Virus record (IMG/VR): IMGVR_UViG_3300020177_001482
Coordinates: 1 to 64,000 of that record
Direction: 5' to 3' (one strand)
Source of the DNA: a virus
DNA length: 64,000 nt
How positions within the stretch are numbered: position 1 is the stretch's first letter; each line of letters opens with the position of its first letter. Shown one piece after another: positions 1 through 64,000 of this stretch. The notes under the pieces were generated by a model, which was given only the letters and a program-made list of their open reading frames with translations, was not told where the DNA came from and did not search any database. Made by a program: the position numbers and the translations under genes.

Positions 1-2
1 GG

Positions 3-608
3 ATGGCACCTGCCAAGGACCTAGAACGTTTTGCGGAGACAGGATACAAAGAAGTGTTGGACGCAGACGCAACTCCAGGCACACTTGAGGATGGCAAACA
101 CAGGGTTTTCGTTGAGTTCGCGAGGGTTGAAGCGGTGGATCAACACATCAGGAAGTTCCTAGACGATCTCAAGAAACTCACAAACATAGAGACATTCGAA
201 TTCACGTATCACAAGAGGACCGTGCCATTCGAGGCCAGTGCCAAGAATCTAGCAGATGTACTGCCAAGGACACCAGAAGCATACAATCAAAAGATCAATT
301 CTCTGAAACTGGGAGAGATAAAGGATTTCTTTGACAGGTTCCAGATGATGGAATTCAAACTGGACAACAACATGTTGCAAATAAAGAAACAGAACGCCGA
401 CACATTGAAGTTCGAACTACACGCATTTGGATCAACCAACATGATCATGAACGAGATCAGGGCATTCAAACTAGACGAGTCAGCGATGAGCGAATGCATG
501 TACCTGACCAAATACTTTGGTCCATACCAGATCACCAAGACCACGGAAGACAGATTCATATTCAGCAAGGACGGTCAATCCGCCCTAATGAGCAAAGCAG
601 GTTGGTAA
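3..608 (+). CDS. Hypothetical protein, possibly 5'-truncated
   Basis: I do not recognise this protein. The reading frame is open from the left edge; the first Met is at base 3, so the true start may lie upstream of the window. It is 201 residues as seen, soluble, with mixed charge and no signal peptide or membrane segment. The second half (FDRFQMMEF, then FELHAFGSTN, then CMYLTKYFG) alternates hydrophobic and charged residues like an alpha/beta fold. It ends 35 bases before the endopeptidase gene and is separated from it by a late promoter, so it belongs to a different transcription unit or the end of a read-through one. A virion or morphogenesis role is possible but not shown. Confidence 0.6.
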   Translation: MAPAKDLERFAETGYKEVLDADATPGTLEDGKHRVFVEFARVEAVDQHIRKFLDDLKKLTNIETFEFTYHKRTVPFEASAKNLADVLPRTPEAYNQKINSLKLGEIKDFFDRFQMMEFKLDNNMLQIKKQNADTLKFELHAFGSTNMIMNEIRAFKLDESAMSECMYLTKYFGPYQITKTTEDRFIFSKDGQSALMSKAGW

Positions 609-629
609 TATTTAATATACGCACTTATT

Positions 630-637
630 GATAAATA
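630..637 (+). promoter_or_regulatory. T4-type late promoter core GATAAATA
   Basis: GATAAATA matches the T4 late -10 element (TATAAATA) at 7 of 8 bases. It ends 5 bases before the ATG at 643 and no Shine-Dalgarno sequence lies between. Inferred to drive the lysis cassette. Confidence 0.65.
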
Positions 638-642
638 AGTGT

Positions 643-1104
643 ATGAGATTAAGCACAAACTTCACACTAGCAGAATTCACAAAAAGCCAAACAGCGACTA
701 GGAAAGGCCTAGACAACACTCCAAGCGAAGAACACTTGGCAAGTGCAAAAGCACTGTTTGAAAATGTTGTACAGAAGGTCAGGGACAACTTCGGCCTAAC
801 AGTGATCAACTCGGGATACAGGGGACCAGCACTGAATGAAGCAGTGGGTGGTTCAAGTAAATCACAGCACTGCAAAGGTGAGGCGGCGGACATAGAATGT
901 CCAGGCACAGGCAATTACGATGTGGCCAAATGGATATCCGAGAACTGTGACTTCGATCAATTGATATTAGAATTCTACACACCAGGCATACCTGATTCCG
1001 GTTGGGTACACGTGTCATACAAGTCAGAGGGCAATCGTAAGAGCACCCTGACTGCCATGAAGGAAAACGGTAAAACTGTTTACAAGCCTGGTCTTATCCA
1101 ATAA
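643..1104 (+). CDS. M15 family zinc peptidase (probable endolysin)
   Basis: A 153-residue peptidase M15A-type domain, of the family that cleaves peptide bonds in peptidoglycan stems. The zinc-site pattern is visible: SQHCKGEAADIE (His and Asp ligands) near residues 76-87 and GWVHVSY (second His) near residue 122. There is no signal peptide, so it would need a holin or spanin system to reach the cell wall. The ATG at 643 is chosen over an upstream TTG at 628 because it sits just after a late promoter and starts the conserved domain cleanly (MRLSTNFTLAEF). The next two genes are a spanin pair, which supports an endolysin role. M15A domains can also occur in virion-associated lysins, so that alternative remains open. 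Confidence 0.85.
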   Translation: MRLSTNFTLAEFTKSQTATRKGLDNTPSEEHLASAKALFENVVQKVRDNFGLTVINSGYRGPALNEAVGGSSKSQHCKGEAADIECPGTGNYDVAKWISENCDFDQLILEFYTPGIPDSGWVHVSYKSEGNRKSTLTAMKENGKTVYKPGLIQ

Positions 1105-1107
1105 ATA
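1100..1107 (+). promoter_or_regulatory. Late promoter core AATAAATA
   Basis: Overlaps the TAA stop codon of the M15 peptidase gene (1102-1104) and ends 8 bases before the ATG at 1116. It matches TATAAATA at 7 of 8 positions. No Shine-Dalgarno is present downstream. Confidence 0.6.
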
Positions 1108-1115
1108 CGTACATT

Positions 1116-1589
1116 ATGTTTTCAACAATAAAGATGGCAATAGCCATAATGTTAATCACCGGTATAGCCGGTGCGGGTGTGTACGTGATGAAACTACGGG
1201 CGGACAACGCCACGCTGAAGGCCAATCAGATAGAACTGGAAAAAGGCATAGAAGCACAGACAAAGTTGATAGAACAACAGAAGGTGGACTTCGAGGCCAT
1301 AATGGAGAGCAACAAGAAACTCAATGCGTTGGTCATGACTTTCAAGAAGGATCTCGACGACCTGGACAAGCGTTTCAACAAGAAGAAAAGAGATTTCGGC
1401 AAACTTGCCATAGACAGGACGGAGGCCATCGAACGGATAATGAACAAGGGTTCTGTGAACGCCAAAAGGTGTGTTGAATTGGCATCAGGTGCAGAAAGAA
1501 CAGAAGCAGAAATCAAAGCAACAAGGAAATCGGAGATTAACCCAGAGTGCCCGGCACTGGCCAACCCAAATTATGTACCTTATGAATAA
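1116..1589 (+). CDS. Rz-like inner-membrane spanin (i-spanin)
   Basis: A 157-residue protein with one N-terminal membrane segment (about residues 7-27, MAIAIMLITGIAGAGVYVM), then a long predicted coiled coil (about residues 28-105) rich in Lys, Glu and Leu. This is the type II topology of i-spanins, which span the periplasm from the inner membrane and disrupt the outer membrane at lysis. The decisive context is the next gene, a small lipoprotein whose start overlaps this gene's 3' end by 8 bases, and the M15 peptidase just upstream. Spanin sequences diverge strongly, so the call rests on topology and gene order rather than sequence similarity. Confidence 0.75.
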   Translation: MFSTIKMAIAIMLITGIAGAGVYVMKLRADNATLKANQIELEKGIEAQTKLIEQQKVDFEAIMESNKKLNALVMTFKKDLDDLDKRFNKKKRDFGKLAIDRTEAIERIMNKGSVNAKRCVELASGAERTEAEIKATRKSEINPECPALANPNYVPYE

Positions 1590-1956
1590 AATTTTAGCAG
1601 TCGCATTAATACTTTTACTGACCGGTTGTGGAATAGGTGGAGAGAAGAGGATCAAACTGTTCACTGTTGAAGAACCTAGGCAGAAGTTGAACCTGCCAGA
1701 CCCAATGCCATTGACCCTGGAAGACATACGCTGGATCATAATCACTTCTGAGAATGCCGAACAGGTTTTCAAGAAACTGGAAGAGGCAGGAATAGATCCC
1801 GTGCTTTTTGGATTGACCGACAAGGACTACGAACTTCTATCCAAGAACTTTGCACAGATCAGACAGAAATTACAGGAAACAAATATCCTACTTGAGGAAT
1901 ACAAGAAATACTACGAAGGAACAGAGGAGAAGAAAGATGTGGACGTACAGAACTAA
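1582..1956 (+). CDS. Rz1-like outer-membrane lipoprotein spanin (o-spanin)
   Basis: A 124-residue lipoprotein. MNKILAVALILLLTGC gives a Lys-containing n-region, a hydrophobic core and a lipobox (LLTGC, lipidated Cys at residue 16). The ATG at 1582 is chosen because it begins exactly at this signal; the frame is open further upstream but that part has no signal sequence. It overlaps the i-spanin stop by 8 bases, as in separated or overlapped Rz/Rz1 pairs. The mature part is longer than lambda Rz1 and ends in a charged helix (KYYEGTEEKKD). It overlaps the SNase gene by 20 bases. Inferred to pair with the i-spanin across the periplasm. Confidence 0.75.
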   Translation: MNKILAVALILLLTGCGIGGEKRIKLFTVEEPRQKLNLPDPMPLTLEDIRWIIITSENAEQVFKKLEEAGIDPVLFGLTDKDYELLSKNFAQIRQKLQETNILLEEYKKYYEGTEEKKDVDVQN

Positions 1957-2371
1957 ATTAAGGAGAGTGGTGGATGGAGACACGGTAGATGTGGACATCG
2001 ACCTAGGCTTCGGCATATGGCAGATGAATGAACGTGTGAGGATCATGGGCATAGACACACCGGAATCAAGAACCAGAGACAAAATTGAAAAGAAATTTGG
2101 ATTGGCCGCAAAAGCCAAACTTAAATCACTGCTGGGGCAAAACCCTGTGTTACAGACAACGATCAGCAAGAAAGGTGAGGACATGAAGGGCAAGTTCGGA
2201 AGGGTGCTTGGAGACTTCATCATAGACGGCAAACAGGTATCACAGATAATGTGCAAGGAAGGTCACGCAGTTGCATACTTTGGTGGTGCGAAAGCAGATG
2301 TACAGAAACAACACATGAAGAACAGGAAGAAACTGGTAGAAGCAGGTGTTGTCAAAGGTGCGATCGAATAA
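1937..2371 (+). CDS. Staphylococcal-nuclease-like (TNase) endonuclease
   Basis: A 144-residue SNase-fold protein. Key motifs are VVDGDTVDVDID (calcium-site Asp residues), RIMGIDTPES (catalytic Arg and Glu) and GKFGRVLGD (second catalytic Arg). The family hydrolyses DNA or RNA with Ca2+. The ATG at 1937 is selected because it begins the first strand of the domain (MWTYRTKLRRVVDGD), although the frame is open upstream. It overlaps the o-spanin gene by 20 bases, so it is probably translated from the same late mRNA. No signal peptide is visible. It could degrade host nucleic acid late in infection; that is inference. Confidence 0.85.
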   Translation: MWTYRTKLRRVVDGDTVDVDIDLGFGIWQMNERVRIMGIDTPESRTRDKIEKKFGLAAKAKLKSLLGQNPVLQTTISKKGEDMKGKFGRVLGDFIIDGKQVSQIMCKEGHAVAYFGGAKADVQKQHMKNRKKLVEAGVVKGAIE

Positions 2372-2374
2372 ATA
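2367..2374 (+). promoter_or_regulatory. Late promoter core AATAAATA
   Basis: Overlaps the SNase stop codon (2369-2371). Unlike most late promoters here it leaves a 22-base leader with a Shine-Dalgarno (GAGGAG) before the ATG at 2397. Confidence 0.6.
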
Positions 2375-2396
2375 CGCACATTAACGAGGAGAGTAA

Positions 2397-2987
2397 ATGG
2401 AACTATTAATAACACTAGCAATGAAATTTTGGCAATGGACCGTGCTTATCGCAGTCGTGATCATCGCCGCAATCTTAAATGCTTTAGACAAAAGAAAAAA
2501 ACCTAATTTAAAATTCAACTTCAAAGGAATGCCGAAGTTACAGCCCGTGCCGATCAAGACCAAAGGCAAGGGATTCTGGAAAGGAATCGCCATGTGGTTG
2601 TTATCAACAAGGAACTGGGTGCTGACGGATGACTGGAAGTACAACATAGACGGAAAAGAATATGTTATCCCAGCAGGATTCCAATTTGATGGTGCAAGTA
2701 TTCCCAAGTTCCTAAGGACTTTCTTCTCTCCGGTTGGTGTTTTACTAATGGGTGGTTTGGTACACGACTACGCATACAAATACAAAACATTGTTAGAAGC
2801 AAATAAAAAGAAGACAATGGGTGAGTTGACTCAGAAGAGGGCAGACGAGATCTTCAGAGACATCAACATAATCGTTAACGGTTTCTACTCTATGAACTAC
2901 CTTGCGTACTGGTCATTGAGGATCGGTGGCTTCGTTGCTTGGAATGGTCACAGAAAAAGAGACGCTAAAATCAAAGGTGTGAAATAA
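2397..2987 (+). CDS. DUF1353 family membrane-anchored protein
   Basis: 196 residues. An N-terminal membrane segment (about residues 14-29, WTVLIAVVIIAAILNAL) precedes a domain with the DUF1353 hallmarks: FQFDGASIPKFL near residues 98-109 and GGLVHDYAYKY near 121-131, followed by a helix with RADEIF. DUF1353 proteins are common in phages and often sit near lysis genes; their activity is not established. The His-Asp pair and the nearby Asp-Glu suggest a metal or hydrolytic site, which is inference. The start has a good GAGGAG ribosome site. The stop overlaps the next ATG by one base (TAATG), so the two are translationally coupled. Confidence 0.75.
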   Translation: MELLITLAMKFWQWTVLIAVVIIAAILNALDKRKKPNLKFNFKGMPKLQPVPIKTKGKGFWKGIAMWLLSTRNWVLTDDWKYNIDGKEYVIPAGFQFDGASIPKFLRTFFSPVGVLLMGGLVHDYAYKYKTLLEANKKKTMGELTQKRADEIFRDINIIVNGFYSMNYLAYWSLRIGGFVAWNGHRKRDAKIKGVK

Positions 2988-3325
2988 TGGCCGAGCAATT
3001 GAAAGAAGACAAGTTGGTTGTTCCGTCGGGCACTGACACAGCAAAGAAAAAGGTTTCTGTTGAACTTGAAGTAGATACCAGTGTCAAAGATCTAGGACCA
3101 AACCCATATGCTAAATTAATTCACCTGGCAAGAGCAGTAGACAGTTGGAGAATATTTCCAAGGGTTTTTATCACAACATACATTATACTTTTATACAAGT
3201 GTGTGATATGGTACATGGATCTACCTGCACCAACTATGGAACAGTCAGGTTTAATATCTATTGTCGTAGGTGCTGGGGCGGCCTGGTTTGGACTATACAC
3301 CGGTTCAAGTAAAAAGTCCAAGTAA
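2987..3325 (+). CDS. Small membrane protein, possible holin
   Basis: 112 residues with a hydrophilic N-terminal half (about residues 1-50), two membrane segments (about 58-75, VFITTYIILLYKCVIWY, and 87-104, GLISIVVGAGAAWFGLY) and a short Lys-rich tail (SSKKSK). Two membrane helices with a basic C-terminus near an endolysin and spanins is compatible with a class II-type holin, but the long N-terminal domain is unusual and no holin family is recognised. Coupled to the DUF1353 gene by a TAATG overlap. If it is not the holin, no better candidate lies between 0.6 and 3.4 kb. Confidence 0.6.
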   Translation: MAEQLKEDKLVVPSGTDTAKKKVSVELEVDTSVKDLGPNPYAKLIHLARAVDSWRIFPRVFITTYIILLYKCVIWYMDLPAPTMEQSGLISIVVGAGAAWFGLYTGSSKKSK

Positions 3326-3336
3326 TTACCACCGCG

Positions 3337-3362
3337 TTGACAAACGCACAATCTAGTATAAA
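3337..3362 (+). promoter_or_regulatory. Possible sigma70-type promoter (short spacer)
   Basis: TTGACA at 3337-3342 and TATAAA at 3357-3362, with only 14 bases between. The spacer is shorter than the usual 16-18, so activity is uncertain. It lies in the 46-base gap before dnaJ, the natural place for a promoter of the dnaJ-deformylase-clpA operon. Confidence 0.35.
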
Positions 3363-3371
3363 ATATTAGTA

Positions 3372-4247
3372 ATGAAGAATTATTATGACGTGCTAGGTGT
3401 GAATGAACAAAGCACCAGTGCGGAGATCACGAAAGCATTCAAGGACCTGGCCAAGAAACATCACCCAGACAGGGGCGGTGACAAGGACCGGTTCCAGGAG
3501 ATCAGCGAAGCACACGACACACTGAAGAACTCACAGAAGAGACACGACTACGACACAATGCGTAAGTTCGGCAACGCCAACACCGGAGGTGGACAGCATC
3601 CGTTCTTCAACGAGGACATATTCGGTGACTTCTTCTCAGGTTTCCAGGGTGGGGACATGGATTTCGGAGGCAGTTTTAATTTCACACGTGGACCGGGAGG
3701 TGAGAGGATATTCAGACAGAACAGAGCACAGACCAGGGGCAACAGGAACGTACAGGTGAGAATGGCCATAAGCATCAAAGAAGCCATGACCAAGAGTGAA
3801 AAGACCATCAACTACAAACTGCCCAGTGGTCGTGAAGAGTTTGCAACCGTGAATATTCCAGCGGGTGTGCAACACGGTGTCACATTCAAGTACGCGGGCA
3901 TGGGAGATGATTCCATAAAGAATTTGCCACGTGGAGATCTCATGGTCGTGATGAGTGTTCTGGACTCAGACGGTTACACACGCAAGGGCAATGATCTATA
4001 CACAGACAAGACCATAGACTGTTTCCAAGCAGTGCGTGGACATGAATTCAATCTTAAGACACTGGAAGACAAAATAATAAAAGTGAAAGTACCGTCAGGC
4101 ACACAACCCAACACCATACTACAGGTGAAGGGCCAGGGAATGCCCGTACACAAGACAATTGGCATACGTGGAAACCTCTATGTAAAGGTACACATACTGA
4201 TACCACAACTGAGTGCCGCTGACTTGAAGAAGATAAAGGACCTATGA
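3372..4247 (+). CDS. DnaJ-type co-chaperone (CbpA-like, no zinc finger)
   Basis: 291 residues. The J domain occupies residues 1-68 with the HPD tripeptide in KKHHPDRGGDK, needed to stimulate DnaK ATPase. A Gly/Phe-rich linker follows (about 70-115), then the two beta-barrel substrate-binding domains of DnaJ_C (about 125-285). The four CxxCxGxG zinc motifs of true DnaJ are absent, so it is CbpA-like and may have narrower client binding. It is the first of a coupled set: its stop overlaps the deformylase ATG by four bases (ATGA), and clpA follows. A phage J protein would recruit host DnaK to phage proteins or client complexes. Confidence 0.92.
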   Translation: MKNYYDVLGVNEQSTSAEITKAFKDLAKKHHPDRGGDKDRFQEISEAHDTLKNSQKRHDYDTMRKFGNANTGGGQHPFFNEDIFGDFFSGFQGGDMDFGGSFNFTRGPGGERIFRQNRAQTRGNRNVQVRMAISIKEAMTKSEKTINYKLPSGREEFATVNIPAGVQHGVTFKYAGMGDDSIKNLPRGDLMVVMSVLDSDGYTRKGNDLYTDKTIDCFQAVRGHEFNLKTLEDKIIKVKVPSGTQPNTILQVKGQGMPVHKTIGIRGNLYVKVHILIPQLSAADLKKIKDL

Positions 4248-4738
4248 TACAAGTATTCCAATACCCACACGAAACACTTATGCAAGTAAGCACAGAATGG
4301 AAATCTGAGGACAGCATCGTAGGGTATGACGATGTTGAAAGATTCGAGACGGACATGATCAAATTGATGTTGGACGAACGTGGAATGGGACTCGCGGCCA
4401 ACCAGATAGGAATTACCAAAAGATTCTTCGCGATAGGCCATGACTCATTTGACACATTCCAAAAACATGCTATAATTTGGAACCCACAGGTGATAAATTC
4501 TAGTGAGGAGAAAGTGATCGATATTGAAGGATGTCTTTCTTTCAAAAATGTATTTGTTAAAGTGGAGAGACCAAAAGTTATAGAAGTGCAATATGAAACA
4601 ACACAAGGCAAAACAAGATTCGCAAAACTCGACGGGATGGAGTCCAAGTGCTTCCAGCATGAACTTGATCACCTTGATGGTATTACGTTTAATAAAAGAG
4701 TATCGAAATTACGATGGCAAATGGCAAACAAAGGATAG
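4244..4738 (+). CDS. def: Peptide deformylase
   Basis: 164 residues with all three deformylase motifs: GMGLAANQIG (residues 47-56), EGCLSF (95-100, metal ligand Cys97) and QHELDHLDG (138-146, ligands His139 and His143, catalytic Glu140). The enzyme removes the formyl group from nascent N-terminal Met. Compared with bacterial forms it is compact and lacks the long C-terminal helix. Phage deformylases are known in marine phages, where they are thought to keep up with translation demand; the relevant targets here are unknown. Overlaps dnaJ by four bases; clpA begins three bases after its stop. Confidence 0.93.
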   Translation: MIQVFQYPHETLMQVSTEWKSEDSIVGYDDVERFETDMIKLMLDERGMGLAANQIGITKRFFAIGHDSFDTFQKHAIIWNPQVINSSEEKVIDIEGCLSFKNVFVKVERPKVIEVQYETTQGKTRFAKLDGMESKCFQHELDHLDGITFNKRVSKLRWQMANKG

Positions 4739-4741
4739 AAA

Positions 4742-7087
4742 ATGTTAGAAGCAAATGAAGGACTAGAGAACATATTTGAGAACGCAGTCAAAGAAGCAGA
4801 GAAGAGGAGACACGAGTACGTCACAATAGAACACGTGTTACTGTCTCTGATTAAGGACCAAAACATTGGCACGGTGTTGCACGACTTCAAAGTGCAAGTC
4901 GGTGCGTTGATAAAAGATGTAGAAGATTATCTTGACACCAAGTGCAATGACATCGTGGCCAAAGGGTCAGAACCAATGACCCCTCGTAAGACAGCATCAC
5001 TGGAGAGACTGATGAACAGGGCATTCACACAGGCCTTGTTCCAGGGCAGACAGGATGTGAGTTCCGTAGACATATTGATATCAATATTTTCAGAGAAGAA
5101 AAGTTATGCGGCATTCTTCCTTAAAAAACATCAGGTCAACAAACAAGATCTAATTGACCTTGTGTCAACAGAGACCATACTAGATGAGGGCATGGCAGGC
5201 ATGGGAGGTCCAGGTGAGGCAGGGCCAGAGCAGAAACTGAGACCCAACCAAGCGGACAGGATACTAAAGAGTTACTGTGAGAACTTGAACCAGAAATACT
5301 TTGACAAGAAGATTGATCCTGTGATAGGTAGGGAACAAGAAACGGAAGATCTAAAACAGATATTAGCAAGAAGGAACAAGAACAATGTTCTTATCGTTGG
5401 TGACCCCGGTGTTGGTAAGACAGCGGTTGTAGAAGGACTGGCAAGAAGGATTGCGAAGAACAAGGATGATGTGCCAGAATACTTGAAGGATCACATTGTT
5501 TGGAGCCTTGATGTAAACAGCCTTATAGCAGGCAGTAAATTCAGAGGTGACTTCGAAGAGAGATTGAAATTAGTCGTGAACGCACTAGACCAAAAGGGCA
5601 AAAGCATACTGTTCATAGACGAAGCACACATGATAGTGGGTGCTGGCGCAACTGGTCAAGGCAACAACATGGACATGGCAAACATGCTTAAACCTGCACT
5701 GCTAAAAGGTTCAATAAAAGTACTTGCATCAACCACTTGGGAAGAATACAGGAAATACTTTGAAAAGGACAGAGCATTGATGAGGAGATTCCAAAGATTA
5801 CAAGTGGGAGAACCTAGCAAAGAGACAGCAGTAAAAATATTGAAAGGTGTGAAACAGTACTACGAGCAATTCCACAACTGTACAATAACAGACGAGGCCT
5901 GTGAGGACGCTGTGGACTACTCAACAAAATTCATCGCTGACAAGAAACTGCCAGACAAGGCCATAGATGTGATTGATGTAGCATGTGCTAGATTGAGACT
6001 CAATGGAGTCAAAGACGGCAAAATTGATCACGAGGAGATCATACACGAGATAAGTGTGATGACAGGTATCAGCATCGAACAATTGAGTCAAAAGCAGGCA
6101 AGTAATCTTAAAACACTAGAAGAGAAGATGAAACTGCAGGTTTATGGACAGGACAAAGCAATCAACACCATCACAGACAAGATACTAGTTGCCAGAGCAG
6201 GCTTGAAAAGTCTCACTAAGCCAGTTGGATCATTCTTGTTCCTAGGACCAACAGGATGTGGTAAGACTGAAACTGCAAAGCAATTGGCTAAAACACTGGG
6301 TGTTGAATTGATAAGATTTGACATGTCAGAGTACCAAGAGAAACATTCAATCGCAAAACTGATAGGATCACCTCCAGGTTATGTTGGTTATGAGGATTCA
6401 AACATGGGTGGTGGAATGTTCATCAATGAAGTTGAGAAGAATCCACACGCGGTTGTATTGTTTGACGAGATCGAGAAAGCACACAGAGATGTGTCAAACA
6501 TGCTGTTGCAGGTCATGGACTACGGTACGGTGACTGGATCCAACGGCAAGAAAGCAGACTGTAGGAACATCACACTGATAATGACCTCCAACCTGGGTGC
6601 AGAAGAGAATGAGAGGAACAACATCGGGTTTGGTAAGAGCGAGAGAACAGGCGAGGACGACAAAGCACTCAAGAAGTTCTTCCCACCGGAGTTCAGGAAC
6701 AGACTGGATGCTGTGATCAAATTTGACAAATTAAGCAAAGACACCATGAAGTCTGTGGTCAAGAAGTTCTTGCTGGAACTAAACACAATGACCATGGAGA
6801 AAGATGTGGAAGTCAACGCCACAGATGACGCAATAGAATTCTTGATGACGAAAGGCTTTGATGCCAAATTGGGTGCGAGGCCTTTACAACGTGTGATAGA
6901 TGACGAGATCAAGAAACCGTTGAGTAAGATGATGTTGTTTGGAGAACTGACAGAAGGAGGCATGGTCGAGGTTGGACTTTCCGATGACATTGTGCCTAAA
7001 CTCACAGTGAATTTCAAGGCCAAGAAGGAACCAAAAGTTATCGATCAGTTCAAACCTAAAGTGTCTGATGAGAAAAAATCACAATAA
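4742..7087 (+). CDS. clpA: ClpA-type AAA+ unfoldase
   Basis: 781 residues, close to bacterial ClpA (about 750). Order: Clp N-domain repeats (1-145), AAA1 with Walker A GDPGVGKT (about 220-227) and Walker B SILFIDEAH, AAA2 with Walker A GPTGCGKT (about 503-510) and Walker B VLFDEIE, then a D2-small domain. There is no ClpB-type middle coiled coil. The loop at residues 628-630 reads IGF, the tripeptide that docks on ClpP, so the protein could use host ClpP; no clpP is present in the window. Its 3' end overlaps the next gene by 20 bases. Likely role: unfolding host or phage proteins for degradation, together with the J protein. Confidence 0.93.
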   Translation: MLEANEGLENIFENAVKEAEKRRHEYVTIEHVLLSLIKDQNIGTVLHDFKVQVGALIKDVEDYLDTKCNDIVAKGSEPMTPRKTASLERLMNRAFTQALFQGRQDVSSVDILISIFSEKKSYAAFFLKKHQVNKQDLIDLVSTETILDEGMAGMGGPGEAGPEQKLRPNQADRILKSYCENLNQKYFDKKIDPVIGREQETEDLKQILARRNKNNVLIVGDPGVGKTAVVEGLARRIAKNKDDVPEYLKDHIVWSLDVNSLIAGSKFRGDFEERLKLVVNALDQKGKSILFIDEAHMIVGAGATGQGNNMDMANMLKPALLKGSIKVLASTTWEEYRKYFEKDRALMRRFQRLQVGEPSKETAVKILKGVKQYYEQFHNCTITDEACEDAVDYSTKFIADKKLPDKAIDVIDVACARLRLNGVKDGKIDHEEIIHEISVMTGISIEQLSQKQASNLKTLEEKMKLQVYGQDKAINTITDKILVARAGLKSLTKPVGSFLFLGPTGCGKTETAKQLAKTLGVELIRFDMSEYQEKHSIAKLIGSPPGYVGYEDSNMGGGMFINEVEKNPHAVVLFDEIEKAHRDVSNMLLQVMDYGTVTGSNGKKADCRNITLIMTSNLGAEENERNNIGFGKSERTGEDDKALKKFFPPEFRNRLDAVIKFDKLSKDTMKSVVKKFLLELNTMTMEKDVEVNATDDAIEFLMTKGFDAKLGARPLQRVIDDEIKKPLSKMMLFGELTEGGMVEVGLSDDIVPKLTVNFKAKKEPKVIDQFKPKVSDEKKSQ

Positions 7088-7709
7088 GTTGTACTACGGC
7101 AAGTACAGGCACAAGACGGTGTTCAAACTGCCTGGTAGCCTGATGTTCTATCCCACAACGGATGAGCACCTAATGAAGTTGAAAAACGACTACAAGGACC
7201 TGCCTGACATCAATCATCTGGCCAGTTTCATAATGGCCAACAGGAGTAACGTGAAGTTCCGTATGCAGGACAGGAAGACCATATTCTATTCTGATCTAGA
7301 CAAGTCGCAGGAATTGATAGAACGTTTCTGGGATTTCTGGGTTGGCTCTGAGACTGTCGACCCCAAGTTCACAAATTTAGGAAAAGACACTGTTGGTTGT
7401 ACCAGACTGCCACACGGCAAGTACAAGTACCAGGTGTACCTGAAGAAAGACGCACAGGTACTGATGACGGACGCACAGAAGAAGAACCTATGGCAGTTCC
7501 TAGAGAGGAACGTTGATGACTGCTTGGTAACCAACTACAACATAATAGACTTCTTGGAGAACAAGTCTCCATACTGCTTTGGTGGTTACTTCTATGTCAA
7601 AGAAGAGAAGTACCTGACCCCAATTTATATGCTGGCACAACAGGCCATAGACAAAGTAATTCAATTCAGAAAGGTGAAAAATGGAAGCAATAAAAAAACT
7701 ACGAGATAA
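7068..7709 (+). CDS. Conserved phage-type hypothetical protein
   Basis: 213 residues, soluble, basic at both ends (MRKNHNKLYYGKYRHK and KKTTR). I do not recognise a domain. Aromatic clusters (WDFWVG, YCFGGYFYV) suggest a compact alpha/beta fold. The ATG lies 20 bases inside clpA, and its own end overlaps the next small gene by 29 bases, so it is expressed within the clpA operon. No signal or membrane segment. Confidence 0.7.
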   Translation: MRKNHNKLYYGKYRHKTVFKLPGSLMFYPTTDEHLMKLKNDYKDLPDINHLASFIMANRSNVKFRMQDRKTIFYSDLDKSQELIERFWDFWVGSETVDPKFTNLGKDTVGCTRLPHGKYKYQVYLKKDAQVLMTDAQKKNLWQFLERNVDDCLVTNYNIIDFLENKSPYCFGGYFYVKEEKYLTPIYMLAQQAIDKVIQFRKVKNGSNKKTTR

Positions 7710-7977
7710 GAAAATATTCAATGATCAGAGCATCGTTGAGAGCATGATACAGAAGAACTGGATGGGCTCTCCCGTCATAAAAAGAAGTCTGTTGAGAGTG
7801 AGAAAAGTTAGGGAAGACGACTGTGTGTGCGAAGAACTTGGAGAGGCAGATGGCAAATCCTACAAAATCAAATACATCAACATACTCACAGTGGACGGAC
7901 AGGAGCCAAACGAACTTGCGGCCGTATACGGACTGGGTCCAAAAACAGCAAGATTCAAAAGGAAAAATACTGAATAA
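7681..7977 (+). CDS. Hypothetical protein
   Basis: 98 residues with no recognised domain. It is charged, with a KxxKIKYINILTVDGQEP beta stretch near residues 60-77. The start at 7681 is preceded by GAAAGGTGAAAA, a weak ribosome site, and lies 29 bases inside the previous gene. The stop codon is part of the late promoter for the next gene. Probably the last gene of the dnaJ-clpA unit. Confidence 0.65.
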   Translation: MEAIKKLRDKKIFNDQSIVESMIQKNWMGSPVIKRSLLRVRKVREDDCVCEELGEADGKSYKIKYINILTVDGQEPNELAAVYGLGPKTARFKRKNTE

Positions 7978-7980
7978 ATA
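7973..7980 (+). promoter_or_regulatory. Late promoter core AATAAATA
   Basis: Contains the stop codon of the preceding gene (7975-7977) and ends 6 bases before the ATG at 7987, with no Shine-Dalgarno in between. Confidence 0.62.
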
Positions 7981-7986
7981 ACAACG

Positions 7987-8562
7987 ATGGCACAGACAAG
8001 CACCACACTACTAGCGTCTAAATCGCACATAGCAAACGTTACTGGCACGGATATCAGTTTCACTGCCACGGGTTCCGAGTACAAAATCACTAGTACCAGC
8101 ACTGCACTCAACGGTTTTGCTGTAAGAGATTTGATCACAGTCACAGGGACAACCAGTAACAATTCAACGTTCACCGTGAAAACGGTAAGTTCTGCAAATG
8201 AATTGATCGTTGAAGAGATAGTCACAACAGAAACCTCAGATGGTTCTACCACTACAACACTAGACCACACAGGATTTGTTTCAGACAAATCAAAAGGCGA
8301 TGGATACTACTCACAGCCAGATGGTGTACACACAGTGGCATACCAAGTGAACAGCACAATGACAGGATCTATCAAGATGCAGGGATCACTGGCGACTACA
8401 CCTACAGAAGATGATTGGTTTGATATCGCAGGATCAACATTCACAGCCGACCAGAGCACTTTGATTTCAACTGCCAATTTCACAGGAAATTTTGTTTGGG
8501 TAAGGGCAAAAGCCACGTCAGTCACAGCAGGAACCATCAGTTCCGTACTAATAAACTCATAA
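7987..8562 (+). CDS. Thr/Ser-rich probable virion protein
   Basis: 191 residues, rich in Thr, Ser and Val with few Cys or Trp, and a repeated beta-strand pattern. Composition of this kind is typical of phage decoration, fibre or surface beta-sandwich proteins. Its own late promoter, overlapping the upstream stop codon, also suggests a structural protein. No family is recognised. The middle section (SVTAGTISSVLI at the C-terminus, TMTGSIKMQGSL near 115-126) looks like a jelly-roll-like module. Function is inferred only from composition and promoter class. Confidence 0.65.
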   Translation: MAQTSTTLLASKSHIANVTGTDISFTATGSEYKITSTSTALNGFAVRDLITVTGTTSNNSTFTVKTVSSANELIVEEIVTTETSDGSTTTTLDHTGFVSDKSKGDGYYSQPDGVHTVAYQVNSTMTGSIKMQGSLATTPTEDDWFDIAGSTFTADQSTLISTANFTGNFVWVRAKATSVTAGTISSVLINS

Positions 8563-8592
8563 AAGTCGCATAAACACTAGGTTATAGCAAGA

Positions 8593-8606
8593 TCAACTTG
8601 AGTTGA
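8593..8606 (+). promoter_or_regulatory. Inverted repeat overlapping a -35 box (candidate operator)
   Basis: TCAACT-TG-AGTTGA, a perfect 6-base inverted repeat with a 2-base centre. Its right arm covers the first four bases of the TTGACA -35 element. A repressor bound here would block RNA polymerase. Inference only. Confidence 0.4.
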
Positions 8607-8630
8607 CAGATATGCGTTCCGTGTTATACT
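8603..8630 (+). promoter_or_regulatory. Sigma70-type promoter for the subtilase operon
   Basis: TTGACA (8603-8608), 16-base spacer, TATACT (8625-8630), 6 bases before the ATG at 8637. A near-consensus host promoter, so the subtilase operon may be expressed early rather than with virion genes. Confidence 0.75.
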
Positions 8631-8636
8631 AATAAC

Positions 8637-8819
8637 ATGAACGACAAAGACCTAGAACAGATCAACACAGTTGATGTGAATATCACGGCTGAATCAATAG
8701 ATGCACACGTGATCTGCCTGAGAGAGAATGGATACAAAGTTCTCAAATCATTTTCATTAATCACAAGATACACACTATTTTTCTTGTTAGGTGCGACCGT
8801 AATGGGAGCATTGGCATGA
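8637..8819 (+). CDS. Small membrane protein upstream of subtilase
   Basis: 60 residues: an acidic N-terminal part (about 1-40) and one C-terminal membrane segment (about 42-59, ITRYTLFFLLGATVMGAL). Its TGA overlaps the subtilase ATG by four bases (ATGA), so translation is coupled. The promoter's -10 element lies 6 bases upstream of the ATG, predicting a very short or absent leader. Could be an anchor, chaperone or inhibitor for the protease; there is no sequence evidence for any of these. Confidence 0.6.
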   Translation: MNDKDLEQINTVDVNITAESIDAHVICLRENGYKVLKSFSLITRYTLFFLLGATVMGALA

Positions 8820-11800
8820 AGATCAGATCCAAAGTAAAGAACACAGTATTGGCCGGTTTAGCCGGACTTACACTTACTGCCTGTGGTGGCGGAGGTGGAG
8901 ATGGAGATGGAGTACCGGTATCGTTTGATCCACCGCCAAAATCACAACTGGGTATCTCAACAAATATTTTTGGTGTCAATGGCTCTGGATCTACCTTCTT
9001 GAGTGCTATACAGAAGATGAGTGAAGATCAAGTCATAGACGCCGCTGAGGCCATCGAAGCGTTCCAATTCGTACAACAATACAATGGCACTTTCGATCCC
9101 TCTGTGCTCGCAGATTATGAGATCACCATAGATGGTCAAAACATGTCATTGGAAAAGGGTTGGTATGCCCTTGTAGGATACACAAAGAAATATTACGACG
9201 GCAAAGAACAATTTTGGAATACGTTGGTCACAAAAAAGGAGTACGACGACGAGGATCTTACTTTCTTGGCTATCGAGGCAGATCTAGAGAAAGACGTTGA
9301 AAATGAAAACTTGATAGACGATCTAGCGGAGACAGGCAAGGCAACTGTGACTTCAACAGACACAACATCCACTTTAGATAAGACAGAAACAGGCGACACC
9401 GTAGACGGAGAAACCGTGATAACTCATGGGGACTGGACAGAAACCACATCATCCGATGATCTCAGTACTGGAACACGAACAAGCACAGAAGAAAGAACAG
9501 TGACTACAACTACGTCTAGAAGCAGAACCATCACGAAAACTTATATCGACACAACAGTGACAACATTCTCGAACGGTGACACCAAGACAACGAAAACATA
9601 CCGTACTGCGGAGAGCACAGAAACCCTATCAGATTTGACGGAAACCAGCACAGAGACTAGAACGATTACAGAGACACTGACATACACTGACACCTCTGTC
9701 ACGGATGAGGTAACCGCTACCACTTACGGTGATGCTTACGACGGTGATCCTACATACACAGATTGGTCGGATTGGACCACTACATCAAGCACAACATCTA
9801 GAACAAGCACTGACGTAGACAACGGCGATGGTACAACCACAAGGACAACCAGGGAAACGACCATATCTAGCCAGAAGAAGACAAGGACCAAGAGCATACA
9901 GGCATACAGGGTCAAAACAGTTTCATACAAAAGTTACACATCACGAGAGTGGACGCACGGTGCCACAGAAGAATTAAACCTAACAACACGATCTGCCGAC
10001 ACAACAGAGACCTATGGTGATCCTGTGACGGAAACTGAAACAGAGACAAGGACAATAGATGATGCCCCAGGACAGATAGTGTCGACCGAGACTTTTAACA
10101 ATGCAGTAGACACAGCATACACAGAAAATGATGAGAACCTGGGCACAAGGACTGTTGGATACAACACGGACAAGACCACATACGAGACCGACGAGTACCA
10201 TGAGAACAACATGGGCTGGAACGGAGGATCCGGCAAACAGGTAAACGCCAGTTCAGCCTACAGTAGAGGATGGACGGGCAAAGGTTCCATAGTCGCGGTG
10301 GCTGACACAGGTTATGACACGGACCACACAGAATTTGACGGACAGGTGCTAGACACCAAGGACTACTACGGAAACGGGATACAGGACAATCACGGTCACG
10401 GATCACACGTGCTGGGCACGATACTGGCCAAGAAGGATGGCACAGGCATGCACGGTGTGGCCTACGACGCCAAGGCGGTAGTGATCAAGATCGGTGATCA
10501 AAGATCCGTGAGCCTGGACGACGCGGCCTCAGGATTCAGTTGGGCGGCAGACCAGGGAGCCATAGTCGGTAACCTTTCGGCCAACAGCAACTATGACAGT
10601 GGTTTCAGGAACAGCATCACGAAGATCGCAGACGATACATACAAAACAACCAGTCCATATTATGATTATGAAAACGGAACATACTACAACAACCTGACCC
10701 CAGACGCCTGGAAGGCGGCCACGGACAAGGGTCTAGTTCTGGTCAATTCCGCGGGCAACCAAGGACTAGACATCAGCGCCATGCCAGGTTGGTTCGCCAC
10801 AGAGACGGACGCAGATGGCAATCTGGTGTTGGGTGGCAAGGTATTGATCGTTGGGTCGTACAACTTTAACACAAACGGAATGGATAGTTGGTCAAACAAG
10901 GCAGGACACCTTTGCAGGGTAATCGTTGACAATGCATGTACAGACACATACAAGACGTCAGACTTCTACGTGTTGGCACCAGGGAACACCTACAGCACAA
11001 ACAACGAAGGATCTTACGATAACATGACAGGTACATCCATGGCGGCACCCATAGTGACAGGACAGGTTGCGGTGTTACACCAGATGTGGCCACACATGAA
11101 AGGCGAGAACCTAGTCAAACTGGTCACTACAACGGCGGACAAAACATTCACAGGTTATGACGTTCACATACACGGACAAGGCATAGTGGACTTCGACGAA
11201 GCAACAAAACCACAAGGTGCGATCGGTATACCCAACACAGGCAGGGTTGATGGATCCACATCATCTATTAGTAATACGTATGTTTCTGGTTTAGGAACTA
11301 TGCAGACGGTACTATCTGACTTAAACATAATGGTGCTTGATGACTTCGACAGGGACTACTACATGAATCTTGGCAACAGTTTCACTGTGCAGGACAACAG
11401 GAAATATTCAGACGTGGAGATGCTGGTGGACAACAAGAACACTTTCCTGCCACACCAACAGATGTATGGTTCATTCGCACAGGGCGGGCAGTACGATCTC
11501 GCCAAGAACTACAACTTTGGTTTCTACACAGGTGCTAACGGTGGTGGTGACTACTCGCTTAACGTGGGCAAGGACTTCTACCTAAACGACAAATTCAAAC
11601 TTAAGACATCCGTGGGATACATGAGCGAACAGGAGACTTGGTTGGGCAACACATCAGAGGGTGTGCTGGCTGTTGGTGACAACAATGACACCACATCGGC
11701 CAACATAGGTGTGGCATACCAATTGGGCAACAATGTATTGAGCCTAGACTACAGCAAGGGCAAGACGGACATAAACACAGAGGATGGTAGCCTGATCAAA

Positions 11801-12307
11801 TCATTCTCAGATATAGAAACAGAATCTTACAGGTTGGCGTATGAAATACACAAAGATACGCACACAACTTTCGGTTGGTCGTTCTCACTTCCAAGTCACA
11901 TAACATCGGGAACGATGGATTTGGAAGTAGCCGAAAGTGTCAATCTAGACGGAACGATAAACTACACCAACATCAACAGCGATCTCGCACAGGGCACCAA
12001 GGAGAAGAACATAGGATTCTACTACAACAAGTCGGGCGAGGAGGAACTGGACGCCAGTTTCAACTTCACAGCAGAGTACAGGACGGACAAGTCAGGTGTG
12101 GCGAACAACGATGGTGTCGAGATGGCGGTGAAGATGGTCAAGAAGTTTGCTGGCAGTTGTAAGTTTTTATGGATGAAGAATCCCAAGTGTTTCGACAAAG
12201 ATGGCAACATGAAGCCTAACCTGTTTGGCACAAGCATAGACAATGCAACCAAACACGGACTGGTATACAATCTAGAAAAAGACATGTTTGTACCAATAAA
12301 GAAATAA
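8816..12307 (+). CDS. Lipoprotein subtilase (S8) with autotransporter-like C-terminus
   Basis: 1163 residues. A signal with lipobox LTAC (Cys23) is followed by a Gly/Asp spacer, a globular region to about 150, and a very Thr/Ser-rich region (about 160-440) made of degenerate T-x-T strands. The subtilase domain follows: Asp497 in VAVADTGYDTDH, His528 in HGHGSHVLGT, oxyanion Asn in VNSAGNQG, Ser741 in GTSMAAP. The C-terminal 300 residues have alternating beta strands (NFGFYTGANGGG, LNVGKDFYL, VGYMSEQETWLGN) like subtilase autotransporter barrels of proteobacteria. Predicted location is the outer membrane or cell surface. This is a bacterial surface-protein architecture rather than a phage one, suggesting transfer from a host. 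Driven by a sigma70-type promoter. Confidence 0.88.
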   Translation: MKIRSKVKNTVLAGLAGLTLTACGGGGGDGDGVPVSFDPPPKSQLGISTNIFGVNGSGSTFLSAIQKMSEDQVIDAAEAIEAFQFVQQYNGTFDPSVLADYEITIDGQNMSLEKGWYALVGYTKKYYDGKEQFWNTLVTKKEYDDEDLTFLAIEADLEKDVENENLIDDLAETGKATVTSTDTTSTLDKTETGDTVDGETVITHGDWTETTSSDDLSTGTRTSTEERTVTTTTSRSRTITKTYIDTTVTTFSNGDTKTTKTYRTAESTETLSDLTETSTETRTITETLTYTDTSVTDEVTATTYGDAYDGDPTYTDWSDWTTTSSTTSRTSTDVDNGDGTTTRTTRETTISSQKKTRTKSIQAYRVKTVSYKSYTSREWTHGATEELNLTTRSADTTETYGDPVTETETETRTIDDAPGQIVSTETFNNAVDTAYTENDENLGTRTVGYNTDKTTYETDEYHENNMGWNGGSGKQVNASSAYSRGWTGKGSIVAVADTGYDTDHTEFDGQVLDTKDYYGNGIQDNHGHGSHVLGTILAKKDGTGMHGVAYDAKAVVIKIGDQRSVSLDDAASGFSWAADQGAIVGNLSANSNYDSGFRNSITKIADDTYKTTSPYYDYENGTYYNNLTPDAWKAATDKGLVLVNSAGNQGLDISAMPGWFATETDADGNLVLGGKVLIVGSYNFNTNGMDSWSNKAGHLCRVIVDNACTDTYKTSDFYVLAPGNTYSTNNEGSYDNMTGTSMAAPIVTGQVAVLHQMWPHMKGENLVKLVTTTADKTFTGYDVHIHGQGIVDFDEATKPQGAIGIPNTGRVDGSTSSISNTYVSGLGTMQTVLSDLNIMVLDDFDRDYYMNLGNSFTVQDNRKYSDVEMLVDNKNTFLPHQQMYGSFAQGGQYDLAKNYNFGFYTGANGGGDYSLNVGKDFYLNDKFKLKTSVGYMSEQETWLGNTSEGVLAVGDNNDTTSANIGVAYQLGNNVLSLDYSKGKTDINTEDGSLIKSFSDIETESYRLAYEIHKDTHTTFGWSFSLPSHITSGTMDLEVAESVNLDGTINYTNINSDLAQGTKEKNIGFYYNKSGEEELDASFNFTAEYRTDKSGVANNDGVEMAVKMVKKFAGSCKFLWMKNPKCFDKDGNMKPNLFGTSIDNATKHGLVYNLEKDMFVPIKK

Positions 12308-12651
12308 TGCAAAAAGAGATATACAAAGAGAATTACTTTGGCACACTGATGTGCATACTCGTGGACGAATCTCGTAAGATCATGCCAACGTTCATGCCCA
12401 CACCTGAACTGCACAAGATACAGAATGACATGTGTCGAGCAGGCAGTTGGATAGACCACATGCCTGTGGGTACGATAGTGGAGACCGAGCCCCAGGACTC
12501 CGTAAAGAAACTGGTAGAAGACGCACTGCCGGAATACAGGAGATTGGCGGCAAATCTCATAAACAGATTCATAGACGAGTTCGAGGCACAGGGCGGACGA
12601 AGGATTGAGATCGCAGAAAAATTTGAAAGGATGTACAAATGGAAACAATAA
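12307..12651 (+). CDS. Hypothetical protein
   Basis: 114 residues, soluble and mixed-charge, with a helical C-terminal half (YRRLAANLINRFIDEFEAQGG). I do not recognise it. Its ATG shares a base with the subtilase stop (TAATG), so it is translationally coupled to the subtilase. Overlaps the next gene by 13 bases. Confidence 0.65.
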   Translation: MQKEIYKENYFGTLMCILVDESRKIMPTFMPTPELHKIQNDMCRAGSWIDHMPVGTIVETEPQDSVKKLVEDALPEYRRLAANLINRFIDEFEAQGGRRIEIAEKFERMYKWKQ

Positions 12652-12833
12652 CAATAACATGCACCAACAACGACAGGACCAAGGAAGCAGAGGTGCTGGA
12701 ACGCACGGACAAGTACATGAAGGTACAGGTACCTGGAACCCAATTATTCATTGAACTGTTCAGGGATGACGTAAATATACCGTACACAGGCAGAACAGCC
12801 GGATTGGAGTTCGAATGGCAACCGAAAAACTAA
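12639..12833 (+). CDS. Small hypothetical protein
   Basis: 64 residues, predicted mostly beta (TITITCTNNDR, YMKVQVPGTQLFIELFRDD). No recognised domain. Overlaps both neighbours, by 13 and 19 bases, in a tightly coupled string. Confidence 0.6.
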   Translation: METITITCTNNDRTKEAEVLERTDKYMKVQVPGTQLFIELFRDDVNIPYTGRTAGLEFEWQPKN

Positions 12834-13297
12834 AGTTTAAACTAGAACTATACGCCACCATGTGGGACCGACCACCGCATGCGGATATCTTGGTTGGCGA
12901 CGTGAGTCATTTCAAGGGGGAAATCACCGGCACGGAAAATAATCCTGATATAATAGAGTTTGAGTCTGAGTTGGAGGAGAATAAAGACTATAGTCTGCTC
13001 ATCAATAGATCAGGAAAAAGTAATAAGCAAACCATAATAAATGAAAACGGCGACATATTGAAGGACCAACTATTACACATCAAGAGCATAGAAATAGACG
13101 AGATAGACCTTGGAGGATTAGTTTTTGAGGGTGTATACAAACCCGTATATCTAGAACCTTGGGCCACACAGCAACGTGAATCTGGCAATGAACTGCCAAA
13201 GACGTCAAAGAACGTTACAAGGATGGGGCACAACGGAGAATGGCGTTTAAATTTCACATCGCCTTTCTACATGTGGCTTTTGGAGAACCTTTACTAA
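12815..13297 (+). CDS. Hypothetical beta-rich protein
   Basis: 160 residues, predicted beta-sandwich. The N-terminal KFKLELYATMWDRPPHADI and the central IKSIEIDEIDLGGLVFEG resemble beta-domain proteins seen in T4-like marine phages, but I cannot name a family. Acidic, no signal. It ends at a strong late promoter. A carbohydrate-binding or structural role is possible but unproven. Confidence 0.65.
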   Translation: MATEKLKFKLELYATMWDRPPHADILVGDVSHFKGEITGTENNPDIIEFESELEENKDYSLLINRSGKSNKQTIINENGDILKDQLLHIKSIEIDEIDLGGLVFEGVYKPVYLEPWATQQRESGNELPKTSKNVTRMGHNGEWRLNFTSPFYMWLLENLY

Positions 13298-13303
13298 TAA
13301 ATA
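13296..13303 (+). promoter_or_regulatory. Late promoter core AATAAATA
   Basis: Starts inside the TAA stop of the preceding gene (13295-13297) and ends 7 bases before the ATG at 13311. No Shine-Dalgarno. Confidence 0.62.
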
Positions 13304-13310
13304 TGCTTGT

Positions 13311-13667
13311 ATGAGAGCATCACAATTCATTTCAGAGAACATAGACTCGGACGCGGTCAATGAGCTGGATACCTACATCATGAACAACGAGGACCTTTAT
13401 CGTAGACGTTTCATGCCCATCATATCAAACATCAGGAGAAAACTGGCCAAGAACGTGTATGATCACGACAAGGCACAGAAACTGTGGATGTACCTTGTGG
13501 ATGATGCCGCGAAAGAATACGTCAAAGAATTCGGATCAACACAGGATGATGTCAGCAACATGTTTCCAAAGGAGACCAGAGAACAGGTTGCGAGAGTTAT
13601 ATCAGACAGAGAACTAGAAAACATAAAACAAGGCGAATACGATGCACCTAAGGGAACTGTTTCTTAA
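13311..13667 (+). CDS. Candidate capsid-targeted protein (MRASQFISE N-terminus)
   Basis: 118 residues. The start MRASQFISEN closely resembles the T4 internal-protein targeting peptide (MKTYQEFIAE), which directs proteins into the prohead core and is then cut after Glu. The rest is helical and charged (RRRFMPIISNIRRKLAKNVYDHDKAQ), with no recognised enzyme domain. It is expressed from a late promoter 7 bases upstream. Predicted: a head-internal protein, processed after Glu9. The targeting claim is inference from sequence resemblance. Overlaps the next gene by 26 bases. Confidence 0.7.
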   Translation: MRASQFISENIDSDAVNELDTYIMNNEDLYRRRFMPIISNIRRKLAKNVYDHDKAQKLWMYLVDDAAKEYVKEFGSTQDDVSNMFPKETREQVARVISDRELENIKQGEYDAPKGTVS

Positions 13668-14823
13668 GGAGGACGATCGTTCAACTGCAGTCTTTGCCTT
13701 TGGTCGATTCAATCCTCCCACAATAGGACACGAGAAATTAATCAACAAAGTTCAGCAGGTCGCTGACAAGGTGAATGGCAAGGCCTACATATTCCTTTCA
13801 CACACAGACGGTACCGCAAAGGATCCCATAGATTTCACAACCAAACTATCATACCTTAGGCAACACTTCCAGTCAGACCCAAAGTTATCATTTGGTGACA
13901 TCAGGGCAAACACAATCATAAAAGTAATGAAAGTGCTTGAACAGGAAGGCAGGACCAAAGTAATAATGGTCGCAGGTGATGATAGGGTCATGCAATTTAA
14001 AAATCTACTGAACCAGTACAATGGTAAACCAACCAAGGCCGGTAACATAGAATACACCTTTGACAGCGTTGATGTTGTAAGTGCTGGACAGAGGGATCCA
14101 GATGCGGATGACGTCACTGGGGTGAGTGCATCCAAGGCCAGGGAACTTGCCATGAAGGGACAGGAACACGAATTCAGCAAGATCATCATGGGTGGCGACA
14201 AAGGTAAAGTGCTGTACAACAAGATACAGGACCAGTTTGGTAAGACGGTTGACGAGAACAACAAGAAGTTGTATAATGAAGATATGACAGATACTAAACC
14301 AATCGTATATCTTGACATGGACGGAGTACTGGCAGACTTCTTTGGTGGTGTTGAATTCCTCTATGGGGTTGAACACTGGAAACAACTGACCAATGACAAG
14401 ACCAAAGACCTTAAGAAAGAAGTCATAGACAGGATCACGGGCACGGACTTCTTCGCAGTGCTACCAAAATTTCCAACAGCAGACGCACTGATAGACATGG
14501 TGAAGAAATTTACAGGTGGCAAGTTCTCAATAAACACATCACCATTGAGGGGTGATCATGAGAATTCAGCCAAATACAAGAAAGTGTGGATCGCAAACAA
14601 CATAGAACAACCAGACGAGATAGTGGTCACAGGTAGAAAAGAAACTTACGCCAAGAACAAAGGAACAGGCACGCCAAACATCCTGATCGACGACAGGCCA
14701 ATCAACATACAGAAGTGGCAGGCCGCTGGTGGATACGGAATACTATACCAAGCAAACAGGGATTCATTAACCAAAGTACAGAAAGGACTGGAGGACTATG
14801 CCAAAGTTCAGCGGGATCAATAG
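13642..14823 (+). CDS. Nucleotidyltransferase-HAD phosphatase fusion
   Basis: 393 residues in two parts. Residues about 15-200 form an NMN adenylyltransferase/cytidylyltransferase-like domain with GRFNPPTIGH (residues 21-30, the HxGH-type site) and GVSASKARE (160-168, the second nucleotide site). Residues about 218-385 form a HAD-type 5'(3')-nucleotidase domain with nucleophile Asp225 in YLDMDGVLADF and ILIDDRPIN near the C-terminus. The first ten residues (MHLRELFLKE) resemble the capsid-targeting peptides of neighbouring genes. The pair of activities could act on NAD or nucleotide pools; the substrate is unknown. The ATG lies 26 bases inside the previous gene. Confidence 0.85.
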   Translation: MHLRELFLKEDDRSTAVFAFGRFNPPTIGHEKLINKVQQVADKVNGKAYIFLSHTDGTAKDPIDFTTKLSYLRQHFQSDPKLSFGDIRANTIIKVMKVLEQEGRTKVIMVAGDDRVMQFKNLLNQYNGKPTKAGNIEYTFDSVDVVSAGQRDPDADDVTGVSASKARELAMKGQEHEFSKIIMGGDKGKVLYNKIQDQFGKTVDENNKKLYNEDMTDTKPIVYLDMDGVLADFFGGVEFLYGVEHWKQLTNDKTKDLKKEVIDRITGTDFFAVLPKFPTADALIDMVKKFTGGKFSINTSPLRGDHENSAKYKKVWIANNIEQPDEIVVTGRKETYAKNKGTGTPNILIDDRPINIQKWQAAGGYGILYQANRDSLTKVQKGLEDYAKVQRDQ

Positions 14824-14977
14824 ACCATACAAAGCAGGCGAGATAGAGAAAACGCCACAAGAACTACAGAGAGAACTTGACGAGAAGATGAAGAAATTCC
14901 TGGCCAAGGGTGGCAAGGTGGAAAAAGTCAAGGCACACAAGCCAACCAAACAACAGTTGAAAGACTGGACAATCTAG
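14798..14977 (+). CDS. Small basic hypothetical protein
   Basis: 59 residues: MPKFSGINRPYKAG, then a helical Lys/Glu-rich stretch ending KQQLKDWTI. The ATG is 26 bases inside the previous gene and the TAG overlaps the GTG start of the next (TAGTG). It fills the otherwise empty 150 bases between two genes, and coupling at both ends supports it being real. No function is known to me. Confidence 0.6.
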   Translation: MPKFSGINRPYKAGEIEKTPQELQRELDEKMKKFLAKGGKVEKVKAHKPTKQQLKDWTI

Positions 14978-15186
14978 TGGACGAACTTGAGCGTATAAAG
15001 AAGTTAGCGGGCATAGACAAACCGCAAAAAGACCAATCAATGGGCGAGAACCTATCCTACGTTGGCACACAGAAAGCACAATACCAAAAAAAACACAACA
15101 TCAAGCCGGGCACAGAAGAGTGGTTCAAACTATGGTTCGCACAGCCTAGACTGACTGGTGAAAACCCAATGCCCAAAAACAAATAA
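14977..15186 (+). CDS. Small hypothetical protein (ERIKKLAGI N-terminus), GTG start
   Basis: 69 residues starting at GTG 14977, which overlaps the previous TAG. The N-terminus MDELERIKKLAGI is an amphipathic helix; a related LADIAKLAGI occurs in the acidic protein at 21376. The C-terminal GTEEWFKLWFAQPRLTGENP looks like a short folded module. Its stop codon is part of the late promoter for sodC. Function unknown. Confidence 0.6.
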   Translation: MDELERIKKLAGIDKPQKDQSMGENLSYVGTQKAQYQKKHNIKPGTEEWFKLWFAQPRLTGENPMPKNK

Positions 15187-15189
15187 ATA
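15182..15189 (+). promoter_or_regulatory. Late promoter core AATAAATA for sodC
   Basis: Overlaps the upstream TAA (15184-15186) and ends 8 bases before the sodC ATG at 15198. Confidence 0.62.
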
Positions 15190-15204
15190 CTCGCACAATG
15201 CGAG
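15190..15204 (+). promoter_or_regulatory. Hairpin enclosing the sodC start codon
   Basis: CTCGCA-CAA-TGCGAG: a perfect 6-base stem with a 3-base loop that contains the A of the ATG (15198-15200). In RNA it would fold over the start codon if transcribed. Whether the promoter's start site includes the left arm is uncertain, so regulation is inference. Confidence 0.35.
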
Positions 15205-15752
15205 CACAAGAATTCACAGAATCCAGTTGTAAGAGAACGAGAGCGAAAGAGTGTAATTGTGGCAAGGTAAGTGCAATTACCGAAGCACAGGAGACCACAG
15301 TTGCCCAATGCATATTGGAGCATTCTGACACCGTTAAGGGCTCTATCCTGCTCATACAAGCACCAGGAACGGCAACACTAGTAAAAGGTACCATAACAGG
15401 ACTGACGCCGGGAGAACACGGTTTCCACATACACGAGTTTGGAGACATGAGTGATGGCTGTAAATCAATGGGTGGACACTACAACCCAGACGGAATTGAT
15501 CACGGTGACATCAACGAAGGACACGTTGGAGATCTTGGTAATATAACAGCGGATGAAACAGGCACTGCCAAGTTCACAATTGAAGCCAAGAGAGTAGACT
15601 TACTCGGTGACAGGTCAGTGATAGGCAGAGGATTCGTTGTACACTCAGACAAGGATGATCTAGGCAAGGGCGGCGATGAAGAAAGTTTGAAAACAGGTAA
15701 CGCAGGTGATAGACTTGCCTGTGGTGTGATCACACTTAGGGCGGCAGAATGA
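15198..15752 (+). CDS. sodC: Cu/Zn superoxide dismutase with capsid-targeting-like N-terminus
   Basis: 184 residues. The SOD domain (about 33-184) keeps the full active site: GFHIHEFGD gives Cu ligands His77 and His79; GGHYNPD gives bridging His94; His102, His109 and Asp112 fit the Zn ligands; His149 is the last Cu ligand. GNAGDRLACGVI carries the substrate-guiding Arg172 and the disulfide Cys175 (partner Cys88). It converts superoxide to peroxide and oxygen. Instead of a secretion signal, the 32-residue extension starts MRAQEFTESS, like T4 capsid-targeting peptides, with a second cut-like site near AITEAQ. Late promoter upstream; its end overlaps the flavoprotein gene by four bases. Confidence 0.93.
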   Translation: MRAQEFTESSCKRTRAKECNCGKVSAITEAQETTVAQCILEHSDTVKGSILLIQAPGTATLVKGTITGLTPGEHGFHIHEFGDMSDGCKSMGGHYNPDGIDHGDINEGHVGDLGNITADETGTAKFTIEAKRVDLLGDRSVIGRGFVVHSDKDDLGKGGDEESLKTGNAGDRLACGVITLRAAE

Positions 15753-16357
15753 AGTTCTTAATATTCAATGGCAGTTTGAAACCAGACTCAGCGTCAAACA
15801 CATTCTCAGTGTGTAAGATGGCACAGTTGGCATTTGAGAAACTAGGACACGAATGTGAGATTGTCACATTGAGAGATTTAGATTACGAAGGATCAACAGC
15901 AGACGTCAACGACGAACTGAAGCCACACATAATGAAAATGTTTGACGTGGACGGAGTCATATTCGCAACACCTATTTGGTGGGGTCAACACAGTTGCCAC
16001 ACTCAGGCAATGCTTGAAAGACTAGACGTAATATACAGTTGGGCCAAAGACAACAAACATCAACCTTTCTATAACAAGGTGTTTGGTACTCTAGTTTCAG
16101 GTGGCGGAGATGGATTCCAACACATACATGGAGTGCTGTATTCAGCGGCTTCGAATTTTGGTTTCACCATACCACCACAGTGCAACATAGAATCAAAAGC
16201 ACAGGGCATAGACGAGATCACACAGGACGATGACACGGTAGAACAGGTCAAGAACTGCACGATAAACATGACAACATGGGCGAGGATCCTCAAAGATGGG
16301 AATCCCACAAAAGATGCCAGACACGGATCTGTGGACGTCAACGAACACAAAGAATAA
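15749..16357 (+). CDS. NAD(P)H-dependent FMN reductase-like flavoprotein
   Basis: 202 residues with a flavodoxin-like fold. The phosphate-binding loop is FNGSLKPDSASNT (residues 5-17); the strand-loop FATPIWWGQHS near 72-82 and GTLVSGGGDG near 112-121 match FMN-contact loops of the NADPH-dependent FMN reductase family. Probable role: two-electron reduction of flavin, quinone or related acceptors. Coupled to sodC by an ATGA overlap, so the two are made together and may form a redox pair. Unlike SodC it lacks a targeting-like N-terminus. Confidence 0.78.
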   Translation: MKFLIFNGSLKPDSASNTFSVCKMAQLAFEKLGHECEIVTLRDLDYEGSTADVNDELKPHIMKMFDVDGVIFATPIWWGQHSCHTQAMLERLDVIYSWAKDNKHQPFYNKVFGTLVSGGGDGFQHIHGVLYSAASNFGFTIPPQCNIESKAQGIDEITQDDDTVEQVKNCTINMTTWARILKDGNPTKDARHGSVDVNEHKE

Positions 16358-16360
16358 ATA
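16353..16360 (+). promoter_or_regulatory. Late promoter core AATAAATA
   Basis: Overlaps the upstream TAA (16355-16357) and ends 5 bases before the ATG at 16366. No Shine-Dalgarno. Confidence 0.6.
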
Positions 16361-16365
16361 TTGAC

Positions 16366-16551
16366 ATGATAAAAGAAGCACTCATAAAAAAACTCGAAGG
16401 TGATGTTGCGGTAGCAGAGACTGATCTTAGAACTTTCCTGGCACAACCAATCGGTGTTGCAGAACACATCGATTATGTAGTGACAGCGGAGAAGAAATTA
16501 GAAGCACTGGCACACGCCAAAGACAAATTGTCATCATTGCGAGATCTGTAA
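16366..16551 (+). CDS. Small helical hypothetical protein
   Basis: 61 residues, predicted all-helical (IKKLEGDVAVAETDLRTFL, then KKLEALAHAKDKLSSL). The ATG at 16366 is chosen because it follows the late promoter directly; the open frame extends upstream into the flavoprotein gene, which is an overlap shadow. No domain recognised. Likely a late protein. Confidence 0.6.
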   Translation: MIKEALIKKLEGDVAVAETDLRTFLAQPIGVAEHIDYVVTAEKKLEALAHAKDKLSSLRDL

Positions 16552-16552
16552 C

Positions 16553-16783
16553 ATGAAGATCCGGGAGGTACTGGCAACAAAATATGTACATCCTGATGTT
16601 GATAAGATTCTGAAAAAATACCAACGACAGGCCAAGGGCAGGTCAAGGATGGGATACCATTCGATGATGGCGTATCCATACAGGGTGGAAGGGTGGTCAG
16701 GCAAATACAAGAAATCCATAAACTGCGGCAACCCCAAGGGATTCTCACAGAAGGCTCACTGTGCGGGCAGGAAGAAGAAATGA
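16553..16783 (+). CDS. Basic Cys-containing protein with targeting-like N-terminus
   Basis: 76 residues, very basic (ends GRKKK). It begins MKIREVLATK, one of the recurring N-terminal motifs of this region. The body has RSRMGYHSMMAYPYRVEGW and NCGNPKGFSQKAHCAG, a two-Cys basic module. Such small basic proteins could bind packaged DNA, like T4 internal proteins; this is inference. The TGA overlaps the next ATG (ATGA), giving coupled translation. Confidence 0.6.
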   Translation: MKIREVLATKYVHPDVDKILKKYQRQAKGRSRMGYHSMMAYPYRVEGWSGKYKKSINCGNPKGFSQKAHCAGRKKK

Positions 16784-17298
16784 AGATACGAGAATTCATA
16801 ATCATGCCACACACGGCAGACACAATGGGTCTCATACACAGACCCGGAACAGGTCCAAACAACAGGTTCGATTTCAAGAACAAAGGCAACAACAAGGCCA
16901 ACGAGAAAGCACCTCCGGGCAGGGAGAAACAGGTCAAAGCACTTAAGGGCAAAGTGGATAATCCATACGCAGTTGCTTGGGCAAGTTACAACAAGAGCAA
17001 AAATGAAGAAGCCGCAGGCGTTGGAATAGTGACGAAACAGAATGCAACCAAGGATGTGCCCGTAGGTGGTGAATACATGAACGTGAAGAAACTAAAGTTA
17101 GATTGGAAGGAGTTCCGTGAGAACTTCGCAGACGGCAAGCGGAAGGGCAAGAGCAGGCCAGGACGTGTGAAACGTGCAGGGGCCAGTTGCAAAGGCTCAG
17201 TGACAAGTTTAAGAGCAAAAGCCAAGAAGTACGGCGGTGAGAAAGCAAAGATGTATCACTGGTGTGCCAACATGAAGAGCGGACGTCAGAAAAAATAA
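16780..17298 (+). CDS. Basic protein with MKIREF N-terminus
   Basis: 172 residues, strongly basic. The ATG at 16780 is selected over an upstream in-frame Met because it overlaps the previous stop as ATGA and restores the shared N-terminal motif (MKIREFIIMP). Two conserved-looking patches are NPYAVAWASYNKSKNEE (residues about 62-78), often seen in T4-like marine phage proteins, and a C-terminal Arg/Lys-rich stretch with two Cys (GASCKGSVTSLR, MYHWCANMKSG). Predicted nucleic-acid binding and head-internal location; function unproven. Confidence 0.65.
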   Translation: MKIREFIIMPHTADTMGLIHRPGTGPNNRFDFKNKGNNKANEKAPPGREKQVKALKGKVDNPYAVAWASYNKSKNEEAAGVGIVTKQNATKDVPVGGEYMNVKKLKLDWKEFRENFADGKRKGKSRPGRVKRAGASCKGSVTSLRAKAKKYGGEKAKMYHWCANMKSGRQKK

Positions 17299-17311
17299 TA
17301 ATTACTTCTGT

Positions 17312-18181
17312 ATGAAGTACACCTTAATCTTAGGTATCGAATATAAGAAATTCAAGAGACCTGCCACAATAACTGTACACATCGGCAACACCTTCGTTGA
17401 TACCTTTGCATTGGAAAGGGATTATCCACTTAAAAAGACAACGGTCTCCTTTTCAGACACAGAAAGAAATCGGTTATACAAACCAAGTAAATCATTTGAC
17501 TCGCAGTGGATACTGGATGAGCTTTCGGATCGGGAGATCGATCTCCCAACATTTTACAAAATATATGAAATAGATGAGAATTATATTGAAGGCTCGATCA
17601 ACATCAAGGTTGAAAACTCAAACAGTGATTACACAAACGGTTTCATGAAAAACAGTTCGTGGATGAAATTTACACTCGTGAGTCTTGTACCTAGTATGTT
17701 ATTGCAAGATAATGGCACAAAATTTATTGATGTAACTGCTAGGTTGAAGCGAGTCGAAGCGAAGTATTGCAATCGTCTTGGCTTGAAAAAGACCCCGGCG
17801 TGGCCAAAAAATTCTCCGGAGCGAATACAAGAAAAAGTTTTATCTCTGGATAAAATAGACCAGGACCATTTCACATATCCCAAAAAACACAAATGGACAT
17901 ATCATGATTCTCGCCACTATTGGCCATTTGCAGGATTGTTCCTGGTACGACGAGAAAACGAAAAACACGAAAGAGATGCAGTCAGAGATTCTCGATGGCG
18001 TATTGGTGGCGACTTTACTGCGGAATTCCCTATAAGGCAAAAACACAGAACCAGATATATTGGATCCTGGGCAAGGCGAGAAGTTGGATTAGTATATCTC
18101 GCAAATTGGTATAATTTACCCGTTGCAGTTAAATTCCTAATAAATATCTGCGATGAAGATCAACGAAGTCATAACACATAA
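17312..18181 (+). CDS. Hypothetical beta-rich protein
   Basis: 289 residues. Predicted beta-sandwich at the N-terminus (TITVHIGNTFVDTFAL) and an Arg/His/Trp-rich C-terminal half (HYWPFAGLFLVRRENE). Not recognised. Base composition is more AT-rich than its neighbours. Its end overlaps the next gene by 29 bases and contains that gene's late promoter. The N-terminal style recalls the product at 12815, but I cannot show homology by eye. Confidence 0.6.
   Translation: MKYTLILGIEYKKFKRPATITVHIGNTFVDTFALERDYPLKKTTVSFSDTERNRLYKPSKSFDSQWILDELSDREIDLPTFYKIYEIDENYIEGSINIKVENSNSDYTNGFMKNSSWMKFTLVSLVPSMLLQDNGTKFIDVTARLKRVEAKYCNRLGLKKTPAWPKNSPERIQEKVLSLDKIDQDHFTYPKKHKWTYHDSRHYWPFAGLFLVRRENEKHERDAVRDSRWRIGGDFTAEFPIRQKHRTRYIGSWARREVGLVYLANWYNLPVAVKFLINICDEDQRSHNT
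18139..18146 (+). promoter_or_regulatory. Late promoter core AATAAATA inside an upstream gene
   Basis: Lies within the coding end of the 17312 gene and ends 6 bases before the ATG at 18153. Confidence 0.6.
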
Positions 18182-18425
18182 GGTGCAAGAGCAGGCTACA
18201 GCAGGTGCCACTAGTGCGGGTAATATAGCCACAGTTATAAGTCCACACATAGCGATAGGTAAAGACAGGTTCACGAAAGCATACACAGGATCACCGGGAA
18301 GGTCAGGCACAAGGGCACCGAGATTGCCCAAGGTAGTACAACCCAAAAACCCAGACGGGACAGCCAAAGGCGCACACGCAATGCCTGGAGTGAACCTCAT
18401 GGGTGGACCATTGGTAAAGAGATAA
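18153..18425 (+). CDS. Hypothetical protein with MKINEVI N-terminus
   Basis: 90 residues. N-terminus MKINEVITHK belongs to the recurring targeting-like set. The rest is Gly/Ala/Pro-rich and basic (GSPGRSGTRAPRLPKVVQP), probably disordered. It shares its last base with the next ATG (TAATG). A head-internal or core role is inferred from the N-terminus and late promoter. Confidence 0.6.
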   Translation: MKINEVITHKVQEQATAGATSAGNIATVISPHIAIGKDRFTKAYTGSPGRSGTRAPRLPKVVQPKNPDGTAKGAHAMPGVNLMGGPLVKR

Positions 18426-18601
18426 TGGACGATGTACTGCTACTAAATGAAGAATGGATCATCAAGTGTACAAACTGTGGTTGTGACAGCCATTGTGGCA
18501 AGACTTGCACAAGGAAAGAACAGCATTATCCCACAGACGGCTACATGGAGTACCCAATAGAGGTATGTAAGCAGTGCAGATGTGAGGCCTGCGCCGCATA
18601 A
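18425..18601 (+). CDS. 58-residue Cys-rich protein, zinc-knuckle-like
   Basis: 58 residues with nine Cys in two clusters: KCTNCGCDSHCGKTC (residues 15-29) and CKQCRCEAC (48-56). The spacing suggests one or two bound metal ions. The ATG shares a base with the previous stop (TAATG), and the stop is part of the next late promoter, so the reading frame fits exactly into this interval. No family recognised. Possible roles are metal binding or protein-nucleic acid contact. Confidence 0.6.
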   Translation: MDDVLLLNEEWIIKCTNCGCDSHCGKTCTRKEQHYPTDGYMEYPIEVCKQCRCEACAA

Positions 18602-18604
18602 ATA
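18597..18604 (+). promoter_or_regulatory. Late promoter core CATAAATA
   Basis: Contains the upstream TAA (18599-18601) and ends 5 bases before the ATG at 18610. Confidence 0.62.
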
Positions 18605-18609
18605 TTGAT

Positions 18610-19035
18610 ATGAGAGCACAAGAATTCATCAGAGAAGGCGCTGAAATGATAGCGTACCACAAACATCCAAAAGACAACAACCTATGGACGTTCCCAAAGG
18701 CATACCAGGATGACGAGAGTGTGGAGAGTCCATACATGAGCAACGCCAGTATGAGACAGTTCCTAGACGCACTAGGATACAATCCTGACTTCGAGGACCA
18801 GAGTCCTGTGCCAGCGAAAGAATTCATAGCGAGGACCACACAATGGTTACAGAAGAACATAGGCAAGAGATCACCAGAAGAACCGACAACCATCGATCAG
18901 AATCCAGGTGGTGCCACAATGATAGGTGGTGGAAAGCCAGAGGGTTACATGAATCAGATGGTCAAAGCACACAACGAGATAGCAAGGAAAGTAATAGCGA
19001 AATATCCAGAAGTGACACACTTCGGATTCAATTAA
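18610..19035 (+). CDS. Candidate capsid-targeted protein (MRAQEFIREG)
   Basis: 141 residues. MRAQEFIREG is the closest match in the window to the T4 capsid-targeting peptide (MKTYQEFIAE): the QEFI core and the following Glu are identical, one residue is missing before it. Predicted cut after Glu9. The rest has no recognised domain; it includes a helical segment (ASMRQFLDALGY) and a Gly-rich stretch (NPGGATMIGGGKPEG). Late promoter 5 bases upstream. One base separates its stop from the next ATG. Confidence 0.65.
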   Translation: MRAQEFIREGAEMIAYHKHPKDNNLWTFPKAYQDDESVESPYMSNASMRQFLDALGYNPDFEDQSPVPAKEFIARTTQWLQKNIGKRSPEEPTTIDQNPGGATMIGGGKPEGYMNQMVKAHNEIARKVIAKYPEVTHFGFN

Positions 19036-19036
19036 C

Positions 19037-20215
19037 ATGAAGTTCAACGAATTATCAGACATGATGCAGAAGCCGGAACCAAAGCCGGACACGTACGAAG
19101 CGGGCATGGCACTGAACCAATTGTTGAAGATCGGCACACACGCGATCAAGATACACAACATGATAGATGACGATGCCGAGATGGAGGCATGGGTGGCCAA
19201 GAAGATCGACCTGGCATCAAACTATGTGAAGAGTGTACACGGTTACACGGCGGGTTCAAAGGCAGGCACCTACGATGACGATGGCATGTCGGAAATGAAA
19301 AAGATGCCCAAAGGCACAGGCACCATGCAGGGCGTGAAGGAAGACGCAGGCGAGGGACACATGAGCAAAAGCCAGTTGTACCAGACTGCGAAAATGGCAA
19401 TAGAATTACTGGACATGATCAACAAAGGTGATGACCTTGAGGGTTGGGTACAGACCAAACTTAATTTAGCGGCAGACTACCTACAAGCGGTATACCACTA
19501 CGAGGACTACCAGAAACTAAATCCATACAGGGAAGAATTAGACAGTTCTTTAATGCAAAGGCACGCAGGAATCATACAGAAACATCTTGATGAGATACTT
19601 GAAAGAAAATGTAGGGCAGAGGATGTTGACACCAAACCAGGCATGATGAGAATATTAAAGAAAAGAGTAAATGAAGTAGAAAAAGAAATTGCAAAAGAAA
19701 ACAGGAAAGAAACCAACGAAGCCACTATCAAACCTTACGTTTCGATGTACAGAGGTGAGGATGGCAAGATGGTGTATGACGTGTTGGACAAACACGAAAA
19801 GTCAGCATTCAAGACATCAGACGAGAGGGTGGCGAGAGCATACCTCTCAAAGAACTACAACAAGTTGAGAGAAGCGGCACTGGACGAGGGCATCCAAGAG
19901 TGGGGCAAGAGACTGGCCATGGCCGGAATCATCGTGGCAGGCTTGGCTGGGATCAACAGCATAAACAACGCAATAGACAATTCCGTACCAGCCGTCAAGG
20001 CCATGAACACAGCACTGGACATGGCACAGGATTCAGGCAACACAGAATTGGCGAAAATGATCGAAAAAGACCTATCAGACGCCAAAGTGAGATTGAGCAC
20101 AGGCAAGGATCTAGGCTCAGTGGCTGATCTACAGGACAAATACGCCAAGTTCATGAAGACAGAGGGACTGGCATACGAGTCAAAACTACAAGTGTACCTA
20201 TCTAAAAAACTGTAA
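19037..20215 (+). CDS. Probable head-internal protein with duplicated helical module
   Basis: 392 residues, helical. Two related copies of a roughly 45-residue module occur at about 27-70 and 114-156: IDDDAEMEAWVAKKIDLASNY and KGDDLEGWVQTKLNLAADYL share the D-x-E-x-W-V-x-x-K-x-x-L-A-x-x-Y pattern. A hydrophobic stretch (about 294-312, LAMAGIIVAGLAGINSINN) could be a membrane or buried helix. Starts MKFNEL, a weaker member of the N-terminal motif family. Likely a structural or ejected virion protein, from module type and location; no enzyme motif is visible. Confidence 0.65.
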   Translation: MKFNELSDMMQKPEPKPDTYEAGMALNQLLKIGTHAIKIHNMIDDDAEMEAWVAKKIDLASNYVKSVHGYTAGSKAGTYDDDGMSEMKKMPKGTGTMQGVKEDAGEGHMSKSQLYQTAKMAIELLDMINKGDDLEGWVQTKLNLAADYLQAVYHYEDYQKLNPYREELDSSLMQRHAGIIQKHLDEILERKCRAEDVDTKPGMMRILKKRVNEVEKEIAKENRKETNEATIKPYVSMYRGEDGKMVYDVLDKHEKSAFKTSDERVARAYLSKNYNKLREAALDEGIQEWGKRLAMAGIIVAGLAGINSINNAIDNSVPAVKAMNTALDMAQDSGNTELAKMIEKDLSDAKVRLSTGKDLGSVADLQDKYAKFMKTEGLAYESKLQVYLSKKL

Positions 20216-20216
20216 A

Positions 20217-20224
20217 GTTAAATA
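20217..20224 (+). promoter_or_regulatory. Late promoter core GTTAAATA
   Basis: Ends 8 bases before the ATG at 20233. It matches TATAAATA at 6 of 8 positions and keeps the TAAATA core. Confidence 0.5.
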
Positions 20225-20232
20225 CTATAATC

Positions 20233-21333
20233 ATGCAGAACACTACTTTTAGAAGTCGGCAAGATTTCTACAGGCAAATGGAGTTGACCAGCATAAACGA
20301 TGACCCAATAGGTGTTCTATCAAACATATATGATGATGAGTATCCTCACCCGGTATTTGATCCAAAGAAAATTTGTTTCAGGAGATACAGGAGATACAGG
20401 AACTATAATCATCTCAAATACAACGACCGTAAGTCTATAAAAGAAAATGTTCGAACTGTATTTGAAGACTTCGAAATGTATTTGCCAGGGGTGGGTGATG
20501 AATGGCATGGTCTACTTGCAACGTTTGACCCTGAGGTAAACCCGTTGAGAGAACATGACTTTGTTATTACTTCTTGCGTCACTAAAAACGATCACCTGTG
20601 GCCGGTACCTTATGTATATAACAACTATCATTTTGTTAAGACACATCTGATAAATCGTGGTAAAAAAATAGCAAGACCAACAGACAGGCCGTTCTTTGCT
20701 GATGTCTTGTTAGGTACTAATAAACCCCACAGAGAATTATTTTTCCAGCTCATGCAACAAAATAATATGTTAGAAACAAATATTATTAATTTTTTTGGCA
20801 CATACAAAAGCAAATTTTTAAATTCAGTCAACGATCCTCAGCAGTTGGTAATTGATCGTATACAAACAGAGAACAACAATAGCACAACGAAATTATTAAA
20901 CGGTCATTTCACAAGTCAACACATCAGCGAGCACATAATGGAAAACAGTTGGTACAGCGTGGTAGCCGAGACAATTTTCAAAAATGACTGCTTCTTCGTC
21001 ACGGAGAAGACTGCCAAACCAATGATGGCGGGCAGGCCTTTCATTATACTTGGAGGCAAGCATTATCTAAAAAACCTGCGTGGCCTAGGTTTCAAAACAT
21101 TTGACCCCGTAATTGATGAAAGTTATGACAACATAGACGGGTTACAGGAACGTGTAAAAAGAGCATTTGCTAGTTTCCAATCCCTGATCACCCAGGATCC
21201 TGTCAAAGTCTACAGCAAGTTGAAGGATGTGATCGAACACAACCAGAGAATCATGTATGATAGGAAAAAATTAACACAGAGGGCAACCAGATTCCTAGAC
21301 AGTTTACACACCAAATATGCGTATACCCCTTAA
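20233..21333 (+). CDS. Probable glycosyltransferase (GT-B-like, fucosyltransferase-like C-terminus)
   Basis: 366 residues. The C-terminal third has the pattern of nucleotide-sugar binding in GT10-like and related phage glycosyltransferases: YSVVAETIFKNDCFFVTEKT (residues about 239-258), KPMMAGRPFIILGG and LRGLGFKTFD. The N-terminal half is AT-rich and unfamiliar. Likely adds a sugar to a surface glycan, virion protein or DNA; the acceptor is unknown. Follows a late promoter. Base composition is more AT-rich than the flanking head-internal genes, suggesting independent acquisition. Confidence 0.65.
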   Translation: MQNTTFRSRQDFYRQMELTSINDDPIGVLSNIYDDEYPHPVFDPKKICFRRYRRYRNYNHLKYNDRKSIKENVRTVFEDFEMYLPGVGDEWHGLLATFDPEVNPLREHDFVITSCVTKNDHLWPVPYVYNNYHFVKTHLINRGKKIARPTDRPFFADVLLGTNKPHRELFFQLMQQNNMLETNIINFFGTYKSKFLNSVNDPQQLVIDRIQTENNNSTTKLLNGHFTSQHISEHIMENSWYSVVAETIFKNDCFFVTEKTAKPMMAGRPFIILGGKHYLKNLRGLGFKTFDPVIDESYDNIDGLQERVKRAFASFQSLITQDPVKVYSKLKDVIEHNQRIMYDRKKLTQRATRFLDSLHTKYAYTP

Positions 21334-21361
21334 TCAAAGCATTAAATAAAACTGTAACAAA

Positions 21362-21369
21362 TATAAATA
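21362..21369 (+). promoter_or_regulatory. Perfect T4 late promoter core TATAAATA
   Basis: Exact match to the T4 late consensus. Ends 6 bases before the ATG at 21376, with no Shine-Dalgarno between. Confidence 0.75.
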
Positions 21370-21375
21370 ACTCAT

Positions 21376-22227
21376 ATGAGCACAGACACAAGTTTCAGAG
21401 ACCTAGTAGCACGCCTAAACGCCATGAACAACGTGACCCCAGAAGAGGAAAGGGCTCAACTAATGGAAGCGGCGGGCAAGGCTCCCAAGGTTTTAGACGA
21501 CAAGGAAGTCACATTGGCTGACATAGCCAAACTAGCAGGAATCAAAGAATACGTTGAACCTGTAAAACATTCAAAAAAAGCGGAAGAACTAGTCGAATCA
21601 ATCACTAAAGAACCAAAAGCAGAATCATTTATAACAAAAGCGATTGCAGAATCAGACGCAGATGACTCTATAGCAACTTCAATCAAGAAGGAAGTTAATG
21701 AGGAAGTAAATAGATTAGACAAGATAGCAGAATTAGAAGCACAGTTGGCAGAACTGAAGACGGAACAAAAAGAAGAACAAACCTATGACTCAAAATCATT
21801 CAGAGAAGTCATCACAAAGGATATCGCGGAGTACATCAAAGGCGCAGAAGATACTGCTCTCGTGGAACTTTACAACACGATATCAGACAATGAAGCAGTT
21901 TACAACGAGGAATCATCAAACATTCTCATTAAGACTCCAGAAACTACTGAGATCATAGCAGACGCCGAGAAGGCGGAAGCACCAGCAGAAGAAGAACAAG
22001 TGGACGAGAAGGTTGTTGACGGTGTGCAGACGGACAGGAACACATCAGAGCCACATGCCAAAGAAAAAGAAGAAGAAGATGAAGCAGAGGAAGAAGCGGA
22101 CGACAAAGAAGATGACGGTGAGGTTCCAATGCTAGACAAAGACTTCGACGAAGGCGAAGAAGTAGAACTTGACATTCCAGCGGAAGACAAGTTCACAAAC
22201 GACCTAGACCCAGCAGACAAAAAATAA
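21376..22227 (+). CDS. Highly acidic coiled-coil protein, possible prohead core/scaffold
   Basis: 283 residues, very Glu/Asp-rich, with a coiled coil near 110-130 (LDKIAELEAQLAELKTEQK) and a nearly all-acidic C-terminal third (about 205-283). Contains LADIAKLAGI near 48-57. Acidic coiled-coil proteins behind a perfect late promoter, among head-internal candidates, suggest a prohead core component. Several Glu-rich sites could be protease targets. Alternatively it is a packaged internal protein. No family is recognised. Confidence 0.6.
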   Translation: MSTDTSFRDLVARLNAMNNVTPEEERAQLMEAAGKAPKVLDDKEVTLADIAKLAGIKEYVEPVKHSKKAEELVESITKEPKAESFITKAIAESDADDSIATSIKKEVNEEVNRLDKIAELEAQLAELKTEQKEEQTYDSKSFREVITKDIAEYIKGAEDTALVELYNTISDNEAVYNEESSNILIKTPETTEIIADAEKAEAPAEEEQVDEKVVDGVQTDRNTSEPHAKEKEEEDEAEEEADDKEDDGEVPMLDKDFDEGEEVELDIPAEDKFTNDLDPADKK

Positions 22228-22235
22228 TCCAAAAA

Positions 22236-22243
22236 ATTAAATA
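22236..22243 (+). promoter_or_regulatory. Late promoter core ATTAAATA
   Basis: Ends 5 bases before the ATG at 22249. The following bases (AGTGTATG) are identical to those after the promoter at 630. Confidence 0.55.
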
Positions 22244-22248
22244 AGTGT

Positions 22249-22890
22249 ATGCGATTACACTTGACAGACAACAGATTCAACACGAATCCGTACTGGACTG
22301 AGCGTGTGAAGAGCATATTCGCTTGCCCACCAAAAGAAGTTGTTAGTATGTTTGACCAGAACGGATATGATCTCACCAAACTAGAACAACTATATGCTGT
22401 GGCCAATGGTGCAACTACCATAAAACACAGGAATTCAGAACATATTACCTTGAGAAAAGATTGGTTCACCGCAGACGAGACAGAATATGGCCCACACATC
22501 AACCACGCCTACATGTTTGAACGTAAGGGTTACTCCGGTGATGCATTAAACCAGTTGGAGAGTTGGGCCGCATACAGACCGCATTTCTACAAACTTACCG
22601 CCATGAGGCCTAAATGGGGACTGGACTTCAGCATAGACTACTGTGACAGTGAGGGCAACGTGTTCGAACTCTTACACTGGGAGTACGACGGATTCGACTA
22701 CAACGAAGTGGCAGACAAGAAAGAGAAGATGGACGAGTTCCTGGTGAATCAGGACTGGGACGAACGGGCACAGACCATGCTGGAACGTAAAAATGAGTGG
22801 CATAAACTGGGCTTTTTTGAGCAGAGCGAGTGGAAAACAGAATTCTTTGGCATAGAAAAAGAACGTTTCAAGATGGTGTTGTGGAAATAA
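22249..22890 (+). CDS. Hypothetical protein
   Basis: 213 residues, soluble, rich in Trp and aromatic residues (LHWEYDGFDYNEV, FKMVLWK). I do not recognise a domain. Starts MRLHLTDNRF with a late promoter 5 bases upstream. The stop codon forms part of the next late promoter. A late cytoplasmic or virion function is likely. Confidence 0.65.
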   Translation: MRLHLTDNRFNTNPYWTERVKSIFACPPKEVVSMFDQNGYDLTKLEQLYAVANGATTIKHRNSEHITLRKDWFTADETEYGPHINHAYMFERKGYSGDALNQLESWAAYRPHFYKLTAMRPKWGLDFSIDYCDSEGNVFELLHWEYDGFDYNEVADKKEKMDEFLVNQDWDERAQTMLERKNEWHKLGFFEQSEWKTEFFGIEKERFKMVLWK

Positions 22891-22893
22891 ATA
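22886..22893 (+). promoter_or_regulatory. Late promoter core AATAAATA
   Basis: Overlaps the upstream TAA (22888-22890) and ends 6 bases before the ATG at 22900. Confidence 0.62.
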
Positions 22894-22899
22894 CTACAA

Positions 22900-23691
22900 A
22901 TGAGCTCAATACCCTACAACTACGGATCATACATAGACGCCAAAGTGGCAATGACTGACACGGGACACGTGTCCGCTGGCAAGCAGATACAGTCACCAGC
23001 CAGTGCAGGTAGCAGGGGTTTGGCAAAGACAACACAATTCACAAACGACAGGACACAGATGCAGATGGGCAACTCACCGATAGCAGAATCAATGATAGAG
23101 ATCAGAAATATCATGAACAGAATTGATGGCATTAACGTGCCCACAAACGAAATGAACGAATTAGCAGATGATGAAAAGATGGAATTCACGAAAATACTAT
23201 TAGACATCTCAGCAATTAAAGACAGGATCGAGAGACTTTCAGTGGATGATGACGCTAAGAAATCAGCGATACAATCACTGACCAACGCAGAAGAGGCTTT
23301 AGTGGCATTAGACGAACACGAATACACACCAATGCCAGAGGGTGACGAGTTCGACATAGAAGAGGACGAGGACTTCGAAGAAGTGTTAGGTCCATTGGGT
23401 TTCCCAGAAGACGAGACGGAACTGTTTGACGCAGAGTACCAAGGCAGGAAAGTTCCACTCAACAAACCCATGCGTGGTGATGTTAAGAAATTCAAAGTGT
23501 ATGTCAAAGATCCAAAGACAGGAAATGTCAAGAAAGTCAACTTCGGACACGGTGGTACAAGTGCGAAGAGACCAACCATGAGGATCAGGAAATCAAATCC
23601 AAAAGCGAGAAAATCATTCAGGGCGAGACACAACTGTGCCAACCCAGGACCAAAGACCAAGGCGAGATATTGGTCATGCAGGAAGTGGTAA
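22900..23691 (+). CDS. Hypothetical protein with conserved Arg/Cys C-terminal module
   Basis: 263 residues in three zones: a Ser/Gly-rich N-terminus (1-55), a helical and acidic middle (about 65-165, DEFDIEEDEDFEEV), and a basic C-terminal module (about 185-263) with GRKVPLNKPMRGDVKKFKVY, then SFRARHNCANPG and RYWSCRKW. That last module recurs at the C-terminus of proteins from T4-like marine phages. Its two Cys and basic surface suggest metal or nucleic-acid binding. No enzyme motif is seen. Late promoter upstream; one base separates it from the next gene. Confidence 0.65.
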   Translation: MSSIPYNYGSYIDAKVAMTDTGHVSAGKQIQSPASAGSRGLAKTTQFTNDRTQMQMGNSPIAESMIEIRNIMNRIDGINVPTNEMNELADDEKMEFTKILLDISAIKDRIERLSVDDDAKKSAIQSLTNAEEALVALDEHEYTPMPEGDEFDIEEDEDFEEVLGPLGFPEDETELFDAEYQGRKVPLNKPMRGDVKKFKVYVKDPKTGNVKKVNFGHGGTSAKRPTMRIRKSNPKARKSFRARHNCANPGPKTKARYWSCRKW

Positions 23692-23692
23692 C

Positions 23693-23878
23693 ATGCAGAT
23701 CCGTGAAGTGGTTGGTATCACAGAGGAAGAGTTCGAGCAATTAGCAGAGAAGAAAGACGCCTGCTATCACAAAGTCAAATCAAGATACAAAGTATGGCCC
23801 AGTGCCTATGCCAGTGGTGCACTAGTGCAGTGTCGTAAAAAGGGTGCGGCCAACTGGGGCAACAGCAAGAAGAAATAA
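23693..23878 (+). CDS. Small basic protein with WPSAYASGALV motif
   Basis: 61 residues. Begins MQIREVVGITEEE, a member of the targeting-like N-terminal set with cut-like Glu positions. The body CYHKVKSRYKVWPSAYASGA followed by CRKKGAANWG is a short two-Cys module widespread in phages and large algal viruses (I believe a DUF5872-like family, not verified). Basic tail. The start at 23693 is chosen because it opens the shared motif; an upstream in-frame Met lies inside the previous gene. Shares its last base with the next ATG. Confidence 0.6.
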   Translation: MQIREVVGITEEEFEQLAEKKDACYHKVKSRYKVWPSAYASGALVQCRKKGAANWGNSKKK

Positions 23879-24276
23879 TGAGAGCCAGTGAGATAATCAC
23901 GGAGAAGTGTTGGAAAGGCTACACCAAGAAGGGCATGAAGACCATGTTCGGCAAACGTGTGCCCAACTGCGTCAAGAAAGAGGACGTGGACTTCTGTGTC
24001 AACTGTGGTGAATTGGTTTTCGCGGAATCATTGAACGAGGACCTCAAGAAATGGTTCAAGGACAAATGGGTACGGTTTGGTCCTGATGGCAAGATCAGGG
24101 GTGACTGTGCAAGAGGTTCCAGCAAAGAAGGTAAGCCTAAATGCCTACCAAGATCGAAAGCACACGCACTGGGCAAGAAAGGCAGGAAGTCCGCGGCCGC
24201 AAGGAAACGTAGGCAGGATCCCAACAAGAACAGACGTGGTAAAGCCAAGAACGTGGCCACCAAGAAGAAAAAATAA
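23878..24276 (+). CDS. Basic protein with MRASEIITE N-terminus (DUF6321-like)
   Basis: 132 residues, very basic. MRASEIITEK matches the targeting-like motif with a predicted cut after Glu9. It carries a CxxC in DFCVNCGELVF and a second half (KKWFKDKWVRFGPDGK, GKPKCLPRSKAHALGKKG) typical of a phage family I believe to be DUF6321. The Lys/Arg-rich end (KNRRGKAKNVATKKKK) suggests DNA binding. With its two small neighbours it forms a group of basic, probably packaged proteins. It is the last gene before the replication region. Confidence 0.65.
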   Translation: MRASEIITEKCWKGYTKKGMKTMFGKRVPNCVKKEDVDFCVNCGELVFAESLNEDLKKWFKDKWVRFGPDGKIRGDCARGSSKEGKPKCLPRSKAHALGKKGRKSAAARKRRQDPNKNRRGKAKNVATKKKK

Positions 24277-24277
24277 T

Positions 24278-24306
24278 TTGCATTCACACGAAATCTGTTA
24301 TATACT
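24278..24306 (+). promoter_or_regulatory. Sigma70-type promoter for the dsbA-like/DNA polymerase unit
   Basis: TTGCAT (24278-24283), 17-base spacer, TATACT (24301-24306). Marks the change from late-promoter genes to the replication block. Confidence 0.7.
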
Positions 24307-24320
24307 GTTGACAACAACAG
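24305..24320 (+). promoter_or_regulatory. Inverted repeat at the predicted transcription start
   Basis: CTGTTG-ACAA-CAACAG, perfect 6-base arms, starting within the -10 box and ending in the ribosome site (AGGAG at 24319-24323). Could be an operator or an mRNA hairpin that masks the ribosome site. Confidence 0.4.
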
Positions 24321-24329
24321 GAGAAACAA

Positions 24330-24587
24330 ATGGCAGTAAGAAACTTCAATGACGCAGAAAAGCAGAAATTGATCCAGATCATTTCCCAGGGTTCACAGGT
24401 ACTAGGTGAGGTCGAGGACTTGAAGGGTGGATTGAAAGACACAGTGAAAGCAATCGCAGAAGAACTAGAATTGAAACCAGCACTGATCAACAAGGCGATA
24501 TCAGTTGCACACAAGGGCAACTACCAGAACATAGCAGACGAGATGGACACGCTGGAGAGCATACTAAACACGGCCGGCAAACTTTAA
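24330..24587 (+). CDS. dsbA: DsbA-like double-stranded DNA-binding protein
   Basis: 85 residues, all-helical, similar in size to T4 DsbA (89 residues). The segment DTVKAIAEELELKPALINKA and the following AHKGNYQ resemble the helix-turn-helix part of T4-type DsbA proteins, which bind double-stranded DNA near late promoters. Good ribosome site (AGGAG, 6 bases before the ATG). It opens the replication block and ends one base into the next gene. An inverted repeat at its promoter suggests autoregulation, which is inference. Confidence 0.68.
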   Translation: MAVRNFNDAEKQKLIQIISQGSQVLGEVEDLKGGLKDTVKAIAEELELKPALINKAISVAHKGNYQNIADEMDTLESILNTAGKL

Positions 24588-24871
24588 TGTTAGCGAAGGT
24601 CAGATCATTCTGGCTTCGTAGTTTTGAGAGTGACAGGACGGCGTTCTACTTCGAACTAGTCAGTTTCATTTTCACGGTTGCGGCCAGCATGACCCTAGCG
24701 ATATCCGCCAGAGACCCCAACATGCTCATAGTGTATCCGGCATTCTTCGTTGGTGCAACCACACAGTGTTACGCATCATACAGGAGAGGCGCGGCATGGG
24801 TGATGATTTTGACTTTCTACTTCAGTTGTGTTAATATATTTGGATACGGCGTGGCCGCAGGATGGTGGTAA
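24587..24871 (+). CDS. Small polytopic membrane protein
   Basis: 94 residues with three probable membrane segments (about 22-40, FELVSFIFTVAASMTLAIS; 48-62, IVYPAFFVGATTQCY; 70-92, AWVMILTFYFSCVNIFGYG). Coupled to the dsbA-like gene by a TAATG overlap and followed two bases later by the DNA polymerase gene. Function unknown; perhaps membrane attachment of replication or exclusion of other phages, with no direct evidence. Confidence 0.65.
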   Translation: MLAKVRSFWLRSFESDRTAFYFELVSFIFTVAASMTLAISARDPNMLIVYPAFFVGATTQCYASYRRGAAWVMILTFYFSCVNIFGYGVAAGWW

Positions 24872-24872
24872 G

Positions 24873-27536
24873 ATGAGTTACATAGATGCATTATACAAGA
24901 AGGACGAGGACAAGATATACGTCGTAGAACGTGATCCCAAGAAGGGCAGGATATTCACGGAGTATGATGCCAGGTACGTGTTCTACTATGAGGACGCCAG
25001 GGGCAAACACAGATCAATGACCGGTGCACCATTACAGCGGGTGCAGTGTGCCACACACAAAGAATTCATAAAAGAACAGAGGATAAGATCCAACAAGCAA
25101 CTGTACGAGAATGATATCAATCCTGTGTTCAGGTGTTTGGAAGAGAACTACTTGGGCAAGGAGACGCCCAAACTAAACGTGATGTTTTTCGATATTGAAG
25201 TTGACTTCGATCCCGATCGAGGTTATTCAACAACAGATGATCCGTTCATGCCCATAACTGCCATAAGTTGTTACATGAGCTGGACGGACCAACTGGTCAC
25301 ATTCGCAGTACCTCCCAAAACTATCAGCATGGACGATGCCAAAGAACTCACAAAAAGATTTGACAACACAATGCTTTTTGAAAAAGAGAAAGATATGTTG
25401 GACGCATTCCTAGAACTAGTGCAGGACGCAGACATACTGTCGGGTTGGAACAGTGAGGGATATGACATTCCATACACAGTGGGTAGGATACAGAAAGTGT
25501 TGAGTTCAGACGACACAAGACGTCTTTGTTTTTGGGGTGAAAAGCCAAGAAAGAGAGTGTTCGAGAAGTATGGTAGGGAACAGTTGAGTTTTGACCTAGT
25601 GGGACGTGTACACTTGGACTTGTTGGAACTATACAGGAAATACACATACGAGGAAAGACACAGTTTCAGACTAGACGCAATTGGTGAACACGAGTTGGAT
25701 GAGAGAAAAACTGTCTACGAGGGCTCGCTCGATAACTTGTACAAGAACGACTTTGGATTGTTCATAGAATACAACAGACAGGATACTGCACTGTTGGCCA
25801 AACTGGAGAAGAAATTGAAGTTCATAGAACTGGCCAATGAGATAGCACACCAAAACACTGTACTACTACAGACAACGATGGGTGCGGTCGCGGTCACAGA
25901 ACAGGCAATCGTAAATGAAACACACAGACGTGGAATGCAGGTACCGGCCAGGAAGTACAAGAAAGACGGTGAAGAGAACCAACCGGCGGCAGGAGCACAC
26001 GTGGCCACCCCACAAAAGGGAATACACGACTGGATAGGATCTGTTGACATAAACAGTCTGTATCCAAGTGTTATTAGAGCATTGAACATGGGTCCTGAAA
26101 CCATAGTTGGACAGATTAGGCCAGTGATTACTTCAGCAGAGATCAACAGGGCCAAACACGCCAAGAAATCATTCGCGGCGGCATGGGACAGCCAGTTTGG
26201 TAGTTGGGAATACCAAGCGGTCATGAACCAAGAGAAGGGCACAGAGATAATTGTTGATTGGGAAGACAAGACCAGTGTGCGTATGAGTGCGGCACAACTG
26301 TACGAGATAATATTCGATGGCAATAACAAATGGATGCTAAGTGCTAATGGCACAATATTCACATACGAGCACGAAGCAATCATTCCAGGTCTGTTGAAGC
26401 GTTGGTACGCGGAGAGACAGGAAATGCAAAAAAAGATGCGTGAGTGTGGAGACAACGAGATCGAAAGAGAATATTGGGACAAGAGACAACTTGTAAAGAA
26501 AATTAATCTAAACAGTCTGTATGGTGCGATCCTAAATCCAGGCTGTAGATTCTTTGACATAAGAATTGGACAGAGTGTTACACTCACAGGCAGGTGTATC
26601 ACCAAACACATGGCCAGCAAAGTCAACGAGATCGTGGCGGGCAAGTATGACCACAAGGGCGAGAGTGTTGTGTATGGAGACACAGACTCCGTTTACTTCT
26701 CAGCATACAAGACATTACAGAAAGAGATCAATGAAGGTATCATACCGTGGACCAAAGACTCCGTCGTGGCACTGTACGACAGGATTGCAGACGAGGTCAA
26801 CGGATCTTTCAAATCATTCATGACTAAAGGCTTCCATTGTCCTAGCACGAGGGGTGAAGTTATAGCGGCGGGCAGAGAACTTGTTGCATCAAAAGGTCTG
26901 TTCATCACAAAGAAAAGGTATGCCGTGCTTTACTATGACAAGGAAGGTAAACGTGCAGATGTTGACGGCAAGGATGGCAAGATGAAGGCCATGGGACTGG
27001 ATCTCAAACGTTCAGACACACCTGTTTTCGTGCAGGATTTCCTGAGTGATCTCCTATACATGGTACTGACAGGGAAAACAGAAGAGCAAGTGCTAGAAAA
27101 AATTAGTGAATTCAGAGCAGAGTTTAAATCTAGGCCAGGGTGGGAGAAAGGTTCTCCCAAGAGGGCAAACAACATGACCAAGTACACTGCGGCCGAGGAG
27201 AAGGCCGGTAGAGCAAACATGCCGGGACACGTGAGGGCCAGCATGAATTGGAACAGGTGCAGGGAAATGTATGGCGACAAGTACAGTATGCCAATCACGG
27301 ATGGTGCCAAAGTGATAGTGTGTAAACTCAAAAACAATCCGTTAGGCTACACGAGTATCGCATATCCGGTGGACGAGATGCGTATTCCTGAATGGTTCAA
27401 GGAACTGCCGTTCGACAGTGATGCCATGGAAGCAACGATACTTGATCAAAAGATAGACAACCTCATAGGAGTCTTGGGTTGGGACGTGCAATCAACTGAG
27501 ACCACGAACACATTCAACAAACTGTTTGAATTCTAA
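24873..27536 (+). CDS. 43: Family B DNA polymerase (T4 gp43-like)
   Basis: 887 residues (T4 gp43 is 898). The 3'-5' exonuclease domain has FFDIEVDF (Asp107, Glu109), WNSEGYDIPY and YNRQDTALL; the polymerase domain has motif A DINSLYPSVIR (Asp392), motif B KKINLNSLYGA and motif C VYGDTDSVYF (Asp603, Asp605). All catalytic acids are present. The ATG at 24873 is chosen because it lies just after the membrane-protein stop and begins MSYIDALYKKD as in other T4-type polymerases; the open frame extends 15 codons upstream. Works with the sliding clamp encoded about 0.8 kb downstream. Confidence 0.97.
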   Translation: MSYIDALYKKDEDKIYVVERDPKKGRIFTEYDARYVFYYEDARGKHRSMTGAPLQRVQCATHKEFIKEQRIRSNKQLYENDINPVFRCLEENYLGKETPKLNVMFFDIEVDFDPDRGYSTTDDPFMPITAISCYMSWTDQLVTFAVPPKTISMDDAKELTKRFDNTMLFEKEKDMLDAFLELVQDADILSGWNSEGYDIPYTVGRIQKVLSSDDTRRLCFWGEKPRKRVFEKYGREQLSFDLVGRVHLDLLELYRKYTYEERHSFRLDAIGEHELDERKTVYEGSLDNLYKNDFGLFIEYNRQDTALLAKLEKKLKFIELANEIAHQNTVLLQTTMGAVAVTEQAIVNETHRRGMQVPARKYKKDGEENQPAAGAHVATPQKGIHDWIGSVDINSLYPSVIRALNMGPETIVGQIRPVITSAEINRAKHAKKSFAAAWDSQFGSWEYQAVMNQEKGTEIIVDWEDKTSVRMSAAQLYEIIFDGNNKWMLSANGTIFTYEHEAIIPGLLKRWYAERQEMQKKMRECGDNEIEREYWDKRQLVKKINLNSLYGAILNPGCRFFDIRIGQSVTLTGRCITKHMASKVNEIVAGKYDHKGESVVYGDTDSVYFSAYKTLQKEINEGIIPWTKDSVVALYDRIADEVNGSFKSFMTKGFHCPSTRGEVIAAGRELVASKGLFITKKRYAVLYYDKEGKRADVDGKDGKMKAMGLDLKRSDTPVFVQDFLSDLLYMVLTGKTEEQVLEKISEFRAEFKSRPGWEKGSPKRANNMTKYTAAEEKAGRANMPGHVRASMNWNRCREMYGDKYSMPITDGAKVIVCKLKNNPLGYTSIAYPVDEMRIPEWFKELPFDSDAMEATILDQKIDNLIGVLGWDVQSTETTNTFNKLFEF

Positions 27537-27539
27537 ATA
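27532..27539 (+). promoter_or_regulatory. Late-promoter-like TTCTAAATA core
   Basis: TCTAAATA ends 5 bases before the ATG at 27545 and includes the polymerase TAA stop (27534-27536). It deviates at two positions from TATAAATA. Confidence 0.4.
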
Positions 27540-27544
27540 TCATT

Positions 27545-28342
27545 ATGTTAAGCATAGAAGAAATAAAATTACTGATAGAAAAACTTGAAAAAGTCAAAAA
27601 AGAGGATCTGCAGGAGTTGATAGATTCAAATCTAAAGATACTTAAGGACATTGAGTTGGCTGTTGATGCCAACAATAAGGACGTTATCAATAGACTAGAC
27701 AAGACACCAGAATGGTTCCAACGTGATCTTGATGAGAAGCAAAAGATACCCATGACAGACCCTACGCTACAGAGATTCGTACAGAGCAAGATATTCCAGT
27801 TCGCGAGGACAAACATCTATAACAGCCTAGAGATAGGACCAGGCAATGGAATGTTCTCCATGGACTTCAGGACGTGGAAATTAAACTTTTTTTTAGATAT
27901 CACACACAGAATCGAGCCGCCTATACGGAAAATGTTTCCTCCTGCACACCAAAAATATCTAAAATTTTACAAGACTCGCAATACTGAATGTTCAAATATA
28001 CCACAGGCGAGTTGTAACTTTGTCTTCAGTTGGGACACATTCGTTTTCTTCACACAACAGCACGTGCAACAGTACCTACATGACATCAAAAGGATATTGA
28101 TCCCAGGAGGTTACGTATTCATACAATACGCTGACTGCCATTATGATCAAGAACTAAATCTAGCCAAGCGGGGATATTGGAACTACAACACCAAGACTGC
28201 CATGACACAGATGATCAAGGACGAAGGATATGAGGTAGTTGAGATGAACCAGTTCCGACCCGGTGCCAGTTATGCCATATTCAAGAAACCTGGTAAACAA
28301 AATCCAGTTGTGTATAAAGTTTCTGAAATAACACTAGACTAA
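27545..28342 (+). CDS. SAM-dependent methyltransferase (class I)
   Basis: 265 residues. An N-terminal helical region (about 1-70, MLSIEEIKLLIEKLEKVKKE) precedes a Rossmann-like methyltransferase core: motif I LEIGPGNG (about 93-100), motif IV-like FVFSWDTFVF (about 158-167) and post-motif LIPGGYVFIQYA (about 183-194). The target is not identifiable from sequence. It lies between gp43 and gp45, which is an odd place for a surface-glycan enzyme, so nucleic acid or a small-molecule precursor is possible. Base composition is slightly AT-rich in the middle. Confidence 0.8.
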   Translation: MLSIEEIKLLIEKLEKVKKEDLQELIDSNLKILKDIELAVDANNKDVINRLDKTPEWFQRDLDEKQKIPMTDPTLQRFVQSKIFQFARTNIYNSLEIGPGNGMFSMDFRTWKLNFFLDITHRIEPPIRKMFPPAHQKYLKFYKTRNTECSNIPQASCNFVFSWDTFVFFTQQHVQQYLHDIKRILIPGGYVFIQYADCHYDQELNLAKRGYWNYNTKTAMTQMIKDEGYEVVEMNQFRPGASYAIFKKPGKQNPVVYKVSEITLD

Positions 28343-28363
28343 GACCTAAATATCCTATACAAT
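28335..28363 (+). promoter_or_regulatory. Probable promoter for the sliding clamp gene
   Basis: TAGACT (28335-28340), 17-base spacer, TACAAT (28358-28363). The stretch CTAAATATCCTATA at 28346-28359 is repeated at 39424-39437 upstream of the cupin gene, which supports a regulatory role. Confidence 0.5.
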
Positions 28364-28372
28364 AAGAACATT

Positions 28373-29110
28373 ATGATAGACATCTTAAAAGACATCGTTA
28401 AACATACGCATGGACTGGGATTCTTGGATCTTGTTAAGATCACTGGAGACGATAAGGAAACTACAATCGACTCAATGGCCGAAGACAGATCTGTGATCCT
28501 ACAGGGGTCTTTCCACAAGCCACAGACGGAGATGACGGGTACGTTTGGTATGCCACAGATGGGCAAACTGGACATACACTTGAAGTGTCCGGAGTACAAG
28601 GAGAAGGCGAACATAACTGTGTTGTCCGGTGAGAGAAACGGTGCGACCATTCCCACAGGAATCCATTTCGAGAACGAAAAGGGTGACTTCAAGAATGACT
28701 ACAGATTCATGAACGCTGAGATCATCAACGAGAAACTTAAGACCGTGAAGTTCAAGGGTGTTAAGTGGGACGTGGAGATCGAACCCTCCGTGGCTAGTGT
28801 GCAGAGATTCAACTTCCAGGCAACAGCAAACACCGAACACAACTCCTTTGTTGTGAGGACCGAGGATGGGAACTTGATTTTCACTTTCGGTGATCAGGCA
28901 TCACATGGTGGTGAGTTTGTATTCGCAACTGACGTTAAGGGAACACTTAACAAAGGTTGGAGTTGGCCGGTAGGACAGGTGCTACAAATACTTAAACTAT
29001 CAGACTCGGCAAAGGTCACATTACACTTCTCTAACGAGGGTGCGATGCAGGTCTCTGTTGATTCGGGATTGGGCAAGTATCAATACATCATACCAGCACA
29101 GGCGCAATAA
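28373..29110 (+). CDS. 45: Sliding clamp (T4 gp45-like)
   Basis: 245 residues (T4 gp45 is 228). The pattern is that of T4-type clamps: an N-terminal helix region, GTFGMPQMGKLDIHL near residues 56-70, and the C-terminal strand VDSGLGKYQYIIPAQ. It forms a ring that tethers gp43 to DNA and, in T4, also activates late transcription together with gp33 and gp55. That second role fits the many late promoters in this window. Clamp loader genes (gp44/62) are not in the window. It overlaps the DpdA-like gene by one base. Confidence 0.93.
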   Translation: MIDILKDIVKHTHGLGFLDLVKITGDDKETTIDSMAEDRSVILQGSFHKPQTEMTGTFGMPQMGKLDIHLKCPEYKEKANITVLSGERNGATIPTGIHFENEKGDFKNDYRFMNAEIINEKLKTVKFKGVKWDVEIEPSVASVQRFNFQATANTEHNSFVVRTEDGNLIFTFGDQASHGGEFVFATDVKGTLNKGWSWPVGQVLQILKLSDSAKVTLHFSNEGAMQVSVDSGLGKYQYIIPAQAQ

Positions 29111-30558
29111 TGACGACAGATAATAGTAAGCAGGAACACCTAGGGGAGTTAAGCAGAGACTTCGCTGTGTTCTTGCCTGCTATATCTAACTTCTACAACA
29201 CGTTTATCAGCAAACAGAGAGTTTCAGAAGGCAAACACATCTCAGAAGACAGGATTCCAAAAGGCTTTGAGAATGGTGTTGAAGGACTAAACTTTATCAA
29301 TCCAAAAGAAGGAATGTTCACTTACCCCACAGCACTGTACTCGGCGGGACATGCCTGCTTGGACATGGAAAAGGTTGGCGACAGAGATCATATGTTCGTG
29401 AACAGAGATAGAGAATTTTCTACTATAGTAGGCGACTCAGGTGGATACCAGATAGGTAAAGGTGTAATAAAATTTGATTGGAAGGACTTCGAGGGTAACA
29501 AGGCAAACAAAGTTAGATCTGACATACTAAACTGGCTAGAGCTCACAAGCGATTGGGCCATGACACTTGACGTACCAACCTGGGCGGCAGATGATTTAAA
29601 CAGCCCAAAAACAGGATTGAACAGTTTCCAGGACACGCTGGACGGTACCATATACAACAACAAGTTCTTCCAGAAGAACAGGCTAGGACAAACAAAACTA
29701 TTGAACGTGTTACAGGGAGATGACTGGAACACAGCACAGATATGGTATGATGCTGTCAAAGATTTTGAATTCGAAGGATGGGCCATGGGTGGTATCAACA
29801 TGTGTGACATGGAAGTCATGCTCAAACGTCTAATCATAATGAGAGATGAGAAGAAACTGGACGGCAAAGATTGGATGCACGTACTAGGTACGTCACAGAT
29901 GGATTGGGGTTGTTATCTTACACAGGTACAGAGACAGGTTAGGAAACACATAAACCCGAACTTCACAATAAGTTTTGACAGTGCATCAGCATTCTTATCA
30001 ACTGCTAATGGACTTGTATATACACACAACTCATTCACTCCAGACAGGTGGTCGTTCGTGATGGACAAGGCACCGGATGATAAAACACTGAAAGGATCCG
30101 ATATACAGTTTCCGTTTGACAGTGGCATTGGACGTAGATTGAAAATGAAAGATGTATGTTGGTATGGCGAGCAGGACGTTAACAAGAATGGTAAAATTGG
30201 TGCTACAAGTTGGGACAGTTTCAGTTATGTATTAATGATGGCCCATAACGTGTACAATCAGATCAGGGCAATACAGATTGCAAACGACTTGAATGACATA
30301 GAATCAAGGAAATACAGACCAGAAGTAAAACACTGGAGAAAAACAAAAGCAAGTGACAAGACAGACGAACCAAGCATATACGTTCCGAGGAACATACTGT
30401 ACTTCAACACTTTAGTGGAAGAGGTGTTTACTAGTGAGAAACCTATGGAAGTAATTGCAAACGCATCAAGTTATCTAGCAGACATCAGGGGCAACAGATG
30501 GGCCAGAGCAACAGGCGGTGGTAAAGGTACGAACAATTTCAGTTCTTTATTTGAATAG
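29110..30558 (+). CDS. dpdA: tRNA-guanine-transglycosylase-like enzyme (DpdA-type)
   Basis: 482 residues. TGT-like motifs: VGDSGGYQIG (residues 107-116, with the general Asp109 of the D-S-G-G-[FY]-Q signature), LDVPTWA near 153-159, GWAMGGIN in the base-binding region and ISFDSASAF. The TGT family swaps guanine for a 7-deazaguanine base. This protein is longer than bacterial Tgt and is placed with DNA replication genes, as in phage DpdA enzymes that insert deazaguanine into DNA. Partners in the window (folE, queE, yhhQ-like) support that pathway. Target (DNA versus tRNA) cannot be settled from sequence alone. Confidence 0.82.
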   Translation: MTTDNSKQEHLGELSRDFAVFLPAISNFYNTFISKQRVSEGKHISEDRIPKGFENGVEGLNFINPKEGMFTYPTALYSAGHACLDMEKVGDRDHMFVNRDREFSTIVGDSGGYQIGKGVIKFDWKDFEGNKANKVRSDILNWLELTSDWAMTLDVPTWAADDLNSPKTGLNSFQDTLDGTIYNNKFFQKNRLGQTKLLNVLQGDDWNTAQIWYDAVKDFEFEGWAMGGINMCDMEVMLKRLIIMRDEKKLDGKDWMHVLGTSQMDWGCYLTQVQRQVRKHINPNFTISFDSASAFLSTANGLVYTHNSFTPDRWSFVMDKAPDDKTLKGSDIQFPFDSGIGRRLKMKDVCWYGEQDVNKNGKIGATSWDSFSYVLMMAHNVYNQIRAIQIANDLNDIESRKYRPEVKHWRKTKASDKTDEPSIYVPRNILYFNTLVEEVFTSEKPMEVIANASSYLADIRGNRWARATGGGKGTNNFSSLFE

Positions 30559-30567
30559 GAGGACAAC

Positions 30568-30771
30568 ATGGTAACAAAAAGAAAAAAAAGCAAAAAACTA
30601 AAGAAACTACAAGACGAGCACCAGTATCTCGATAAAAAAGTGGCACAACTTACCAAAGACAGACTCAAGGACAGGAGTACCGAAAGCAAGGAGGTGCTTA
30701 CCAGATTGAAAAGGACCAAATTGATGATCAAGGATGCCATCGCAAGAGCAAAAGCGACATTGACAAACTAG
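30568..30771 (+). CDS. Small basic helical protein (YdcH/DUF465-like)
   Basis: 67 residues, basic. LKKLQDEHQYLDKKVAQLTK resembles the DUF465 (YdcH) pattern L-x-x-E-H-x-x-L-D-x-x-I. Strong ribosome site (AGGAGGA) 6 bases before the ATG. Likely a small coiled-coil protein. Function of the family is not known. It closes the gp45-dpdA unit; the sigma70-type promoter that follows starts inside its 3' end. Confidence 0.6.
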   Translation: MVTKRKKSKKLKKLQDEHQYLDKKVAQLTKDRLKDRSTESKEVLTRLKRTKLMIKDAIARAKATLTN

Positions 30772-30788
30772 TCATACAGTAATATAAT
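30760..30788 (+). promoter_or_regulatory. Near-consensus sigma70-type promoter
   Basis: TTGACA (30760-30765), 17-base spacer, TATAAT (30783-30788), six bases before the ATG at 30795. Both hexamers match the consensus exactly. Confidence 0.82.
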
Positions 30789-30794
30789 AAGAAC

Positions 30795-31331
30795 ATGGAC
30801 AGAGATTACAAAACAGGCAAGAGTGCGAGTGTAGGTGTGTTTTCAGGTCTGGAAGTGGAACACACCCCAGCATTTGGTAAACAGACATTGTTCCTGGCCA
30901 GGAACGATCTTTACTATGACCAGATAGAGGAGATGGCCAAGAAGGTTGGTGCTGAAGCAATTTACTTTGGGGCAAATAGGACATTCATGTACAATCACGC
31001 AACGCAGATCAATCAGATAATCAGGTTGCTTAGGAAAGGCTACTACGTGACCATAGACTATCCACACTCAATACACAAAGAAGTCAAAGCGAGATTTGAA
31101 GGCATATGGACACACGAGAAGTTCATACCTTTCTGTTCAATCATATTCCCCAAATCCGAGGATGACGATAACCTGTGTATCAAGGTAGATGATGTTGATT
31201 TCGACAGCACAAATCCAGGCGTTTGGACGATGACAATGAATCATTTCAAACAGAGTGCAGGATTCACGTCTTGGAAAGAATACAAACAGGACGAACCAAT
31301 AGAGGAGAGTGATGCCAAAGAAGCAGTCTAA
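30795..31331 (+). CDS. Conserved hypothetical protein
   Basis: 178 residues with an alpha/beta look: LFLARNDLYYDQIEEMAKKV, then GAEAIYFGANRTF and LRKGYYVTIDYPHSI. The strands and a Rossmann-like order suggest a nucleotide-related fold, but no motif is decisive. It begins an operon behind a consensus sigma70-type promoter and precedes the QueD candidate and oxidative stress genes, so a role in deazaguanine metabolism or early host takeover is possible. I do not recognise it. Confidence 0.65.
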   Translation: MDRDYKTGKSASVGVFSGLEVEHTPAFGKQTLFLARNDLYYDQIEEMAKKVGAEAIYFGANRTFMYNHATQINQIIRLLRKGYYVTIDYPHSIHKEVKARFEGIWTHEKFIPFCSIIFPKSEDDDNLCIKVDDVDFDSTNPGVWTMTMNHFKQSAGFTSWKEYKQDEPIEESDAKEAV

Positions 31332-31500
31332 GTACAGAGAAGGTCTAGCCAGTTACAATGCCTGGATCAAAGACAATAAGAAATTAGAAAAGATGGGTAT
31401 GTATGGTGCCGATCATTTTGTTAAAAGAGTAGAAGAACTAGAAGCACAAGTTGAATTATTACAAGACATGTTAGAAAAGGAAAGGAAACGAAACAAATGA
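31312..31500 (+). CDS. Small coiled-coil protein
   Basis: 62 residues, N-terminal part basic (MPKKQSKYREGL), C-terminal coiled coil (VEELEAQVELLQDMLEKER). The ATG at 31312 follows GAGGAGA and overlaps the previous gene by 20 bases; a GTG three bases upstream is an alternative start. Ends with an ATGA overlap to the next gene. Function unknown. Confidence 0.6.
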   Translation: MPKKQSKYREGLASYNAWIKDNKKLEKMGMYGADHFVKRVEELEAQVELLQDMLEKERKRNK

Positions 31501-31922
31501 GCACTGAAGACATGAGAGATCAAGCTCTGAAAGAGCAGGCCAACAAGGGCACCAAGATGATATGGGTCACTTTCAGAAAGGAAGGCATCCACAAGTATCC
31601 AGCGGCACTGGACGATCCCAAACTGGCGACAGGTGACGAGTATGATGTGAGTTTCCTGGGACATCCACACAGGCACATATTCCATTTCAAGGTCGCCATA
31701 GAAGTGTTCCACGATGACAGAGACATAGAATTCATACAGTTCAAGAGATGGATGGAGAACATGTACGCGGACGGTACGATGAAATTAGACTACAAGAGTT
31801 GTGAGATGATATCAGATGATCTATACATAGCCATAACGAAAAGATATCCAGGTAGAAAGATTGAAATAGACGTGGCGGAGGACGGTGAGAATGGCTCACA
31901 CGCAGTATATGAAAGAGATTAA
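31497..31922 (+). CDS. Possible divergent QueD-like (T-fold) protein
   Basis: 141 residues. The core GHPHRHIFHFKVAIEVFHDD (about 54-73) has a His cluster followed by a beta strand, like the H-x-H zinc site of 6-pyruvoyl-tetrahydropterin synthase/QueD proteins. DIEFIQFKRWMENMY fits the strand and helix after it, and SCEMISDDLYIAITKRYPG with IEIDVAEDGENGS resembles the later E-containing segment. QueD makes carboxy-tetrahydropterin from dihydroneopterin triphosphate, exactly the step between FolE and QueE, both present here. The similarity is by pattern only and the catalytic Cys of QueD is not obvious. Confidence 0.5.
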   Translation: MSTEDMRDQALKEQANKGTKMIWVTFRKEGIHKYPAALDDPKLATGDEYDVSFLGHPHRHIFHFKVAIEVFHDDRDIEFIQFKRWMENMYADGTMKLDYKSCEMISDDLYIAITKRYPGRKIEIDVAEDGENGSHAVYERD

Positions 31923-32229
31923 ATTCAAAGAGAAAAGAGCAACATCAAGGATGGGATACCTACCCATAGAAGGTGGTGGCTTGAACGCTTCATACACGAC
32001 AGTGGACGCAGTGGCGAATATATGCACGACTGCGGGCAATCTGGGAATGAAGTATGGCAAGGATTTCATCTGGTCAGGCACAGACTGGGATGACAATGAC
32101 GACGACTGTATCACTCTGATGGTGAAGGAAGACAAGTACGAATCTTTCCTACATCTTGCCCTGCAGAATGACCACAGGATAAAACACACAGACAAGGGCG
32201 AAATCAAACTGATCAAGGAGAGAAAATAA
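31891..32229 (+). CDS. Hypothetical protein
   Basis: 112 residues. The ATG at 31891 is selected because GGAGGA lies upstream at 31876-31881; another Met at 31909 and a GTG at 31885 are alternatives. Contains GTDWDDNDDDCITLMV, an acidic loop before a strand, and LPIEGGGLNASYTTVDAV. No domain recognised. Overlaps the QueD candidate by 32 bases and shares its last base with the rubrerythrin ATG (TAATG). Confidence 0.6.
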   Translation: MAHTQYMKEIKFKEKRATSRMGYLPIEGGGLNASYTTVDAVANICTTAGNLGMKYGKDFIWSGTDWDDNDDDCITLMVKEDKYESFLHLALQNDHRIKHTDKGEIKLIKERK

Positions 32230-32651
32230 TGGACTTAAAAGAAAGTAAAACAGCAGAGAACCTCAAAGACGCTTTCGCAGGTGAAAGCCAAGCAAACAGA
32301 AGATACCTTTACTTCGCTCAGAAGGCGGACATCGAGGGAGCACCAGATGTGGCGGCGGTATTCAGATCGACTGCGGAAGGTGAAACGGGACACGCACACG
32401 GACACCTAGAGTACCTGGAAGAAGTTGGAGATCCAGCGACAGGTGAGAAGATGGGTGAAACAGAGGACAACCTCAAGAGTGCTATCGCAGGTGAGACACA
32501 CGAGTACACAGACATGTACCCAGGCATGGCGAGAACAGCCAGGGACGAAGGATTCGATGAGATCGCTGACTGGTTCGAGACACTTGCAAAAGCAGAGAAA
32601 TCACACGCAGGCAAGTTCCAGAGAACACTGGACGCATACAAGGGAGCATAA
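32229..32651 (+). CDS. Rubrerythrin-type diiron peroxide reductase (no rubredoxin domain)
   Basis: 140 residues forming the four-helix diiron domain. The ligand pattern is clear: GES (Glu19), EGETGH (Glu52, His55), GETHEY (Glu89, Glu92), KAEKSH (Glu123, His126). Rubrerythrins reduce hydrogen peroxide. The C-terminal rubredoxin domain is missing, so electrons must come from another protein. It is coupled to the genes on both sides by one-base overlaps, and the next gene is a peroxiredoxin. The pair looks like a peroxide-removal unit, possibly protecting infected cells or the deazaguanine radical enzyme. Confidence 0.9.
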
Positions 32652-33187
32652 TGAGAGTACCATACACTAACTTCAAGACAAGGATAGGTGACAACGACGC
32701 AGTGGGTGGTTGCACTTTCATAGGCGGTGAATGGAAAGAAGTTGATACTGCGGAAATATTTGACGATAAAAAAGTTGTTGTGTTCGCCCTTCCGGGGGCG
32801 TTCACACCCACTTGCAGTTCCCAACAACTACCAGGATACGAAGAGAAGTATGATGAGCTGAAAGCACTTGGTGTTGACGAAGTTTATTGCTTGTCTGTAA
32901 ATGACGCATTCGTAATGAATGCTTGGTTCAGAGACGAGAAGATAGAGAAGGTGAAACCGATCGGTGACGGAGAAGGTGTGTTCACACAGGGCATGGGCAT
33001 GTTGATCAACAAACCAAAACAGGGTTTTGGAATGAGATCATGGAGATATTCAATGCTGGTAGACAACGGAGAGGTTGTGAAAACATTCGTCGAAGAAGGT
33101 AAGAACAACGCTAGTGAAGACAATGATCCTTTCGAAGTATCTGACGTTGACACAATGATCAAACACTTGAAGGAAAATGCCGGGTAG
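32651..33187 (+). CDS. Peroxiredoxin (Prx5-type)
   Basis: 178 residues, Prx5-like. The catalytic motif [15 protein letters not shown] places the peroxidatic Cys at residue 55, with the Pro-x-x-x-Thr-x-x-Cys pattern intact. [14 protein letters not shown] and [12 protein letters not shown] are typical of the family. It reduces peroxides, usually with glutaredoxin, glutathione or thioredoxin as donor. Together with rubrerythrin (one-base overlap) and the distant sodC it gives the phage a full superoxide-to-water route. The 3' end overlaps the next gene by 11 bases. Confidence 0.93.
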
Positions 33188-33371
33188 TTGGGACGGCAAG
33201 TCAAGACCGTCAAACTCCAAATACAGGGAGAACTATAACGATATCTTTAAGAAGAAGGAAACTTGTCCTTGCGGCAGGTCACCAATTGGTAGATGTGTTG
33301 GATGGCATGGATTGACAGAAAGCGAATATCAAGTTAAACTAGCAGAATGGAAAGAAAAACATGCTGATTAG
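33177..33371 (+). CDS. Small Cys-containing hypothetical protein
   Basis: 64 residues. Has ETCPCGRSPIGRCVGWHGLT, three Cys and a His that could bind a metal, and an amphipathic C-terminal helix (YQVKLAEWKEKH). Overlaps the peroxiredoxin gene by 11 bases and the next gene by 11. Function unknown; could be a small redox partner, unproven. Confidence 0.6.
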   Translation: MPGSWDGKSRPSNSKYRENYNDIFKKKETCPCGRSPIGRCVGWHGLTESEYQVKLAEWKEKHAD

Positions 33372-33669
33372 AATGATATTTGAACCGGAAGCCAATGTGA
33401 ACTGTAATCACGACAGGATGTTCGAATACTACAGTGAGAACTATCTGAGTGACTTTGACACCAACTGGGGTGGCACAATAGTCATGGACAACTTCTCGAA
33501 GAAACACTATAGGCAAGAACCTTGTTACCAGAGGTACATAGAAAATTCCAAAGGCGATCAAGAAACTCTAAATAAGATCATGGAATACGTCACACAGAAT
33601 CCAATGGCAGGATACACAACACACATATACGCAAACCCACAAGGGGGAAATGAGGTCAAACAATTATGA
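33361..33669 (+). CDS. Hypothetical protein
   Basis: 102 residues, soluble, no recognised motif. Sequence is aromatic and Asn-rich (NCNHDRMFEYYSENYLSDF). Overlaps the previous gene by 11 bases and the glycosyltransferase by four (ATGA). Part of the peroxiredoxin-to-glycosyltransferase run of overlapping genes. Confidence 0.6.
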   Translation: MLIRMIFEPEANVNCNHDRMFEYYSENYLSDFDTNWGGTIVMDNFSKKHYRQEPCYQRYIENSKGDQETLNKIMEYVTQNPMAGYTTHIYANPQGGNEVKQL

Positions 33670-34835
33670 AGATATTTTACATGGGCCTAGAGCCCTACGA
33701 AGGCAGATACACACTACAGTTACAGGACTGGACAGAGAGGGCATACAACAAAAGAGGAATTGATTACGTTGTGGTACCAGGCACAACCATAGATGACACA
33801 AAAGCGATCAGTGTGGGACAGGTGCTTGATGCACACGGCAGAAGTTACTTTGGCATGAGCCAGATGATGAATCTGGTACAGATGATGAGGAACGGTGAGG
33901 TGACGAACAAGGATGTGATATTCTTCGAGGACATGTTCCAACCAGGCATGGAATCACTGCCTTACATCTTACACCAAGTAGATGAGAAACACAGACCAAC
34001 GATATATCTGAGATGCTTGGCACAGGCCATAGATCCCGACGACTTCGTACACGTGTGGGGCATGAGCAAGTGGATGAGCATGTACGAACAGATGTGTAAT
34101 GAAATTCCCAACGTAAAAATACTAGCGACCAATGAAGAGATGGTGGCACACATGAGAATAGCAAACTGGTCGGCACCCATATACAACATATCAGGATTGA
34201 GCTTTGGCAAGGAAGAGGTACAAGGCAGAGTACCAGACAGGAAACCTTTCATTGAAAGGAAACAGAGAGTGATTTTTGGAGCGAGATGGGATCAAGAGAA
34301 ACAGCCACAGTTCTACATGACGCTGGCATTGAAATACAAAGAGAAACACCCAGACGTTGAATTCGCGATATGTCAAGGTGGTCCATTGAGATCGAACAAT
34401 CAATTCTTTGTGGACGAGGCCAAGTATCTTGCGAAACAAGGCACAATCACAATACACGAGAACTTGAAGAAGAACGAGTACTACGAACTACTCGCAGACT
34501 CAAGGGTGATGTTCAACTGTGCTTTACAGGACTGGGTGTCAAACACAGTCAGTGAAGCAGACGCAATGGGTTGCAACACACTGTTTCCGGCATACAGGTC
34601 ATTCCCGGAGACTTTCGCAAATGACCACACCAGAATGTATGTTCCATGGTCGATGGAAGACGCAATGAACAAACTAGATGTATTATTAAGCAAACCATCC
34701 CCTAGTATAGGTAAATTATCTGATTGGACCAACGGTACCATAGACAGGATGATAGACATTATGACAGGCAAGGGTGAACAATGGAGAAGAGATGGACAAC
34801 ACTACAGAAACGCAGTATCAGAATCCAAATATTAA
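33666..34835 (+). CDS. Glycosyltransferase-like protein (GT-B fold)
   Basis: 389 residues. The C-terminal half resembles family 4 type transferases: VIFGARWDQEKQPQFYMTLA (about 200-219), FAICQGGPL, ITIHENLKKNEYYELLADS and SEADAMGCNTLFPAYRSFPE, where the final Glu-containing loop binds the nucleotide sugar. The N-terminal half is less familiar. T4 alpha-glucosyltransferase also has a GT-B fold, so modified DNA bases are a possible acceptor, as are surface glycans. The next gene is GalE, which makes UDP-galactose. Overlaps it by 44 bases. Confidence 0.7.
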   Translation: MKIFYMGLEPYEGRYTLQLQDWTERAYNKRGIDYVVVPGTTIDDTKAISVGQVLDAHGRSYFGMSQMMNLVQMMRNGEVTNKDVIFFEDMFQPGMESLPYILHQVDEKHRPTIYLRCLAQAIDPDDFVHVWGMSKWMSMYEQMCNEIPNVKILATNEEMVAHMRIANWSAPIYNISGLSFGKEEVQGRVPDRKPFIERKQRVIFGARWDQEKQPQFYMTLALKYKEKHPDVEFAICQGGPLRSNNQFFVDEAKYLAKQGTITIHENLKKNEYYELLADSRVMFNCALQDWVSNTVSEADAMGCNTLFPAYRSFPETFANDHTRMYVPWSMEDAMNKLDVLLSKPSPSIGKLSDWTNGTIDRMIDIMTGKGEQWRRDGQHYRNAVSESKY

Positions 34836-35823
34836 AGGTTCCAGCAAGGCCGTACTGGTCACAGGCGGAGCAGGCTATGTGGGTTCACACACCTGCAAAC
34901 TGTTGGTCAAGAACGGATACACACCAATCACAGTGGACAGACACTACAGAGAAGGGTTGAAATCATTTGGACCAAACTACAATTTAAATCTCCCACAGGA
35001 GATAGACAGGATTGACGAGATAATCAACAGGTACAACATAACCAGTTGTATACATTTCGCAGGTAGCACCAGTGTGCCTGAGAGCGTTGCCAATCCATCT
35101 TTGTATTACAAAAATAATTTAATCACGACTATATCGTTGTTAGACAAACTTATCGAGTGTGATGTTAAGACATTCGTTTACAGTTCCAGTGCGGCCACAT
35201 ACGGTGATCCCGGAATGCAGTTGGCCATGGAGACAGACGTCGCCAATCCGATCAGTGCATACGGTGGTAGCAAACTGATGATAGAGATGGTGTGTCGAGA
35301 TTACTTGAGGGCATACGGTTTGAGCAGTGTAGGTCTGAGATACTTCAATGCCGCTGGTGCAGATCCAGAAGGTGAGATTGGAGAACTAAGGGAAAAAGAA
35401 ACACACATCATACCACTGGCCATAGAGGCCGCCAAGCAAGGCAAGACGTTCAAGATATTTGGTGACAAGTATCCAACAGATGACGGAACATGTGTGAGGG
35501 ATTATGTGCATGTGATGGACCTAGCGGACGCACACATAAAAGCATTGAATCACGCTTCAGAGAACCCAGTAGCAGATGTGTTCAACTTGGGTTCGGGAGA
35601 ACCTGCTTCCAACAAGCAGTTGGTAGAGGCAGTGCAGAAACACGCAGGTGAAATGATAGTGGAGATGCATGACAACAGGCCTGGAGATCCCGCATACCTA
35701 GTGGCGGACACCAGCAAGGTAAAGGAAATTTTAAAGTGGGAACCTACACAGAGCAGTCTTGACAATGTGGTGGCAACTGCTGTACAATGGTATAACAAGA
35801 CACACAAGAAGGAAATACAATAA
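34792..35823 (+). CDS. galE: UDP-glucose 4-epimerase
   Basis: 343 residues, close to bacterial GalE (338). NAD-binding GGAGYVGSH lies near residues 25-33; the catalytic Tyr-Lys pair is in ISAYGGSKLM; CVRDYVHVMDLADAH is a GalE signature. It interconverts UDP-glucose and UDP-galactose. The ATG at 34792 is preferred to an upstream GTG at 34774 because GGAG lies 5 bases before it. Coupled with the glycosyltransferase before it and with folE after it (one-base overlap). Probably supplies sugar for the transferase. Confidence 0.92.
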   Translation: MDNTTETQYQNPNIKGSSKAVLVTGGAGYVGSHTCKLLVKNGYTPITVDRHYREGLKSFGPNYNLNLPQEIDRIDEIINRYNITSCIHFAGSTSVPESVANPSLYYKNNLITTISLLDKLIECDVKTFVYSSSAATYGDPGMQLAMETDVANPISAYGGSKLMIEMVCRDYLRAYGLSSVGLRYFNAAGADPEGEIGELREKETHIIPLAIEAAKQGKTFKIFGDKYPTDDGTCVRDYVHVMDLADAHIKALNHASENPVADVFNLGSGEPASNKQLVEAVQKHAGEMIVEMHDNRPGDPAYLVADTSKVKEILKWEPTQSSLDNVVATAVQWYNKTHKKEIQ

Positions 35824-36536
35824 TGAGTGAAGATATTTTAAAGGACAGTTGGATGCCTGAGACACCCGTAAGCAAAAAGATCAAGGAAAGAATCAAGAAG
35901 GCAGGCAAGAGATTCCACTCCAATGACAATATCGCTGAATTCATAGAAGACGGCGAGATGGAGTTATTACAGGAAGAAGTGCAAGAAAAATTACAAGGTG
36001 TGCTGGACAGTCTTGTTATTGACACAGAGAACGATCACAACACGAACGAGACTGCCAAACGTGTGGCCAAGATGTACATCAGAGAAACATTCGGTGGTAG
36101 ATTCAAACCAGCACCGAGAGTGACGAGTTTCCCCAACATGGGTTACAAGAGCATGTACACTAGTGGTCCAATATCGATCAGATCAACGTGTGCCCATCAC
36201 TTCCAGAACATAGTTGGCAAGGCGTGGGTTGGCATCATCCCAAATGGTGAAGTTATTGGATTGAGCAAGTTCAATAGGATCGTACATCACATCGTGGAGA
36301 GACCGCAGATACAGGAAGAGATGACGACACAGATCGCAGATGAATTGAAAAAATATGCCAAGACCGAGAATCTTGCAGTGGTAGTCAAAGCAGAACATCA
36401 CTGCATGACGCACAGGGGTGTCAGGGAACACGAATCAGACATGACCACAGCGATCATGCTGGGAGCATTCAAAGATGATCCTGCAACAAGAGATGAGTTT
36501 TACAAAATCTGTATGAGCATGAAGGGCCATGGCTAA
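35823..36536 (+). CDS. folE: GTP cyclohydrolase I
   Basis: 237 residues. The FolE core (about 55-237) keeps the zinc and active-site residues: STCAHHFQNI (Cys123, His125/126) and EHHCMTHRGV (Cys194). It turns GTP into dihydroneopterin triphosphate, the entry point for folate and for 7-deazaguanine synthesis. With queE, the yhhQ-type transporter and the DpdA-like enzyme in the window, the deazaguanine route is the more likely use. A 55-residue helical N-terminal extension is present. It overlaps galE by one base and the next gene by eight. Confidence 0.95.
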   Translation: MSEDILKDSWMPETPVSKKIKERIKKAGKRFHSNDNIAEFIEDGEMELLQEEVQEKLQGVLDSLVIDTENDHNTNETAKRVAKMYIRETFGGRFKPAPRVTSFPNMGYKSMYTSGPISIRSTCAHHFQNIVGKAWVGIIPNGEVIGLSKFNRIVHHIVERPQIQEEMTTQIADELKKYAKTENLAVVVKAEHHCMTHRGVREHESDMTTAIMLGAFKDDPATRDEFYKICMSMKGHG

Positions 36537-36885
36537 GAAAAGCAAAGCACAAATCAAAAAAGAACAGGCCAACATGCAGTCAGACAACATAGAGATGGGT
36601 GCAATGAGTTCAGACGGAATACAGAACACTGGAGATTTCACATACTCCTTCGCAGACCTAGACGACGATCTAGGTATGACTACGAACACAGGTGGGGTTG
36701 TTAAGACAGCGACAGTCGATACTGTAGACTCAGGATTTTCATTCAATTACAACGACGTAGGACTTGACGTGTTTGACGAGATGGAACTGCAAGACAAGTA
36801 CCCAGCTCTGAAACAGGCCCACGAACACTATAAAAGTGTTCTCGAAATTTGCAAGACAAAAGAAAAGGAAGAAAATGAGGATTGA
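36529..36885 (+). CDS. Hypothetical protein
   Basis: 118 residues with a basic start (MAKKSKAQIKKEQANMQ), a Gly/Thr/Asp-rich middle, probably disordered (about 30-90), and a helical end (YPALKQAHEHYKSVLEIC). No family recognised. Overlaps folE by eight bases and guaC by 11. The composition is unlike an enzyme and suggests a small adaptor or disordered protein. Confidence 0.58.
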   Translation: MAKKSKAQIKKEQANMQSDNIEMGAMSSDGIQNTGDFTYSFADLDDDLGMTTNTGGVVKTATVDTVDSGFSFNYNDVGLDVFDEMELQDKYPALKQAHEHYKSVLEICKTKEKEENED

Positions 36886-37924
36886 TAACGAACCAAAATT
36901 GAACTTCGAGGATGTATTACTGAAACCAAAGCGTTCTACATTGAGTTCACGTAGAGATGTGGACATGACACGTAAGTTCACTTTCAGGAATTCAGGCAAG
37001 GTTATGGACTTCCTGCCAATATTCGCCAGCAACATGGACGGTGTCGGCACGTTCTCTATGGCAAAGCAAATGCAGAATCACAAGATGATGACCGTGATCA
37101 CTAAATCAACCACTCCAGAACAATGGAAAGAGGCCGCTGGCACAGGACTGAGAATGCAGTCAGTTTCGGTCTGTACAGGAACTAATGTCATGTGGGATCC
37201 TGAAGCACAGGACTACAAGAACATGCAACAGGTATTAGAGATGTTTCCGGATGTCAAAATGATCACCATTGATGTTGCGAATGCTTATCACCAAAACTTC
37301 GTAGATTTTATAAGGAGAGTCCGAGACGAATATCCAGACAAAGTAATAATAGCAGGAAATGTTGTGACGCCCGAGATGGTGGAGGAGTTGATAATAAACG
37401 GTGCTGATGTAGTCAAGATAGGCATAGGACCGGGTTCGGTATGTACTACAAGGACCATGACCGGAGTTGGTGTGCCACAGTTCTCAGCCATAGTTGAATG
37501 TTCAGACGCCGCAAACGGTGTTGGTGGACACATAATGGCGGATGGTGGTTGCGTTTATCCAGGCGATATTGCAAAAGCATTTGGTGGCGGAGCACACATG
37601 GTCATGATAGGTGGCATGCTGGCAGGACATGACGAATCAGAACAACCTGTGGTTGACGGCAGAGTAGAATTCTACGGAATGAGCTCAGACAGAGCGAGAG
37701 AAGTACACGGAAAACGCAAAGACGGATACAGAGGTAACGAGGGTAGACTCATATCCTTGCCACACAGAGGACCTGTTGGACCAACATTAGAAGACATACT
37801 GGGTGGAGTCAGGAGTGCCTGCACATACATAGGTGCAAGGAGATTGAAAGACATGGCCAAGTGTGCCAGTTTTGTAACAACCAACAACGTGATCAACAGG
37901 GTTTATGAACAATACACCAAATAA
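36875..37924 (+). CDS. guaC: GMP reductase (IMPDH/GMPR family)
   Basis: 349 residues, the length of bacterial GuaC (347), and with no CBS domains, unlike most IMP dehydrogenases. The catalytic loop is GPGSVCTTRTMTGVGVPQ with the active Cys; SDAANGVGGHIMADGGCVYP and DILGGVRSACTYIGA match GMP reductases. GuaC converts GMP to IMP using NADPH. An alternative is a minimal IMP dehydrogenase. The ATG at 36875 opens MRIDNEPKLNFEDVLL, as in the family. Together with the phosphoribosyltransferase two genes later it suggests purine pool control. Confidence 0.88.
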   Translation: MRIDNEPKLNFEDVLLKPKRSTLSSRRDVDMTRKFTFRNSGKVMDFLPIFASNMDGVGTFSMAKQMQNHKMMTVITKSTTPEQWKEAAGTGLRMQSVSVCTGTNVMWDPEAQDYKNMQQVLEMFPDVKMITIDVANAYHQNFVDFIRRVRDEYPDKVIIAGNVVTPEMVEELIINGADVVKIGIGPGSVCTTRTMTGVGVPQFSAIVECSDAANGVGGHIMADGGCVYPGDIAKAFGGGAHMVMIGGMLAGHDESEQPVVDGRVEFYGMSSDRAREVHGKRKDGYRGNEGRLISLPHRGPVGPTLEDILGGVRSACTYIGARRLKDMAKCASFVTTNNVINRVYEQYTK

Positions 37925-38237
37925 CATAGAACCAATCAAAGAGAAACTGGACGACAAGATTAAGAAGTTGAATTCTTCTCGGGTCATAAAGAAAGTGACA
38001 CCCAAGGGAGATCTTTCTTGGTACGTGAAATGGGTCTCGGTGTTCTTTATATTGGTAGCGACGGCGGCCAGGAGTGTTGGCACCATCCCACACATAGACA
38101 TGTGGTTCGGATTAGTGGGCACCGTAGGATGGGCATGGGTTGGATACCTTTGGCATGACCGGGCACTGTTGTTCCTTAACGCAATACTAGTCACACTATT
38201 GATAATAGGACTAATGAATTACTACTTTGGAATATGA
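37905..38237 (+). CDS. Small polytopic membrane protein
   Basis: 110 residues. A charged N-terminal part (1-37) is followed by three probable membrane segments (about 39-56, WYVKWVSVFFILVATAAR; 65-81; and 87-108, ALLFLNAILVTLLIIGLMNY). Overlaps guaC by 20 bases and the phosphoribosyltransferase by four (ATGA). Not recognised. Confidence 0.62.
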   Translation: MNNTPNNIEPIKEKLDDKIKKLNSSRVIKKVTPKGDLSWYVKWVSVFFILVATAARSVGTIPHIDMWFGLVGTVGWAWVGYLWHDRALLFLNAILVTLLIIGLMNYYFGI

Positions 38238-38698
38238 GCGAGGAAGTCAAAAAGAGTTACTTCACCACAGGACAGATGCGTAACGCACTGATCCAGATCG
38301 AGGACAAGATGGTACACTCAAACTGGATGCCCAACATCATACTTGGGATCAACAGGGGTGGTTGCATACCAGGAGTATATCTCTCACACAGATTGAAAAC
38401 TGCACACGAAGTTCTGGATATAAGATTGAGGGATCACACTACCAAACCTGACCTACGCACATTAGAAAAAGCATTCGCTTTCCAAAAGAAAATACTGATC
38501 ATAGACGACATTAACGATTCAGGGGCAACTTTCCAATACATACTAGACAACTTTGGCAAACGTGAGGACAGGATAAGATTCGCCGCACTGATCAACAACA
38601 AGCCTAGCAAAGTCAAAGTAGATTACCACGGTTACGAGATCAACAAGGACGAAGTGCCCGCTTGGATCGTGTTCCCATGGGAAGACTGGGACAAGTAG
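38234..38698 (+). CDS. Purine-type phosphoribosyltransferase
   Basis: 154 residues. The PRPP-binding signature is ILIIDDINDSGATF (about 92-105), and IILGINRGGCIPGVYLSHRL (about 35-54) is the conserved N-terminal loop. The small size matches xanthine, hypoxanthine or guanine salvage enzymes. It would convert a free purine base to its monophosphate. With guaC nearby the genes could steer guanine nucleotides toward GTP for FolE or DNA synthesis; the substrate is not readable by eye. Ends before a terminator-free gap holding the next promoter. Confidence 0.82.
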   Translation: MSEEVKKSYFTTGQMRNALIQIEDKMVHSNWMPNIILGINRGGCIPGVYLSHRLKTAHEVLDIRLRDHTTKPDLRTLEKAFAFQKKILIIDDINDSGATFQYILDNFGKREDRIRFAALINNKPSKVKVDYHGYEINKDEVPAWIVFPWEDWDK

Positions 38699-38711
38699 AC
38701 CAAAGGTTGTA

Positions 38712-38740
38712 TTGACCTTATTCCAATAAACTGCTACAAT
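38712..38740 (+). promoter_or_regulatory. Sigma70-type promoter for the YhhQ-like transporter
   Basis: TTGACC (38712-38717), 17-base spacer, TACAAT (38735-38740), in the 75-base gap between the phosphoribosyltransferase and transporter genes. A ribosome site (TAGGAG) follows at 38762. Confidence 0.72.
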
Positions 38741-38773
38741 TACGGACATTTAAATTAACCTATAGGAGATTAA

Positions 38774-39382
38774 ATGTTCAAAAACGTAGACAAATCAATG
38801 CTGATGAAATTGGTGTTACTGCACGTTGTGGTGATCACTGTTTCAAATGCGTTAGTGGCTATCCCAGTAGAGATACTTGGAGTCAAACTGACGTGGGCGG
38901 CATTCACATTCCCATTGGTCGTTATAGCCACTGACTTGACTGTAAGACTATTGGGCAAACACATAGCCAGAGCCACAATCGCGGCGGCGTATCCATTAGC
39001 AATAATCGGATCCATCGCAGTAGTGTTGGCGGAAGGCGCACCACAATCGGTTGCTTTAAGGATTGGTTTCGCAAGTGCCACTGCTTATGCTATCGGTACG
39101 TTACTTGACGTGTACGTATTCCAGTACATCAGGGAATCGAAGACATACGGCAAGAACTGGTGGATGGCACCAGCGGTATCAACTATCGCGGCCAACATAA
39201 TCGACACTTACACATTCTTCGCAGTTGCATTCAACAACAGCGCCGATGAATACATGGCGGCGAACTGGGTTGAGATCGCGGGATCGCAGGTGGTGTTGAA
39301 AATCATAGTGGGACTAGTTGTGTTCTTACCAGCATACGGATTATTGCTGAACAGACTACAGAAGACCTACAAACTCAAATAA
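38774..39382 (+). CDS. yhhQ: YhhQ/VUT-family transporter for queuosine precursor
   Basis: 202 residues with about six membrane segments. FTFPLVVIATDLTVRLLGK and WWMAPAVSTIAANIIDTYTF match the YhhQ family, as does the C-terminal LVVFLPAYGLLLNRL. YhhQ imports the queuosine precursor preQ0/preQ1 in bacteria. In this phage it could supply deazaguanine bases to the DpdA-like enzyme directly, an alternative to full synthesis. It stands alone between its own promoter and a hairpin terminator, so it is expressed separately. Confidence 0.9.
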   Translation: MFKNVDKSMLMKLVLLHVVVITVSNALVAIPVEILGVKLTWAAFTFPLVVIATDLTVRLLGKHIARATIAAAYPLAIIGSIAVVLAEGAPQSVALRIGFASATAYAIGTLLDVYVFQYIRESKTYGKNWWMAPAVSTIAANIIDTYTFFAVAFNNSADEYMAANWVEIAGSQVVLKIIVGLVVFLPAYGLLLNRLQKTYKLK

Positions 39383-39388
39383 TCAGTT

Positions 39389-39409
39389 GGGGGAGTTTTA
39401 TGCTCCCCC
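39389..39409 (+). terminator. Hairpin after the YhhQ-like gene
   Basis: GGGGGAG, seven-base loop TTTTATG, CTCCCCC: a 7-base GC-rich stem just after the stop codon. There is no T-run afterwards, so it may be a weak terminator or an mRNA-stabilising hairpin. Confidence 0.6.
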
Positions 39410-39411
39410 CA

Positions 39412-39441
39412 TTGACTTCTCATCTAAATATCCTATATAAT
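39412..39441 (+). promoter_or_regulatory. Sigma70-type promoter for the cupin-queE unit
   Basis: TTGACT (39412-39417), 18-base spacer, TATAAT (39436-39441). The spacer contains CTAAATATCC, which also precedes the sliding clamp gene. Ribosome site GGAAGG downstream. Confidence 0.68.
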
Positions 39442-39465
39442 AAAGAATAGGAAGGTACAAAATTT

Positions 39466-39861
39466 ATGACAAACAAAGCAGGAAAAATCTGGGGCGAAAC
39501 AGAACTCATATTAGCAAACAACTCATTGGAATTCCACAGGATCGATTACAAGAAGGGCGGGGTATGTAGCAAACACCTGCACGAATGGAAGTGGAATGGA
39601 TTCTATGTGATGAGCGGACAGATGAAGATCAGGGTGTGGCAGAAAGACTACGACCTCGTAGATGAGACAATATTGAATCCAGGAGACTTCACTGCTGTGA
39701 AGCCAGGACTGTATCACAGTTTTGAAGGTCTAGAAGACGGCGTGGCATTTGAACTGTACTGGGCCAATTTCTCGGTTCATGACATCCAGAGGGAATCTGT
39801 TGGACATCTCAAGGATGTTGACGGTAAAGTTGTCAGACTAGACAAGAACAAGAAGAAATAG
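39466..39861 (+). CDS. Cupin-domain protein
   Basis: 131 residues, single cupin barrel. The first metal-site motif is GGVCSKHLHEWKWNGFYVMSG (two His and a Glu-like position), and the second is PGDFTAVKPGLYHSFEG with its His. Cupins of this size include sugar isomerases and epimerases such as WbuC-type proteins, as well as binding proteins. The substrate cannot be read off. It overlaps the next small gene by one base and queE follows, so it may act in sugar or deazaguanine metabolism. Confidence 0.8.
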   Translation: MTNKAGKIWGETELILANNSLEFHRIDYKKGGVCSKHLHEWKWNGFYVMSGQMKIRVWQKDYDLVDETILNPGDFTAVKPGLYHSFEGLEDGVAFELYWANFSVHDIQRESVGHLKDVDGKVVRLDKNKKK

Positions 39862-40010
39862 TGGCTGGTAATATTTCTCCTGACAATAAATGGAAAATAA
39901 TAATAGAAGACAACAAGGTCGTCTGGATTGAGTTGACTGAAGACAAAGACCAGTATAAAATAGAAGAACTAGTTGAAGCAACAAAAAAGATATTACCAGA
40001 GATATGGTAG
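39861..40010 (+). CDS. 49-residue hypothetical protein, GTG start
   Basis: 49 residues from GTG 39861, which overlaps the cupin TAG (TAGTG), to TAG 40010, which overlaps queE by seven bases. The sequence (WKIIIEDNKVVWIELTEDKD) is a likely beta hairpin followed by a helix. It fills the whole cupin-queE interval and is coupled on both sides. No ATG is available, so it may not be translated efficiently. Confidence 0.5.
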   Translation: MAGNISPDNKWKIIIEDNKVVWIELTEDKDQYKIEELVEATKKILPEIW

Positions 40011-40903
40011 ACGAAAAGAAATATTACTATTCAGAGATATTCCATAGCATTCAAGGCGAGGGACACTACACAGGCGTTCCAACCGCTTGGATAAGATTCT
40101 TCCTTTGCAACTTGCAGTGTAGTGGGTTTGGACAGGAGGATCCAACAGATCCAAGCACATATGAATTGCCATTCGAAGACTTTGATGTTGATAGTGTAAA
40201 AAAAGTTGAAGACTTACCCGTATGGGAAAAAGGCTGTGACAGTTCTTATACATGGGCAAAGAAGTTCAAGAAACTGATGGGCCACGAAACGCCTACGGTA
40301 CTAGCAGATAAAATCGTGGACATATTAAAGACAGACACAAACCAAAATGGATTGTTCCTACATCCAAACTCTAGACAACATCAACACTTGTGTTTCACAG
40401 GTGGAGAACCTTTAATGATCACAGGACAGGCGGCGAGCATGGGCATATACAGAGAACTTGAAAGACAGGCCAACCTGCCGAGTTCTATGACGTTCGAGAC
40501 CAACGGCACACAGAAACTTACAGAGCCATTCAAACAATGGGTAAAGGACATTCCAGAAGAGATATTCTTCAGTGTGAGTCCCAAACTGTTCACTGTATCA
40601 GGTGAGAAGACAGCAAAAGCGATCAAGCCTGAAAATGTAAAAGAGTATGCAGAGTGTAGCAACAGAGGACAACTTAAATTTGTCGTGGGTGCAAGTAGAA
40701 GAGAGTGGGAAGAACTCGAAAACACAGTAAAAAAATTCAGAGAAGCAGGCATAGATTGGCCAGTATGGATAATGCCCGTGGGAGCAAGGGAAGAGGAACA
40801 GACAGCGGGTGCAGGCAAGGTGGCAGAAGAGGCATTCAAGAGAGGATACAATGTATCTGCGAGAGTACATGTGTATCTGTTTGGTAATGCAATTGGCACA
40901 TAA
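40004..40903 (+). CDS. queE: QueE-like radical SAM enzyme with split cysteine motif
   Basis: 299 residues. QueE features: SIQGEGHYTGVPTAWIRF (about 15-32), FTGGEPLM and the late GASRREWEE region. QueE converts carboxy-tetrahydropterin to carboxy-deazaguanine. The Fe-S motif is unusual: Cys35 and Cys39 (CNLQC) are normal, but position 42 is Phe. After an insertion the third Cys appears at 78 in GCDSSYTW, which resembles the normal CD[TS]xYxW ending. So the motif reads CX3CX38C. Whether this still binds a 4Fe-4S cluster is an inference. Precursor FolE is encoded 4 kb upstream. Confidence 0.82.
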   Translation: MVDEKKYYYSEIFHSIQGEGHYTGVPTAWIRFFLCNLQCSGFGQEDPTDPSTYELPFEDFDVDSVKKVEDLPVWEKGCDSSYTWAKKFKKLMGHETPTVLADKIVDILKTDTNQNGLFLHPNSRQHQHLCFTGGEPLMITGQAASMGIYRELERQANLPSSMTFETNGTQKLTEPFKQWVKDIPEEIFFSVSPKLFTVSGEKTAKAIKPENVKEYAECSNRGQLKFVVGASRREWEELENTVKKFREAGIDWPVWIMPVGAREEEQTAGAGKVAEEAFKRGYNVSARVHVYLFGNAIGT

Positions 40904-40906
40904 TAA

Positions 40907-40935
40907 TAGACGGAAAGGTAAAAATACTATATAAT
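40907..40935 (+). promoter_or_regulatory. Probable sigma70-type promoter
   Basis: TAGACG (40907-40912), 17-base spacer, TATAAT (40930-40935), seven bases before the ATG at 40942. Confidence 0.55.
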
Positions 40936-40941
40936 AATACT

Positions 40942-41274
40942 ATGAAGGTGAAAAAAACAGCAAAGACAACTATTAAGAAAAAAAACACAAAAGGTTCTAA
41001 GAAAACGAAGAGCGAAGAACCGATCGTTAAGGTGTTGAACTTGAATGTGAATCCCGAAAACCCAAGGAACGGTTTCTTCGAACTGGATTGGAACGACGAG
41101 TTCGTGAACATGCTAAAACAATCTGGTTACGAGGGTGCAAGTGAAGAAGAGATTGTGGACAGGTGGTTCCAGACGTTGTGTAGGACCATAGGCAATGAAC
41201 AGGGCATAGACGTCACTGGATCTGGCTACGTTCAGATCAACAGGAGAGACGATGGCAAGACCGAAGTCGGTTAA
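40942..41274 (+). CDS. Hypothetical protein with Lys-rich start
   Basis: 110 residues. A Lys/Thr-rich disordered start (1-27) is followed by a small folded domain with NPENPRNGFFELDWNDEFV and GYEGASEEEIVDRWFQTLC. No family recognised. Overlaps the AT-rich SGNH-like gene by 23 bases. Expression is probably early, from the promoter just upstream. Confidence 0.62.
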   Translation: MKVKKTAKTTIKKKNTKGSKKTKSEEPIVKVLNLNVNPENPRNGFFELDWNDEFVNMLKQSGYEGASEEEIVDRWFQTLCRTIGNEQGIDVTGSGYVQINRRDDGKTEVG

Positions 41275-41935
41275 TTCAAAGATACTAATCAGTGGTTGTG
41301 GCATATCATACGGCAAGAGCGAGAGACCTACCTGGGTAAAAATTCTGAAGATTTGTGGACTTGATATTAAAGATCTGACAGGTCCTGGAATAACAAATTC
41401 TCTTATCTTAAATTTGCTAATAAATGAATTGCACCAGAATACCTATAGCCATGTTATATGTCAACTCACGCAGTTGGGTAAATTAGATGTAGAATTGAAT
41501 GATAAAAACAGACCATTGATGGAAAATGATAGTTTGAGAAATTACTCTTTTGGAAAATACTGGCCTAGTAGTTTTAGCACAGATCATGTTTCTAAAAAAA
41601 TGTTTTATGATTACCTTTACAGTCCTGGCATTGAGGAACAAGATTTAATAATAAAGATTCTATTTCTGCAGGAATTGTGTCGTAAGAAGAAAACTAAGTT
41701 GTGTATATTTCAAGGAACGAGGATAACATGGAAAGACCCACTGCATAAAAAACTTTTACTGTGGAAAGATTTCATCATGAAGGAGGATTACGAGAAACAT
41801 GAAACTTACAAATTTCATGATAAGACCAGTAAAGTTATTACCCCAAATAAGTTCTATCAAATTTATTTCGCTAAAAAAATTAATCAATTTTTTATAAAAG
41901 AAAATATACAGACAAAATTGGAAAAATTTAAATGA
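41252..41935 (+). CDS. SGNH/GDSL-like hydrolase family member (AT-rich)
   Basis: 227 residues. The N-terminal ILISGCGISYGKSERPTW resembles block I of the phage SGNH-like proteins found at 57049 and 62929 (GCSFT), with Ser as the likely nucleophile. HVICQLTQLGKLDVE fits a later strand. The C-terminal Asp-x-x-His of SGNH hydrolases is not obvious, so activity is uncertain. Base composition is markedly AT-rich with a different codon style from its upstream neighbour, suggesting recent transfer. Overlaps both neighbours, by 23 and four bases. Confidence 0.55.
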   Translation: MARPKSVNSKILISGCGISYGKSERPTWVKILKICGLDIKDLTGPGITNSLILNLLINELHQNTYSHVICQLTQLGKLDVELNDKNRPLMENDSLRNYSFGKYWPSSFSTDHVSKKMFYDYLYSPGIEEQDLIIKILFLQELCRKKKTKLCIFQGTRITWKDPLHKKLLLWKDFIMKEDYEKHETYKFHDKTSKVITPNKFYQIYFAKKINQFFIKENIQTKLEKFK

Positions 41936-42651
41936 AACCTGTTTATATACTTAATGTAAGCGGAGGGCACGGACATTTCCTACAATGGTTACTTGATAAG
42001 TTTTGTACCGAAACTCCAAGTATAGAAAAAATACCATTCAATAATCTAGGAGCAAGTCATATAGGGTATAAAAAAAGTGGCAGGTTTATTTTCATAGACG
42101 ATCCTGAAACTGAAAGTTTCCTTAGAAATAACAAAAACAAAAATGCCATAATGATCACTATAGAAAACGAAATTCTTTACTGGGAACGCTCTTGTATCTA
42201 CAGAGCAGGTGATCAAGGAACAGATCTTTTTGATGAAAAATCTATAAAGAAATTCCTCACTATGTATGGTTCACAATTTCCTAAATTGTGTGAAGATAAA
42301 AAAATATCAATCAAAGAAGGATACAAACTGGCCTTTCAAGATTTAGATAGATCAGGGGCAAGAGTCCACGATACAAAACGTAAAAACTTTATAGGAATAG
42401 AAAAAAATGATGTGTATTTCCTTAAACTAGGTGCTTTCCTTGATTGTAACCTATTACGGAGTGCTTTGATTGACATAAGCAATCATTTTCAGTTTAATAT
42501 TAATTTGGATTCGTTTGAAAAAAATTATCAGATCTGGCACAACAAAAATACTATTTTACAATCCCAAAAAAACGTGTACGGATGTACAGAACAAGAATAC
42601 CTAAAATTAGACATATTACAACAAGCATATGTTGACGCACAAAAGAAGTAG
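41932..42651 (+). CDS. Hypothetical protein (AT-rich)
   Basis: 239 residues. Begins YILNVSGGHGHFLQWLLDKF, a Gly/His loop after a strand that looks like a phosphate-binding or sulfotransferase-type start, but the rest (DLFDEKSIKKFLTMYGS, NIYFLKLGAFLD-like segments) is not recognised. AT-rich, like the gene before it, with ATGA coupling. The two probably arrived together. It may act on sugars or sulfate; that is a guess from context only. Confidence 0.55.
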   Translation: MKPVYILNVSGGHGHFLQWLLDKFCTETPSIEKIPFNNLGASHIGYKKSGRFIFIDDPETESFLRNNKNKNAIMITIENEILYWERSCIYRAGDQGTDLFDEKSIKKFLTMYGSQFPKLCEDKKISIKEGYKLAFQDLDRSGARVHDTKRKNFIGIEKNDVYFLKLGAFLDCNLLRSALIDISNHFQFNINLDSFEKNYQIWHNKNTILQSQKNVYGCTEQEYLKLDILQQAYVDAQKK

Positions 42652-42660
42652 TGCTATAAT
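42632..42660 (+). promoter_or_regulatory. Sigma70-type promoter for the RNase H gene
   Basis: TTGACG (42632-42637), 17-base spacer, TATAAT (42655-42660), six bases before the ATG at 42667. It overlaps the 3' end of the upstream gene. Confidence 0.75.
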
Positions 42661-42666
42661 ATAACA

Positions 42667-43656
42667 ATGACACACATACTTGTAGACACAGCAAATACGT
42701 TTTTCCGTGCTAGACACGTAATCAGAGGTGACACTAGCGAAAAAGTGGGCATGGCTATCCACATCATGATGAACTCCATTAAGAAAGCATGGCAGGACTT
42801 CGGGGGTACACATGTTGTATTCTGTCTAGAAGGCAGATCGTTCCGTAAAGACATATACGCACCCTACAAAAGGAATCGCAAGGAAATGGCAGATGCCATG
42901 ACCGAGAAAGAGAAAGAAGAGAATGTAGTGTTCTGGGAAGTGTACGATGACTTCGTTGACTTCGTTAAAACGAAAACAAATGCCACAGTTCTAAGGAACG
43001 GCAGAACAGAAGCAGATGATCTCATAGCAAGATGGATAGACAAACATCCTGACCAGCAACATGTTATCATAAGCACAGACAAGGATTTGAATCAGTTGAT
43101 CACACCACGTGTGAAGCAGTACAATGGTGTAAACGAGACCACACTCACACACGAAGGTTGGTTTGACGCAAAGACGGGCAAGCCTGTGATAGACAAGAAA
43201 TTGAAAGCACCCAAACCTGCACCAGACACGGAGTGGATAGTGTTCGAGAAGGCCATGAGGGGTGATCCCAGTGACAACATATTCAGTGCATACCCGGGTG
43301 TGCGTACAAAAGGCACCAAGAACAAGATTGGCCTGCAAGAAGCATACGCAGACCGTAACGAGAAAGGCTACACATGGAACAATCTCATGTTAAGCAAGTG
43401 GATAGACCATGACGGCAACGAACACAGGGTACTAGAAGACTACGAAAGGAACAGGGCACTAGTGGATCTACACGCACAGCCAGAGGCCATCGTGGAAGAA
43501 CTTGATCAAACCATTGCACAGGCCAAGGCAGAGAACAAGAGCGTAGACCAAGTTGGAATCAGATTCATGAGGTTCTGTGGCAAGTACGATTTAAATAGGA
43601 TTAGTGAGCAGGCACAACTGTATGTTGAGCCTTTTAATGCGAGGTTAGTATCATGA
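42667..43656 (+). CDS. rnh: RNase H / FEN-type 5'-3' exonuclease (T4 Rnh-like)
   Basis: 329 residues (T4 RNase H is 305). Active-site acids lie in ILVDTANTFFRARH, VVFCLEGRSFRKDIYAPYKR, TEADDLIARW, ISTDKDLNQLI and RGDPSDNI. These match the FEN family, which removes RNA primers and 5' flaps during lagging-strand synthesis. It would work with gp43 and gp45 encoded earlier in the window. It has its own sigma70-type promoter. Ends with an ATGA overlap into the next gene. Confidence 0.92.
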   Translation: MTHILVDTANTFFRARHVIRGDTSEKVGMAIHIMMNSIKKAWQDFGGTHVVFCLEGRSFRKDIYAPYKRNRKEMADAMTEKEKEENVVFWEVYDDFVDFVKTKTNATVLRNGRTEADDLIARWIDKHPDQQHVIISTDKDLNQLITPRVKQYNGVNETTLTHEGWFDAKTGKPVIDKKLKAPKPAPDTEWIVFEKAMRGDPSDNIFSAYPGVRTKGTKNKIGLQEAYADRNEKGYTWNNLMLSKWIDHDGNEHRVLEDYERNRALVDLHAQPEAIVEELDQTIAQAKAENKSVDQVGIRFMRFCGKYDLNRISEQAQLYVEPFNARLVS

Positions 43657-44156
43657 CAGTGAGAGCAAAGACCCTAGTCAAGGACAAATTTTGGATTGTC
43701 GAGCAAAACGGCCAAAAGTTAGGTACCCTTCAGAAACAAGAAGACAACGGTTGGATATTCCTCAGCAAACAGAAGGACAAGGAGGTGTTCCACACGCAGG
43801 AGAGCCTGTTCACAAAGTTTGGATTTGGAATGTTTGATGAATCAAATAATAAAAAACCAGAAGAAGAGGTGCAAATGGACAACTTTGATGTTCACGGTTA
43901 CCCTTGTAGCCAACATCCTTACAATCCAATGTTCGATGTTCAGAAACAATTACCCGTTTACACAAAGACACCAAAATCAAAAAGCCAATTCTGTGCAGGT
44001 TACTACATAATCTGTTTTGAAAAGGGATGGAGGAAGGCATACTGTCCAAAAATGATAACACTTTCAAGGTACGAATACAAGGGTCCGATGACGACCAAAC
44101 TAGAAATGCAACAGATACTAAATGACGCAGTCAAACAATTCCAAGATTCAAACTAG
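43653..44156 (+). CDS. Hypothetical phage protein
   Basis: 167 residues. N-terminal beta strands (KFWIVEQNGQKLGTLQKQE) and a central Pro/His/Cys stretch (HGYPCSQHPYNPMFDVQKQL), then SQFCAGYYIICFEKGWRKAY. The spacing of Cys and His might bind zinc. I recognise it only as a T4-like marine phage style protein. It overlaps rnh by four bases and the next gene by 35. Confidence 0.65.
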   Translation: MTVRAKTLVKDKFWIVEQNGQKLGTLQKQEDNGWIFLSKQKDKEVFHTQESLFTKFGFGMFDESNNKKPEEEVQMDNFDVHGYPCSQHPYNPMFDVQKQLPVYTKTPKSKSQFCAGYYIICFEKGWRKAYCPKMITLSRYEYKGPMTTKLEMQQILNDAVKQFQDSN

Positions 44157-44382
44157 ACCCATAGAAGATCTCATAGGCAGGATCAGGACCCTACGTCAAA
44201 AGGGCGAAAGACAGATCGTGATCCCGGCCAAAGAAGCAGGTCAACTGGCGGACAGCCTCACACAGGTAATGACACGTATGGTCACAATACAGGAAGAGAT
44301 CATCGAAGCACTTAAAACAGCCAAGGAAGCACAGACCATTGACATAGAGATGGATGGCGGTGGTTTTGGGGATGAAAAATAA
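44122..44382 (+). CDS. Small helical protein
   Basis: 86 residues, mostly helical (IEDLIGRIRTLRQKGERQIV, then AGQLADSLTQVMTRMVTIQEE), ending in a Gly/Asp-rich tail. Starts 35 bases inside the previous gene and overlaps the next by 11. Function unknown. Confidence 0.6.
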   Translation: MTQSNNSKIQTRPIEDLIGRIRTLRQKGERQIVIPAKEAGQLADSLTQVMTRMVTIQEEIIEALKTAKEAQTIDIEMDGGGFGDEK

Positions 44383-45157
44383 TACAATCAAAGTAATTTT
44401 TGATAACGATATTGATATCGATTATCATCTGAATGATACTGAATTGTCAAGATTATGGGCAAGAAAGATCAAACACCTACAGAATATACCTATCGATCCG
44501 GTTGAATCATACCTCGAAGACGTATCAGACTTCAAAAGAATATACCAGGAATTCTGTGAATTTGCAAATATTGAACCAATAGATATCGATAATCTCGATC
44601 AGAACAAGTTAAATCAACTGCACAGAGTATATGAAGAACAACACCAGAGATTATCTCGCCTAAAAGACAACTCAATACTCTACAAACTACATCATTCTAT
44701 ACATTTCCATGAAGGACATACCACAGACGATCAAGGCATTTTCATAGGATGGGGCAAATATGAAGGACCGCTGACACATGAATACAAATGCCACAGCCTC
44801 TACGAAGACAGCATCATAAAAAATCACATTTACCTGCCATGGTCCGAGCTTGGCAAAAGACCACTAGCATACTGGAAGGACAAGGAACCCAATGATCAGT
44901 ATAGATTCAATGCCCTAGCAAAACCGCACACAACGTTCAGGGCTAAATTCTTCATAGCAACCAAAGATATCGCCCCTAGACCGTTTAATTCAGACTTTGT
45001 AACCTGGTTTGATAGATACAAGCAGGGATGGCTCGAGCATAATAAAATAGATGGGTGGGAAAACATACACGAGGATTCCGCCCCGTTGTTGGCCATTACT
45101 GATTACAAAGGCAATCTTGAGGGTTTAAAATTTAAAAAAATAATCATTAACAAATAA
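44372..45157 (+). CDS. Hypothetical protein (AT-rich)
   Basis: 261 residues. The Met at 44372 is preferred over one at 44354 because it starts a strand (MKNNTIKVIFDNDID) with less overlap. Contains a His-rich stretch LHHSIHFHEGH (about 109-119) and FIGWGKYEGPLTHEYKCHSL, which could form a metal site. Not recognised. More AT-rich than its neighbours and followed by a 94-base gap, suggesting an acquired gene. Confidence 0.62.
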   Translation: MKNNTIKVIFDNDIDIDYHLNDTELSRLWARKIKHLQNIPIDPVESYLEDVSDFKRIYQEFCEFANIEPIDIDNLDQNKLNQLHRVYEEQHQRLSRLKDNSILYKLHHSIHFHEGHTTDDQGIFIGWGKYEGPLTHEYKCHSLYEDSIIKNHIYLPWSELGKRPLAYWKDKEPNDQYRFNALAKPHTTFRAKFFIATKDIAPRPFNSDFVTWFDRYKQGWLEHNKIDGWENIHEDSAPLLAITDYKGNLEGLKFKKIIINK

Positions 45158-45222
45158 CCATATCAATAGGTTGCAACGATGACATCCACGCCCGTCCAAT
45201 ACTCACGCACGATCAGATTTTT

Positions 45223-45230
45223 GGTAAATA
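45223..45230 (+). promoter_or_regulatory. Weak late-promoter-like GGTAAATA
   Basis: In the 94-base gap (45158-45251), ending 21 bases before the ATG at 45252. Only the TAAATA core matches. A small palindrome (GTTGCAAC) lies at about 45172-45179 in the same gap; nothing else is seen there. Confidence 0.3.
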
Positions 45231-45251
45231 TACATAGTAAAGAGTGATTCT

Positions 45252-45539
45252 ATGAGTAGACCAAAACCCACAGTGTTGTTACAACACAGCAATAAAGCCA
45301 CATTCAAAATGGACGAGGTCCTGGCGGCCGAGGGAATCTGGGCGGTGTTCTACGATGGCAAACCCATCAACTTGAAAAGTTCAAGTTTGGTCGCCAACTA
45401 CCCGGGACCAAAGTACAAGAAAGTTTCATTCTCAAACCCAGGACACGCAGAGAACCTGGCCATGAAGTTGAACGCACAGCACAACACAGACAAGTTTGGT
45501 GTTTACCTTTTAAAATCCGGCGACAAATTCACTAGATAA
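45252..45539 (+). CDS. Hypothetical protein
   Basis: 95 residues, basic, predicted alpha/beta (GIWAVFYDGKPINLKSSSL, KFGVYLLKSGDKFTR). No domain recognised. Separated from its neighbours by short gaps and without overlap, so it may have its own promoter in the gap upstream. Confidence 0.65.
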   Translation: MSRPKPTVLLQHSNKATFKMDEVLAAEGIWAVFYDGKPINLKSSSLVANYPGPKYKKVSFSNPGHAENLAMKLNAQHNTDKFGVYLLKSGDKFTR

Positions 45540-45550
45540 TTAACTACACA

Positions 45551-45946
45551 ATGGATCGCAAGACAGCCTACACCCGGACCTTCCTCGAACTCTTGGAACA
45601 ACCCACTCACGACGAGAGCATAAAAACCAACTACTACACTTGGTGGCAGAACGTGAGGGAAAGTTATCAAGCACGATCGTTGAGATTGACCAAACCCGGA
45701 CTTGAAATGATTGAAAAGTTGGACCTCAAAACCTATGACATCAAATTCCCTGCGAAAGTCATATTCACTCCACAGACCTATCTCTGGTTGGATGAATTCG
45801 TTGACTGTCCATACTACGTTGACAAGAAGAAGATCATCGTGACCATGGAGAAAATGGCGCTACAACTGATGCTTTTCGCTGGAGATATCACAAAATACGG
45901 GCTCGCACGTGCGATGAGCAAGATGGACGAACAAAAAGATCAATAA
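45551..45946 (+). CDS. Hypothetical protein
   Basis: 131 residues, mixed alpha/beta. Aromatic patch YTWWQNVRESYQARSLRL near residues 28-45 and FTPQTYLWLDEFVDCPYYVD near 70-89. Not recognised. Lies just before the MoxR-VWA promoter and is probably a separate short unit with the previous gene. Confidence 0.62.
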   Translation: MDRKTAYTRTFLELLEQPTHDESIKTNYYTWWQNVRESYQARSLRLTKPGLEMIEKLDLKTYDIKFPAKVIFTPQTYLWLDEFVDCPYYVDKKKIIVTMEKMALQLMLFAGDITKYGLARAMSKMDEQKDQ

Positions 45947-45976
45947 AACTGCGACTTTTTAGCCACATTTACCAGG

Positions 45977-46004
45977 TTGACGCCTAACACATTCCTGCTA
46001 TAAT
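45977..46004 (+). promoter_or_regulatory. Near-consensus sigma70-type promoter for the MoxR-VWA operon
   Basis: TTGACG (45977-45982), 16-base spacer, TATAAT (45999-46004). A ribosome site (CAGGAG, 46025-46030) follows before the ATG at 46039. Confidence 0.8.
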
Positions 46005-46038
46005 CGTATTATAAACATTTTAAACAGGAGTGTACAAA

Positions 46039-47145
46039 ATGGCAAGAGCTAACAAAAACAAAGAGGCGGCAATAGGCAGTCAGAACAGAACAGTTTCACC
46101 CAACGAGGCGAAATCAGCACTAACACATTGTATCAAATTACAGAGACCCATAATGATGTGGGGTGCACCAGGTATTGGTAAGTCAGACATCGTTAAACAG
46201 ATCGCAGACTCTGAGGGCAGAGAAGTGATCGACATCAGACTTCCACTATGGGAGCCAACAGACATCAAGGGTATTCCTTATTACAATTCAAAAGAGAACA
46301 ACATGGTCTGGGCGAGTCCGGCAGAATTGCCAACAGACCCCAAGAGTAAGGCGATAGTGTTCTTGGACGAGTTGAATTCGGCGGCACCGGCTGTACAGGC
46401 GGCGGCGTATCAATTGATTTTAAACAGAAGAGTAGGACAGTATCACCTACCAGAAGGCGTTTCAATCGTGGCGGCGGGTAACAGAGATTCGGACAAAGGT
46501 GTCACTTACAGGATGCCGGCTCCATTGGCAAACAGATTCGTTCACATAGAATTAAGAGTGGACTTCGAGGACTGGATGGAATGGGCGACCAACCAACACG
46601 TACACGCAGATGTTGTGGGTTACTGCACATTCGCCAAACAAGATTTATACGATTTTGATCCTAGAGGTAGTTCTAGATCATTCGCAACTCCTAGATCATG
46701 GAGTTTCGTATCCCAACTTCTATCAGATGACCTGCCAGAAAGTACGCTCACTGACCTCGTAGCAGGTTGCGTAGGAGAAGGCCTGGCCGTTAAGTTTATG
46801 AATCATCGTAAGATTAGCGGTCAGTTACCTAACCCATCTGATATATTGAGCGGCAAGGTCCGAGACCTTAAGACAAAAGAGATATCAGCGATGTACTCTC
46901 TTACAGTTTCTTTGTGCTATGAACTACAACAGGCACACGAGAAGAAAGACAAAACTTGGAATGAACAAGCGGACAGGTTCTTTAACTACATGATGGACAA
47001 CTTTGAGACAGAGTTGGTTGTTATGGGTGCGAAGATTGCCTTGACAAACTACAAACTTCCGTTCGATCCTAGCAAGTTGAAATCATTTGATAGGTTCCAT
47101 AAGAAGTTTGGCAAGTACGTCATAACTGCTATGGAGTCTAAATAA
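46039..47145 (+). CDS. MoxR-family AAA+ ATPase
   Basis: 368 residues. Walker A WGAPGIGKSD (residues 41-50), Walker B IVFLDELNSA near 100, sensor region AAGNRDSDKG and PAPLANRFVHIEL. MoxR ATPases work with von Willebrand factor A proteins as chaperone or metal-insertion machines. The ATG at 46039 has CAGGAG eight bases upstream; a GTG at 46030 is in the ribosome site and less likely. The next gene, overlapping by one base, encodes the VWA partner. Substrate in the phage is unknown. Confidence 0.9.
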   Translation: MARANKNKEAAIGSQNRTVSPNEAKSALTHCIKLQRPIMMWGAPGIGKSDIVKQIADSEGREVIDIRLPLWEPTDIKGIPYYNSKENNMVWASPAELPTDPKSKAIVFLDELNSAAPAVQAAAYQLILNRRVGQYHLPEGVSIVAAGNRDSDKGVTYRMPAPLANRFVHIELRVDFEDWMEWATNQHVHADVVGYCTFAKQDLYDFDPRGSSRSFATPRSWSFVSQLLSDDLPESTLTDLVAGCVGEGLAVKFMNHRKISGQLPNPSDILSGKVRDLKTKEISAMYSLTVSLCYELQQAHEKKDKTWNEQADRFFNYMMDNFETELVVMGAKIALTNYKLPFDPSKLKSFDRFHKKFGKYVITAMESK

Positions 47146-48383
47146 TGGTTGATTATCACGATCAGAAAATAATAGACAAACTGGTTACCGCAAGGATCGC
47201 CTTACTACTGAAGCATCCGTTCTTTGGTAACCTCGCAACTAGATTGAAACTAGTGAATGCAGATGACTGGTGTCCGACTGCTGGCACAGATGGCAGACAC
47301 TTCTTCTACAACACTAAATTCATAGATTCACTCACACCCAAAGAAGCAGAGTTCCTGTTTGGACATGAAGTACTACACAATGTATTCGAACACATGCTGG
47401 TGAGGATTGGAGACAGGGATCCACAACTTTGGAACATAGCGGCTGACTATGCCGTTAACCAGATATTGAAAGACAGCAACATCGGTGAGATGCCCAAAGG
47501 CAAGAAAGGTGAGAACAAAGGCTTCCAGGACGACAAGTACAAGGACTGGGCAAGTGAAAGAATATACGATGACCTTTACAAACAGGCCAAGAAGAACGGC
47601 AAGAAGATGTTGGAGAAACTTGGCGAGCTGATGGACGATCACCAGGAGTGGGGTAAAAGCGATGGTCAAGGCAAGGACGGCAAAGATGGCAAGAAGGGTG
47701 GCAAAGGCAAGCCTGTGTACACCAAAGAAGAATTGAAGAAGATCAGAGATGAAGTTAAAGAAGCGATGGTGAGTGCGGCACAGAGCACAGGTGCAAGTAA
47801 TTTGCCAGGTGCCCTACAGAGATTGGTAAAGGATCTCACAGAGCCTAAGATGGACTGGAGAGAAATACTGCAACAACAGATAATGAGCACATTGAAGTCT
47901 GACTACACTTGGATGAGACCCAGCAGAAAGTCATGGCACACATCTGCCATATTGCCAGGACAGAACAATGATGAGATGATTGACATATGCTTGGCACTTG
48001 ACGCCAGTGGTAGTATTAGCAACGAACAGTGTAAAGAGTTCCTTACAGAAGTTAAGAACATAATGGACCAATACAAAGACTTCAGAATACATTTATGGTC
48101 GTTTGATACTGCGGTGTTCAATCCAAAAGTGTTCACACCAGACAACGCAGACGAGTTGTTGGACTATGAATTAGGTTCAGGTGGTGGTACTGAGTTTGAA
48201 TGTAATTGGGACTACATGAAGGAACAGGGCATAGAGCCTAAGAAGTTCGTGATGTTCACAGATGGCTGGCCTTTCGAGACGTGGGGTGACGAACACTACT
48301 GTGACACAATATTCTTGATCAACAATCCATACGAGAGAGACATCGAGGCTCCCTTTGGACTAACGGTACAGTACAATGATTAG
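47145..48383 (+). CDS. VWA-like protein with N-terminal HExxH domain
   Basis: 412 residues. The N-terminal domain (about 1-130) has FGHEVLHNVFEH, an HExxH zinc-peptidase-type motif (His74-His78), then a Lys/Gly-rich linker (about 176-196). The C-terminal VWA-like domain has the MIDAS motif LALDASGSIS (Asp286, Ser288, Ser290) and FTDGWPFE. This architecture is typical of the partner encoded next to MoxR ATPases. The pair forms an AAA+ machine acting on an unknown protein. Coupled to the ATPase gene by a one-base overlap. Confidence 0.88.
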   Translation: MVDYHDQKIIDKLVTARIALLLKHPFFGNLATRLKLVNADDWCPTAGTDGRHFFYNTKFIDSLTPKEAEFLFGHEVLHNVFEHMLVRIGDRDPQLWNIAADYAVNQILKDSNIGEMPKGKKGENKGFQDDKYKDWASERIYDDLYKQAKKNGKKMLEKLGELMDDHQEWGKSDGQGKDGKDGKKGGKGKPVYTKEELKKIRDEVKEAMVSAAQSTGASNLPGALQRLVKDLTEPKMDWREILQQQIMSTLKSDYTWMRPSRKSWHTSAILPGQNNDEMIDICLALDASGSISNEQCKEFLTEVKNIMDQYKDFRIHLWSFDTAVFNPKVFTPDNADELLDYELGSGGGTEFECNWDYMKEQGIEPKKFVMFTDGWPFETWGDEHYCDTIFLINNPYERDIEAPFGLTVQYND

Positions 48384-48486
48384 GTTACTCTGGGAGACTT
48401 TCAAAGACTGGTTCTTTAATGAAGTGTCCATATCCATAATGAGTTTTGGATTGCTATTGATAGCACTATGGAGTTACCTGTCATGA
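48376..48486 (+). CDS. 36-residue membrane micro-protein
   Basis: 36 residues: a short amphipathic start (MIRLLWETFKDWFF) and a membrane segment (ISIMSFGLLLIALWSYL). The ATG is eight bases inside the VWA gene and the stop overlaps the next small frame (ATGA). Too short for similarity; the evidence is coupling and hydrophobicity. Confidence 0.42.
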   Translation: MIRLLWETFKDWFFNEVSISIMSFGLLLIALWSYLS

Positions 48487-48554
48487 TCAGTGCGATAGTA
48501 AAAGCGTCATTGCTTATGGCTTTAATTTTAATAATTTTAAATTGGATGTTGTAA
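48483..48554 (+). CDS. 23-residue hydrophobic micro-protein
   Basis: 23 residues, nearly all one hydrophobic helix (VKASLLMALILIILNW). Overlaps the previous stop by four bases (ATGA) and shares its last base with the following ATG (TAATG). Plausible because the chain of overlaps is exact, but possibly only a reinitiation spacer. Confidence 0.33.
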   Translation: MISAIVKASLLMALILIILNWML

Positions 48555-48910
48555 TGATGTTATTTCCAAACACGAATCCATACACAGGTAAACTTGAGAA
48601 GGCAAAGAACCTACGCAACTGGATGATAGATGCCGCAACAATTCTGTTTGACGATAGCAAGAATGATTTACGGGCATTGCCAAAGACCGTGAGACTTCAG
48701 ATACTCGTGACTTTAAGTTTCCTATGGAGCACTGCATTCACGATCTATTTTTGGGGCATAAGAGCCGACATATGGTTGAGTTGGTTCCTAGGACACATAG
48801 CAATAATATTCGTGGCCTACTACACTTTCAAACAATTCCATGGCAAGGCACACACAATGAAACCTTCGAAAGAGGAACCACCAATGTACGATGATGTTTG
48901 GGGTGCCTGA
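48554..48910 (+). CDS. Small membrane protein
   Basis: 118 residues. After a soluble N-terminal part (about 1-50) there are two membrane segments (about 57-73, LVTLSFLWSTAFTIYFW, and 80-97, LSWFLGHIAIIFVAYYTF). The ATG at 48554 starts at the TAATG overlap; an upstream TTG is less likely. Shares bases with the next start (TGATG). Not recognised. Confidence 0.6.
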   Translation: MMLFPNTNPYTGKLEKAKNLRNWMIDAATILFDDSKNDLRALPKTVRLQILVTLSFLWSTAFTIYFWGIRADIWLSWFLGHIAIIFVAYYTFKQFHGKAHTMKPSKEEPPMYDDVWGA

Positions 48911-49176
48911 TGAAAGTGAATCCAAATAATTTCTTCAAGAGAGAACTAGACATATTACCACCACACTTCGTTAACACAGTGGTGAAAGCACACGAGTCCG
49001 ACATAGAGAAGATGCGTAAATGGATCTACGAGAACTGCTCAGGAAGATATTCAATTACCAAAGATGTGATTTACCAAGGCGACACTTCAAGATCCATCAC
49101 TGTGCTTGGTTTCGAGAATCCCGGAGACCTGACCTTGTTCGCACTCAGTGGCAAGGCCCAAATAAATCAAAACTAA
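48910..49176 (+). CDS. Small hypothetical protein
   Basis: 88 residues, alpha/beta (SDIEKMRKWIYENCSGRYSI, SRSITVLGFENPGDLTLFAL). The ATG at 48910 overlaps the previous TGA. No family recognised. Last gene of the MoxR-VWA operon; the next promoter begins four bases after its stop. Confidence 0.6.
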   Translation: MKVNPNNFFKRELDILPPHFVNTVVKAHESDIEKMRKWIYENCSGRYSITKDVIYQGDTSRSITVLGFENPGDLTLFALSGKAQINQN

Positions 49177-49179
49177 CCG

Positions 49180-49208
49180 TTGCACTCCATAACTAATTTT
49201 AGTATAAT
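49180..49208 (+). promoter_or_regulatory. Sigma70-type promoter
   Basis: TTGCAC (49180-49185), 17-base spacer, TATAAT (49203-49208). The 41-base leader holds a palindrome (AATTGCAATT, 49226-49235) immediately before the ribosome site TAGGAG. Confidence 0.78.
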
Positions 49209-49249
49209 ATACGTACATTAATACCAATTGCAATTAGGAGAAAAAACAA

Positions 49250-49585
49250 ATGGCAACAAAAAAGAAAAACTTAAAGAAGTCTGCCAAGACTGCTACTGCA
49301 CCTAAGGAAACAGCGACGGCTCAACCTCAGGCGGCACAAGCACAGGCACAAGCACAGGCTCCACAACCGGATCCGACTGCCTTAACAATCGCAGATCTTA
49401 AGAATCTTGCTACCATACTTGACGTGGCATCCACAAGGGGTGCGTTCAAAGCCAACGAGATGGCGGGTGTAGGATTCCTATACAACAAACTACAGGCGTT
49501 CCTGGCTAAGATGGCACCGGAACAGAAACCTGAAGACACAGCAGGAGCACCGGCAACAGCGCCAGGGACTGCGGAAGGAAAATAA
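49250..49585 (+). CDS. Ala/Gln/Pro-rich linker protein
   Basis: 111 residues. Lys-rich start, an Ala/Gln/Pro-rich low-complexity region (about 14-45, AQPQAAQAQAQAQAPQPDP), a helical core (about 46-90, IADLKNLATILDVASTRGAF) and an Ala/Pro/Thr tail. No domain recognised. Coupled with the next gene by one base. Strong sigma70-type promoter and ribosome site upstream, so it should be well expressed early. Confidence 0.65.
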   Translation: MATKKKNLKKSAKTATAPKETATAQPQAAQAQAQAQAPQPDPTALTIADLKNLATILDVASTRGAFKANEMAGVGFLYNKLQAFLAKMAPEQKPEDTAGAPATAPGTAEGK

Positions 49586-50127
49586 TGGCGAACTTAATGA
49601 ACGTTAATGACCAGGCCATGCCAATGGGTGCAGACTCAGGAGCAGGTGAAGGTCAGACAGGTCCAAAGAGACACTTCAAACACATTGGAGAGCTCGTGGA
49701 TGGTGGAGCGAAGGTTGTAATCATGTACAGAACAGTGCCTGGTGAACCCAACAACTGTCTTGTTGTAGGAACCAAGTTCTTGCCTGATATGTACCACAAT
49801 GCATTGATGAAGGCCGTTGAATCAGAAGGCGGACAAGACGCAGACGAGTTCGCGGACTTCGCCAGCAGGCAGACTTTCCCAGATGGGACCAACATGTTGG
49901 CCATGATGCACAACGACAACTACATCAAGAAGTTCAAGACCAAAGAGATCATGGTCACTTTCGGTAACACCGCTGATGGCAGGATCTTGTTGAATAAATT
50001 GAATGAGATGGTTGCCAAAGAAAAAGGCACGACCGTGGAAGCCATGGCCGTTGATCCTGATGCACCAGCACCAGCCAAGAAGACTACCAAGAAAGCGGAT
50101 GCCAAAAAGACAACCGCCAAAGAATAA
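49585..50127 (+). CDS. Conserved T4-like phage hypothetical protein
   Basis: 180 residues. Core VVIMYRTVPGEPNNCLVVGT (about 44-63) followed by DMYHNALMKAVES and a helix. This pattern is seen in T4-like marine phages but I know no function. The C-terminal 30 residues are a Lys/Ala/Pro-rich tail. It shares one base with the previous gene. The next gene is read from another frame starting just after or within this one. Confidence 0.68.
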   Translation: MANLMNVNDQAMPMGADSGAGEGQTGPKRHFKHIGELVDGGAKVVIMYRTVPGEPNNCLVVGTKFLPDMYHNALMKAVESEGGQDADEFADFASRQTFPDGTNMLAMMHNDNYIKKFKTKEIMVTFGNTADGRILLNKLNEMVAKEKGTTVEAMAVDPDAPAPAKKTTKKADAKKTTAKE

Positions 50128-50140
50128 GACATGGGTACAG

Positions 50141-50443
50141 TTGACGCAAGATTTCGTCAAGGAATGGCCGGAGGTGTTAGAAGGACTACAGTTCCAAAAC
50201 ATGCCGGTCAAGTACCTGTTATACATAGACATTATCCTAAAAAATAACATCACCATACACTACGACATAGCCAAAGAGCTGAAGACCAAGAAACAGGAAA
50301 CCATCGCAAGATTCTTGAGAAAAACAATCGAAGACAATTATTTGAAAATAAAGAGTGTAGACATGAAATTTGACATACCAGCCCTGAAGAGAGACATGCA
50401 AAACAAGACCTCGCTTATCATGGCCAAGACTTTCAAAAGATGA
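50141..50443 (+). CDS. Hypothetical protein with unclear start (TTG?)
   Basis: 100 residues if it begins at TTG 50141. The conserved-looking body is WPEVLEGLQFQNMPVKYLL and NITIHYDIAKELKTKKQETI, a small alpha/beta protein. No ATG lies in this frame near the start; the frame is open well upstream through the 3' end of the previous gene, and KTWVQLTQDF just before the TTG looks like real coding sequence. So either a rarer start codon, a frameshift from the previous gene, or a sequence error explains it. It overlaps the next gene by four bases. Confidence 0.55.
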   Translation: MTQDFVKEWPEVLEGLQFQNMPVKYLLYIDIILKNNITIHYDIAKELKTKKQETIARFLRKTIEDNYLKIKSVDMKFDIPALKRDMQNKTSLIMAKTFKR

Positions 50444-51078
50444 TATTAAAAAAAAACTTTTTTATTATAACAGCACATCCTGATGACATAGAAAGCGGTT
50501 GTGGAGGGCTAGTATCAAGGGTAATTGCTAGTGGAGGATCAGTGACCAATCTAATATTAGTGAAACCTTCTGCGGAACACAATGAAAAACGTGATCAATT
50601 AATTGTTTCTGCGGAGTTAGAAAAAAGCAGTAAAATACTGAACTTCAAAACAATAATATATGACACACCGTTGCATGAAAATGGTAGGCCAAACTTGATA
50701 CTTTCGAATAACTTGATATCATACGTTGAATCACACATCAACAAACACGATATACTGATCTCGAATTGGAAGGAAGACCATCACCAAGACCACCGAGTGT
50801 GCTATGATGTCGCTAGGAGTGTTGCAAGAAAAGGTTTTGAACAATTCTGGTGCATAGACAGTCCGCTATACAACTTACACTACAAACAGTTCGATTGCAA
50901 TCACTACGTGGACATCACAGATCATGTTCAACAAAAAAGAAAAGCCTTAGAATCATACGCCACATATTTCAGTGATACTTCTATTGACACTATAATTAAC
51001 TATAACAAATTCAGAGGGAGTTTTTTAGGTGAAAATAAAGTTGCGGAAACATTTCATCTAATGTACAATAAAATATGA
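50440..51078 (+). CDS. PIG-L/LmbE-family deacetylase
   Basis: 212 residues. Zinc motif ITAHPDDIESGCGG (about 9-22) and the second site EDHHQDHRVCYD (about 110-121) are diagnostic of PIG-L/LmbE N-acetyl-sugar deacetylases. These remove acetyl groups from amino sugars or related small molecules. It is AT-rich and coupled (ATGA) to an epimerase gene, which suggests a sugar-building pathway together with the DegT aminotransferase encoded convergently beyond 53 kb. Confidence 0.9.
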   Translation: MILKKNFFIITAHPDDIESGCGGLVSRVIASGGSVTNLILVKPSAEHNEKRDQLIVSAELEKSSKILNFKTIIYDTPLHENGRPNLILSNNLISYVESHINKHDILISNWKEDHHQDHRVCYDVARSVARKGFEQFWCIDSPLYNLHYKQFDCNHYVDITDHVQQKRKALESYATYFSDTSIDTIINYNKFRGSFLGENKVAETFHLMYNKI

Positions 51079-52076
51079 GAATTTTAGTACTAGGAGGCTA
51101 CGGATTCATAGGAAGTCATATTTGCCAGGAATTAAAAGCCGAGGGACACACTATAGGTATCGTGGATTGTTATCATCAATACCACACATTTCCTGACTGG
51201 GAATACCATCCCGTTTTGAATCAGAGAAAATCTATAACACGCACCGACAAGGAATACATTGGACAAATAGAGAACCTACAGTTCATGGAACAAACGTTTG
51301 AGGATTTCAAACCGGACAGGGTTATCCACGTGGCCACGTATCCAAACGCAAGGATGGTCAAAAGGAATGTGCTTGACGCCACCAACAACATGGTGACTGC
51401 CACCGCTTACATACTTGACCTATGTGTTAAACACAAAGTACAAAAAATTGTTTATGCATCAAGCAGTATGGTATATGGAGAGTTTGATAACAAGATCCCG
51501 GACGAATTCGTTGTGCCAAAACCAAACACACTCTATGGATCATACAAAAGGCAAGGCGAGATCATGTGCAAGATATGGCACAGGGAGTATGGACTGAACT
51601 ACATCATAATGAGACCTTCGGCATTATACGGAGAGAAAGACACAATCACTAGGGTCATAAGCCAATTGACCAAAGCCGCACTCACCACGGGCAAGATGAC
51701 TGTGCAGGGGCCAGACAATAAACTAGACTTCAGTAATGTTCTTGACGTGGCCAAGTATTTTGCCATGGCCACAACAAATGAAGTTATCAACGAAACTTTT
51801 AACTGCACCAGAGGAAATGGAAGGAAGATAGTGCATGCCGCGGAAATCATAAGAGACACATTAGGAGTTGGGGAGATCATTACAAAGCCACATGACTCAT
51901 TCTATCCAAACAGAGACACTCTTAACAGTGACAAGGCCAAGTCGATGCTGAACTTCAACCCAACTATAGACATCGAAGAAGGCATACAAAATTACATAAA
52001 TTGGTTCATGAGACAGCCTTTTTATTTTGAGAATTTAGATATTAATAAAAAATTTCAGTTGGGTACAGCAATTTAA
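51075..52076 (+). CDS. NAD-dependent sugar epimerase/dehydratase (extended SDR)
   Basis: 333 residues. NAD-binding LGGYGFIGSH (about 6-15), catalytic ASSSMVYGE and Tyr-Lys pair in TLYGSYKRQGE, and a C-terminal substrate domain with RPSALYGEKD. Extended SDRs of this type epimerise or dehydrate nucleotide sugars. It ends inside the 3' end of the convergent gene, overlapping by 35 bases. With the deacetylase before it, and DegT on the other strand, it fits a pathway for a modified amino sugar. Confidence 0.88.
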   Translation: MRILVLGGYGFIGSHICQELKAEGHTIGIVDCYHQYHTFPDWEYHPVLNQRKSITRTDKEYIGQIENLQFMEQTFEDFKPDRVIHVATYPNARMVKRNVLDATNNMVTATAYILDLCVKHKVQKIVYASSSMVYGEFDNKIPDEFVVPKPNTLYGSYKRQGEIMCKIWHREYGLNYIIMRPSALYGEKDTITRVISQLTKAALTTGKMTVQGPDNKLDFSNVLDVAKYFAMATTNEVINETFNCTRGNGRKIVHAAEIIRDTLGVGEIITKPHDSFYPNRDTLNSDKAKSMLNFNPTIDIEEGIQNYINWFMRQPFYFENLDINKKFQLGTAI

Positions 52077-53367
52077 ATTTGCTCCTGCAAAAATCCCATG
52101 TGTATGTTTGAAGTATGATGTCTTCATTATAATCACTTTCCTCAGTAAATTTTTTGCCATCTAAGGCACCTTTGGCTAACCATTCGTTTTTGGTTCCTAA
52201 CCATTTTTTCAATCTATACTGTCCCTCCACCGTGGGTTTTTTGTTCTGCCATAAAACTAACTTGCATACTTCTCTGAAAGCATTTTTCCATGCAGTGTAA
52301 TTATCGGGTGCCAACACAGTTTCGTTTGAAATAATCGGTACGACTTCGTGCGGTTGGGATAAAGTAAAGTCTAAGATATTATCATCTGGCGTTTCCATGC
52401 ACAGTGTTTTATTGTACAAGTTGATGTTGAAGGTTCCGTACGCAATATTCAACTCCTGTAAATGTGCATAGAATATCCTGTGCCTTTTTGTTAATGCCCT
52501 GTCAACAGTGTAATCAAACATGAAAGTTTCCTTGACCTTGCTCTTTGCAAAAACGGCATAAAAATATTCTGTGCTTGATGTGGTGGACGCTTGTTTGTAT
52601 GCCTGTGTCCTACCGTCTACGTTTCGTATCCAATGCAGTTTGTTTTTCAAGTTATTACGATATATGTGATTTTTCAGTAAGTCATAATTTTCTTGTTCAA
52701 ATGGTTCTCCGTTAGAAATAAAGCAAATGTCAAAACAGTCTTTTTTGTCCGGAGTGCCAATGTCGTATATGAAGGGATAGTCATATATCTGTGTTTTTAT
52801 ATGTGACAGTGACTTGCCTGGCAAATAGAAAGTATTTCCTGACCTGTATATCTTCAAGTCTTCCCAGTAAGATGGATAGAACAAACCAACGTCTGAGGTC
52901 TCTGAATATTTCATGTATCTTGCCATGGGTATTTTGAATGTTAATATGTTTTCCATAACGTTGGACAAATCATAGTCTTGCTCTAGGTAATCAAAATCAT
53001 AATCAAAATTGTGTGTATGATAATTCACATCTTTGTAATCACGCAGGAACTTTATGTCTTGGTCGGCAAATTGTTTAGGGAATAAGAACGTATCACCTTC
53101 CTGCTGTTGTTCATTTGCCCAAACGTGAACCTGGGTGGCTTGATGCTGTTCTGGAATGTAATCAAAATCAAAATCACTGTAATCAACTTTACTGCTCAAC
53201 ATCCACTGGTATTCTGTGTGTGCCTCTAGTAACATTCTCTTCGCTATATGGAAATAACTGTCAACAAACGGTATGACCACCGCATGGGGAAACACAGACT
53301 TTATCACTGCTATATTGTTCCTGCTTTTACTATTTCCAAAATCTACTGCTACGCAATCAAACACCAT
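52042..53367 (-). CDS. Hypothetical protein near a sugar pathway
   Basis: 441 residues, rich in Tyr, Phe and Asp. I do not recognise a domain; segments such as AVIKSVFPHAVVIPFVDSYF at the start and DICFISNGEPFEQENYDLLK near 213-232 suggest a Rossmann-like or glycosyltransferase-like N-terminal fold. Lies downstream of the DegT gene with an 11-base overlap, so it is co-expressed with it. It converges with and overlaps the plus-strand epimerase. A transferase using the amino sugar is a plausible guess. Confidence 0.65.
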   Translation of the reverse strand: MVFDCVAVDFGNSKSRNNIAVIKSVFPHAVVIPFVDSYFHIAKRMLLEAHTEYQWMLSSKVDYSDFDFDYIPEQHQATQVHVWANEQQQEGDTFLFPKQFADQDIKFLRDYKDVNYHTHNFDYDFDYLEQDYDLSNVMENILTFKIPMARYMKYSETSDVGLFYPSYWEDLKIYRSGNTFYLPGKSLSHIKTQIYDYPFIYDIGTPDKKDCFDICFISNGEPFEQENYDLLKNHIYRNNLKNKLHWIRNVDGRTQAYKQASTTSSTEYFYAVFAKSKVKETFMFDYTVDRALTKRHRIFYAHLQELNIAYGTFNINLYNKTLCMETPDDNILDFTLSQPHEVVPIISNETVLAPDNYTAWKNAFREVCKLVLWQNKKPTVEGQYRLKKWLGTKNEWLAKGALDGKKFTEESDYNEDIILQTYTWDFCRSKFKLLYPTEIFY

Positions 53368-54439
53368 AGTACTCCTTGATGGAATCGCAAACGTATAAAA
53401 CCTCGTTCTTCTTAAGGAAAGGATGTATGGGCAACGAGATCACGTCCTGACAGAACTTTTCTGCATTTGGCATTTCCTGTCCTGTGTAAAACATCTTCAT
53501 CCTTGCCATGGATTGTGGATAATGTATTTGCGTCTGTATACCTTTGCCATCCAGGAACGCTTTGAGTCCGTCCCTGTCCTGTGCCCGAATAACAAGTTTG
53601 TGATTATTTGAAACAGTGTACAGACTCGATTCTATAGAACTGATTCCTGCGTCGTCTAATTTCCTAGTGTACCACTGCCTAACCTTTTTTGATCTAGACA
53701 ACAATGACTTATACTTGGAAAGTAAAAAATTCAAAATGTTGGCATGGTCGTTGCTCAGGCATGAGTTGTATCCGTATTCTAACTTGCCCGTGCCTTTGCC
53801 GTGATATCGTAGGCTACGGATAAACTTCGCTTCGTCAATGTCATCTGTAAGTACCATCCCCCCGTTGCCAAAACAAGGCAATGGTTTGCTTGGGGCAAAA
53901 CTGAGACTGCTTATGTCACCTAATTTGCCACTTGGTATTTTTTTGTAAAAACTTCCGAGGCTCTGTGCGGCATCCTCTATGAGAGGTATTTTGTGTTTGT
54001 CACAGTACTGTCTTAGCCTATCATAATCTGCAAGATTGCCAAATAGGTTCACGTACACTAATGCATCGGGTAAGATTGTGGCAGGTAGATTTGCGATCAA
54101 TCCTTTCCTGTCAACATCAACGAAAGTTATTGTCGCTCCGGTCCTTTTAATCGCTTCCGCTGTGGCTAGATAACTGACCGCTGGACACAGCACATTTGAT
54201 CCTGGTCCTATTCCTTTGGCCATTAAAGAAAAATAAAGTGCGTCGGTGCCACTACCTACCGCTACTCCATAGTTTCTCTTTGTGAATTTTGCTACAGACT
54301 TTTCAAATTTGTCTAGCCAAGATCCTGCTGTATGGCTACTACTAACAACATCGCCTGATCTCCAAACTTCTTTTGCCCTACGTGTGATTCTCCAACTGTA
54401 GGCATCATAGATCCTATCCACTCCACCAAACTTAATCAT
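53357..54439 (-). CDS. DegT/DnrJ/EryC1-type aminotransferase
   Basis: 360 residues. PLP-site motifs: VAVGSGTDALYFSL (about 59-72), LIEDAAQSLGSF (Asp156) and SFAPSKPLPCFGNGGM with catalytic Lys185. These enzymes transfer an amino group to a keto-sugar nucleotide. It is preceded by a small lipoprotein gene, sharing one base with its stop. Together with epimerase and deacetylase on the opposite strand it indicates synthesis of an amino sugar, probably surface-related. Confidence 0.92.
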   Translation of the reverse strand: MIKFGGVDRIYDAYSWRITRRAKEVWRSGDVVSSSHTAGSWLDKFEKSVAKFTKRNYGVAVGSGTDALYFSLMAKGIGPGSNVLCPAVSYLATAEAIKRTGATITFVDVDRKGLIANLPATILPDALVYVNLFGNLADYDRLRQYCDKHKIPLIEDAAQSLGSFYKKIPSGKLGDISSLSFAPSKPLPCFGNGGMVLTDDIDEAKFIRSLRYHGKGTGKLEYGYNSCLSNDHANILNFLLSKYKSLLSRSKKVRQWYTRKLDDAGISSIESSLYTVSNNHKLVIRAQDRDGLKAFLDGKGIQTQIHYPQSMARMKMFYTGQEMPNAEKFCQDVISLPIHPFLKKNEVLYVCDSIKEYYGV

Positions 54440-54588
54440 CAGAATTCTTTCTTAACACCAACATGTGGATTCTCCACGCAACTGTTGGTTATTTCTTTTA
54501 TTGTCTCTTTGTTTAAATCTACGTCACAACTGGCACTGGGTTTGATCCCACAACCCACACACAACAATAGTATTATTAGATATTTCAT
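54439..54588 (-). CDS. 49-residue lipoprotein
   Basis: 49 residues. MKYLIILLLCVGCG is a short signal with a lipobox-like LCVGC (Cys13), followed by a small polar domain with two more Cys (SASCDVDLNKE, TNSCVENP). The ATG overlaps the carbamoyltransferase stop by four bases, and its stop shares a base with the DegT start. It fits exactly between the two genes and is probably real. Could be an outer-membrane or exclusion lipoprotein. Confidence 0.6.
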   Translation of the reverse strand: MKYLIILLLCVGCGIKPSASCDVDLNKETIKEITNSCVENPHVGVKKEF

Positions 54589-56057
54589 CCCAGTACTCTC
54601 ACTCCGTATTTGTTGGTAAACGCTCTACCATCCGCCCTGTCATTCACAATTGGTTGTCCCTTTATATTCAAACTGGTGTTCAAAAGTATGGGGCAACCCG
54701 TCTGTTTTTTCCATTCCGTCAACAACGCATGGAACCCTGGATTATCCGTCTTACGCACCGTTTGAACCCTACTTGTGTGATCATGATGTATTATGGCAGG
54801 GAAGTCTTTACCATGCGTACACGCCGCTGTAAATTGCATATAAGGGGTGTTTTGAACTGCTTTAGGTAGCTCAAAATACTCGTTTACATCCTCCTCTAAT
54901 ATGGCCGGAGCGAACGGTCTGAACTTCTGTCTTTTCTTGATGCTGTTTACCAGATCCTTGATGTCCTCACCCCTGGGATCGGCCAACAGCGATCTATTAC
55001 CAAGTGCCCTAGGACCAAACTCCGCCCTGCCGCTGGCCACTCCCACCATCTTGTTTTCCTTCAATTCTTTAATCAGGCTGTCCACCGGATACTCGCCATC
55101 TATCTCGTGTCCCAGGAATGGGTGTTGCCAATCAAGATGCTTTTTCTCATGTGCGGCTATACAGCCTAGGCTTGATCCTGCGTCACCTGGGTTTGGAACA
55201 ATCCATATGTTGTCAAACAATCCCATGTTGGCCAACACCCTGTTGGCGGCACAGTTCAATGCTACACCGCCTGCATACACAAGATTACGTGATCCATACT
55301 TGCTGGCCCTGTGCCATAATTCTGCAAGGCATTCTTCTGTGACTGCCTGTATGCTGGCGGCTATGTCCATCACATCTGCATTTGGCTCCCAGTCGCTCAA
55401 TCCCCTGTGTAGATTCTTTTTCAGTTTGAAAGGTGTCTGATACACGAAATCATCATAGATCTTTTGTTTGTATTTTGGTGTTCCGTACGCGGCCATGCCC
55501 ATCAGGATGTATTCCTCTTCCGCTGGCTTGAGTCCACATCGATGTGTGAAAGCACTGTACAGTATTCCTATGCTGTGCGGATAGTTTAGTGTTTCTTTTC
55601 TTTCAACCAAGGTCTTGTCTGCCGTTGATATCGATACAGTCTCCCATTCTCCTATTGCATCCACTGTCAGTATTGTTGCTCCTGTGTCCTTGAAAGGTGA
55701 CGTGAAGTATCCTGCCGCGGCGTGTGAGTCGTGGTGTTTCACGTACTCATCTATCTTGATTCCAAAGTGATCCAAGTGCCATTGTGGCATCTCGGTGTAA
55801 CTCATGGCCAATCCGTACTGTCCCGCGTAGAACTGTCTGGTCTTCTTCAACAGTGGTAGTTCGTAATACACTACCTTATCAAATGGCCCAAAAGTTTTGG
55901 CCTCGTCCACTATCTTTTGGTTAAGGTAGTGATCGTTCTTGACCTTACTATAACGTTCCGCATGTGCGGCCCACAATATCTCACCCGTGCCAGAACTGTA
56001 ATCCACCACAGCCATGGCGGCATCGTGATTCATGCAGTTGATTCCTAATATCTTCAT
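54585..56057 (-). CDS. Carbamoyltransferase (NodU/CmcH/TobZ family)
   Basis: 490 residues, shorter than the usual 550-600. The N-terminal Kae1-like domain has LGINCMNHDAAMAV (His11, Asp12) and HHDSHAAAGYF (His108-His112), and AGGVALNCAAN; the C-terminal YrdC-like part contains GRAEFGPRALGNRSLLADPR. These enzymes use carbamoyl phosphate and ATP to carbamoylate sugars or antibiotics. In this context it would modify a sugar or similar group made by the surrounding genes. Coupled to the genes on both sides by four-base overlaps. Confidence 0.92.
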   Translation of the reverse strand: MKILGINCMNHDAAMAVVDYSSGTGEILWAAHAERYSKVKNDHYLNQKIVDEAKTFGPFDKVVYYELPLLKKTRQFYAGQYGLAMSYTEMPQWHLDHFGIKIDEYVKHHDSHAAAGYFTSPFKDTGATILTVDAIGEWETVSISTADKTLVERKETLNYPHSIGILYSAFTHRCGLKPAEEEYILMGMAAYGTPKYKQKIYDDFVYQTPFKLKKNLHRGLSDWEPNADVMDIAASIQAVTEECLAELWHRASKYGSRNLVYAGGVALNCAANRVLANMGLFDNIWIVPNPGDAGSSLGCIAAHEKKHLDWQHPFLGHEIDGEYPVDSLIKELKENKMVGVASGRAEFGPRALGNRSLLADPRGEDIKDLVNSIKKRQKFRPFAPAILEEDVNEYFELPKAVQNTPYMQFTAACTHGKDFPAIIHHDHTSRVQTVRKTDNPGFHALLTEWKKQTGCPILLNTSLNIKGQPIVNDRADGRAFTNKYGVRVLG

Positions 56058-56389
56058 CTACCTATTTCCCATCCTAACACCACACCATAGTTCTCTTCGC
56101 CGTTGTGCTTTTCATATGCTGGAGAGATGAAAAGTCCTCCTGCCTTGTATCTGATCATTGGCAGTACGTCCTCTAATTCATATCCCGTCACCAACCCTAT
56201 TTCTAGAGTCCAGTATTCATCCAGCTCAAATTCTCTGCCAACGTATGTGCTGATCCTGTCCTCGGAGTTGTAATACACACCTGCTATATTGTCGTCCACT
56301 GTGCACCTTGCGTGTGGATGAATGTTGTTGTAATCCGCTTCCAGACCAACATGCATTGACAGTGCCAAGAACAATCCTAAACAGTTCAT
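56054..56389 (-). CDS. Small exported beta-barrel candidate
   Basis: 111 residues. The start at 56389 gives a short signal-like N-terminus (MNCLGLFLALSMHVGLEADY); a longer upstream in-frame version lies inside the next gene. The rest alternates hydrophobic and polar residues (WTLEIGLVTGYELEDVLPMI, GGLFISPAYEKH, GVVLGWEIG), as in small outer-membrane barrels such as lipid A-modifying PagP-like proteins. No catalytic motif can be confirmed. Overlaps neighbours by four bases each. Confidence 0.6.
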   Translation of the reverse strand: MNCLGLFLALSMHVGLEADYNNIHPHARCTVDDNIAGVYYNSEDRISTYVGREFELDEYWTLEIGLVTGYELEDVLPMIRYKAGGLFISPAYEKHNGEENYGVVLGWEIGR

Positions 56390-56943
56390 TTGATGTTGAA
56401 CCATCCTTTCGCCCTGTCCCTGAACTTCTCCCATTCATTCAACTCTACGTCATACTCGAAATTCTGTGTTGTGAGGTTGACCTGCACTTCCTTGGCTCCG
56501 TTCTTGAGATGGAACTTACGTGCCATGTCCGTGAGAGGACTCAACGTGATCAACCTGTTGAGATGGTTTGATTGTTTGATCATCTTGTACACTTCATTGA
56601 CCATGTGCTTTCCGCCACCTTTCTTCTTGGCCCACACCGTGTAGGCTATCGCTATAGAACCCTGTTGTCCTGCCCTGTGTATCGCCTGCATGGCGGCGTC
56701 TTTACTCATTGTGTCCATCTCCTCCACGCTCTTAGGTATGCCATGTGTGAATGCGAAACACATTACAGCCGCTATGTCTCCCTCCTCGTCCTTGATTCCG
56801 TATATCTTCCTGCCGTATGCCTGTCTGAACTCCAGACTAAGTTCAGGTCGCACAGGATCTTCCGTGACATCTATGTACGGCAGTTCGATCAGTTCGAACC
56901 GGGGCGTCTTTTCCAACGCTTTCTTAATTTTTTTGAGCACCAT
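56386..56943 (-). CDS. GNAT-like acetyltransferase (tentative)
   Basis: 185 residues. The second half resembles a GNAT fold: IAIAYTVWAKKKGGGKHMVN (a central strand and phosphate-loop-like turn), then a helix, then RLITLSPLTDMARKFHLKNG, like the A-x-x-F-Y-x-x-x-G-F ending of many GNATs. Such enzymes acetylate amino groups, which would complement the aminotransferase and deacetylase genes nearby. The R/Q-x-x-G-x-G/A signature is not clear, so the family call is tentative. Separated from the next small gene by one base. Confidence 0.6.
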   Translation of the reverse strand: MVLKKIKKALEKTPRFELIELPYIDVTEDPVRPELSLEFRQAYGRKIYGIKDEEGDIAAVMCFAFTHGIPKSVEEMDTMSKDAAMQAIHRAGQQGSIAIAYTVWAKKKGGGKHMVNEVYKMIKQSNHLNRLITLSPLTDMARKFHLKNGAKEVQVNLTTQNFEYDVELNEWEKFRDRAKGWFNIK

Positions 56944-56944
56944 C

Positions 56945-57049
56945 CTATTTGTATATGAATGGATCTTTCTTCTTTAACTCTTTGAGTCTCTTCCTGTATT
57001 TGATCTCTTGCCGGATCTTGTTGATCAGATTCTTTATCCAAGTGAACAT
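56945..57049 (-). CDS. 34-residue basic micro-protein
   Basis: 34 residues, strongly basic helix (MFTWIKNLINKIRQ, ending KKKDPFIYK). Its ATG shares a base with the SGNH gene's stop. The ending KKKDPFIYK is, as I recall, common in tiny proteins of T4-like marine phages, but this is from memory. Function unknown. Confidence 0.55.
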   Translation of the reverse strand: MFTWIKNLINKIRQEIKYRKRLKELKKKDPFIYK

Positions 57050-57843
57050 TATCTGTCTCCTATCAGTTTGTTAAAAGTTGGTAACATTAATTTTACAGCA
57101 TCTTGGTGTGCCTCGTCAAGTGGATGTGTGGTGCCACGTGGATAGTCATTCAAAAGTGCCCATTGATTGAAACCCATCATCCTCTCTCCAAAACTATACC
57201 ATTTGGTAAAATCAATCTCACCATGCAATGCCTTCATTAAAGGATCCTGGTCTTTGTGTTGTTTCAATTCGTCATAAAACAAGGTATTGTCTGCCAGTGT
57301 GAACATGTATGGTATTTGTTTCTTCTCCAGAATATTCTGCAACCAGATTATGCTCTTCCAACTGAGGTAGGTCTCATGGTACGGGTTGGCCGCATATTTG
57401 TATATGGCCTCGGCAAAAGGTTTTACCCCAGATTCTAGCATGTTGTTTTGTCTGGTTTTCCATTGCTCCTGCTGTGTCTCTGATCCCTGTATAGTCCTGA
57501 ATGCTTCCTCGTTTCCCCTTGTCGTGTCCCATGGTGAGATACTTGTCCACCTTGTGTCCTCTAACATTCCATTCATGGGCATGGCCCAATCATAACGTGA
57601 GAGAAAACTCCACATGACCAGCACACAATCAACGTCTCTGTTCTGTGACACCGCCTTGAATGTCCTACGAGCTATAGCACTGTTGCCTGCTCCACCAGAC
57701 GCAGTGCATATGTAGTCATCGTGTGTTGCTTCTGTGAGCCTGTAGGCCCATGCCTTCTTGGATGGTGTCTTGCCGCCCACATCATCCGAGAGTTCATTCC
57801 CTAGCGTGAAACTGCAACCTCCTATAATTACTTTCTTACTCAT
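57049..57843 (-). CDS. SGNH/GDSL-like hydrolase
   Basis: 264 residues. Block I IIGGCSFTLGNE places the likely Ser nucleophile at residue 11; block II-like TASGGAGNSAIARR; a Trp-Ser strand VLVMWSFLSRYD; and the C-terminal THPLDEAHQ supplies the Asp-x-x-His. This matches the phage-type SGNH family, which may act as an acetyl- or acyl-esterase or acyltransferase. Overlaps a radical SAM gene by eight bases. Another such protein is found at 62929, also alongside radical SAM genes. Confidence 0.8.
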   Translation of the reverse strand: MSKKVIIGGCSFTLGNELSDDVGGKTPSKKAWAYRLTEATHDDYICTASGGAGNSAIARRTFKAVSQNRDVDCVLVMWSFLSRYDWAMPMNGMLEDTRWTSISPWDTTRGNEEAFRTIQGSETQQEQWKTRQNNMLESGVKPFAEAIYKYAANPYHETYLSWKSIIWLQNILEKKQIPYMFTLADNTLFYDELKQHKDQDPLMKALHGEIDFTKWYSFGERMMGFNQWALLNDYPRGTTHPLDEAHQDAVKLMLPTFNKLIGDR

Positions 57844-59017
57844 ATATCCTCAGTATGTTATTTAAAAGTGGAAACATGTCTCCAAAATTTTCCTTCCGGT
57901 ACTTGTCTGTCTGTAATATCCTCGCTTTACGTTGTTCTCTGATCTCTGGTGTGTCCCTATCAGCGGCGTTCATGAAACGTATGCTGGGCTGATAATCAGT
58001 CAGCATGTGATACCTGTCTGTAACTATGTCCTTGACCTGTCGTGGCAGTGTTTGAATATTAAACACATCTGGATCAAAGCAAGTGTTTACGTAAAAAAAA
58101 TTGGGTTGAAACTGTGCCACCCATAACGCTATCTTGGCCCAGTTAAACACATTGAATATTGATACTGTTGAACATATCTGGAAGTCCATGTTAGGTGTTT
58201 TCATTTCTTTGAACTTGACAAGATTTCCATTTACCTCCCTCCAATTGGCAGGATGCCTCTGGTATTCGAAAGGTTCTCCAACGTCATCGATGCTGAACGC
58301 TACTTCTACGTGTTTAAAATAACTCCAAAGATCGAAAATATCTTGCGGTGGCAACTGTGTACCGTTAGTGTTATAATGAATGTCAATGTTCCTTGCATAT
58401 CCCTTTTCAACACAATGCATCAGGATCTTAAAGTGATCCTTAATCATGAACGGTTCTCCGCCCGTGAATTCGAAGTACTCAACATGCTTGAGATCATCCT
58501 GCAACTCCTCGAAGAACTGTGGATTGCGTTTTGGCCATCCACCTTCCTTGAGTTGCATCCTTGCTAGTGGGTTATCTCCACCCTTGGCCGTCTCATAATC
58601 TATTTCCTCCTGTGCCCACTTGCTGGAACTCCAGGAACCGCATATCCTACACTTTAAATTACACACGTTGCCTAACTTAAAATCAATAAATTTCAGCGTT
58701 GGCTCGTTATTAGGTGTCCAGTCTGTAAGACTAGTCTTCATCTTGTACAGTGAATTTTGTCTTTTACTTGTCTTTCCTGCATTTTCTTCTTGCCAACAAC
58801 TTTGACACCCTTTAGGACGTTCACCGTTACGGAACTGCTCACGTAAATTTTCCATATATGCATTGTCTTGAATTGACTTAAGACTCTGTTCGAACACTTT
58901 GACATCAGGTACACTTCCTTTGTATAGACAGCATGGAGATGCTCCACCGTTAACATCAACCTCAAGATGTGTCCAAGGTAGCGGACACACATTTGATTTT
59001 ATATACTTGTCCACCAT
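57836..59017 (-). CDS. Radical SAM enzyme with N-terminal twitch-like Cys domain (1)
   Basis: 393 residues. N-terminal cysteines: CPLPWTHLEV (Cys11), ASPCCLYKG (Cys29/30), CQSCW (Cys71, Cys74). The radical SAM motif is VCNLKCRIC (Cys119, Cys123, Cys126), followed by FTGGEPFM. The arrangement of a Cys-rich region before the SAM domain fits the twitch-domain radical SAM proteins. The C-terminal end GDMFPLLNNILRIYE is shared in style with the paralogues. Substrate unknown; related SPASM/twitch enzymes modify peptides or sugars. Confidence 0.9.
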   Translation of the reverse strand: MVDKYIKSNVCPLPWTHLEVDVNGGASPCCLYKGSVPDVKVFEQSLKSIQDNAYMENLREQFRNGERPKGCQSCWQEENAGKTSKRQNSLYKMKTSLTDWTPNNEPTLKFIDFKLGNVCNLKCRICGSWSSSKWAQEEIDYETAKGGDNPLARMQLKEGGWPKRNPQFFEELQDDLKHVEYFEFTGGEPFMIKDHFKILMHCVEKGYARNIDIHYNTNGTQLPPQDIFDLWSYFKHVEVAFSIDDVGEPFEYQRHPANWREVNGNLVKFKEMKTPNMDFQICSTVSIFNVFNWAKIALWVAQFQPNFFYVNTCFDPDVFNIQTLPRQVKDIVTDRYHMLTDYQPSIRFMNAADRDTPEIREQRKARILQTDKYRKENFGDMFPLLNNILRIYE

Positions 59018-60339
59018 TCGAATGCTCTCTTGTTATTTTGTAAGATTTTAGTTATGTCTGTTCCCCTTATCCTGTCTAACCTTTCGATTTCTGCTTTGCC
59101 TTTTTTTTGTCCTTCTATGTATTTCTCTTTATCGTACACATATTCGTTGTTTCTCTTCTGCTTTTGCATTTCGTCCAACTGTGAAAAAAAATTCCTTAAA
59201 TTTTTATTTTTATACTTGATAGTTTTTTCTCTCACATCATCAATAATCTCAGACATTATGTCATATGGCATGAACAATGGTGCTATGGCATTATCATGTG
59301 AGAAATTGAATACTTGTTTTGTCAATAATTCTATCCCTAGGTCGTTGCTTAGGTGAACCATGTTTTCAAGGTCAAAAAGTCCAGGCAGTGTTATAGTGAG
59401 GTCCAACTGCATACGTTTGTAATCGTGGTTATTGTCACAAAACTGTAGACCGTATTTGATGTTGTCCAACCATTCATTATACTTGAGACCTGTTCTAATA
59501 TATTCTCCAATCTCACCTGTGCCGTCTATAGATGCACATATCTGGAATTTTGGGAAATACTTTAGTAAGTCATCAAAAAGATTCTTGCCATAAAAATTTA
59601 TCCTACTCATGTTAGAATTGTATCTCGCTAACACCTTGTCTGCATATCCTAGTTCCTTAATTCTTTCCATTGCTGTCCAATGTATTTTCCACATCAGAGG
59701 TTCGCCTCCACACCAGTACAATTCAGTAATTCTTTTTTGTTCTACTGCTTCTACAAATTCTTTAACAATCTGTTGATCATGAAACTTTTGCAACTTCTCT
59801 TTGATATCTTTTCTACCCCATATCCTATAGTGTTCATAATCGCCTTTTCCGTGTTTTTTATTCTCGGTCTCCCATGTGCTTGATAACATGTCTCCACACA
59901 TTCTACAACTGAAGTTGCAAAGGTTAGAGAACCTATAATCAAAACTTTCAACTTTCATCGTTGTTACACCTGTGGCGTCTGTGCTGTCAAATGCTTCGTT
60001 GATTTTGTTTTTATACAACCAATTGAAATGTTGTCTGTATACTTGTTCATTCAACAATTTGTAATTGCACACAGCACATTGAGGTATCTCCTCACCTGCT
60101 AACAGTTTAAGCCTTACACTTTTCATGTAGTCCGAGTTCCAATGTTGTTCCAAAGTCGTAAGATTCAATTTATCGTTATGACCTTTTGGATCAATAGTAT
60201 CAATATACTGCTTGAAGTTTTCACTAGATTCACGTGAACTACAACACAACCTACGCTCCATTTGTGGCGACAAGTATGTGTGTGTCCATGGAGCCATGCA
60301 AAAAGTCTTGTTTCCTTCGTTTGGTTTAATCCTTTTCAT
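58999..60339 (-). CDS. Radical SAM enzyme with N-terminal twitch-like Cys domain (2)
   Basis: 446 residues from the ATG at 60339, which has GGAG four bases upstream; an upstream ATG at 60381 would overlap the next gene by 56 bases. N-terminal cysteines at FCMAPWTH (Cys14), LCCSSR (Cys32/33) and CAVCNY (Cys88, Cys91). Radical SAM motif LCNFSCRMC (Cys141, Cys145, Cys148), then WCGGEPLMW. Overlaps both radical SAM neighbours, so they are made from one mRNA. More AT-rich than paralogue 1. Substrate unknown. Confidence 0.9.
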   Translation of the reverse strand: MKRIKPNEGNKTFCMAPWTHTYLSPQMERRLCCSSRESSENFKQYIDTIDPKGHNDKLNLTTLEQHWNSDYMKSVRLKLLAGEEIPQCAVCNYKLLNEQVYRQHFNWLYKNKINEAFDSTDATGVTTMKVESFDYRFSNLCNFSCRMCGDMLSSTWETENKKHGKGDYEHYRIWGRKDIKEKLQKFHDQQIVKEFVEAVEQKRITELYWCGGEPLMWKIHWTAMERIKELGYADKVLARYNSNMSRINFYGKNLFDDLLKYFPKFQICASIDGTGEIGEYIRTGLKYNEWLDNIKYGLQFCDNNHDYKRMQLDLTITLPGLFDLENMVHLSNDLGIELLTKQVFNFSHDNAIAPLFMPYDIMSEIIDDVREKTIKYKNKNLRNFFSQLDEMQKQKRNNEYVYDKEKYIEGQKKGKAEIERLDRIRGTDITKILQNNKRAFEWWTSI

Positions 60340-61609
60340 ATAACTCCGTGAGTTCTGGGAATACATCGAGAATATTTTCATCCCTGATCACATCCAATTT
60401 ATTCATTGCTTGTCTGAACTGTGGCAGGTCTTTACTGTTGTCCCTTCTCATCATGTAATCTATGCCTGATTCAAATCCTTTGGTTGCCCTAGTGAGACTA
60501 TCTAGAGGACGTAACCATTCAATATGTTTTTGATACTTTTCTTTCACCTTGTCTTTGAACGTTTCAGGCAACAGGTCAATTCTTTGTGCATAAGGAAACT
60601 GTAACAAATTGAAGTTAAAATCCTGTGGTTTTAGCAATCCTTGATCTACCCAATTTCTATGGAAGTCAGGAATGTGTAGGGCATTTATAAGTCCAACTGT
60701 AGAACTGATATAAAAGTCAACCTGTGGGCACACCTCTAACATCCTCTTTCTGTTAGCAACAATATCATTCCACACAGTTCCTTTACGCATGAACTCTCCA
60801 CGTTTGCCTTCTGCATCTAGGCTGGCACCTATTGACACGGAATCAAACTTATTCCAAAGTTCAAGTACATCTATGTCCTTAAATTTTGTTTTAGTAAAAT
60901 TCGTGTTGTAAATTAATCTTACGTGGTACATTTTACGCTTGTCTAATTCTTTCAATATCCTATAGTGCTCTTCCATTATTATTGGTTCACCACCAGCAAA
61001 ATAAAATTGTTCTACATGCTCAAACTGATCTAACATCTGTTCCCATATGTCGTCACTGCTCCGTCCCACTTTCATTATCTTTGCATGGTTAGGAGGAGAA
61101 CCTGTGAGTTTCTTGTGGTCTTCATACCAGTTACTACTGAACCATGTTCCGCAACTCCTACAGGCCAGGTTACATAGGTTACTAAATCTTATATCCCAAT
61201 ACTTGATAACAAAATCTGCTGTGCCGTCTGCCTGTGTGTTTTCAACCATTCCAATATTGTGTCCGAAGTGTTTGTTAGAGCTCAGTCGCAGGCTAAAAAA
61301 TCCTGACTTCTCTTGGTCGTAACATTTAGAACAGTGTTTGCTGGCCTTGTTTGCCAGCATGTTCTTTCTGATGCCTTTCATCTCCTCGTTGTTGAATACT
61401 TCTGCCATGGAATTCTTGTTGAGATCACCTACTGGATATTTGTCCAATGCAAAACAACAAGGATACGCTCTACCGTCAGGGAAAGCATGTATGTGCAACC
61501 ATGGCATCATACAGAACGTGTCACTGTCTATCAACAACCCCTTTTCTTTGGACGTCATGTCTTTGATCTTTAGTTTCTCGGGCTCTTTGGCCCCATAATC
61601 ATAGGCCAC
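60326..61609 (-). CDS. Radical SAM enzyme with N-terminal twitch-like Cys domain (3), GTG start
   Basis: 427 residues starting at GTG 61609, with AGGAG nine bases upstream. N-terminal cysteines at FCMMPWLHIH (Cys33), YPCCFALD (Cys51/52) and CSKCYDQE (Cys93, Cys96). Radical SAM motif LCNLACRSC (Cys146, Cys150, Cys153), then FAGGEPIIM. The C-terminal ENILDVFPELTELYE matches the F-x-x-x-F-P-E ending of its paralogues. Substrate unknown. Confidence 0.9.
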   Translation of the reverse strand: MAYDYGAKEPEKLKIKDMTSKEKGLLIDSDTFCMMPWLHIHAFPDGRAYPCCFALDKYPVGDLNKNSMAEVFNNEEMKGIRKNMLANKASKHCSKCYDQEKSGFFSLRLSSNKHFGHNIGMVENTQADGTADFVIKYWDIRFSNLCNLACRSCGTWFSSNWYEDHKKLTGSPPNHAKIMKVGRSSDDIWEQMLDQFEHVEQFYFAGGEPIIMEEHYRILKELDKRKMYHVRLIYNTNFTKTKFKDIDVLELWNKFDSVSIGASLDAEGKRGEFMRKGTVWNDIVANRKRMLEVCPQVDFYISSTVGLINALHIPDFHRNWVDQGLLKPQDFNFNLLQFPYAQRIDLLPETFKDKVKEKYQKHIEWLRPLDSLTRATKGFESGIDYMMRRDNSKDLPQFRQAMNKLDVIRDENILDVFPELTELYEKD

Positions 61610-62942
61610 GGTACCACTCTCCTATAATTGGGAAAGTCTTTTCAAAGTCCTTGCCTGATCGTTTGTCGTACTGACTGTAGAATTCCTTGAAGTCTTTCTG
61701 TAGTTTGCTCTGTTCGGCCGCATCCGCATGCGGTGTTTTCACAACATCAAGGTAGTCGATTAATCTCTGTGTTTGATCTATTTCCATGCTCTCCAACCAT
61801 CTGTTATTATTAGTTAAGAACTTTACCAAACCACCCTTAAATTTATTTCTAAGTTCATCTGGCAGTACAAGGGGTGACTGAAAACTAGGGAACCGCAATA
61901 TATTGAGTGTGAAATTGATTGTTGGTCCGTATACTTTGCTCGCACTCTTGAACCAAACCATCTTCTCTAAAAACTCAGGCAGTGTTTCTAAACACAAAGC
62001 ATTTATGGTTGCCATGTTGTGTATTTCAGAAGGTACTTTGTCCACCATCATGTGTAAAAGGTTAGAATGCCATGTTCCAAAGTCCAATCCATCTCTGATG
62101 TATTCTGCCTGTTGAAACGTTGCTTCGCAACTTGTGTACAAATGAAAGTTCTTGAACCCTTTCAGTTTCGTTTTGAATCTATCTATAATGCTTTGTTTCG
62201 CTCCTAGATTAGAGTTGATAGCAATACGCATGTCTGGGTTTATTTTGTCCCCCTGTGTTTCTATCCAATCCAACAACCTCCATAAGTTAGGAGACATCAT
62301 TGGCTCTCCACCCGTGATCCTTAATTCATCCAAACTCTTGTGCAGATCCGATTCCCACCACTTGTAGAATGCCTCGATGTATGGATTTGTCTCGTCCTTT
62401 TTATATGGTTCCGCTGAATCGTGTGCATGGGTGAAATGGTTACGTCCGTCTGACTTCAATCCTGTGTATGGCCCTTGTCTTTTGATGTTGTTTGCCCACG
62501 TAGAACTGAATTGAGGATTACAATACGTACAGGCAAAATTACATGTCCTGTCAAATGCAATCTCAAGTGTTTTCAAATTAACATTATCCTTATAAGGTGA
62601 TTCATATGCATTTTGTAGATCATCATTGGTGAATATCTTAGATTTATATACCCTGTCGCTTATGTTGTCTCTGCCAACATCTTCTATCTTCCAGCAGTAC
62701 TCACATCCTGCAGGCCTCTCACCACACTGCATCTGTCTTCGTTGTTCTTTCTTTTGTCTTGTGTTGTGTATCGCACTTGGGTTTGTTTTTATCTCTTCGA
62801 GGTCAATCTTGTGTGGTAGTGGATGATGACAACTTGTGGTCATTCCACTGCCTAACCATATTGTAGCATTATACCACTTGGCTCCACAGAAACTTGCACT
62901 CTTTGGATCTAGTATTTGTTTTTTATATTCAAGATCGTCCAT
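61599..62942 (-). CDS. Radical SAM enzyme with N-terminal twitch-like Cys domain (4)
   Basis: 447 residues. N-terminal cysteines differ somewhat: FCGAKWYNATI (Cys19), TSCHHPLPHK (Cys38, plus two His) and CEYCWKIED (Cys80, Cys83). Radical SAM motif TCNFACTYC (Cys134, Cys138, Cys141), then ITGGEPMMSPN. C-terminus FEKTFPIIGEWYRGL. The W-N-A-T-I-W segment and the GEPMM loop set it apart from the other three, so it may act on a different substrate or at a different step. Overlaps the SGNH gene by 14 bases. Confidence 0.9.
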   Translation of the reverse strand: MDDLEYKKQILDPKSASFCGAKWYNATIWLGSGMTTSCHHPLPHKIDLEEIKTNPSAIHNTRQKKEQRRQMQCGERPAGCEYCWKIEDVGRDNISDRVYKSKIFTNDDLQNAYESPYKDNVNLKTLEIAFDRTCNFACTYCNPQFSSTWANNIKRQGPYTGLKSDGRNHFTHAHDSAEPYKKDETNPYIEAFYKWWESDLHKSLDELRITGGEPMMSPNLWRLLDWIETQGDKINPDMRIAINSNLGAKQSIIDRFKTKLKGFKNFHLYTSCEATFQQAEYIRDGLDFGTWHSNLLHMMVDKVPSEIHNMATINALCLETLPEFLEKMVWFKSASKVYGPTINFTLNILRFPSFQSPLVLPDELRNKFKGGLVKFLTNNNRWLESMEIDQTQRLIDYLDVVKTPHADAAEQSKLQKDFKEFYSQYDKRSGKDFEKTFPIIGEWYRGL

Positions 62943-63669
62943 CTTTTCCTTTGAAGTAGTCTTTTAACTTGTTGTATTCGTCTGTAGGACAAAGTATTTC
63001 ACTCCTAAACATAATGTCCTTGACCCAGTGGTAGTGTGCTATTGGCGGAGGGTGTGATTCGCCTGGCATGTAGTATTCTTTATAATTATCTTGCCCAAAT
63101 TCCCACAATCCTTTTTTGTCTTCATAAAAAATAAACTTTGTCCAGTCTATGTGATTGTACAAAGTTTGTTCACTATTACTGTGGAAATTATGATTTATGA
63201 CATTCTTGTTGAACACCATCATTGTGTATGGTATTCTTTTCTTATCAAGGAATAGTTGTGTCCTTAAAATATGTTCAAGTGTTCTATAACTTTGATGCTG
63301 TTCATTCCAAAAATGTCGTCTAAAATAATCATGCTTGTCGGCAAGTCTATGTCCTCCGAACCAAGTGCTCCATTTGAAATCATCATCCCAGACACGATAG
63401 GTTATACGTCCATCTAAATTATCGACGCCTTCGTCGAGAGTTATCACCTCATACCTGTCGGCTCCGGACCACATAATGTACATGTGTGCGATTTCCCTGT
63501 GTTTCATTGCACTGTTGATCACTGCCCTTGATATTGTTTCGTTCCCGCTGGCCGATCTGCCCTTGTTGAGCATGTGTGACCCACCGTCGAACCATGGGAT
63601 AAATTTAGGCCAGCAATCCCATTTGAATCTTGTGAAACTGCAACCGTGTGCAACTGTAATATCAGGCAT
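62929..63669 (-). CDS. SGNH/GDSL-like hydrolase (2)
   Basis: 246 residues. Block I VAHGCSFTRFKWDCWPKF (Ser11), GRSASGNETISRAV as the second block, YIMWSGADRYEV as the third, and a C-terminal ESHPPPIAHYHW with the catalytic His. Same family as the protein at 57049, with matching G-C-S-F-T and M-W-S patterns. It lies between radical SAM genes and overlaps both, so it is very likely part of the same pathway, for instance removing or adding an acyl group. Confidence 0.8.
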   Translation of the reverse strand: MPDITVAHGCSFTRFKWDCWPKFIPWFDGGSHMLNKGRSASGNETISRAVINSAMKHREIAHMYIMWSGADRYEVITLDEGVDNLDGRITYRVWDDDFKWSTWFGGHRLADKHDYFRRHFWNEQHQSYRTLEHILRTQLFLDKKRIPYTMMVFNKNVINHNFHSNSEQTLYNHIDWTKFIFYEDKKGLWEFGQDNYKEYYMPGESHPPPIAHYHWVKDIMFRSEILCPTDEYNKLKDYFKGKDGRS

Positions 63670-64000
63670 TCATACACTCCTTCCAAAATTCTTCCATTTC
63701 AGGGAACGTGTTCAAGAACCTAGTAGAACGCCTGCGATCGTGTTCGTTAAAAAAAGCGTAAAAGTTTTTTTTATTTTGCGTACTTTCGTCCGCGTTTTCG
63801 CGCCAGTATGCGAGATTCCTCTGCATCTTTTGTATCTCGAAGTCCTTGAATATGTGTAACCCGTTCGACTCGCCGGAATTTAACTGCATGTACTTTATAT
63901 TATCTTCATGTATTGCCTGATACGACTCTGGTAGCAGTGTGATCTGTTGCCATGCGGGTTGACGTAGCAGTGGCACATCGAACCACACCCTCTGGTATGT
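63662..64000 (-). CDS. C-terminal fragment of a probable fifth radical SAM enzyme (cut by window)
   Basis: The frame is open to the window edge, giving about 113 residues; a GTG at 63988 exists but the frame continues beyond it (TYQRVWFDVPLL), so this is probably a truncated view of a longer gene. The end FNEHDRRRSTRFLNTFPEME resembles the C-termini of the four complete radical SAM proteins (for example SQYDKRSGKDFEKTFP in paralogue 4). The CxxxCxxC region would lie outside the window. Overlaps the SGNH gene by eight bases. Confidence 0.6.
   Translation of the reverse strand, partial: TYQRVWFDVPLLRQPAWQQITLLPESYQAIHEDNIKYMQLNSGESNGLHIFKDFEIQKMQRNLAYWRENADESTQNKKNFYAFFNEHDRRRSTRFLNTFPEMEEFWKECMNA

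Follow-up and report, generated by a model that had tools for sequence, protein, structure and literature searches.

A shared N-terminus on otherwise unrelated proteins of an uncultured marine T4-like phage, interpreted as a T4-type capsid-targeting propeptide

The question raised by this locus is why a series of neighbouring genes, the products of which otherwise have little in common, should each encode a protein beginning with nearly the same few residues. The DNA is that of an uncultured marine T4-like phage (IMG/VR IMGVR_UViG_3300020177_001482), the window analysed being positions 1 to 64,000 of a record of 88,897 bases which is probably a fragment of the phage genome. No DNA similarity to cultured phages was found for the record, and no close cultured relative; close cultured homologues were likewise not found for the superoxide dismutase (SOD), 16780 and 18153 families (proteins being designated by their start positions), and searches of Pfam and PHROGs left most of the ten proteins considered here without a family of known function. 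To our knowledge, the non-structural proteins that marine T4-like phages carry into cells are known only from a few proteomes, in which the enzymes are possibly contaminants.

A preliminary description had listed ten such N-termini between 13.3 and 24.3 kb, and all ten were confirmed as true ATGs of open frames (Table 1), with a shared N-terminus of the form M-[RK]-[IAFL]-x-E-[FILV]-[IVLT]. When the pattern ^M[RKHQ]..[EQ][FILVM] was run on each ATG that opens a frame of 45 codons or more, on both strands of the whole record, 13 of the 1,051 candidate starts matched, ten of them being those listed, all within 13.3-24.3 kb. The remaining three (33885 +, 63507 - and 68360 -) were without gene support, the two lying within the window (33885 and 63507) being internal ATGs of longer genes. 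The motif was thus confined to one block, and the objection that it might be equally common in proteins such as gp43 was not sustained, since gp43 (24873) is untagged, like the remaining genes outside the block. The background rate (3/1,041) gives P ~2e-20 for ten tags among ~22 block genes, an optimistic value since the pattern was derived from the same ten proteins. Independent checks were provided by two relatives: in the corresponding segment of G001 (196.6 kb) 8/27 genes were tagged, against 2/199 elsewhere (of which one belongs to the head cluster), and in G002 the figures were 4/31 against 0/104. Another possible motif at the N-terminus, M..FxxLVxRLNxM (for example in 21376), was set aside, most of its matches being to one protein family.

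Table 1. Tagged proteins, predicted protease sites and late-promoter-like sites in the window (↓, cut position, predicted)
Feature	Position	Strand	Remarks
ATAAATA, late-promoter-like, 14 nt ahead of 13311 ATG	13297..13303	+	
Tagged protein 1 (118 aa), MRASQFISE↓N	13311..13667	+	open frame
Tagged protein 2 (393 aa), MHLRELFLKE↓D	13642..14823	+	cytidylyltransferase/NMNAT-like and NT5C nucleotidase domains
Tagged protein 3 (184 aa), MRAQEFTE; Cu/Zn superoxide dismutase without signal peptide	15198..15752	+	PF00080 1.7e-44
SOD Glu29 codon; ITE↓A predicted as prohead-protease site, separating Cys-rich leader from SOD domain	15282..15284	+	
Tagged protein 4 (76 aa), MKIREVLATKY; basic Cys module SINCGNPKGFSQKAHCAGRKKK at C-terminus	16553..16783	+	
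Tagged protein 5 (172 aa), MKIREFIIMPH; basic module at C-terminus, after DWKEFRE↓NFADGK	16780..17298	+	
Tagged protein 6 (90 aa), MKINEVITHKVQE↓QATAGATSAGNIA	18153..18425	+	tag fused to segment also present in the major capsid protein after its cleavage site
Segment QATAGATSAGNIA, common with post-cleavage N-terminus of gp23 in relatives	18192..18230	+	
Tagged protein 7 (141 aa), MRAQEFIRE↓GA	18610..19035	+	
Tagged protein 8 (392 aa), MKFNELSDM; without clear cut site beside tag	19037..20215	+	
Tagged protein 9 (61 aa), MQIREVVGITE↓E; basic module DACYHKVKSRYKVWPSAYASGALVQCRKKGA	23693..23878	+	PHROG 727 3.5e-24
Tagged protein 10 (132 aa), MRASEIITE↓KCWKGY; second module after SLNE↓DLKKWF	23878..24276	+	
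Protein 10 Glu54 codon; predicted as internal protease site, separating two modules	24037..24039	+	E54 invariant
Further ATAAATA ahead of 15198, 18153 and 18610	15183, 18140, 18598	+	

Comparison with 157 related IMG/VR loci revealed like blocks carrying the same kind of tag on differing bodies. A relaxed pattern returned 289 unique tagged proteins, the bodies of which fell into as many as 69 clusters, 22 of them having at least two members (a coverage rule was applied in the clustering; in its absence modules were linked into a single cluster). The bodies of the ten proteins in the window were unrelated too, as previously claimed, apart from common small modules. Codons differed at the tag positions, and the constraint therefore lies on the protein level. 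This observation bears directly on the suggestion that the motif is a nucleotide-level signal, whether translation start or late-promoter context, which encodes similar residues by chance. Several tagged genes are indeed preceded by ATAAATA at fixed spacing (12-15 nt upstream in four of the ten, without transcript data), but the 11 copies in the window do not exceed chance expectation (9.0), only their strand and spacing being unusual; moreover, TAAATA lies within 30 nt of only 89 of the 289 tagged genes and accompanies 182 untagged genes as well, while the [LI]xE sites that come after the tag are a protein-level feature. An already disfavoured explanation thus retains almost no credence.

The bodies that could be characterised were diverse. 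AlphaFold2 predicted the 13311 protein to be a helical bundle (blocks 21-110 at pLDDT 92-97) behind a disordered tag (mean pLDDT 43 for residues 1-10); its function is unknown, a fold search giving no match in the PDB and only uncharacterised viral proteins in BFVD, and its homologues retained the tag in altered form. The 13642 protein matched PF01467 (1e-4), PF06941 (1e-5) and PHROG 3041 (8e-49). The 15198 SOD has 49 relatives and matched PDB SODs at 2e-52, and its metal ligands are conserved, H77, H79, H94, H102, H109, D112, H149 and R172 being invariant in 15 aligned sequences.

The claim that these tags are cut after Glu fits only part of the set. A gp21-type site (L/I-x-E) ending the peptide could be predicted in six or seven of the ten proteins: [LI]xE was present at residues 9-11 only in 13311, 13642, 18610, 23693 and 23878, while 15198 carries FTE (at 8) and a further ITE (at 29), and 18153 carries VQE (at 13). 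For the other three of the ten examined (16553, 16780 and 19037) no clear cut site adjoined the tag. Among the relatives, [LIVMF]xE with its E at residues 7-13 was recorded in 66% of the proteins with a tag and in 17% of those without. Body starts retained [LI]xE under changed upstream context (CWKGY 28/28, NFADGK 12/13; background 7.9%), and [LIVMF]xE stood directly ahead of the CWKGY module of the 23878 protein in all 28 distinct contexts. Ahead of tagged bodies the Glu of the [LIM]-x-E sites was invariant and the flanking residues changed, E29 of the SOD, for instance, being conserved with I/L/M at -2 in 15/15 sequences amid variable neighbours. In the 18610 family E9-G10-A11 persisted even with ~100 aa inserted between tag and body. 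The small modules have plainly been duplicated and rearranged within the block, and it could be argued from this that the tags are functionless homologous leftovers of one duplicated ancestral gene; such an origin is nevertheless highly improbable given that the pattern is kept although the tags change more than the bodies, that the bodies include members of unrelated families (SOD and NT5C), and that the Glu of each site does not vary.

In T4 the ten or so N-terminal residues of IPI, IPII, IPIII and Alt are likewise common to unrelated cargo. Cleavage by gp21 follows L/I-x-E, and a stretch of ten residues is enough for targeting (PMC9026906). Control sequences from T4 (NC_000866) comprised IPII and IPIII (MKTYQEFIAE↓A), Alt (MELITELFDE) and gp24 (MAKINELLRE↓S), the first 10 residues of which are removed (PMC9958956). 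The internal-protein peptide shares with the present tags a hydrophobic/acidic pattern and a Glu at the cut site, predicted here for six or seven of the ten; the pattern here is, however, shorter, with Glu at position 5, and so not identical to that of IPIII, and targeting by it is only inferred. The preliminary description proposed a likeness to IPIII and Alt, though the closest T4 match is equally the gp24 propeptide, cut by gp21 after Glu10 and nearly the same in its letters as MKINEVIVRE↓Q of the 18153 family. Whereas gp24 is a shell protein, the peptide here is borne by internal-type cargo, with at least ten carriers inside a single block of 11 kb and, among relatives, dozens of types of body, and that cargo, unlike the T4 set, takes in superoxide dismutase and nucleotide enzymes.

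Further links to the capsid came from the relatives. The 18153 family (MKINEVIVRE↓QATAGATSAGNIA; QATAGATSAGN) and the relatives' major capsid protein (MCP; KYLSE↓QATAGATSAGNVA) have a common segment after the cut site, the family protein and matching MCP occurring together in each of three genomes (G001, G016 and G035). A tagged protein of ~80 aa is encoded in the head cluster of more than 10 MCP loci. A tagged gene lies between those for portal and protease, its place in G001 being between the portal and gp67-like genes. That genome also contains gp21 (PF03420 4e-27); no recognisable gp21 gene was found in the 88.9-kb record, an absence ascribed to the probable incompleteness of the record.

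Proteomic data published for other T4-like phages support an association between tag and virion presence. Mass spectrometry detected 52 of 219 S-CREM2 proteins in virions (Table 3, PMC10665884), among them all four products of annotated genes with T4-style tags (gp6 SAM hydrolase, gp13, gp136 and gp154 cytidylyltransferase), or three of three before the pattern was broadened by one letter after gp136 was seen. The S-SCSM1 NMNAT, detected in virions (PMC9602691), begins MKSFLQFLKE, and the module of the 23693 protein recurs in ORF29, an annotated virion protein; ORF30, with a perfect tag (MKTFKQFMSE) yet no virion-protein annotation, counts against the association. Both cyanophages have T4-style tags, basic modules and a homologue of the 13642 enzyme that was detected in virions (PMC9602691, PMC10665884). 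Their tags differ, however, in being of the MKxFxxFLxE type, with some modules within one long polyprotein, and the window's exact pattern, rejected as a test in S-SCSM1, gave chance matches only, the tag spacing being different. These data show presence in virions, not N-termini; co-purification could not be excluded by their authors, who drew no link from virion enzymes to a targeting peptide (PMC9602691, PMC10665884). The ejected head proteins of phiKZ and SPN3US likewise constitute a large internal set cut after Glu, but the phiKZ protease motif is S/A-x-E, the propeptides differ, and the phage group is unrelated (PMC9026906).

A docking peptide for some other assembly, such as tail or baseplate, could also account for a shared N-terminus: late-promoter-like sites precede the block, the S-SCSM1 homologues sit among other late genes, and there are no scaffold-binding data. 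The MCP-segment fusion, the gp24 likeness, the head-cluster gene and the prohead-protease-type sites all point instead to the head, making this alternative very unlikely. The same evidence, with the invariant Glu of [LIM]xE and the agreement with S-CREM2 mass spectrometry, supports the capsid-targeting interpretation advanced initially, and we put the probability at roughly 0.84 that the shared N-terminus is a T4-type capsid-targeting propeptide on late-made cargo that is docked, enclosed, cut and ejected with the DNA. Packaging, cleavage, docking and delivery are all inferred, virion data being lacking for this phage and its near relatives.

By this interpretation the tagged proteins would be made late and docked by the peptide on the prohead scaffold, becoming enclosed as the shell forms; the prohead protease (a gp21 homologue) would then cut behind the Glu of [LIM]-x-E, both where the tag ends and, in many cases, at further sites separating modules, freeing cargo inside the head for ejection together with the DNA upon infection. 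Putative cargo comprises the Cu/Zn SOD, the NMNAT-like/NT5C enzyme, small Lys- and Cys-rich modules, a protein mimicking the mature N-terminus of the MCP and, in relatives, P-loop kinase-like proteins.

Read in this way, the system is a new and much enlarged variant of T4 capsid targeting in which cargo modules are shuffled, the tag probably bringing at least ten otherwise unrelated proteins into the head, from which they would be delivered to the host cell infected next. A broader proposal, to which we give an even chance, is of a modular head-cargo system with a swappable address, shuffled basic Cys modules and enzymes, and protease sites between them, such that the head-maturation protease would act as a polyprotein processor in the capsid, releasing many small proteins and enzymes; the 18153 family, with its MCP mature N-arm sequence, may occupy the N-arm binding sites of the shell, and the MKxFxxFLxE version would explain hitherto unexplained cyanophage virion enzymes. 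The tag family provides naturally occurring variants of the peptide that T4 uses for targeting, and a short sequence rule predicting head cargo yields candidates that can be tested across hundreds of uncultured phages. It suggests that, during the first minutes of infection, phages deliver a superoxide dismutase together with enzymes of nucleotide and NAD type and with basic DNA-associated modules.

According to the preliminary description, the 13.3-24.3 kb region encodes ten proteins with a common N-terminal motif, or tag, similar to the T4 capsid-targeting peptide, from which packaging in the head was inferred; all ten frames and starts (13311, 13642, 15198, 16553, 16780, 18153, 18610, 19037, 23693 and 23878, which serve here as protein names) were confirmed. 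When the pattern ^M[RKHQ]..[EQ][FILVM] was applied to every ATG opening a frame of 45 codons or more (n = 1,051) throughout the 88,897-base parent virus record, of which the window is bases 1-64,000, the 13 matches comprised these ten plus three others without gene support, two of them falling in the window as internal ATGs. Taking the remaining candidates as background (3/1,041), the probability of finding ten tags among the ~22 genes of this block came to ~2e-20. Because the pattern was derived from the same ten proteins, relatives constitute the fair test; there, tagged genes made up 8/27 of the equivalent segment in the near-complete relative G001 (196.6 kb) versus 2/199 elsewhere, and 4/31 versus 0/104 in a second relative (G002). 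Each tag position showed codon variation, and the tag is therefore a protein feature.

Searches of IMG/VR with the 23878 protein, the major capsid protein (MCP, gp23), the 15198 protein and the 18153 protein returned 594, 599, 49 and 25 relatives respectively, 80 being retained from each of the first two sets. A slightly relaxed tag pattern matched 289 of 1,380 unique proteins (157 block loci), the bodies of which, beyond the tag, formed up to 69 clusters, 22 having at least two members; part of this tally reflects chance matches and the splitting of modular proteins. Residue preferences were K/R at position 2, I/A/F/L at 3, E (82%) at 5 and I/V/F/L at 6, and [LIVMF]xE with its Glu at residues 7-13 occurred in 66% of proteins with a tag and in 17% of those without. 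In relatives the tagged set further includes a DUF6267 protein, an NT5C protein standing alone and P-loop proteins with Zeta_toxin/AAA_33 matches. The same block accompanies a related MCP (82% identical) on a 372-kb phage contig (L162), and the system therefore extends to jumbo phages.

Among the tagged proteins, 15198 is a Cu/Zn superoxide dismutase (SOD) that lacks a signal peptide and whose metal-ligand residues are invariant, and 13642 combines cytidylyltransferase-like and NT5C domains. Strong basicity (pI 9.6-10.8) characterises 16553, 16780, 18153, 23693 and 23878, as expected of DNA-associated internal proteins. The best PDB matches to the phage SOD profile (15198-15752) were eukaryotic-type Cu/Zn SODs. 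Adjoining this gene is an untagged protein, flavodoxin-like by eye (15749-16357), whose counterparts in relatives (L066 9246-10004; L149 3611-4303) carry C-terminal basic NFADGK or SINCSNP modules. A further untagged protein (22900-23691; phrog_7595) ends in a basic Cys module, and the stretch opening its module region, EAEYQGRKVPLNKPMRGDVKKFKVYVKDPKTG, is held by a tagged protein in a related locus (L131, 6567). Elsewhere, four long minus-strand genes in a run (57836-62942) contain repeated Cys-rich PW motifs and appear radical-SAM/SPASM-like by eye, with a carbamoyltransferase-like gene nearby at 54585.

Comparable N-termini occur in T4 gp24 (MAKINELLRE/S, the slash denoting a known or predicted cut), IPII and IPIII (MKTYQEFIAE/A) and Alt (MELITELFDE); the protease removes a ten-residue peptide from gp24 (PMC9958956), and gp21, the prohead protease, cleaves after L/I-x-E (PMC9026906). 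In the head cluster of G001, gp21 was identified by a PF03420 match (4e-27), the remaining roles being assigned from order, size and sequence, and the tagged protein of this cluster recurred in more than 10 MCP loci with varying tags (MKLNEFF, MLLREFL, MKLLEFF). The 18153 family joins the tag to the sequence found after the expected MCP cleavage site (MKINEVIVRE/QATAGATSAGNIASV versus MCP ENTKKYLSE/QATAGATSAGNVATL), and within one genome the two proteins agreed closely, both reading E/QATAGAT in G001 and E/SATAGATSAG in G035, another relative. The MCP position was inferred by alignment with T4 gp23 (FLTE/AEIGG), which loses 65 residues on cleavage (PMC9958956). Two small virion-detected proteins of cultured T4-like cyanophages, S-CREM2 gp160 and S-SCSM1 ORF97 (L263 28343-29236; L259 43121-43306), have GFTGAAAPEGPVAGYDP-like sequence in common with an S-CREM2 MCP segment, a likeness that parallels the 18153 protein.

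Putative cut sites were conserved where neighbouring residues were not: an alignment of 15 SOD orthologs showed free variation over residues 1-35 apart from Met1, a Cys-rich core and the invariant Glu29, which has I, L or M at -2 and immediately precedes the SOD domain. In the 18610 family E9-G10-A11 was invariant whether the tag adjoined the body (MRAQEFIRE/GA, MKINEVIQE/GA, MKVNEVLRE/GA) or lay ~100 residues from it (LTDGEIQE/GA). [LIVMF]xE preceded the CWKGY module in 28/28 distinct contexts, cyanophage polyproteins included (SELFNE/DCWDGY, ETNLDE/KCWPGY), and NFADGK in 12/13, against 7.9% of random positions, these contexts not being phylogenetically independent. Within the window, [LI]xE occupied residues 9-11 in 5/10 tagged proteins; 15198 has FTE at 8 and ITE at 29, 18153 has VQE at 13, and no clear cut site was found beside the tags of 16553, 16780 and 19037. 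An AlphaFold2 model of 13311 predicted a disordered tag (residues 1-10, pLDDT 43) followed by a confident helical bundle.

Cytidylyltransferase/NMNAT relatives of 13642 have been detected in virions of S-SCSM1, S-CREM2 and S-CBWM1 (PMC9602691, PMC10665884), the first two beginning MKSFLQFLKEA (ORF91) and MKNFSSFLTEA (gp154). A full S-CREM2 scan with a T4-style pattern, ^M[KRQ].[FYLI]..[FLIM].{1,3}E, matched four annotated genes, gp6 (SAM hydrolase), gp13, gp136 and gp154, all belonging to the 52/219 virion-detected proteins (hypergeometric ~0.003, worked out by hand); Q was added only once gp136 had been seen, and without it three genes gave 0.013, likewise by hand. Also virion-detected were the gp14 kinase (GTG start, VKRFDAFLTE) and the Cas9-like gp12 (L285 7704-10313, minus strand), which has a targeting-like LRFASFMAE at residues 17-25 and whose start may be misannotated. 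The terms targeting sequence, propeptide and internal protein are absent from the main text of PMC10665884 on S-CREM2. As a counter-example, S-SCSM1 ORF30 bears the tag MKTFKQFMSE yet lacks virion-protein annotation; ORF29 of the same phage, annotated 'virion protein', contains modules of 23693 and 23878.

The window polymerase was only ~50% identical to its nearest cultured homologs (Sinorhizobium phage Phosso, Agrobacterium phage Atu_ph07). T4 late promoter-like ATAAATA elements all lie on the plus strand, the last at 22.9 kb, and 9/11 sit 12-15 nt ahead of a start codon. Across the lineage, 278/2,333 genes had a TAAATA element 11-14 nt ahead of ATG, a sharp peak, and a Shine-Dalgarno-like motif accompanied 17/325 genes with the element within 20 nt versus 739/2008 others; from this sharp spacing and rarity, predicted from sequence, late mRNAs of this lineage may be leaderless.

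Features of the tagged block's surroundings and of the related head cluster
Feature	Position	Remark
T4-type DNA polymerase	24873-27536	just after end of tagged block
TAAATA late-promoter-like elements	631, 1101, 7974, 13297, 15183, 18140, 18598, 21363, 22887	also in related loci
G001 head cluster		in order: portal, 80-aa tagged protein (MKLMEFFTYG), acidic gp67-like protein, gp21, gp22, gp23

Capsid targeting is the best explanation of the tag and probably the right one (0.84); the tag would work like the T4 capsid-targeting sequence, both targeting and processing in this phage being inferred. As these remain untested and gp21 was not found in the 88,897-base record, formal membership of the T4 class is not settled. 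New here are the scale of tagging, the presence of enzymes, a modular polyprotein logic and mimicry of the MCP N-arm.
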